From Thraustochytrium sp. TN22 (taxonomy: Eukaryota > Sar > Bigyra > Thraustochytrida > Thraustochytriidae): a DNA stretch of 27,015 bases. The position numbers and the translations under genes are program-made. Under the pieces are notes generated by a model. It had not been told where the DNA came from. It did not search any database and was given only the letters and a program-made list of their open reading frames with translations. Shown piece by piece: positions 1-27,015 of this stretch. The stretch is from assembly GCA_013306675.1 (NCBI GenBank), contig JABLUY010000095.1, positions 1 through 27,015 of the forward strand, written 5' to 3'. Position 1 is the first letter of the stretch; every line of letters begins with the position of its first letter.

Positions 1-567
1 CGGATAGACGCCACAGCGTGGCGCAAATGGCACGCGCTGCGCACACCTGGCTGCACTGCTGCAGTACTGGCGGCGGCGCCAGGCAGGTGCAGGAAGGTGG
101 TTGCTGTGGTGCACGCAGGTGCAGGGTGCAGCCTACTGCACTGCAGGCTCAGGCTGAGCCTGGGCTGCTCTCCAGCCAGGACGGACAGTGGCCCGCGAAC
201 GCCCGACTCTCGCACCTCGAGCACGTCGAAGCTCTTGAAAGCGTCGCGCATGAGAACGGATCGCCCGCTGCCGATCTGCGCCGATCTTCAAGTCCAGGAC
301 TCATCACGGCTTCCGAAGTCTCCGAGCTCCTTGCCCTGCCAGGGCCTGCCTGGCCCTGCCTGGGCCTGCCATCAGTGCACCACTGCGCCACTGCAGCAGG
401 CTGCAGCCCCAGACTGCACCCGCTGTCACCAATGACTCACATGGCTCGGACGGTGACTTAACCGCCCGTCGGCAGTTGCGCGTGAACCGATCCGTCGTTA
501 GGTGCCGCCCGCATAGCAGCGCGGCGACGGCGGCGGCGGGGGGCGCGATCAAATCGCGATTGGGACG
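1..567. other. Intergenic stretch, CTGCA-rich, no supported gene
   Basis: No reading frame here gives a recognisable protein. Short frames on both strands are low-complexity and rich in Cys, Ser, Pro and Arg, as expected of translated GC-rich noncoding DNA. The first 420 bases are dense in CTGCA/TGCAG words and CCTGCC-type repeats (about 330-375), with a perfect short hairpin at 144-162. From about 460 onward the sequence becomes CG-rich and leads into the ATG at 568, so the promoter and 5' leader of the first transcript probably lie here. Confidence 0.5.
144..162. repeat. Short perfect hairpin
   Basis: An 8-base arm (CAGGCTCA) is followed by a 3-base loop (GGC) and its exact reverse complement (TGAGCCTG). 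It lies in the CTGCA-rich intergenic tract. There is no evidence of function; such hairpins arise easily in GC-rich DNA. Confidence 0.4.
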
Positions 568-762
568 ATGGAGCGCGGCGCGCGGCTGACGGCGGAAGAG
601 GCGGAGGCGGCGCTGGTGGCGCTGGCGGCGGTGCGTGCGCGCATCGACAAGCTGTCGCGCGCGCTGGAGTCGTCCGCGGTGACGCTGGCCAAGGCGCGCG
701 ACAAGCAAGAACAGGCGAGCGCCTCGGTCGTGCGGCCCGTCCAGGCGTGGTTCAAGGAGTAG
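568..762 (+). CDS. Small helical protein of 64 aa, unrecognised
   Basis: The ATG has a strong context (G at -3 of gacgATGg). The frame uses G or C in nearly every third codon position, like the real genes around it. The peptide starts MERGARLTAEEAEAAL and is predicted to be almost wholly alpha-helical, with an amphipathic, coiled-coil-like middle (residues about 8-52) and the end PVQAWFKE. There is no signal peptide or membrane segment. I do not recognise a family. The stop codon (760-762) lies two bases before the ATG of the chaperonin-like gene at 765. It is therefore either an upstream cistron in a two-gene transcript, an upstream ORF regulating that gene, or the N-terminal end of that gene cut off by a sequence error. 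The last is less likely because the downstream protein already has a normal-looking N-terminus. Confidence 0.5.
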   Translation: MERGARLTAEEAEAALVALAAVRARIDKLSRALESSAVTLAKARDKQEQASASVVRPVQAWFKE

Positions 763-764
763 AG

Positions 765-2291
765 ATGGACGGCGCGGGCGCTGGTCCGTCAGCGCGCACG
801 GCCATGCTGCAGGTGCACGCGCTGTGCGACTCGTGCAGGGGCTTCTACGAGGCGCACGAGCGCTGGAAGGTGGTGGTGGACCCGCGCGGGGGCGGCGCCG
901 CCAAGCTCTCTGCGGACCCGCTGCAGGCGCTTCGCGTGCGCTGCCACGGCCTGCGCGCCGGCGACCTGCTGCTGCGCGCCTGCACCGACCACCGCCGCCA
1001 GTGCGGCTGCGAGGTCGCCGCGCTACTGGCGCTCGTGCGCGAGCTGGCGGCGCGCCTCGGCGGCCTGCGGGATGCGCCCGGCTTGGCGCCGCACCTGCTC
1101 GCGCGCGCCTCGCAGACCGCGGCCGCGGCCGCACTCGAGGCGCTTGGCCCGCTCCAGACGCCGTATTCCGCCGCCGGCGGTGGCCTGCTCGCCGACAAGG
1201 CATCACTTGAGGCGCTGCGCCGCGGGCCCCGCGACGACGGCGTGCACGAGGCCGCGGTCGCCGCGGCGCGCCGTCTTCACGCGCACGCGGCATCCGCGGC
1301 CTGGGACACGGGCGCTGTCCTGCTGCACCGGGTGCAGTCCGGCCACGCGCGCGCTGCCCAGACGCTGCCGGGCCTCCTGCTCCCCACGCGCCCGTCCATC
1401 GTGCGCGCCTGGCGCGAGCGCGCTGCGCCCTCGCTCGTGCGCCGCGTCGCGCTCCTGAGGAACAGCTTCACACTCTCGGCCCGCGCCCTCGGGTCGCACC
1501 GCGCGGCGCACCTCGACCCGGTCCTCGTTCGGCGCAGCGGCCCGCGCGACGTCGACGCCGATGCAGCGCGCTTGCGCGCCGCTCTGCTCGCTCGCCTACG
1601 GGCCGCCGAGATCGACCTCCTCGTCTGCACGGGTCCGGCCGACGAGGCGCTCGTCATCGACGCAGGGCCGCACCTGCTCGTGCTGTCGCACGCGCACCTG
1701 CGCGAGATCGAGAGCCTGGCCCGCGTCTACACCGCCGACATTTTCACGGACCTCGACCAGCTTCTGGCCTGGGCGCCCGCCACCGTGCCAAGGCCCGGCG
1801 CACTCCGCGCGCTCGAGGCCCAGTCCTGGGGCGATAGCCGCCGGGGTGCTGCGGACCTCGCCTTCTTTTGGCTGCTCGATCCGGAGCTCCCTCCACGCGC
1901 CGAGACCTCTTGCGAGCAGGCGCCCATTAGCGTGCTGCTCGCGTCGCCCGTGGAGGCTCTCCTGGACGACATGGAGTCGCGTTTCTGGGCCACGCTGTAC
2001 CGTCTGCGCAACGTCTCGTCTGCGGGCGGAGTTTTGCCCGGCGGCGGCCTTTGCGAGCGCCACCTCGCACAGTCGCTCCGCTCGATGCCCGACCCAGACC
2101 TCGCCACAACATCTCCCAAGCTCGCCAGCGTCACTCTTGCCGTACGCGAGGCCTGGGCGGCCGCCTTCGACGAGCTTGCACGCACCTCTCCTGAGCCTTT
2201 TACCGCGCTCGACGACCCCATTTCCAAGCGCGCCTGCATCGACAATGCGGCGCGCTTGCTGCACCGCCTCCTGCATCTCGCTGCGTCATAG
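765..2291 (+). CDS. BBS6/MKKS-like group II chaperonin-related protein
   Basis: A 508-residue protein that reads as a divergent chaperonin like MKKS (BBS6; human form about 570 aa), which in animals helps assemble the BBSome coat for ciliary trafficking with BBS10, BBS12 and CCT subunits. Visible marks: residues 21-45 align with the nucleotide-binding start of MKKS. At residues 76-90 the ATPase motif GDGTT of true chaperonins is replaced by RRQCGCEVAALL, much as MKKS has a DCGLFTA segment. An apical-type segment lies at about 280-330 (IDLLVCTG, then LSHAHLREIESLARVYTADIF). The chaperonin C-terminal motif LPGGGLCERHLAQSLR lies at about 424-439. ATP hydrolysis is therefore unlikely. The in-frame GTG at 747 is not credible as a start; the ATG at 765 is the first, directly after the stop of the 64-aa ORF. 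BBS10 or BBS12 are alternatives, but their usual insertions are absent. Confidence 0.68.
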   Translation: MDGAGAGPSARTAMLQVHALCDSCRGFYEAHERWKVVVDPRGGGAAKLSADPLQALRVRCHGLRAGDLLLRACTDHRRQCGCEVAALLALVRELAARLGGLRDAPGLAPHLLARASQTAAAAALEALGPLQTPYSAAGGGLLADKASLEALRRGPRDDGVHEAAVAAARRLHAHAASAAWDTGAVLLHRVQSGHARAAQTLPGLLLPTRPSIVRAWRERAAPSLVRRVALLRNSFTLSARALGSHRAAHLDPVLVRRSGPRDVDADAARLRAALLARLRAAEIDLLVCTGPADEALVIDAGPHLLVLSHAHLREIESLARVYTADIFTDLDQLLAWAPATVPRPGALRALEAQSWGDSRRGAADLAFFWLLDPELPPRAETSCEQAPISVLLASPVEALLDDMESRFWATLYRLRNVSSAGGVLPGGGLCERHLAQSLRSMPDPDLATTSPKLASVTLAVREAWAAAFDELARTSPEPFTALDDPISKRACIDNAARLLHRLLHLAAS

Positions 2292-2638
2292 GGAGCGAAG
2301 AAATGCAGACAGCCTGATAGACAGCCTAACAGCCACGTAGACAGGCAGACGTCTGGAGCTTTTTGAATAAGACAGAGTCGACGAAGTCATCTTGGTACTG
2401 GTTGTCCTGGTCGCTCTCCCGCGGGCGCGCATTGCGTTCGCGATCTCGTCGCCGGCGCCGTCGTTGGCGCCGCCGCCGCTCAACAAACATCCAAACCTCA
2501 ACCTCGAGTCGCGCCCCGACGCGCGTTGCGGCGGCAGGTCGCGGCGGCGGCGGCGGTGACGGCGGCGGCGGCAGCGGCGGCAGCGGCGGCGGCGGGCGGC
2601 GGCCGCGGCGGCCGCGGTAGTGGCGGCCCAAAGGCGCC
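2292..2638. promoter_or_regulatory. Intergenic leader of Sm-D3
   Basis: This stretch holds the 3' end of the chaperonin transcript and the promoter/leader of Sm-D3. It starts with loose GACAG repeats (about 2308-2347). It then carries a CG-rich part (2420-2470) and an imperfect GGC trinucleotide tract just upstream of the ATG (2525-2620). Frames through the tract encode only poly-Gly, poly-Ala or poly-Arg and are not counted as genes. No TATA box is evident. Confidence 0.45.
2525..2620. repeat. Imperfect GGC trinucleotide tract
   Basis: A run of GGC/GGT/AGC triplets with a few interruptions lies in the presumed 5' leader of Sm-D3, ending 18 bases before its ATG. It would form very stable GC structure in the mRNA leader. 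Confidence 0.6.
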
Positions 2639-3154
2639 ATGGCCATCACCGGGCAGGGCGCGAGCATCGGCATCCCGCTGGCGCTGCTGTACGACGCCGA
2701 GGGCGTCATGGTGACGGTGGAGAGCGTGCAGGGCGACATGTACTGCGGCTTTTTGGACCAGACGGACGATAAGATGAACCTGCACATGAAGAACGTGCGG
2801 CGCACCGACGCGGAGGGAGAGGTGACCAAGCTAGAGCGCATGTACATGCGCGGCAGCATGATCAAAATGATCATTCTGCCAGACGTGCTGCGGCACAGCC
2901 CCATGTTCAAGCGTGTGCTCAAGTTCAAGACCACCAAGCGGAGGTACATCCCCACGGGCGCCGGCACGGAGCGCACTGGCCTCCTCGCGCCGGGCGCCAG
3001 CCGCGACCAAGGCCCGCCTGTGCAGGACCGTCGCGGCGGGCCACGTGGACGAGGCGGTGGTGGTGGAGGCGGAGGCGGCCGTGACCGGCATGGTGGTGGC
3101 GGCGGGGGTGGTGGACGCTTTGGTGGCGGTGGCGGTGGTGGTTTTCGGAGGTAG
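2639..3154 (+). CDS. SNRPD3: Small nuclear ribonucleoprotein Sm-D3
   Basis: A 171-residue Sm-fold protein. Sm-D3 is one of seven subunits of the ring that binds the U-rich Sm site of U1, U2, U4 and U5 snRNAs in the nucleus. Residues 9-90 match Sm-D3 well: Sm1 motif with SIGIPLALLYDAEGVMVTVE and GDMYCGFL, DKMNLHMKNV, then Sm2 with the hallmark YMRGSMIKMIILPDVLRHSP (family form YIRGSxIRFxILPDMLKxAP). The C-terminal tail (about 105-171) is Gly-rich with long Gly runs broken by Arg, RGG and FGG. The human tail is shorter and made of RG dipeptides that are symmetrically dimethylated. The start MAITGQGAS is the only sensible ATG, in a good context (gcgccATGg). Its presence implies splicing in this organism although the genes here look intronless. 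Confidence 0.95.
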   Translation: MAITGQGASIGIPLALLYDAEGVMVTVESVQGDMYCGFLDQTDDKMNLHMKNVRRTDAEGEVTKLERMYMRGSMIKMIILPDVLRHSPMFKRVLKFKTTKRRYIPTGAGTERTGLLAPGASRDQGPPVQDRRGGPRGRGGGGGGGGGRDRHGGGGGGGGRFGGGGGGGFRR

Positions 3155-3321
3155 GCGACCGGGGTGGTCTGTCTGTCCCGTCGAGCAAAGGGAGAGAGGG
3201 AATCGAGCGAGCGAGCAAACAAATCCAATCACATTGCAACTGAATCTGATCATTTTTCAAAAGCCTTGCACTCACGATACTACTGCCTCTGGCCTCATGA
3301 GAAAGGCACTGCAACTGATGA

Positions 3322-5352
3322 TCACGTTGCAGCTGAGTCTGACCTTTGCGCCGGACTTGCCTTGTCCGCCGCATCTGGATGCACAGCGCTGGACCGCCGT
3401 GACTGCGACGTACGCTCTTTGCGAATCTCCTGGTGCACGTCGAGAAGCACAGAAACGACGACGTTGGCTGCGACGAGTGTGCCCCAGAGGTAAAAGACGA
3501 GGAAATGAAGAAGCCCGGGCCAGCCCGCAACAATGAAAAATTGTGCGGTGAACTGCTGAATGTTGTTTCCGTAGAGCGCCATGAAGAGCGTGTAGACGCC
3601 GCCAAACACCGTGTTGAAGTTCATCGTGTACAACGCTCCGGCTGCGTCATTGGCCAACGCCTCACTCGTTGTTAGCATGCCGCCACGGTGGATCGATACG
3701 CCCAGCACCGACCACGAGTACATGGCGCAAAAGAGCGCCAGCACGAGGTTCGTCATGGCCGGCGCCACGAGCCACATGATGGTAAAGGTCGTGTCGACTG
3801 CCGGCACGACGCGGATGGCGTCCAAAACTTGCAGAAGCAGCACAGAGTGGAATTCGAAGTGCACGTCGCGCAGGCGCACCTGCTCACGCGCAAAGGAGTG
3901 CAGTATCACCACGCACAGCGCGACGGCAGTAATGGCTCGCCGTAGCAAAACGGGGCTGTCCCACACGGAGTTGGCGCGCGGGGGCGCCCCATACACAACC
4001 ACAGCAGCCAGCAGGTCCAACACGTACGCCAGCGTGACCAACAGAAGCAGCGTGTCTAACGCCGGCTTGGCGCTGCCGACGATGGTCGACGTCCCGTCCG
4101 TGTAGGTCTCGTGTGATGCTAGCAGCAGCGCCGCATTGAAGGTTGCTGCGAGCCGGAAGAAGAGCGCGGCGCCGCGATTCTCCGTCAGCTTGCGCAACGG
4201 CGCAACCGCTGCCCACGTCCGGCCAGTACGAGAGGCGTCCGCGCCACTCGCGGACCGCCGCGTCTGCAGGTAGGTTACGAGCGCCGCGGCGTCCGCAGCA
4301 CCCTGGTCTCCGCTCAAGTCAAAGAAGCCGCCGAAGCGGAAGCGGCCCATCGCGTCGCGAAGCTGGGCGCGCTGCTCCAGGGACAGCGTCCCGCCCTTTC
4401 CGCCAGTGGCGGCTTCGACAAGGCGGTCGGCCTCGCGCCGGGCGAGTCGCGCAGCCTGTGCCTCATGCGCCTCCTTGAGCTCGCCGAACTCGTCGTACAC
4501 CACGGCCGTGACGACCTGGATCAGGTAAAAGGTTTGCACGATGGAGAAGGTGACCCAGTAAAAGGCCCAGAAGTGGCCCGCCTTGTAGCCCGGCCGGCCG
4601 GTCTGGTCGCCCGGTTCAGGCCCGTTGCCGCCAAAGGCCCACCAGAACATGGTCACCACACTCGCGTAGAGCGACTCGAAGCCGTTGCCCTCGAGCCCGT
4701 AGTCGTTGCCAGGCACCATGTCGTCCAGCACGAGCACGCGCCCAAAGAGCGCAAAGACCGCCACCACGACAATGACCACCATGAATACGCCCATGACGCG
4801 CGGGACGAGGCGCAGAAAAATCTCCAGCGCAATGCGCACGTCGGGCCATAGGTGCAGAAAGGGGACGGGCCGCAGCAGCGCGCGCGTCACCCACGACGCG
4901 TGCGCCAGCAGAACGCGCTCCCCGGGGCGCGGCCTGGCCACCCCGAGCGCGGCCTCGTGAAGCACGTACGAGGCCAGGCAGATCGCAAGCGCCACGCCGA
5001 CAAAGACAAACCATGGATCCCGGCGCGCGAGCGCCCGGCCTTTGTAACGCAGCTGCAGCGCGTAGCCCGCCACAAGGACCAGGAGCACACACGACTCCAC
5101 GACCTGGACGCCGGCGCTGGCATGGCTAATCACGCAAACCGCCGCAAAGGACGCGCGCGGCGAGCACGAGTACAGGTTGTCCCAGCCCGCGAGCGCCATG
5201 AGCCCGATGGCGGCGGCCTTTTGCAGCGCCTGCATCGGCCAGGCCCAATAGATGCGGCGGGCCTTGAGTGCGCCGCGGTCCTCGGCCATGAAGCCATCTG
5301 CGTGGCCGCGCCAGACATTGAGCCCGTGCTGCGCAGCCAGCTCGAGGTTCAT
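3322..5352 (-). CDS. Two-pore channel (TPC) family cation channel
   Basis: A 676-residue membrane protein with two six-helix repeats, as in TPC channels of endolysosomal or vacuolar membranes, which release Ca2+ or Na+. Repeat I spans about 35-290: SLPEM-like RLVPRVMGVF (181-190), pore helix FESLYASVVTMFWWAF (225-240), filter region GGNGPEP, then S6 ending VVTAVVYDEF (280-289), close to the LILAVVYDSF of plant TPC1. A charged helical linker (290-390) holds at most one weak EF-hand-like stretch (FFDLSGDQG). Repeat II spans about 395-645, with pore FGGVYTLFMALYGNNIQQF (583-601), where the NN of the TPC second filter is kept. S4 of repeat II (503-520) retains only one arginine. The first ATG after an in-frame stop gives this start, leaving a shorter N-terminus than usual; a second frame just upstream may encode the missing part. 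It converges with Sm-D3, with 167 bases between. Confidence 0.82.
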   Translation of the reverse strand: MNLELAAQHGLNVWRGHADGFMAEDRGALKARRIYWAWPMQALQKAAAIGLMALAGWDNLYSCSPRASFAAVCVISHASAGVQVVESCVLLVLVAGYALQLRYKGRALARRDPWFVFVGVALAICLASYVLHEAALGVARPRPGERVLLAHASWVTRALLRPVPFLHLWPDVRIALEIFLRLVPRVMGVFMVVIVVVAVFALFGRVLVLDDMVPGNDYGLEGNGFESLYASVVTMFWWAFGGNGPEPGDQTGRPGYKAGHFWAFYWVTFSIVQTFYLIQVVTAVVYDEFGELKEAHEAQAARLARREADRLVEAATGGKGGTLSLEQRAQLRDAMGRFRFGGFFDLSGDQGAADAAALVTYLQTRRSASGADASRTGRTWAAVAPLRKLTENRGAALFFRLAATFNAALLLASHETYTDGTSTIVGSAKPALDTLLLLVTLAYVLDLLAAVVVYGAPPRANSVWDSPVLLRRAITAVALCVVILHSFAREQVRLRDVHFEFHSVLLLQVLDAIRVVPAVDTTFTIMWLVAPAMTNLVLALFCAMYSWSVLGVSIHRGGMLTTSEALANDAAGALYTMNFNTVFGGVYTLFMALYGNNIQQFTAQFFIVAGWPGLLHFLVFYLWGTLVAANVVVSVLLDVHQEIRKERTSQSRRSSAVHPDAADKASPAQRSDSAAT

Positions 5353-5500
5353 GGCTGTACAGCCACGCCGCCTGGCGCTCGAGAGCGACTGTCGCTCTAG
5401 CTAGCGCGCTCTCGCTGCTCTGCCACTCACAGAGTCGGTCGCTGCCGTCTCGGTGCAGCACTCGGACGGTGACCGTTACGGTCCCATCTTTCGAGTCCAT
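5353..5500 (-). other. Possible N-terminal coding piece of the channel in another frame, or overlapping uORF
   Basis: An ATG at 5500 (minus strand) opens a frame beginning MDSKDGTVTVTVRVLHRDG that looks protein-like and continues past 5352 in a frame different from the channel, ending at 5126. In the channel frame the nearest upstream stop (TAG) is about 16 codons before its ATG. Removing one base (or 3n+1 bases) between 5500 and 5352 would join the two frames. This may be a sequencing indel, an undetected small intron, or a genuine overlapping uORF. A consensus-like donor (GTGAGT) occurs near 5425, but I found no acceptor giving an open junction. Confidence 0.35.
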
Positions 5501-5742
5501 TGACTTCTGCAGGGAAGACGTGCCTTCGCTTGCACTGCGGCAGCGCCCCTGAGGAGAGGGCTGGGGGGGAAGTGTGTGTATGTGGGTGGGTCCGCGTTGG
5601 TGCCAGCTTCGACAATAATGTTTTGTGACATGCCTTCGAGTGAAGTGGTGGGCGCGTGGCCTCGCATAGCGCCCAAGCTGGCTGCCGAGAAGGAGTAGGT
5701 TCGACTCTTTCTCTGTTGCGCTCTCTCTCAGCTCGTAATCAG
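5501..5742. other. Short intergenic gap between two minus-strand genes
   Basis: This lies downstream of COMMD4 and upstream of the channel, both on the minus strand. It contains a GT/GGG-rich stretch (about 5555-5595) and a CTCT-rich stretch (about 5706-5730). No gene is seen. Confidence 0.4.
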
Positions 5743-6405
5743 TCAGCCCCGGCGCGCTCCAGTGATGTTGTCCACAAGAGCCAGGGCGCGAGTGAGCTCG
5801 TCGGCGAGCAGCAGGAGCTGGGCCGCGTCGACGCGCATTGTGATCTCGCTGCGCTGAGGGTCGCATGTAAAAGTCTGATCCAGAATGGGAAGCGAGATGC
5901 GGAGCGCGGGCGCCGCGGGCCGCCGAGCGACGGGCTCGATGTCGCAGCAGATGGGTCGCGTTGGGTCGGGGCGCGCGAGCCGCAGCACGCTCTGCTGGCT
6001 GGCGCGGCGCAGCGCGTCCCAATGTTCTTCGACCACGTCCGCGAGCGCGGCGGCGCCTTCAGCGTCCAGCCCGAGCTGCGTCAGCTCGCCACGCAGCTTG
6101 GCGCCGCGCACCTCGAACTTGACGCTGCTGGCCACGACGAAAGTGACGAGGCCCCGCGCCGCCTCTCGCGCGTCTGCGCTGGCCGCGAGGGGGGCATTGC
6201 GCGCACCGACTCGCGGCGGGCCTTGCGACGGCCCGTCGTCGCTGGTGCTCTCGCCCGTCGCGGCCCGGTGGCCGGCGCGCACGAGCGCCTGGGCGGCGTC
6301 CTCGGCATCCACGCGCAGCGCATCGGCAGGGCGCTCGTTTGCCTTGGCGGTCTCCGCCAGCACCCAGTCCGGCGCGTCCAGGCCGCCGCACAGCGCGAAC
6401 CGCAT
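5743..6405 (-). CDS. COMMD4: COMM domain-containing protein 4
   Basis: A 220-residue protein, close to the usual COMMD4 length (about 200). The N-terminus MRFALCGGLDAPDWVLAE is nearly the same as the distinctive COMMD4 start MRFRFCGDLDCPDWVLAE. An N-terminal helical (HN) domain covers about 1-130, with a low-complexity loop at 48-75 rich in Gly, Ser and Pro, and a conserved stretch FVVASSVKFEVRGAKLRGEL. The C-terminal COMM domain lies at about 148-215. COMMD4 forms part of the ten-subunit COMMD ring of the Commander complex (with CCDC22/CCDC93 and retriever), which recycles endosomal cargo to the surface. The start is fixed by the family match. Nearby genes for endolysosomal lipids and ions fit this setting, although co-regulation is not shown. 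Confidence 0.92.
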   Translation of the reverse strand: MRFALCGGLDAPDWVLAETAKANERPADALRVDAEDAAQALVRAGHRAATGESTSDDGPSQGPPRVGARNAPLAASADAREAARGLVTFVVASSVKFEVRGAKLRGELTQLGLDAEGAAALADVVEEHWDALRRASQQSVLRLARPDPTRPICCDIEPVARRPAAPALRISLPILDQTFTCDPQRSEITMRVDAAQLLLLADELTRALALVDNITGARRG

Positions 6406-6599
6406 GATCTTTTGTTTGTTGTCGCCGCCCGCGCCCGCCGCCCGCGCCGTCGTGGCGCGTCTGAGAGGCCCGTGGGATCCAGCGTACGGGTACTGCTGCT
6501 GTTGTTGGCCAATGTGTCAGCTGCTCTCGCAGCAGGTGCTGCAAAACATTCACAAAAGAGCGGCAAACGCCGAGAAGCTTTCTGGTTTCAATAGCATTT

Positions 6600-6605
6600 T
6601 TTATA
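6600..6605 (-). terminator. Possible poly(A) signal of the DGK gene
   Basis: On the minus strand this reads TATAAA, a common variant of AATAAA, about 28 bases past the DGK stop in an AT-rich patch unusual for this locus. It could equally be a TATA-like element for COMMD4, whose ATG is about 195 bases further on. Confidence 0.3.
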
Positions 6606-6632
6606 ATGTGCACCGCTGCTGCAGCAAAGGCT

Positions 6633-8129
6633 CTACAGCGAAGGCTCGCGCTGGAGTGGGGTCGAAGGCGCGACGACGGCGACAGCGCTGGACGCCAACT
6701 CGCTGGCGTCCTCGTGCTCGCTGAGAACATCATCCTCGTTCTCGCTAAGAACGTCGTCCTCGTTCTCGTCGTCCTCGTCGTCTTCATCGTCACCGGTGCC
6801 AAAGTCGGAGGTGGCGAAGGCGACTTCGACGGCCTGCGCGAGGCCGGGCGCAATGGAGCGGATGCGGTCGCCAGCGGCCTGCGCGAATTCGCCCGCGGCC
6901 AGCGCAAGGTCGAGGTTGCCGGAGGCGCCGTCCGGCGCGGAGCGCGCCACGGCCTGCGGTGCCCGGAGCACCTGGACGCGGTCGGCGAGCTCGACGGAAA
7001 CCTGGACGGGGCGCTCGACGAGGAGTGCCTCGCCGTCGACCTGGACGTAGGCTTGCGCGCAGTCCGGAAGAAAGTCTAACGAGTACTCGGAGTCCTGGGC
7101 CGTGCGCTTGATGCCAATCTTGGAGCCGGTGCCAATGTGCATGGCGACGCTGGCGGTGGACTGGATGGTGACGGCCTCGAGGCGGCCGTCGCCGACGAAC
7201 TGCGCGTCGAAGCGGCCGGTGCGCTTGGACGGGTTCCAGAGGTTGGCGCCCGCGCTGTAGGATGGGATGTTGAGGAAGGCGAGGATGCGGTCGCGGCCGC
7301 GGAAGCCGATGGAAGCGCCGCCCGCACCGTGCAGGTCGCGGAGCTGGCGGCGGAGTCGTGTGGGGCGCTCCACGAGCTGATGCGTGCCGCGCTGAACATA
7401 GACGAGCTTGTTGCCGACCTGAGAGGTGGTGCGCTGCTGCTCGAACTCGAAGACGATCTGCGCGTCAGCGCCGACCGAGAAGTAGTTGATCATGGTCTGC
7501 TCCATGACAAGGTCCTCGGCGGGCTGGTCGCCGCCAGCCTCGGCCTCCTCGATCTTGCCGCCGCGCACGCACAGGAAGCGGCCCTCGGGGGCGCGGCGGA
7601 TGCGCACGCGCCAGACGTCGAGCGCCGCCGGGCTGGCCTCGAGGACGGCGCGCATGCGCGCCTTGAGCGCAGACATGCGGGGCCCGACGAGCGGCGTGGG
7701 CGCAGCGCCTCCAAAGCCCATGGCGCGCGAGAAGTCGTTGCCGGTGCCAAAGGGCATGACGCCCAACGGCACGTGCGAGAGGCCGCGCGCCAGCAGCTCC
7801 GTCATGACCCACTTGACGGTGCCGTCGCCGCCGGCGGCCACCACGCGCAGGTTTGGCCGCTCGGCCGCGACCTCTCTGGCCAGCGCGTCCAGTCCCCTTT
7901 TGCGCGTCTCCGCGTTTTGCAGGTTGAAGAAGCACGCCCTGCACGGCCTCCGCTCCGCGTCCTCGAAGGCCACCTCGTTCGTGCCGAGCTGCAGCAGCGG
8001 TTTCGCCGCGTTGCCGCCTGACGCCCCGTTCACCAGCACGAAGACCTGCCCGTGCAGCCTCGCGCCGCTGCCCACGGACGCGCGCTCGCCGCCCTCGCCG
8101 CCCTCGGCGCGGCTCGGCCAGCACCCCAT
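6633..8129 (-). CDS. Diacylglycerol kinase, N-terminally acylated type
   Basis: A 498-residue lipid kinase that converts diacylglycerol to phosphatidic acid with ATP. The catalytic domain begins at VFVLVNGASGGN (29-40), carries the nucleotide motif GGDGTV (100-105) and PFGTGNDFSRAMGFGG (126-141). The accessory domain follows, with YFSVGADAQIVFEFE and LNIPSYSAGANLW, both DGK signatures. No C1 zinc fingers, PH, EF-hand or ankyrin repeats are present. Instead the chosen ATG gives MGCWPSR, which fits N-myristoylation at Gly2 with palmitoylation at Cys3, an alternative way to reach membranes. The C-terminus (about 455-480) is acidic with a repeated ENEDDVLS unit. The frame stays open upstream to 8708, but that part is poly-Gly and repeat-derived sequence without homology. 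Sphingosine or ceramide kinase is less likely given the accessory-domain motifs. Confidence 0.85.
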   Translation of the reverse strand: MGCWPSRAEGGEGGERASVGSGARLHGQVFVLVNGASGGNAAKPLLQLGTNEVAFEDAERRPCRACFFNLQNAETRKRGLDALAREVAAERPNLRVVAAGGDGTVKWVMTELLARGLSHVPLGVMPFGTGNDFSRAMGFGGAAPTPLVGPRMSALKARMRAVLEASPAALDVWRVRIRRAPEGRFLCVRGGKIEEAEAGGDQPAEDLVMEQTMINYFSVGADAQIVFEFEQQRTTSQVGNKLVYVQRGTHQLVERPTRLRRQLRDLHGAGGASIGFRGRDRILAFLNIPSYSAGANLWNPSKRTGRFDAQFVGDGRLEAVTIQSTASVAMHIGTGSKIGIKRTAQDSEYSLDFLPDCAQAYVQVDGEALLVERPVQVSVELADRVQVLRAPQAVARSAPDGASGNLDLALAAGEFAQAAGDRIRSIAPGLAQAVEVAFATSDFGTGDDEDDEDDENEDDVLSENEDDVLSEHEDASELASSAVAVVAPSTPLQREPSL

Positions 8130-8193
8130 GCTGGCCGGCGTGCTCGCGCGCGCCCTCTCCGCTCCTGCGCGCCCGCCCGCGCGTGCTCGCGCT

Positions 8194-8204
8194 CGCCGCC
8201 GCCG

Positions 8205-8235
<31 letters not shown>

Positions 8236-8236
8236 G
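8194..8236. repeat. CCG trinucleotide tract
   Basis: An almost uninterrupted run of GCC/CCG triplets lies about 65 bases upstream of the DGK start, on the leader side. It would be read as GGC repeats in the minus-strand transcript. Confidence 0.7.
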
Positions 8237-8665
8237 GGAAGTAGTAGTTGTCGTACTGCTCGTGGTCGCCGGGAGCGCGTGCGGCGCGTGCCCCACCGTG
8301 CCTGCCACTGGCGGGGCCACCTGGGTCGCGCACCGGCACGCCGGCAAGGGCATGCACATGCACGGCGTGCAGTGGCTCGGACTGCACGGGCGCTGGCTGC
8401 AGCAGAGCCGCACTGCAGCACTGCAGACACATGGCAGCGCAGGGCTGCAGCTCGGCCAAGGTCACCGGCGCCTCTGCTTCGATTCGTACGTCGGACTCGG
8501 ACCTGGTCTCGGCGACGGCGACGCGGGTGGTCGGGCGAGAAGAGAAGTCCGCCAGCGCTGGGCAGAAGTGGCGGAAGGCGAGGAGCGCGGGCTGGGAGGT
8601 GCGCAGCCAAGAGCCGTGCTTCGACTTGGAGTGCGGCCGCCGCGAGGAGACAAGTTGCATTGGCA

Positions 8666-8798
8666 AAGTCGCAGTGCCAAGTCGCATTGCAAAGGTGGTG
8701 TTTCGCATGTGCGCTCACGGGGCTGCAAGGCGAGTGCCGCCCGGAAGTCGCAGTGCCCAAGTCGCATTGCAAACGTGGTGTTTCGTATGTGCGCTCAC
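8666..8798. repeat. Direct duplication of a 53-54 bp unit
   Basis: The unit at 8666-8718 recurs at 8745-8798 with one inserted base and two substitutions, separated by 26 bases. Each unit itself holds two related words, AAGTCGCAGTGC and AAGTCGCATTGC, and ends GTGGTGTTTCG(C/T)ATGTGCGCTCAC, split here by the variable base. It is noncoding by position and lies upstream of the DGK gene. Confidence 0.85.
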
Positions 8799-8861
8799 AA
8801 TTTAGAGTACGGATCAGTAAGGTTTCATGGGGGTGTTGAGCGCGTGCTCGAAGCGCATCGT

Positions 8862-8883
8862 AACGCAACGCAACGCAACGCAA
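8862..8883. repeat. AACGC pentanucleotide microsatellite
   Basis: Four complete AACGC units and a partial fifth lie just past the 3' end of the two-TIR-like gene. Confidence 0.8.
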
Positions 8884-8908
8884 GGCGTCGCGAGTCCCCC
8901 TTTTTTTT

Positions 8909-10582
8909 TTAGGCGGCGGAGCGCGTGAGCATGCCGCGCACAGAGGCCCGGAGAATGTCGGTGTAGCCGACGCGGCGGCTCAAGAGGCTGGTGATCTCGC
9001 TGCGGACCTCGGCGAGCTGCTCGCTGCGCGCGGGGCCCACGAGGCCGACGTCGAGGTCCTGCGTCTTGTGCAGCTGCAGGAGGCCGCGGGTCTGGATGGA
9101 GACCGGGAGGGCGCTGGCCAGGGCCTCGGGCGCCAGCTCAGGGCGCGCCGGACCCGGGTTGAGGAGCAGCACGCCGCGCACCTCAAAGTCCTTGTCATGG
9201 AGGTCCTCGACGAGACAGGCGAGCGCTTGCTCGTCGTGCAAGAGGTCGCCGGACAGGACGACGACAATAACCAGCGGGTGGCCCGGCGGGCGCGCGGGCG
9301 CGCGGGCGGCGCCGAAGCGAAGGAGCGAAGCCCTCGCGGCGCGCATAGATGCGGCCGCCGTGGACCTGGGCACAGCCAGCTCGAGACGATCGCTAGAGGC
9401 CGTGCTGGTGAGCGGGTCGGAGCCGGCGCGCACCAAGAAGGGAAGGCCGTCGAGGCTCCGAGAGCGGACGGGCGCGGCCGGCTCGTTCTCGGGCTCGCTC
9501 GCGGCGACGGACTCGACATCGTCGTCGTCGTCGTCCTCCTCCTCCTCGACGTCGTTCGCCTGGGGCATTTCGTCGTCGTCGTCGTCGTCATCCTCTTCGC
9601 CCTCATCGACGTGGAAGGACTGCCAGCTCACGACCTGCTTGCCGGGGATCTGATCGTTGAGCAGGGTCGCGATGCCGCGCTCCGCCCGAGAATTGGAGTC
9701 ATGGAAGACGAGGACATCCGGGTAGCTCTCCTCCATGTTGGCGTCGTCGTCGCCGTCGCCGCCGGCAAGCGCGTCGTTCAGGGGGGCGTCCTCCTCCGGG
9801 ATCTCCGTCGCAAAACCAAGCGCGTTGCGCAGCGCGTTGCGCAGCATACGGTCCTGGACGCTGAAGCGGTTGGACGCGGTCACGAGATCGAAGGTGGCGC
9901 CCTTAAAGGTCGTCTCGTTGAAGAGCGCAAAGAGGGCCTTGCGCAGGTCGTCCAGACCGATGTCGAACTCGTCCAGGCGGCCCAGCACGTCGCAGGGCAC
10001 GAGGTCCTCGCGGGAGCCGATCTCGGGCTCCAGAGCATGCGGGCCTCGCTTGCGCAGCACCACGAACTTGGCGTCCTGGCGTTGCGCCTCGCACAGATAC
10101 CGGAGCGCCTCGGAGTCCATGACGAGGTTCTGCGTCACAATGACCAGCACGACGGCGCCGCGCGGAATGCCCGCGAACACCTCGGCCCCTTGGCGGCGCA
10201 CCTCCGTGCAGCTGCACAGCTCGGCCAGCTGGCCCACTTGCCCGCGCAGCAAGCGGACCAGCCCGAGCATCTGCGCGTCGTGCACCACATAGACCTTGGC
10301 GTTGCGGCGCGCCTGCTCGCGCCGCCGCAGCGCCCTCCGCTTGAGCTCGAGCTCGCGCCTGTCTTCCGGCGTGAGCTCTTCCTCCTCCTCCTCCTCCTCC
10401 TCCTCCACATGATGTCCCACTTCCTGTGCGACCTCCGCGCCCCTGGGCAGGGCCCCGTCGCTCAGCGACCTCGGCCTGCCGGCCGCCAGCGCCTTGGCTG
10501 CCTCCTCCTGCGCCGTCTCCGCCGTTGCCGGCAGCGCCCGGACCGCCACCACCTCCGCCGCCTTGGCGTTGACGCAGCCCAT
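8909..10582 (-). CDS. Acylated protein with two TIR-like alpha/beta units and acidic spacers
   Basis: A 557-residue protein that I do not recognise as a named family. The N-terminus MGCVNAK fits myristoylation at Gly2 plus palmitoylation at Cys3, hence membrane attachment. A poly-Glu run (60-69) and a charged helix (71-94) follow. Unit 1 (95-225) reads as a Rossmann-like TIR fold: strand KVYVVHD, strand GAVVLVIVTQNLV, helix SEALRYLCEA, strand AKFVVLRK. Unit 2 (287-535) repeats the order with PDVLVFHDSNS, VVSWQSFH, PLVIVVVLSGDLL, helix ALACLVED and strand VRGVLLLNPG. It is interrupted after its second strand by poly-Asp/Glu runs (327-356) and a Ser-rich linker (357-430). A Glu sits near the TIR catalytic Glu position in both units (E165 and E459), but a match to the NAD-cleaving site is unproven. 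The start is the ATG at 10582; the frame is open upstream but only GC-rich sequence lies there. A receiver-like fold is an alternative. Confidence 0.6.
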   Translation of the reverse strand: MGCVNAKAAEVVAVRALPATAETAQEEAAKALAAGRPRSLSDGALPRGAEVAQEVGHHVEEEEEEEEEELTPEDRRELELKRRALRRREQARRNAKVYVVHDAQMLGLVRLLRGQVGQLAELCSCTEVRRQGAEVFAGIPRGAVVLVIVTQNLVMDSEALRYLCEAQRQDAKFVVLRKRGPHALEPEIGSREDLVPCDVLGRLDEFDIGLDDLRKALFALFNETTFKGATFDLVTASNRFSVQDRMLRNALRNALGFATEIPEEDAPLNDALAGGDGDDDANMEESYPDVLVFHDSNSRAERGIATLLNDQIPGKQVVSWQSFHVDEGEEDDDDDDDEMPQANDVEEEEDDDDDDVESVAASEPENEPAAPVRSRSLDGLPFLVRAGSDPLTSTASSDRLELAVPRSTAAASMRAARASLLRFGAARAPARPPGHPLVIVVVLSGDLLHDEQALACLVEDLHDKDFEVRGVLLLNPGPARPELAPEALASALPVSIQTRGLLQLHKTQDLDVGLVGPARSEQLAEVRSEITSLLSRRVGYTDILRASVRGMLTRSAA

Positions 10583-11070
10583 GGTCTCTCCCTTCGCTCC
10601 GCGTCGCGGCGCAGCTGGTCCGTGTCGAGCAGCTCCAGCTCGTTGCAGGTCTGCCGCGCGGCGAGCCCCGGCCGCGCCGCGCGGCTTGGAGAGCGGTCGC
10701 GCGGAGAGCGGCCTCCGCGCTGGTTCCTCCGCTGGTTGCGCCCGGCAGTGAACGAGCGCGCGCCTCGGCTGAGGCCGTCCTCGCGCTCGCGGCCTCGTCT
10801 GGGCTCGCCCGGCTCGCCGCGCCGCGCGAGCTGAGCTCGCCCGCCGCCGGGCCCGGCTCCGCCGTGGCGGCCTCATTCTCCACGTCCTCCGGGTCTCTGC
10901 GCGCGCGCTCCAGCGCCGCGGCGGCGGGCGCGAGCACGGGCGCGGGCGCCGTCGGCCGGGCGGCGGCGCTGCAGTGGCGCGGCGGCGGCGGGCAGGGTGC
11001 GACCGGGAAGTGAGGCGCCGCGGCCACCGGCAGCGCAGTCTCGCCAGACTGAGCTGCTTGACGGCCATCA

Positions 11071-11098
11071 TGCCAGGGGTACTAGTACTGCCCTGGCA
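11071..11098. repeat. Nested hairpin with a palindromic loop
   Basis: Arms TGCCAGGG and CCCTGGCA enclose a 12-base loop that contains the perfect 10-base palindrome GTACTAGTAC. It lies about 490 bases upstream of the two-TIR-like gene. It could be a regulatory palindrome or a structured noncoding element. Confidence 0.55.
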
Positions 11099-12093
11099 GA
11101 GGCACGGCGTGACGTGCGAGGCGGACTCGACGAGCTGCGCGAGCCTCGACTCGTGCGAGGTACGAGAGCTCAGCCCAGAGCTTCCACAGCGGGCGGCGGG
11201 CATGCACGGACGCCGCGGCCGTGCAATCGTGGACGTGGCAAGCGCAGCGGCCGGCCTCGCGGGAGCGGAACCCGGCGGCGGCTGAGAGCGCTCGCTGCCT
11301 GAGAGCGCTGCCTGAGAGCGCGGCGCGCGCCGTCGTCTCTGATCAGCGGCCAACGCAGGGCGAACGGCCGCTCTCCCGCGCGAAGATCGCTGCCCTGCGT
11401 CTCGCCAGACTCCTCGGCCACGGCCGCCGCGCGCGAGCCCAGGATGATAGGATCCCGCCGCGCCGGTCGGTCGACACGGCATGGAAGTCGCCCGCGGCGC
11501 TGCGCTGCGCACGAGGCGACACGGCGGCGGCAGCCTCGAGGTCTCGACGCCGCTCCTGTGATAGAAGCCGCCGCGGCCGGCGAGCCCAGCTCGGGCGGCG
11601 GCTCGTGGCTAGTGGCGCGCTCGCCGCCGCTCTGCGCAACGCAGCGCGGCGCGTTGTCGAGGCCGTCGTGACGCGGCCTCGACGGCGGCGGCGGCGCCAG
11701 CGGCGTCCAGCGCGCCGAGTCGTCCGCTGCGCGCGCGGGCGGACGGCGCCGCGCGCCCGCCTGGTCGAGGCGCGCGCAGCCCGAGCTGAGCGCCGCGGAG
11801 CGGAGCGTGGGCGAGCGCGGCGGCCGTTCGGCGCTCCGGGACCAAGCGCGGCGCAGGCGCATACGCGAGGGCCTCCGCGGCAGGCTGGCCGGGACCTCGC
11901 GCGGCGCGCGGCGCGCGGGCGGCGCGCGGGAGCGGGCAGTGCCGGCGGAGGCGGCGGCTTTGATTTGCTGCTGGTTCTGGGCTCGCGAGCAGCGGACAGG
12001 AGCGCCAGGCGCGACGGCGGGCAGCGCAGGCGTGTACCAGGACCGGCCGCCGCTCGTTGCTACGGCGGGCTGCGCGGCGAGAGCTGCGCGCGG

Positions 12094-12119
12094 CAGACAG
12101 ACAGACAGACAGACAGACA
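12094..12119. repeat. GACA tetranucleotide microsatellite
   Basis: About six and a half copies of CAGA/GACA lie in the divergent intergenic region. Confidence 0.85.
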
Positions 12120-12298
12120 TTTGCACGGCGGCCAGCGGCCAGCTGTGAGCCGGCCTGCGTGCAGGGAGCCGCGCGCAGCTCCAGCGTGCTCATCGTCCCG
12201 CGCGCGCTCGTGGGCAGGCGCGAGCCAGGCCGGATAGCGCGCGGTTGTCGCGCTACGGGCGCCCCGCACGGCGAGCTGGCCTGCTGCCCGCCCGCCGA

Positions 12299-12368
12299 CC
12301 TGCCTGCCTGGCTGCCTGCCTGCTCGTACGCCGTCGCACGCCGCGCTGCGCTGCGCTGCGCTGCGCCG
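12299..12368. repeat. CTGC and GCGCT microsatellites
   Basis: CCTG/CTGC repeats (12299-12323) are followed by a spacer and about four GCGCT pentamers (12342-12368). Simple repeats; no function is evident. Confidence 0.65.
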
Positions 12369-12636
12369 CGCCCGCGCAGTCGCCGAGCCGCGCTGCGCGC
12401 GCGGGCGCCTGCGTGACTTCCGACGGTCGCCGCGTGGGCGCGTGCCTGCGCACGTGCATTCCGAGGCTCGCATCCCGGCGGCCGGCCTCGCTTTCCGGCA
12501 GGGCGCCCTGCGCGTCTCCTGCGCGGCGCGCGTCTGGAGGCGCCGTGCTCCGCGCGCGCCGCCCGCGCGCGCCCGCGCGCCCGGCGGCGGCGCGGGGCGG
12601 CGCGGGCTGCGCGCCCGGGCTGCCTGCCTCGTCTCA

Positions 12637-12665
12637 CATCCATCCATCCATCCATCCATCCATCC
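12637..12665. repeat. CATC tetranucleotide microsatellite
   Basis: Seven CATC copies lie about 140 bases upstream of the possible alternative start of the myotubularin gene. Confidence 0.9.
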
Positions 12666-12805
12666 CTGCGTCCAAACCCTGCAACGCAAGCCCCACGAGC
12701 GCGGCGCGCGCGGCGCGCGGCAGCCAGGCGGCGCGCGGCAGGCCGAGCCGAGCGCCGGGCGCCGAGCTGAGCGCCGCGCGCTTCGAGCTGGAGCTTCGCG
12801 CGGCC

Positions 12806-12900
12806 ATGATGGAGGCCATGGCGCTGGCGGAGCGCGCCCAGGGCGGCGACGCTGGCGGCAGCGGCGGCAGAGACGCAAAGGCGCGCGCGCGCGGCGCGGC

Positions 12901-12938
<38 letters not shown>

Positions 12939-13014
12939 GCGCGGCGGCGGCGGCGGCAGCGGCGGCGCGCGCGGGCCGGCGGCGGCGGCGGCGCGGGCGG
13001 CGGCGCGTCGCGCC
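12806..13014 (+). other. Possible N-terminal extension of the myotubularin in another frame
   Basis: ATG ATG at 12806 opens a frame beginning MMEAMALAERAQGGD that looks helical and GC3-rich. It then runs through a GCG tract (about 12895-13000) coding poly-Ala and is out of frame with the phosphatase by 209 bases (3n+2). One extra base or two fewer in the tract would fuse it to the ORF at 13015. Slippage or a sequencing indel in this tract is plausible; without it the frame is a leader ORF. Confidence 0.3.
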
Positions 13015-16000
13015 ATGGACTCGGACCCGTCCACGGGCGACTCGCTGGCGGGCGAGGAGGAGGCCGCGGAGGCGCGCGCGCGCGAGGGCGAGGGCGCGCG
13101 CGCGGGGCCCGAGGCAGCGCCCGCGCTCGTGGAGGCCGGCCCCGTGCTCGCCGCAGCCACGCTGGCCGGCGCAGGCGCAGGCGGAGAGGACGCGCGGCGG
13201 CCGGGGGGGCGTGACGAGGTGGACGCGGACGAGGAGGACTTGGAGGTGGAGATCGACGACGAGGAGGCGAGCGAGCCGGAACTGGCCGGCCCGGCGCGCG
13301 GCGGGGGCAGGCGCGGGCGGCCGGGGTTCAACCACGCGGCCCCCGGCAGCACCACCAGCAGCAACAGCAGCTTTCAGGACGATGTGGAGGAGGAGGAGGA
13401 AGAGGAGGAGGACGACGGCTCGGGCGCGCACGAACTAGGCATGGAGACCGGCGACGCGGACGCCGGGCGCGGAGAGTCCTCGTCGCGGCATTACCGCGCG
13501 GCGTCCTCGGAGCAGGTGCCCATGAAGAAGGTGGTGCGCTTCAGCACGGTCAAGCGCCACTGCACATCGCCGCCGCCCTCGCGATCCAACAGCCGCAACG
13601 GGACGCAAGGCGGCGACTCGAACGGAGGCGAGCAGCAGCAGCTGGGCGGGAGCGGTGCTGAGCTCGCGCACGCGGAGAGCGCGCGCGCGGCCCTAGCCGC
13701 CGTCCTGGCGATCGAGAGCGCAACGCCGAGCCTGCCCGAGCCGGACAGCCAGCAACAAGCGAGCCGGCCCCGCCAGGCCCCCGCCGTGCTCCACCTCACC
13801 ACGCACCTGACCGAGGATGAGCCGCCAGACGTTGCCCGCGGTGGCACCTACACCGGAAACAGCACCACGAGCACCACGAGCAGCACCGGCACCAGCAGCC
13901 ACATGCGCGGGCTCTCGTCGCAGGCGCCCGTGACAGGGATCGCCGCGGGGTCGGTGACGGTGGCCGCGGCGGCGATGGGCTCGGGGGCGGCGGCGGCGGC
14001 GGGCCGGCCCGCGCGCCCCAAGAGCTGGGCCGTCTCCAAGGTCGCCAGCAGGGGCTCCAGCAGGGGCACCAGCTTCCGGCCCTCGAGCAGCCTGCGGCGT
14101 CGGTTCTCGCGGCACACCACGGACGCGTACGCCGAGCCGCCGCGCGTCCCGGGCCGAGAGCCCGCCGTCACGAGGTCCACGGAATCCTACCCCGAACCGG
14201 AGTCGCCCAGCCGCGAGCGCTCATCGCACTTTGAACCAGCCCCGAACGGGCCGACCCGCTCGCAGTCATGGGTGCCCAAGTCGCTGGCGCCCGACTGCTA
14301 CGGATGCAAGACCAAGTTCTGGTGGTTCTCCCCCAATTGGACCAAGCACCACTGCCGCATCGACGGCAACGTCTACTGCACCGCGTGCACGCAGTATCGC
14401 ATGGAGCTCGAGCCAGGCGGCCCTCTCGTGCGCGTCTGCAACGCCTGCTACCAGAAATACTCCGTCCAAAACCCGCCGCCCAAGCCGAAAGCGAACGCGT
14501 CAAACGAGCCGGTGGAGCGCCCGGATTTTGTCCCCCTGCCCGGCGAGCTGGTTCTGGCGCGCTACCAGGACGTCTGGTTCGAAAACGAGCCCCACGGCGA
14601 GGTCTTCCTCACCAACTTCCAGTTGATCCTCTTTGAGCAGGCCGACGACGGATCGCGCGCCGTGGCGCACATCCCGCTCATGTCCATCGAGAAGATCGAG
14701 ATCGCGCTCTACAACGCGTGCGAGGCCGGCGTGCTCAACATCTTCTGCAAGGACTTTCGCTTCCTGCGCCTTGTCATCTTTGGCATGGTCGCCAAGCAGC
14801 GCTTTGTCGAGTTTCACAACCTCGAGAGCGAGCTCACGCGGCTCGCCTTCCCGCCCGCCGCCGCCGCCGCCGACAAGGCCGAGACCTTCGCCTGCGTCCG
14901 CGACCACGCCGCGCCCTCGCCGCCGCCCTCGCTCGAGGAGCTGGCCTCCTTCTCCGCCTGCTGCTGGGCGCGCCACGTCGACGACCGCGCCGAGCTCGAG
15001 CACCTCGTCAAGGACTGCCCCGGCTGGCGCATCTCCGAGGCCAATCAGTCCTTCGCGCTCTGCAAGACATACCCGCGGCTGCTCGCCGTGCCCGCGCGCG
15101 TCACGGACAACGAGCTCGAGCTCGTGGCGCGCTTCCGCACGCGCGGCCGCCTCCCCATCCTCTCCTGGATCGACCCGGACTCCAAGCGCGTCGTCTGCCG
15201 CTCCAGCCAGCCCATGGCCGGCGCCTTTGGCCGCCGCTCCATCGCCGACGAGAAGCTCGTCCGCGAGATTGCCCTGGCCGGCAAGTCCGGCCTCGTCATC
15301 GTCGACGCGCGGCCCATGGCCAACGCCAACGCGAACCGCCTAAAAAACGGCGGCGGCTACGAGGACGTCGCCTACTACAACAGCCACACCGGCCAGGCCC
15401 CCGTCTCGATCGAGTTCATGGACCTGCACAACACCCACGCCGTGCGCGCTAGCTTCTACAAACTCAAGCACCTCGTCGGCCTGCGCCTGCGCCAGAAGGA
15501 GTCCTTCGTGCGCGACGCGCCCGGCCGCTTCGCGCTCGCCCCACGCGCCAAGCCGCCCGCGCACCTCGGCCCCGGCGACGACGACGCCATCAACTTCGAG
15601 ATCAGCTGGCTCTCCAAGCTCGCGGACTCGCGCTGGCTCCAGCTCCTCGCCTACATCTTGCGCGCCGCCAACCGCGTCGTCCAGGTCATCAAGGACGCGC
15701 AAAAGTCCGTGCTCGTGCATTGCTCCGACGGCTGGGACCGCACCGCGCAGATCGTCTCCCTCGCCATGCTCTGCATGGACTCGCGCTACCGCACGCTGCG
15801 CGGCTTCATCGCGCTCGTCGAGAAGGAGTGGATCTCCGTCGGCCACGCCTTTCGCTCTCGCACCGGCACGGCTGACCCGCCTGGCCCCAACTCCACGCAG
15901 GACGTCATCGTGCCCAACGTCTCGCGCGTCGCGCCCGTCTTCTTGCAGTTTGTCGACTGCGTCTGGCAGCTCTCCCAGCAGTTCCCGACCGCCTTTGAGT

Positions 16001-16653
16001 TCAACTCCCGCTTCCTCGTCACCCTGCTCGATCGGGTCTACTCGGCGCGCTACGCCAACTTCATGGTCAACACGCGCAAGGAGTCCTTCGAGCACGAGCT
16101 CTACGCACGGGCCGATTGCGCATGGGCAGACATCCTCGAGGCTCCCGACACGTACCACAACGCCGCGTACACCCTCACCGACACCACACTGCGCCCGTCC
16201 TTTAGCACCAAGGCGCTGCAGCTGTGGCGCGACTATTACCTCCGCTTTGACGAGACCTGCCGCGATCCGGGCGCGCCAGCGCCCCCGGCACCGCGCCCGG
16301 CGTCGCCTTCGCGTCACGCGCACCCCGCACTCAGCGCCGAGCTTGCCCCGGACAATCACCCCGCCAGTGCCACGCACCCCTCCAGTGCCCACTCGTCCCA
16401 CGCAGCCGTCGTCAGTCTCTACGTTGATCCCGTGCCGGAAAGTGCCACCGACACGGAATCGCTCGGCCTGCGCTCCGATGCGGACTCTGAATGCAACCAC
16501 AACCACTCAGTGCCCTCCTCTCCGAAGCACGAGTTTCCGCCCATCTCCGCCAGCTCCGACGACCTCCGCCGCCGTGCCGCCCTGGTCAGCGACACGGAGT
16601 CTGACGCGGCCTCCGTCACCGAGATTTTGCGCGTCCCATCCAGCACGCTCTGA
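13015..16653 (+). CDS. FYVE-GRAM myotubularin-family phosphoinositide 3-phosphatase
   Basis: A 1,212-residue protein. Myotubularins remove the 3-phosphate from PI3P and PI(3,5)P2 on endosomal membranes. Domains in order: acidic, Ser-rich disordered N-terminus (1-415) with Glu/Asp runs; FYVE-type zinc finger (420-482) with C428, C431, C447, C455, C458, C475 and C478 and a KHHCR patch, but Asp450 where the fourth Cys is expected; PH-GRAM (about 506-610) starting VPLPGELVLARYQDVWF; phosphatase domain (about 655-1070) with the complete active-site loop HCSDGWDRT, catalytic Cys903 and Arg909 of C-X5-R. The enzyme should be active. The C-terminal 130 residues are Ser/Pro/Asp-rich. The ATG at 13015 is the first in frame; the apparent longer frame begins with GTG. 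A different upstream frame may hold more N-terminus. Animal MTMR3/MTMR4 carry FYVE at the C-terminus, so the order here differs. Confidence 0.93.
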   Translation: MDSDPSTGDSLAGEEEAAEARAREGEGARAGPEAAPALVEAGPVLAAATLAGAGAGGEDARRPGGRDEVDADEEDLEVEIDDEEASEPELAGPARGGGRRGRPGFNHAAPGSTTSSNSSFQDDVEEEEEEEEDDGSGAHELGMETGDADAGRGESSSRHYRAASSEQVPMKKVVRFSTVKRHCTSPPPSRSNSRNGTQGGDSNGGEQQQLGGSGAELAHAESARAALAAVLAIESATPSLPEPDSQQQASRPRQAPAVLHLTTHLTEDEPPDVARGGTYTGNSTTSTTSSTGTSSHMRGLSSQAPVTGIAAGSVTVAAAAMGSGAAAAAGRPARPKSWAVSKVASRGSSRGTSFRPSSSLRRRFSRHTTDAYAEPPRVPGREPAVTRSTESYPEPESPSRERSSHFEPAPNGPTRSQSWVPKSLAPDCYGCKTKFWWFSPNWTKHHCRIDGNVYCTACTQYRMELEPGGPLVRVCNACYQKYSVQNPPPKPKANASNEPVERPDFVPLPGELVLARYQDVWFENEPHGEVFLTNFQLILFEQADDGSRAVAHIPLMSIEKIEIALYNACEAGVLNIFCKDFRFLRLVIFGMVAKQRFVEFHNLESELTRLAFPPAAAAADKAETFACVRDHAAPSPPPSLEELASFSACCWARHVDDRAELEHLVKDCPGWRISEANQSFALCKTYPRLLAVPARVTDNELELVARFRTRGRLPILSWIDPDSKRVVCRSSQPMAGAFGRRSIADEKLVREIALAGKSGLVIVDARPMANANANRLKNGGGYEDVAYYNSHTGQAPVSIEFMDLHNTHAVRASFYKLKHLVGLRLRQKESFVRDAPGRFALAPRAKPPAHLGPGDDDAINFEISWLSKLADSRWLQLLAYILRAANRVVQVIKDAQKSVLVHCSDGWDRTAQIVSLAMLCMDSRYRTLRGFIALVEKEWISVGHAFRSRTGTADPPGPNSTQDVIVPNVSRVAPVFLQFVDCVWQLSQQFPTAFEFNSRFLVTLLDRVYSARYANFMVNTRKESFEHELYARADCAWADILEAPDTYHNAAYTLTDTTLRPSFSTKALQLWRDYYLRFDETCRDPGAPAPPAPRPASPSRHAHPALSAELAPDNHPASATHPSSAHSSHAAVVSLYVDPVPESATDTESLGLRSDADSECNHNHSVPSSPKHEFPPISASSDDLRRRAALVSDTESDAASVTEILRVPSSTL

Positions 16654-17539
16654 ATCGGTGCACGGCCGATGTATATTCTCATTCATGGGTACCCTCAACC
16701 CACCATCATAAATTAGCCCCATGTGTGCTATTTTCCCCTGCCGCAAAAGTCTTTGATCCCGACACGACCAAAGCCCTGCATAGCCAACACGGCATGTCCG
16801 ATCGCGCCAGCGCCTGACAGCCGCGTGCGATGCCATGGCCGCACTGTGGCACACGCGGCGTTTCCCAGCGTTTCCCTTCTTTCCTTTCCTGCGCATGAGC
16901 ACACAGCCGTGTGCGCCTCTCTCCGGGCCGGTCTCTCATCAGCCTGAGGGAGATTTCCGGCCGGACCACTTCTCTGCCTGCCTCTGCTTGCCTCCGCAGC
17001 GCTCGCACCGCTTCCCACTGCTTGCCGAGCAAGGCCCAGCAAGCGATGCTTGCTTGCCGTGATTGCCGCGCCGCGCCGCCGCGGCCGCAGTACGCACCGG
17101 GTTCTCCGGTTCTGAAGGTTCGACTCGGTTCTGCGCAGTTCTCCGGTTCTCCATTCACGCGCCGCAGGCTTCAAACTGCATGTGCCGGGATGCGGCGCGG
17201 GCTCGCGCGGCGCGGAGTCCATCCGTCCCAGCGCGCACGAGGCGCTGGGCCTCCGGGCCCCGGCAGCGGCCGCGCGCGCGGGCTTGGACGCCCGTGGCTC
17301 GGGCAGAGCCCGCTCGCAGGGAGGAGCGCCGAGAGCGAGACTCGGACCTTGGCCGCGCGGGCAGGAGCAGGAGAAGCCAGGCCGGCATGAAGCCCGCGCC
17401 GAGAGAAAGCCACCGCCAGCGGCGGGAGTCTCGCGCGAGGACGAGGCCGGCACGGCGGGAGCGCGATGCGAGGCGTGGTGGCAGGGCGCGCGACGAGGAG
17501 CACAGCCACGAGGGCCACGGCCAGCGCGCTCCGGCGAAA
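16654..17539. promoter_or_regulatory. Intergenic region between myotubularin and the LamG/coiled-coil gene
   Basis: The first 150 bases are less GC-rich (the myotubularin 3' end, with CATAAA near 16707). The middle is pyrimidine- and TGCCT-rich (about 16860-17020), with two small hairpins (17021-17054) and GGTTCT repeats (17100-17152). From 17180 the downstream gene's frame is already open, with in-frame ATGs at 17180 and 17387, but it encodes Arg-rich low-complexity sequence that I treat as leader. No separate gene is seen. Confidence 0.4.
17021..17054. repeat. Two adjacent small hairpins
   Basis: CTTGC-CGA-GCAAG (17021-17033) is followed four bases later by AGCAAGC-GAT-GCTTGCT (17038-17054), a perfect 7-base stem with a 3-base loop. 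The two share the same GCAAG/CTTGC arms, so they could also pair with each other. Function unknown. Confidence 0.5.
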
Positions 17540-19387
17540 ATGCAGCGTGGCGCGGACCGCCTCCCCAAGGAGCGCCGCGACAAGCTCGAACGCATCCTCG
17601 CGCGCGAAAACAGCAGGCCCAAGGTTTGCAAGCACGACCCAACCAAGGCCTACGTGCTCCTGGACGGCAGCTACCACGCGGTCGCGCGGGAGGACCGCCG
17701 CTTCCAGAGAGAAGAAAAGTGGGCAGATGATGATGAGATGGCGGAGGCGGCTGCACGCGCGGCAGCCGATGCGGAGGCAGAGGCAGCCCTCGCAGCTGCC
17801 GAAGCCGCTGCGGCCGCGCTACTTCCGCGCTCGCTGCTTCAGGAGACCACCTTCTTCAACGGGGCGACGCTGGTGGCTTGCGAGCACGAAAACGGAGACA
17901 CCCCGCGCGGGGGCGGGCCTCTTGCGGTGCCGCTGGAGGATATTTCGTCGCTCGCGCTGGACTTCTGGGTCCTTCCGGTGCTCGACCAAGGCACGGAGCG
18001 CCACCTGCGCGGGTCGCGCGTTGATGTGAGCTACCGCAACACGCTGCTCGCAGTCTCGGAGGAGCCGTCCACCTGGCGCTACGTGCTGCGCAAGGGCATG
18101 GCCGAGGCCGCGCCGCGGGTGGCGGGCTCTCTCGAGCACAGCGGCAGCCTGCGTCGCATCCAGATCACGGGCGAGTCCCGCAACTGCACGCCAACTGTAC
18201 TGATGGACGCCGCCACGGGCCAGTTGCGCGTGCACCTTTCTCGCGAGCGCATGCTCGAGGAGCGCTCTCCGGACGGTCTCCTGGACTTTGCGCGCGAGAC
18301 CGCGAGCTTGCAGCTCGCCTCGCAGAGGCGCCTCGCGCATGGCAAGTGGGCCCACGTCGCAGTCGTGGTCACCTTGACCCGAGCCCTGCTCTTTGTGGAC
18401 GGCGCCCTGGACGCCTGCCTCGAGCTCGAAGGCAGCGAGCGCGTCGCCTTCAATGCGCATCCGTACTTTGTCGGTAGCTGCCCCAAGCGCAATCCTGACA
18501 GTGGCGCTGTCACCGGGCGCGACGGCATGGTGGGCTTCCTGCACGAGGTGCGCGTGCACGTCAACCCAACCGACCTCGTCGCATTTGCGGATGCGGAGAC
18601 GATCGCGACGCTAACGCCGCCGTATCCAAGGTCGCCCAACGAATGGGGCACCGTACTGCCCGACGTAAACCAGAGCGCGACCACCTCGACTGGACTCGTG
18701 ATTGGCGGCTCGCAGGAGGACCGCCAGCGGAAGGCGCGAGAGCTGCAGCACCTGCAGCGCTCCTGGCTGGACCAGCAGATGAAGGAGAAACAGGCAGCCC
18801 GAGCTCGAGAGGAGATCGAGCGCGCGCGCCTCGCGCAGGACGTGGCCCAACGCACCGCGCAGTACCAACTTGACCAGCGACAGCGACGCAAGGACCAGGC
18901 CCTCGCCCTGGAGGGCGTGGCGCAGGAAATGCGCCTGCAAGCGCTCGATGCCGCCGAGCGCAAGCGCCACGAGCTGTGGCTCGAGCGCCAGCGCGACAAG
19001 GCGCTCAACACCGCGCTCGAGGACAAGGCCCGCCTTGACACGGCGCGCCGTCAGGTCTCCAACGAAGAGTATGCGCACGAGCTGCGCGCCGAGGCGGACG
19101 CGCGCCGCCTCGCGCGCCTCGAAGCGCGCGAGCGTGACCTCGACGTGGAGAAGATCAGGGTACAAGCTGCCGCCAGCGCGTATTCCGCCGAGCGCGCGCT
19201 CGAAGCGCAGCGCCATGCGCAGCGCCAAGAGCAGCTGCGTCGCGACCTTGCCGCGCAGATCGAGGAGAAGGCTCGCCTGCAGGCGTACTCTTCGATTGCG
19301 AACCAGAAGCTCATGACTGCAGACGAGCGTGCACTCAATGCGCGCATCCTCCGCTCGCGCGCCGCGCTTGGCCTCAGCTTGCCGTGA
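17540..19387 (+). CDS. LamG/concanavalin-like domain and coiled-coil protein
   Basis: A 615-residue protein that I do not assign to a named family. After a charged N-terminus (RLPKERRDKLERILAREN) there is an Ala/Glu-rich helix (65-95). Next is a beta-rich region (about 130-345) of LamG/concanavalin type: DFWVLPVLDQ, then HGKWAHVAVVV (267-277) and LLFVDGALD (283-291), the usual strand pair of LamG_3-like folds, ending GFLHEVRVH. No signal peptide is seen, so the domain is probably intracellular. Residues 392-600 form a long, highly charged coiled coil rich in Arg, Glu, Gln and Ala, resembling TPH-type axonemal proteins (MNS1 or CFAP53 style), with an end IEEKARLQAY and TADERALNARIL. A ciliary role is inference. 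Start: ATG at 17540, with A at -3; ATGs at 17387 and 17180 would add Arg-rich sequence, and the longest frame starts with TTG, not ATG. Confidence 0.72.
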   Translation: MQRGADRLPKERRDKLERILARENSRPKVCKHDPTKAYVLLDGSYHAVAREDRRFQREEKWADDDEMAEAAARAAADAEAEAALAAAEAAAAALLPRSLLQETTFFNGATLVACEHENGDTPRGGGPLAVPLEDISSLALDFWVLPVLDQGTERHLRGSRVDVSYRNTLLAVSEEPSTWRYVLRKGMAEAAPRVAGSLEHSGSLRRIQITGESRNCTPTVLMDAATGQLRVHLSRERMLEERSPDGLLDFARETASLQLASQRRLAHGKWAHVAVVVTLTRALLFVDGALDACLELEGSERVAFNAHPYFVGSCPKRNPDSGAVTGRDGMVGFLHEVRVHVNPTDLVAFADAETIATLTPPYPRSPNEWGTVLPDVNQSATTSTGLVIGGSQEDRQRKARELQHLQRSWLDQQMKEKQAARAREEIERARLAQDVAQRTAQYQLDQRQRRKDQALALEGVAQEMRLQALDAAERKRHELWLERQRDKALNTALEDKARLDTARRQVSNEEYAHELRAEADARRLARLEARERDLDVEKIRVQAAASAYSAERALEAQRHAQRQEQLRRDLAAQIEEKARLQAYSSIANQKLMTADERALNARILRSRAALGLSLP

Positions 19388-19472
19388 CAGCGGTCTCCGC
19401 GTCACTGCCGCAGTGTACCCGTACCAACCACATTTGTGGCAGGATAGCCTGCCTCAGGAGTCAGGAAAGCAA

Positions 19473-19478
19473 AATAAA
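19473..19478 (+). terminator. Poly(A) signal AATAAA for the LamG/coiled-coil gene
   Basis: A canonical AATAAA lies 86 bases past the stop at 19387, in an AT-rich patch rare in this locus. It is 19 bases from the stop codon of the convergent gene ending at 19497, so the two 3' UTRs probably overlap. Confidence 0.5.
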
Positions 19479-19496
19479 ATTCACAAATTCGACACA

Positions 19497-22400
19497 TCAC
19501 AAGCTCAGGCCATGTTTGAAAACAGCCCTCTGCAGGGGCAGCTGGAGGGCGACCTCGTCGCAGCGCTTGCTGGCCTCGCTCCGAATCCAGGACGGCCGGC
19601 CGTGCTCCGTAATGTTGAAAATCTTACGTGCCGCCAGCCAGTCCTTGTCCTTGGCCAGAGCCTCGGCAAGCCCTTCAAGGGACTCCCTGAGGTAGGTCGC
19701 AATATTGGCGGATTTGACCTCATCCTGCCATGCGGGCAAGCCGGCCGTGGCAAAGCGCATCAAATGGACAGAGATCCTCCGATACCACCGTAGAACGGCC
19801 TCGTCTTCAGGAACGCTCACCCCGTCGAGCGCATAAAGAGCCTCGACGGCGACCGCTTTCACCTCGGCAGATCCGTGCTTCGCCTCGGCGTACTGAAGGA
19901 CGACGTGCACGAAGTTCGCAATGCCGTTGGCCTGCACGCCAAGCGGACGGAGAGCACAGTAAAAACGCACCGCGTCCAGACACGCCTGAAAGAAGCGGCT
20001 CTCGCTGTCGTCGTCACTTCCGCAGGTGCGTCGGCACATCTTCTGGAGAATCTCAGTCAGCTCTCGCATTGCCAATGAGCTGGTACTACCGGAGAGCAGG
20101 TCAAAGCAGCTGCGGTACGTATCCCATGCGTATTGAGGAAGCTCAGCACCTCGGTACGCATCACCGAGTGCTTCGAGGCTAGACACGCGAACCAGAAGCT
20201 GGCTCCAGCTTCGCTCGCGCTCCACCAGCTCCCGCATAAGCTCAAGCTGCCGCTCCGCTGTTTCAGTCACCTCGGACGCATCCGCCAGTCGCTTCTGCAG
20301 CTCCTGACATCTTGCGGCTTCGAAGCGTGACCCAGACCTCAAAAGGCGCAGGGCGCGCTCGAGGAGCGCCGGGGCCTCGCTCTCTTCCACCTCGTCCGCG
20401 AGCCGGGCGAGGAAGGACACGAGAATGATGTGGTCGCGGCCGTAAAACGTCTCCAGCACCTCTAGGGCCTCACGCAGAGCATCCTCATCATCTGGGGCCC
20501 CATGCGCCAGACCAATGTCGCGATGCGCATCCCCGTACATCGCCTGCCACGCGGCGAGGCTTTCAGCCCGCAGGCGCGCGCAAAGAGCCTCGTTGCTGTC
20601 AGGCTCGTCAGACTCGGTATCTTGGAGGTACTCCGACAGCTTGAGCGCAAAGGCGAAGGCGGCCTCTGGCATTGCTCGAGGATCGCGCAACTCGCGACAC
20701 CACGCAAGTGACTCCTCGCAAAGCTCGGCGGCGCGTTCCGTGTTCTTCGCTTTCACGTAGGCGGCTGCGCACGACGAGACGAAGTGGACCACCTCCCACG
20801 GACACGGCCCGCCGAGGGCCTTGCATGCATCCGTGTACTCGCGAATGATTGCACTGGCATCGTCAAAGGTAGCGGTATCGTGCCCAGCCTCCTCCTTCCC
20901 CTTGTCCTCTGCGGCCTCCAGCAGGGACTCAACGAGAAGCACGGCAACATGAGAGGTGCATCCGTGCAGAGGGCCGAGGAGCTCCATGCGGGCGCGCCAG
21001 AGCGCCTCGAAGCAAATCACGTCGTCCTCCTTTGAGAGATCGTTGGGGATGGAGCTTGTCATAATAGCGCGTTGTGCGACCGGGGATCCGTCGGCCACGT
21101 AAATCTCCATCGCTTGCCGAAAGGCCAGCATCTTGCTGGTGCTGTTCATCGTGAACGCCCTGGACATCTCCATCAACGCCCGCGCGGTCATGAGGTCGCG
21201 CGTGCCGAAACGCTCCCGGCAGCGCCGCACTGCGTCGCGCAGCGCGGGACCTGCCGATTCCTCGAGGCCGAGGCTGTCTAAGATGGAGGCCAACAGGATG
21301 CGCGTCCCGGCTTCCTCACGTGGGTGCGAGCCAAGAGCCGTGTATATGGTCAGCGCCTCCTCGTACGCATTGGCGGCCTGCGCAGGCCGTTCTCGGCGCT
21401 CCTCGATGTCTCCAAGGAGAAATAGGGCGCGCGCCAAGCTCACGTGGTTCGCTGTCTCGCCGTGCACGCCTCGCAAAAGGTCCAGCGCACGAGACGCCTC
21501 CTCAAAAGCAAGGTCCTCTGAGGTCTGCTCATCCGCTTGGACGCGAACACCCGCCAAGCGCACGAGAAGCCGGGCGACTTCCTCGGGGTCAGCGGACTCC
21601 GAGTCTTCTGCCCGAGCCAGCATATCCGCCGCAAAACGCTCCTGGGCGTCTCCCAGGTACTGGATGGCACCGAATCGTATGGAGGCAACGTCTCTGCGCG
21701 GGCCGAGTATCGCGTCGTCCATCCGATCGAAGAAGGCCTCGTCAAAGAAGTTGCGCGACTGAGCATAGGAGATGTCTCCGATGAACTCGATCAGGTCGCA
21801 GCTCGCCAGGCACTCTGGCAGACTGTGCAGGAAGCTTTCCGCCTGCCCGGGCGCAAATGCCAGCTCTAGGCGGCGGCCCGCTTGCTGCGCAGCGAGCGCA
21901 GCCCACTGAGAGTAGTGCCGCTCGAGCACCGCGGGGTACAGCCAGTCGTCGATCACCAGGGCAAAGCGCGCAAACGCTTCGATCATCTCCCGCACCCCGT
22001 CCGTCTGTGCCTGGTCCTTGTCTGCCCAGTTCATGGACGCTGGCAGGCTCTCATTGTCCGTCTCCGGGAAGACGGCCTCGCTCATACAGAAGACGTCAAG
22101 CCAGACGGCCTCCTCATCGCCCAGAAGGAGAGTGTCCAGCGCCCCGACCAAGTCGGCGAACCTCGTCTGCCACCCGTGCGTCACGTACACGCCCGCGCAC
22201 TCCGCGCCGACGAGGTCTGGCGGCAGCGTGTGCACGTAGACCTCCTCGCCCGCCGCGCGCAATGCAGGCAGAACGACGTGCTGAGCCACGTCCAGCGTCG
22301 TCCAGGCGCCTCGTGTCTTCGGCGTGGCATCCCGCCCGTCGTCCCGGAAGACGACCTCCGCGGGGCCCGGGCTGCCCTCGACGCGGCCCACGAGCGTGCC

Positions 22401-22676
22401 GTCCTCGTCACCTCTGCGCAGGACCCGCAGCGAGGCGCCGCGCAGCGCGCCTCTGGCCAAGTCGCGCTGCGCCTCGTACAGCTGCACGCCAGGCGCCAGG
22501 TCGCCGCTCTCCACGCCGCGCAGGAGGTCTCGGACGTGCTGCAGCTTCACGCCGCGCCTGTCCACCACGACGGCGCCGCTCGCCGCCGCCGCCGCCGCCG
22601 CCGTGTCGGCCTCCGCGCCGCTCCGGCCGCCGCGCCGCGACGACAGCTTGCGCACGGACCGCCGCAGCCGCTCCAT
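19497..22676 (-). CDS. TIR-like domain plus TPR-like solenoid protein, copy A
   Basis: A 1,059-residue protein. Basic N-terminus MERLRRSVRKLSSRRGG, then a poly-Ala linker. An unnamed module (about 40-150) holds GVKLQHVRDLLRGVESGDLA, APGVQLYEAQ and LDVAQHVVLPALRAA. The TIR-like domain (about 160-275) has strand AGVYVTHGWQ, helix TRFADLVGAL, strand AVWLDVFCMSE, strand ARFALVIDDW and helix YSQWAALAAQ. Where related TIR-like proteins carry a WCLWE-type Glu, this has WAALA, so NAD cleavage is unlikely. From about 330 to the end it is alpha-helical, with clear TPR-like pairs at about 410-447 (ALFLLGDIEERRERPAQAAN, AYEEALTIYTALG) and degenerate helical repeats after. No NB-ARC or other NTPase is seen between TIR and repeats. 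The start is supported by the paralogue's identical opening. It is head-to-tail with copy B, with 417 bases between. Function unknown; a signalling scaffold or sensor is a guess. Confidence 0.75.
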   Translation of the reverse strand: MERLRRSVRKLSSRRGGRSGAEADTAAAAAAASGAVVVDRRGVKLQHVRDLLRGVESGDLAPGVQLYEAQRDLARGALRGASLRVLRRGDEDGTLVGRVEGSPGPAEVVFRDDGRDATPKTRGAWTTLDVAQHVVLPALRAAGEEVYVHTLPPDLVGAECAGVYVTHGWQTRFADLVGALDTLLLGDEEAVWLDVFCMSEAVFPETDNESLPASMNWADKDQAQTDGVREMIEAFARFALVIDDWLYPAVLERHYSQWAALAAQQAGRRLELAFAPGQAESFLHSLPECLASCDLIEFIGDISYAQSRNFFDEAFFDRMDDAILGPRRDVASIRFGAIQYLGDAQERFAADMLARAEDSESADPEEVARLLVRLAGVRVQADEQTSEDLAFEEASRALDLLRGVHGETANHVSLARALFLLGDIEERRERPAQAANAYEEALTIYTALGSHPREEAGTRILLASILDSLGLEESAGPALRDAVRRCRERFGTRDLMTARALMEMSRAFTMNSTSKMLAFRQAMEIYVADGSPVAQRAIMTSSIPNDLSKEDDVICFEALWRARMELLGPLHGCTSHVAVLLVESLLEAAEDKGKEEAGHDTATFDDASAIIREYTDACKALGGPCPWEVVHFVSSCAAAYVKAKNTERAAELCEESLAWCRELRDPRAMPEAAFAFALKLSEYLQDTESDEPDSNEALCARLRAESLAAWQAMYGDAHRDIGLAHGAPDDEDALREALEVLETFYGRDHIILVSFLARLADEVEESEAPALLERALRLLRSGSRFEAARCQELQKRLADASEVTETAERQLELMRELVERERSWSQLLVRVSSLEALGDAYRGAELPQYAWDTYRSCFDLLSGSTSSLAMRELTEILQKMCRRTCGSDDDSESRFFQACLDAVRFYCALRPLGVQANGIANFVHVVLQYAEAKHGSAEVKAVAVEALYALDGVSVPEDEAVLRWYRRISVHLMRFATAGLPAWQDEVKSANIATYLRESLEGLAEALAKDKDWLAARKIFNITEHGRPSWIRSEASKRCDEVALQLPLQRAVFKHGLSL

Positions 22677-23093
22677 GGCGCTCCCCGCGCGGGGCGCGAC
22701 GCGGCGCTGGGGTGGACGGCCAGATGGCTCCGGAGGTCGGGCGTGTGCGCTTGCGCTCGCTCATCTGATTCTGCTGCCTCGTTGGTTGCGGTACTACTGC
22801 ATGTGCATGGGTTGCGCAGACCGCGGCGCGCGTTGCGTCGCCGGGATCGACGGTGGCGAGCCGCGGGAAGAAGACTCGGCGGGCTTCTGGCAGCGGAGAG
22901 GGCCGGCCGCGGTGGCCACCCAGATCAAGGAGCCGGAACTTGCAGTGGAACGAAAAGGAGAACGTCGCTTTCTGCGTTTTACGGGTTTTACGGAGTTTTA
23001 CGGGGTGAGACGGCGTGAGACGGCCGAGCGAGGTACGCGCGATGCATGGCATGCGCGAGTCGCGACATCGACTCGGACATCACAAGGGTCAGG
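22677..23093. promoter_or_regulatory. Spacer between the tandem paralogues
   Basis: This serves as promoter/leader of copy A and 3' flank of copy B. It contains a 19-base word also found upstream of copy B (22811-22829) and short tandem copies of TTTTACGG and GTGAGACGG (about 22977-23025). No gene is seen. Confidence 0.45.
22811..22829 (-). promoter_or_regulatory. 19-bp word shared by both paralogue upstream regions
   Basis: GTTGCGCAGACCGCGGCGC occurs here, 135-153 bases before the copy A start codon, and again exactly at 26439-26457 before copy B. It is either a conserved control element or leftover homology from the duplication. Confidence 0.5.
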
Positions 23094-26000
23094 TCAGTGC
23101 AGGTTGAGGAGCCTGGCCCCGTGCACGTAGTGGGCGAGAGCGTCGTCGCAGCGTCTGCTGGTGTCGGTGCGACCCCAGCTGTTGAGCTCGGTCATGTTGA
23201 GGAGGCGCCGCGCAGGAATCCAGTCCTTCTCCGTGGCGAGAAGCTGGGCGATGGTCTCAAATGTGCGTCGAACGGTGAGGGGAAAGCCTTCCGGGGACTC
23301 GAGCACGCTCTCGTAACCGCGTTGGGGGGAGCGCAACATCATAATGGCGAGTCTGCGGTAGCAGCACAGCACCGGGTTCTCGCTGCGCGCAAGCTCGACG
23401 TCGCCATCTAGCGCGCGGAGGGCTTCAATCGCGATCGCGTTGACTTGTTCGGACCCGTACACCTCCCCCACGTACTTGAGCACAACGTGCACAAAGTGCG
23501 CCATGGTGGCTGTGTAGACACCCTGCGGCTTGAGCGAGCAGTAGAAGCGCACAGCGTCCATGCTGGCCTGCAGGAGCGTGTCTGCGCCTTCTCGCCCTGC
23601 AGATGTGGCTTGGAGGTCATGCAGACTCTCGAGCGCCCGTGCTCGCTGGTTGATGAGATCGGCCTCGGTGCGCTCGGCGAGAGAATCGAAGCAGATGCGA
23701 AAAGTGACTGCTGCGCTCTCGGCGCTACCGATCGATTGCTGCGCGTCGCCCAGCGCAATCATACGGCCGACGCCATCCTCGAGAGACCCCCAGCGACCAT
23801 TAAGCTCCACGATGCGCTCTCGAACCGCGACCGGTTGCTGCGTCCGGTCACTGCCGCCCCTGCCATAGGCTCCCACAAGGAGGTCCAGAATTTCGAAGCA
23901 TCGAGTTGCCTCGAAGCGCGACTCGAGACTGGACAGGCTGAGAGCGCGCTCCAGAAGCACCGGCTCTTCGCTTCCCCCTGCCTTTTCGGCGAGGCTCACG
24001 AGCACGTTGATGAGGATCACATGGCCTGGTCCGTAGCAGCCTTCGAGCAATTGAAGCCCACCTCGCAGGTGCTTCTCCGTGTTCATGTAAGCGTACGCGA
24101 GACCCACGTCACGGTGCCCATTGCCAAAGATGGTCTGCCACGCGTTGAGGCACTGCTCCTGCATGCGCTCGCGCAGAGTCTTTTCCGCGTCATCGCCTCC
24201 TCCGTCGAGCTTGTACGCAAGGAGAGAGGCGACTTCCGCGAGGACCCTTGGATCGCGAAGCTCGCGACTTCGCGCAATCGACTCGTCGCATAGTTCCTTG
24301 ACGATCTCGAAAGGGACCGCGTGAAACCCTGCGTACGCCGAAAGGGCATCCACCGCGGCATAGCTGCACGGCCCTCCAGCGCTGTCACAGAGCTCAACAT
24401 ACTCGCGCAAAAAGAGCCCGCTTTCGCGCTTTTCGACGGGCGCATCCGCATCAATGTCCGAGGCGTCGCGCTCTCTGTTGTGCAGCAGTCGGGCCACTAC
24501 AACGGCGGCGTTGCAGGTCGCCCGGTGCAGCGGGCCTAGGAGCTCCAGTCGAGCCTCCCATATCAGCTTCTGGCAGTGAATCTCAGAGTCTGGGCTGAGG
24601 TCGTACGGACTTGCAATGTATGCAACAGCACGCCGAGCATCGCACGAGCCGTCTGCTCTGTATGCGTCCAGGACGCGCTCAAAGGCGGCGACCCTGACAT
24701 CTTCCGGGAGGGCGGAGGCATTGGCAAGGCTGTTCCCTGCCCGCGCGGTGAGAAGATCGTATGGGCCCAAGAGCAAAGCGCTCCGCTGCAGGGCGTCACG
24801 GAGCAATGCTGGGCCGCCGCTCAGGTTCAGATAGTCGAGTAGGCCGCCATGAATAAATCGTGTGATGATCTCCTCGCGCGGGTGCGTTCCGAGCGCCGTA
24901 TACATGGCCAGCGCCTCGGAGTACGCCTGACAGCCCTGAATGTAGCAGCGGCGGCGCTCCTGCAAGTCTCCCAAGGCGAAGAGCGCGCGCGCCACGCTCA
25001 CGTGGTTTGTCTGCTCGCCGAGCTCGCCCCGGAGAACCTCCAGAGCGCGGGTGGCCGAGGCGAAGGCCTTGTCATTCGATCTCCTATCATCGGCTTGGGC
25101 CATGAGCGAGGCGGACCGCACGAGCAGAGTCGCAAACTCCTCTGGGTCCACCTCCGCGGTGTCCTCCTCCATCTGCGCGATGGCGTTGCCCACCACTCGC
25201 TCGAGGGCATCCGCGATGTACACCACGGCGCGCGTGATGATGGTGCTGGTGCCGGAGCGCGGCTGTATCAGGTCAAAGCTCACGCGTGGGACAAAGAGGT
25301 CGACGTGCACGTTGCGCGAGCTAGGGTAGAAGGCATCGCCCCATTGCTCGGTCAGATCGTAGCGCACGAGGCACTCGGGCGGACTGTGCAGAAACGCGTC
25401 CGCCTGGCCTGGCGCAAAGAGGAGCTCTGGACACCGCTCGAGATGCTGCGCGGCGAGAAGCGCCCACAGCGCCCAGCGGTCCTCAAGCACGCTCGGCTTG
25501 GCCCAGTCTTCGAGAACGATGGCGAAGCGCGGAAACGCCGCAATCAGCTCGTGCATCCCGTCTGTCTGCGCGTAGTCCAAGGCAGCCCAGTCCATGGATG
25601 CCGGCAGGCGCTCGTGGTCTGTTTCTGGAAAGACGGCTTCGCTCGTGCAGAAGACATCGAGCCAGACGCCCTCGTCGTCGTCCAGCTCGAGTGTCTCCAG
25701 CGCAGCCACGAGATCAGCGAACCTCGTCTGCCATGCGTGCGTCACGAAGACACCCGTGCACTCGGCGCCCACTTGAGCCGCCGGCAGCGCTCGCACGTAG
25801 ACGTCCTCGTTCGCGGCGCGCAGCGCGGGCAGCACGACGTGGATGGCCACGTCGAGCGTGGACCACGCCTCTCGCGCCTTGGGCGTGGCGTCCCGCGGGT
25901 CGTCTCGGAACACCACCTCCAGCGGCCCGCCCTCGACGCGGCCCACGAGCGTGCCTTCCTCCTCCCCGCTGCCCACCACTTGCACCGACGCGCCGCGTGG

Positions 26001-26243
26001 CGCGCCCCTGGCCAGCTGCCTCTGCGCCTCGTACAGCCTCACGCCGGGCGCCAGCTCCCCGCTCTGCACGCCCTGCAGGACTTCGCGTACGTGCTGGACC
26101 TTGACGCCGCGCTTCTCCACGGCCACCGCGCCGCTCGCCGTCGCCGCGCCCGTCGCGCTCGCGCTCTCGGCGCTGCGCTCGCCGCGCTCGCCGCGCTCGC
26201 GTCGCGACGACAGCCTGCGCAGCGAGCGCCGCAGCCGCTCCAT
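23094..26243 (-). CDS. TIR-like domain plus TPR-like solenoid protein, copy B
   Basis: A 1,049-residue paralogue of the gene at 19497-22676. It opens MERLRRSLRRLSSRRERG, matching copy A, which fixes the start at 26243; the longer frame to 26396 begins with GTG. The unnamed module (43-150) and TIR-like domain (about 164-280; TGVFVTHAWQ, GVWLDVFCTSEAVFPETD, RFAIVLEDW) are roughly two-thirds identical to copy A by eye. The Glu of TIR NADases is replaced here too (ALWALLAAQ). The helical region with TPR-like pairs (HVSVARALFALGDLQERRR, AYSEALAMYTALG) is more diverged, and the last third the most. Both end in a similar DAVRFYC / HFVHVVLKY block, WIPARRLLN/WLAARKIFN and RCD(D/E) near the C-terminus. 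Tandem duplication followed by divergence of the solenoid suggests that the helical part sets specificity, as in other TIR-repeat proteins; this is inference. Confidence 0.75.
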   Translation of the reverse strand: MERLRRSLRRLSSRRERGERGERSAESASATGAATASGAVAVEKRGVKVQHVREVLQGVQSGELAPGVRLYEAQRQLARGAPRGASVQVVGSGEEEGTLVGRVEGGPLEVVFRDDPRDATPKAREAWSTLDVAIHVVLPALRAANEDVYVRALPAAQVGAECTGVFVTHAWQTRFADLVAALETLELDDDEGVWLDVFCTSEAVFPETDHERLPASMDWAALDYAQTDGMHELIAAFPRFAIVLEDWAKPSVLEDRWALWALLAAQHLERCPELLFAPGQADAFLHSPPECLVRYDLTEQWGDAFYPSSRNVHVDLFVPRVSFDLIQPRSGTSTIITRAVVYIADALERVVGNAIAQMEEDTAEVDPEEFATLLVRSASLMAQADDRRSNDKAFASATRALEVLRGELGEQTNHVSVARALFALGDLQERRRCYIQGCQAYSEALAMYTALGTHPREEIITRFIHGGLLDYLNLSGGPALLRDALQRSALLLGPYDLLTARAGNSLANASALPEDVRVAAFERVLDAYRADGSCDARRAVAYIASPYDLSPDSEIHCQKLIWEARLELLGPLHRATCNAAVVVARLLHNRERDASDIDADAPVEKRESGLFLREYVELCDSAGGPCSYAAVDALSAYAGFHAVPFEIVKELCDESIARSRELRDPRVLAEVASLLAYKLDGGGDDAEKTLRERMQEQCLNAWQTIFGNGHRDVGLAYAYMNTEKHLRGGLQLLEGCYGPGHVILINVLVSLAEKAGGSEEPVLLERALSLSSLESRFEATRCFEILDLLVGAYGRGGSDRTQQPVAVRERIVELNGRWGSLEDGVGRMIALGDAQQSIGSAESAAVTFRICFDSLAERTEADLINQRARALESLHDLQATSAGREGADTLLQASMDAVRFYCSLKPQGVYTATMAHFVHVVLKYVGEVYGSEQVNAIAIEALRALDGDVELARSENPVLCCYRRLAIMMLRSPQRGYESVLESPEGFPLTVRRTFETIAQLLATEKDWIPARRLLNMTELNSWGRTDTSRRCDDALAHYVHGARLLNLH

Positions 26244-26438
26244 GGCGGCTCGCGCGCGGCCTGCGCCCTGCGGCGGCGCTCGCGGCGGCGGCCGGGGGCT
26301 CTCCGGGTCCTCCAGGGCTGCGCACCGGCCCTGCCCGAGCCCGTGGCGCGCGTCGCCGCGGGTGGCAACGGGGTCTGCCTTGGAGGCGCGCGCCACGAGC
26401 CCGAGGCTGCGCGTGCCGCAGGCTAGGCACGTGCGCGC

Positions 26439-26457
26439 GTTGCGCAGACCGCGGCGC
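26439..26457 (-). promoter_or_regulatory. Second copy of the shared 19-bp word
   Basis: An exact copy of the word at 22811-22829, lying 196-214 bases before the copy B start codon, in the same orientation relative to its gene. Confidence 0.5.
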
Positions 26458-26539
26458 AGCAGTGGAGTGCGGAGCAGGGCGGCGAGTTGTGCACGCGAGC
26501 TCTCCCGCCGCTGCCGGCCCGAAGACGATTCAGGAGCGG

Positions 26540-26572
26540 CGCTCTAGAGCTAGCTACTAGTAGCTTAGAGCG
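26540..26572. repeat. Hairpin enclosing a 12-bp perfect palindrome
   Basis: Arms CGCTCTA and TAGAGCG flank a loop that includes GCTACTAGTAGC, itself a perfect palindrome (26553-26564). It lies about 300 bases upstream of copy B and shares the core TACTAGTA with the hairpin at 11071-11098. Confidence 0.5.
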
Positions 26573-26600
26573 AGCAGCTAACTACTGCAAGGGTTTTGTG

Positions 26601-26605
26601 ATTGG
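26601..26605 (-). promoter_or_regulatory. Possible CCAAT box of copy B
   Basis: CCAAT on the minus strand, about 360 bases before the start codon, in a locally AT-richer patch. Five bases alone are weak evidence. Confidence 0.25.
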
Positions 26606-27015
26606 TAACCCTACCAAGTGGTGCCCGCCCATGCGGTGAAGTCAGATGGTTGCAAAATGATAACGTGGCTCGGCTCGGCTCAGGCACTGCGCATCGCAGC
26701 GAGTTGCGCGATTTCTAGCTAAAGATCCAGCCCGAGGGCGTTTCACTGGCAGAATCGGAGCGGCCCTCGGCAAAGTGAGCTACGACTCGTGCGTGGTGGG
26801 GAATGGCCCAGGTGCGAACTGCGAGGGGAGGGGGGCGCGCCCGCCTTGCGCCGCTTGCGGTCAGAGCCGGAGCGGGCCGCTTCTGACGATGCGCCGATCC
26901 AACCAGTGCAGATCTGTAGTATTGGGAGGGTCGGGCTCGTCGTGTTGGCCGGACTCGCCTCTCTTGACCTGATCGGAAAGCTCCGCATAACGTAGCGCGT
27001 TGAGGTCGTCGCCGC

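Follow-up and report, generated by a model that had tools for sequence, protein, structure and literature searches.

A six-gene tandem array of HET/TIR-like proteins lacking an otherwise conserved glutamate in Thraustochytrium sp. TN22

HET proteins have motifs of the W-(I/L)-D-x-x-C-x-x-Q and R-x-W-x-x-x-E type, and FAM118 proteins are an example in which an inactive partner is involved. A remote relationship between HET and TIR domains has been reported (PMC10197012, PMC12881547), and fungal HET domains are reported to have the glutamate that is functionally important in TIRs (PMC9153377). A 2023 review describes the enzymatic activity of HET as still to be established (PMC10197012). A 2025 review gives NAD+ hydrolase activity for such modules, yet its table has ND for HET/TIR proteins (PMC12881547). 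In Actinobacteria, the TIR proteins of group 6 combine a TIR domain with C-terminal TPRs and are over 700 aa long (PMC7075850). FAM118A and FAM118B are NAD-processing sirtuins (PMC12700824). Here, we describe a pair of genes that an earlier note had read as tandem TIR-like/TPR paralogues devoid of an NTPase domain, and compare them with these systems.

A gene pair within a six-gene array

The window, i.e. the whole stretch of DNA that was analysed, comprises the first 27,015 bases of a contig of 122,408 bases (C448), in a genome of 37,891,866 bases (37.9 Mb) and 453 contigs. Its GC content is 61-81% per kilobase. Two intact genes, named p1 and p2 in the following, lie head-to-tail on the minus strand.

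19497..22676, minus strand: p1, first gene of the array, 1059 aa in one open frame (stop codon included), intronless
22677..23093: gap of 417 bases between p1 and p2
23094..26243, minus strand: p2, second gene of the array, from its ATG, 1049 aa, intronless

The frame of p2 in the list of open reading frames begins at a GTG (26396), and its 1049 aa are counted from the ATG. The two proteins have 49% identity over residues 1-1042 of p1 (E 8.5e-277), so that their likeness is not a matter of chance and they are indeed the head-to-tail paralogues proposed by the earlier note. When p1 was used as a query against the genome, it retrieved at least 44 rows, including six on C448, which lie between 19.5 and 42 kb and share the minus orientation. 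These six form a tandem array of which p1 and p2 are the first two genes, the remainder being beyond the window. Five array genes have complete frames, each of more than 1040 codons without a stop, and the tail of the third contains a run of N, which makes this tail not judgeable.

The array is part of a large family. The 286-aa head of L024, one of the dispersed members, retrieved 137 rows from the genome, which we merged by hand into about 111 places (111 by our count, which includes fragments and omits one short fragment row). The suggestion to search for further copies thus led to the six-gene array and to this family. Among the 36 dispersed frames that were read, 29 are 545-752 aa long from the likely Met and the rest range from 279 to 1002 aa, some of the latter being broken or ended by the end of a contig. 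The same genome has 114 rows of TIR_2 over the cut-off (128 reported), 17 of TIR at E up to 1, one of HET and two of NB-ARC at E up to 0.01. A six-frame search of the genome, which does not handle introns, gave no row for chlorophyll-binding families at E up to 0.001, which argues against a photosynthetic alga, and the gene families nearby point to a eukaryote.

When 84,980 prokaryote species, each represented by one genome, were scanned for motifs of the family, no relative was confirmed, and the same holds with the HET protein L049, presented below, as the query. Viral contigs, too, gave no confirmed relative by this approach, which relies on short stretches of conserved residues, so that remote relatives would escape it. 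In phages and plasmids, tblastn confirmed none. In a literature search outside subscription papers and preprints, no title among those listed was about such a family. The lack of an NTPase domain put forward for p1 and p2 was borne out, since neither matches an NTPase family in Pfam (to E 1), PADLOC, or NCBIfam. They have no NACHT or NB-ARC match at E up to 1, the central NTPase of NLR / NOD-like receptors; these domains are also absent among the matches listed for six relatives (at most 25 for three of these).

Head, N-terminal module, and tail

The proteins of the family have a basic N-terminus, an N-terminal module of ~115 aa (N-module), a HET/TIR-like region of ~127 aa, a linker, and a TPR tail. 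These parts were mapped as follows.

22578..22676, minus strand: p1 residues 1-33, basic N-terminus (MERLRRS...), from an alignment of 42 heads; of a kind also seen in many dispersed copies
22233..22577, minus strand: p1 residues 34-148, unnamed N-module with family residues kept, e.g. K..R..W...D
21852..22232, minus strand: p1 residues 149-275, HET/TIR-like region (VTHGWQ, VWLDVFC, QWAALAAQQ)
21900..21905, minus strand: p1 W258-A259, with Ala at the position that is Glu in 56/56 non-array heads examined
21102..21587, minus strand: p1 residues 364-525, a run of four TPR-type units, of which three exceed the best of 40 shuffled controls
19500..21776, minus strand: p1 residues 301-1059, diverged tail, with more TPR-type units at 700-719 and 993-1027
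25794..26132, minus strand: p2 N-module, from the head alignment
25413..25793, minus strand: p2 HET/TIR-like region (VTHAWQ, VWLDVFC, LWALLAAQ)
25461..25463, minus strand: p2 Ala codon where the non-array heads examined have Glu, from the head alignment
23097..25277, minus strand: p2 tail after the head, from the p1/p2 alignment and the tail profile

The unnamed module at the N-terminus, already noticed before, is present in p1, p2, and the dispersed heads. It is unlike TIR in profile comparisons, and neither these nor a profile search of the PDB provided a believable relative. The best hits of the PDB search, the designed protein THR6 (8ga6_A, E 7.6e-5, 25.7 bits) and a TIM barrel designed de novo (7osv_A, E 0.0024), were both judged to be matches by chance.

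No Pfam family covers the head, and p1 and p2 have no TIR match. We scanned 52 heads singly, including those of p1 and p2, and none exceeded the cut-offs of HET or TIR: a batch of 32 gave a single sub-threshold HET match (E 0.093) and no TIR, and a batch of 20 gave neither. Two majority-consensus heads did not match the HET or TIR models. Hence, the curated cut-off of HET (PF06985) was reached by none of the single or consensus heads scanned, and none of them matched the TIR profiles (PF01582 / PF13676). Comparisons of head profiles with solved structures gave nothing convincing, with best E-values of 1.3 and 0.39.

The second half of the head reads FVSQAR.C.FADLV / VFVWLDLFCANQ / ALIFFDRWDEPAPLQRAWCVWE / VVYAPG, in which we see strands and helices alternating much as in TIR domains. 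It includes the motif W-L-D-x-F-C-x-x-Q, comparable to FVWIDFSCIDQ in L049, a HET-plus-MORN protein encoded in this genome, which scores 25.5 bits with the Pfam HET model (cut-off 22.5). Profile comparisons with L049 gave 32.3 for an alignment of 32 heads (A4, 28 dispersed and 4 array rows; maximum of 150 column-shuffled decoys 20.8), 34.6 for 56 non-array heads (60 decoys, maximum 21.4), and 29.4 for the six array heads (60 decoys, maximum 17.8). This similarity spans mainly the first two strands. Together, motifs and profiles suggest that the second half of the head lies near HET domains.

When compared with 16 TIR_2 regions from this genome, A4 was marginally above its decoys (24.5, maximum of 150 decoys 23.8), the 56 non-array heads were not above chance (15.2, maximum of 60 decoys 19.9), and the six array heads scored 23.2 over the first two strands (maximum of 60 decoys 19.6). 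Given this array-only score, part of the signal of A4 may stem from its array rows, which carry an H-A-W motif. The Glu of the WCxWE motif falls on the TIR Glu, a conserved residue between strands C and D, in the weak alignment of A4, and it is still opposite a Glu in that of the 56 heads, which is short and below the decoy maximum. Since the link to TIR failed with the 56 heads, we use the name HET/TIR-like for what is a putative, unproven fold. The TIR-like domain of the earlier note is thus better described as HET/TIR-like, in view of the profile link to L049, whereas a TIR domain proper found no backing in Pfam or in the comparison of the 56 heads.

One may also regard the head as a protein-interaction module, with no enzymatic member in the family, the proteins being TPR scaffolds or adaptors, the WCxWE Glu structural, and the array an ordinary diverged subfamily. 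This would fit the lack of a convincing match to the head in Pfam, NCBIfam, PADLOC, or the PDB, the failure of the TIR profile link with the 56 heads, and the fact that TPR proteins are commonly scaffolds. We nevertheless deem it rather unlikely, considering that the HET link is above all decoys, that a Glu found in 56/56 diverse heads, with Cys and Trp as neighbours, has the look of an active site, and that the 114 TIR_2 rows show that TIR proteins exist in this genome.

The tail had been described as a TPR solenoid of about 700 residues. In p1, one TPR family is above the cut-off (34.8 bits vs 30.1, HMMER), whereas in p2 alone all TPR families are below it. Strong TPR matches follow the head in the four dispersed members scanned, and clear units of ~42 residues were seen in two of two (five and six units). 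We built a profile of the unit from 140 repeats of dispersed members and compared it with an alignment of five array tails. This revealed units at p1 residues 411-448, 452-496, 492-525, 700-719, and 993-1027, with scores of 24-38, all above the best of 40 column shuffles of the tail (17.9). A TPR-type solenoid is therefore likely, but the five units account for about a fifth of the tail and most of it has no detectable repeat, so that the TPR assignment stands for part of the length initially proposed.

A lost glutamate and the divergence of heads and tails

We aligned 62 heads: six from the array, 36 dispersed ones, and 20 picked to include more divergent rows, the broken L027 having been dropped. 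The 56 non-array heads come from about 105 non-array places. The Glu of W-C-x-W-E, which directly follows an invariant Trp, is present in all 56 and in none of the six array heads, where it is replaced by Ala (five) or Gly (one). The array rows are gapless from this Trp to the next PG motif (6/6), and none of the six has an Asp or Glu within the seven residues after the lost position. Cys (55/56) and Gln (51/56) are also lost in the array. If conserved positions are defined by at least 90% agreement among the non-array heads, the HET/TIR-like region has 27. All six array genes retain ten of these (W160, D162, W223, G127, F138, L141, and four more), and all six have lost R134, Q168, L171, A196, C221, and E224. 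The N-module has 12 such positions (nine kept and one lost by all six) and the linker four (none kept and two lost by all six). A tree built from 61 of the heads, without L029, places the array in one clade with support 100/99. Its stem has 1.08 changes per column; the bootstrap had yet to stabilise, and branches are long for several other rows too. As the array is a single clade on a long stem, the simplest account of the missing Glu is a single loss on this branch, rather than six.

In TIRs, the glutamate E75 is conserved in >70% of the domains and was found to be critical for NADase activity; its frequency is >90% in TLR1/2/6/10-type TIRs and <10% in TIRAP and MyD88, and does not necessarily match the reported activity (PMC7075850). 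The Glu alone does not, for this reason, settle catalysis. Still, with Glu, Cys, and Gln all lost, the array heads are probably not ordinary catalytic signalling heads. They might instead remain enzymes with a changed chemistry or another acidic residue, in which case the H-(A/G)-W and S-E (p1, p2) at the first two motifs would form a re-tuned active site. The His-Ala/Gly-Trp of the array does resemble the SHAWG-type motif of the ordinary TIR_2 regions of the genome, and the six-array profile exceeds its decoys in the comparison with TIR. But the absence of a nearby acidic residue in all six heads, together with the loss of Cys and Gln, makes such a re-tuning improbable in our opinion.

The better preservation of the N-terminal part relative to the solenoid, as pointed out previously, is clear: p1/p2 identity per 50 columns is 58-83% in the first 300 aligned columns and 18-60% after them. 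We estimated dN/dS by a counting method with bootstrap intervals. In the head, dN is 0.22 and dS 0.63, giving 0.34 (0.25-0.47); in the tail, dN is 0.58 and dS 1.54, giving 0.38 (0.29-0.48). The divergence is thus not uniform, with the head closer than the tail in both dN and dS. The difference in dS is significant (Fisher 4.5e-9), with a tail dS that is near saturation and alignment-dependent. Yet the special constraint expected of a conserved signalling head is not borne out by these ratios. Copying between heads is a simpler account, since dN/dS is about equal in head and tail while dS differs, and the fall of dS in the head, as marked as that of dN, points to gene conversion. The contrast between head and tail is real and extends to silent sites, for which selection or a regional mutation rate are other possible causes.

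The fourth and fifth array genes have a dS of 0.015 in the head, 0.098 in residues 341-650, and 0.143 from 651 (head vs rest, Fisher 1.6e-7). At the nucleotide level, their identity is 0.89-1.0 over a stretch that starts ~400 bases ahead of the start codon and runs to the end of the head, and 0.81-0.84 in the seven 100-base windows at the end. Their dN/dS is 0.87 (0.29-3.88) in the head, where changes are few, 0.47 (0.31-0.74) in residues 341-840, and 1.28 (0.85-2.04) beyond 840. Either relaxation or diversification would fit these final 235 codons. We do not claim positive selection for the tails, since the replacement excesses between these two genes were not significant (binomial p 0.065, 0.27, and 0.30, in windows chosen by eye). 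Among dispersed copies, L019 (contig C406) and L028 (C9) have 50-72% identity over seven 100-base windows at the start and 96-100% over the six that follow, the switch being a sharp mosaic inside the HET/TIR-like region. Recombination between dispersed copies is thereby shown, at least for these two.

These data also bear on whether the array is a decaying, dead branch that is open by chance and homogenised by conversion. The ratios of the fourth and fifth genes in the head and after residue 840 would be compatible with decay, as would the in-frame stops in 12 of the 137 family rows, though there are none in the array. In contrast, the five complete stop-free frames and the p1/p2 dN/dS, whose upper bounds are below 0.5 in both head and tail and show constraint on this pair, speak against decay, and we find it quite unlikely.

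A proposed role and known systems

Our preferred reading, which we hold tentatively, is that p1 and p2 are non-catalytic members of a family of HET/TIR-like and TPR receptors, in an array derived from one ancestor that lost the Glu. The family would be large, fast-turning, and receptor-like, with a basic N-terminus, an N-module, a HET/TIR-like head, and a TPR tail. The tail would act as the sensor, and sensing would trigger the head, which together with the N-module would be the part for assembly and signalling. Glu-bearing heads would be the enzymes, probably consuming NAD as many TIR domains do, so that catalysis would reside in other members of the family. The descendants of the array ancestor would act without catalysis as partners, dampers, or sensors, and would assemble with catalytic members through the N-module and the head residues they have kept. 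Having lost the acidic residue that all other members examined keep at the likely active site, the array proteins may serve the remaining family as regulators or as partners that are not enzymes. An immune or cell-death role might be expected by analogy, because fungal HET domains alone are enough to trigger cell death (PMC10197012).

The broader picture is possible, if somewhat doubtful: some 110 gene places of NTPase-free HET/TIR-like and TPR receptors whose heads and tails are shuffled by recombination, with a homogenised, enzyme-dead array that regulates or senses the live ones. If the heads are enzymes of the HET/TIR type, this genome would hold, beside its TIR_2 rows, a receptor repertoire of the size seen in innate immunity that works without an NTPase switch. 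The split between Glu-bearing and Glu-less heads makes HET-like enzyme activity, and the use of dead paralogues, testable.

Several systems are close to this layout. Actinobacterial group 6 proteins are also large, with an N-terminal TIR-type head and multiple C-terminal TPRs, and no NTPase is mentioned in their description (PMC7075850). They differ in that the head here has no TIR match and comes with an N-module, and the prokaryote scan confirmed no relative. Plant TNP (TIR-NBARC-TPR) and fungal HET-NBD-TPR proteins have, as here, a TIR or HET head and a TPR tail, but with a central nucleotide-binding domain of the kind that was not found in p1 or p2 (PMC9153377). For a partner that works with or through a catalytic relative, the RRS1-RPS4 paired receptors (PMC9153377) offer an analogy that is functional only, and FAM118A/B a possible parallel of the same functional kind (PMC12700824). 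Finally, compared with fungal HET proteins (PF06985; HET-E, TOL, PIN-C), the heads described here fail the Pfam HET model, carry an extra N-module, and are followed by a TPR tail with no nucleotide-binding domain found, but they share with them the W-(I/L)-D-x-x-C-x-x-Q and R-x-W-x-x-x-E-type motifs and the membership of a large and variable family.

Identity between two dispersed members of the family

The coding frames of L019 and L028, two dispersed members of the family found on contigs C406 and C9, were compared over their first 1300 bases. Their identity rises from around 70% to around 97% near base 700, which results in a sharp mosaic whose switch falls within the HET/TIR-like region. 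The mosaic is the product of recombination between dispersed family members. In the tandem array itself, most of the tail of the third gene (L009, contig C448) is replaced by a run of N, so this near-identical copy was left unresolved by the assembly.

Other genes in the window

The remaining genes of the window include two with matches below threshold, and one of these, encoding the long charged protein, is convergent with the first gene of the array.

Other genes of the window
747-2291 (+): diverged TCP-1/cpn60-like protein, under the Pfam cut-off
3322-5352 (-): ion-channel protein
6633-8708 (-): diacylglycerol kinase
12442-16653 (+): myotubularin-like phosphatase that carries a FYVE finger
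17063-19387 (+): long charged protein; one stretch is of laminin-G type, below threshold

HET, TIR_2 and NB-ARC matches across the genome

A protein on contig C110 combines a HET domain with MORN repeats (L049:1273-2721); no other HET match was reported for this genome. The ordinary TIR_2 repertoire is very large: 114 rows were above the cut-off, many of them within open frames of 500-2000 amino acids, whereas NB-ARC gave only two rows, with E up to 0.01. Outside the window, contig C160 (1247-4627) carries four TIR_2 matches, starting at 1247, 2290, 3333, and 4376, i.e., spaced by exactly 1043 bases, each with one in-frame TGA. Either a TIR gene was recently amplified in tandem here, or the series is an assembly unit that was repeated.
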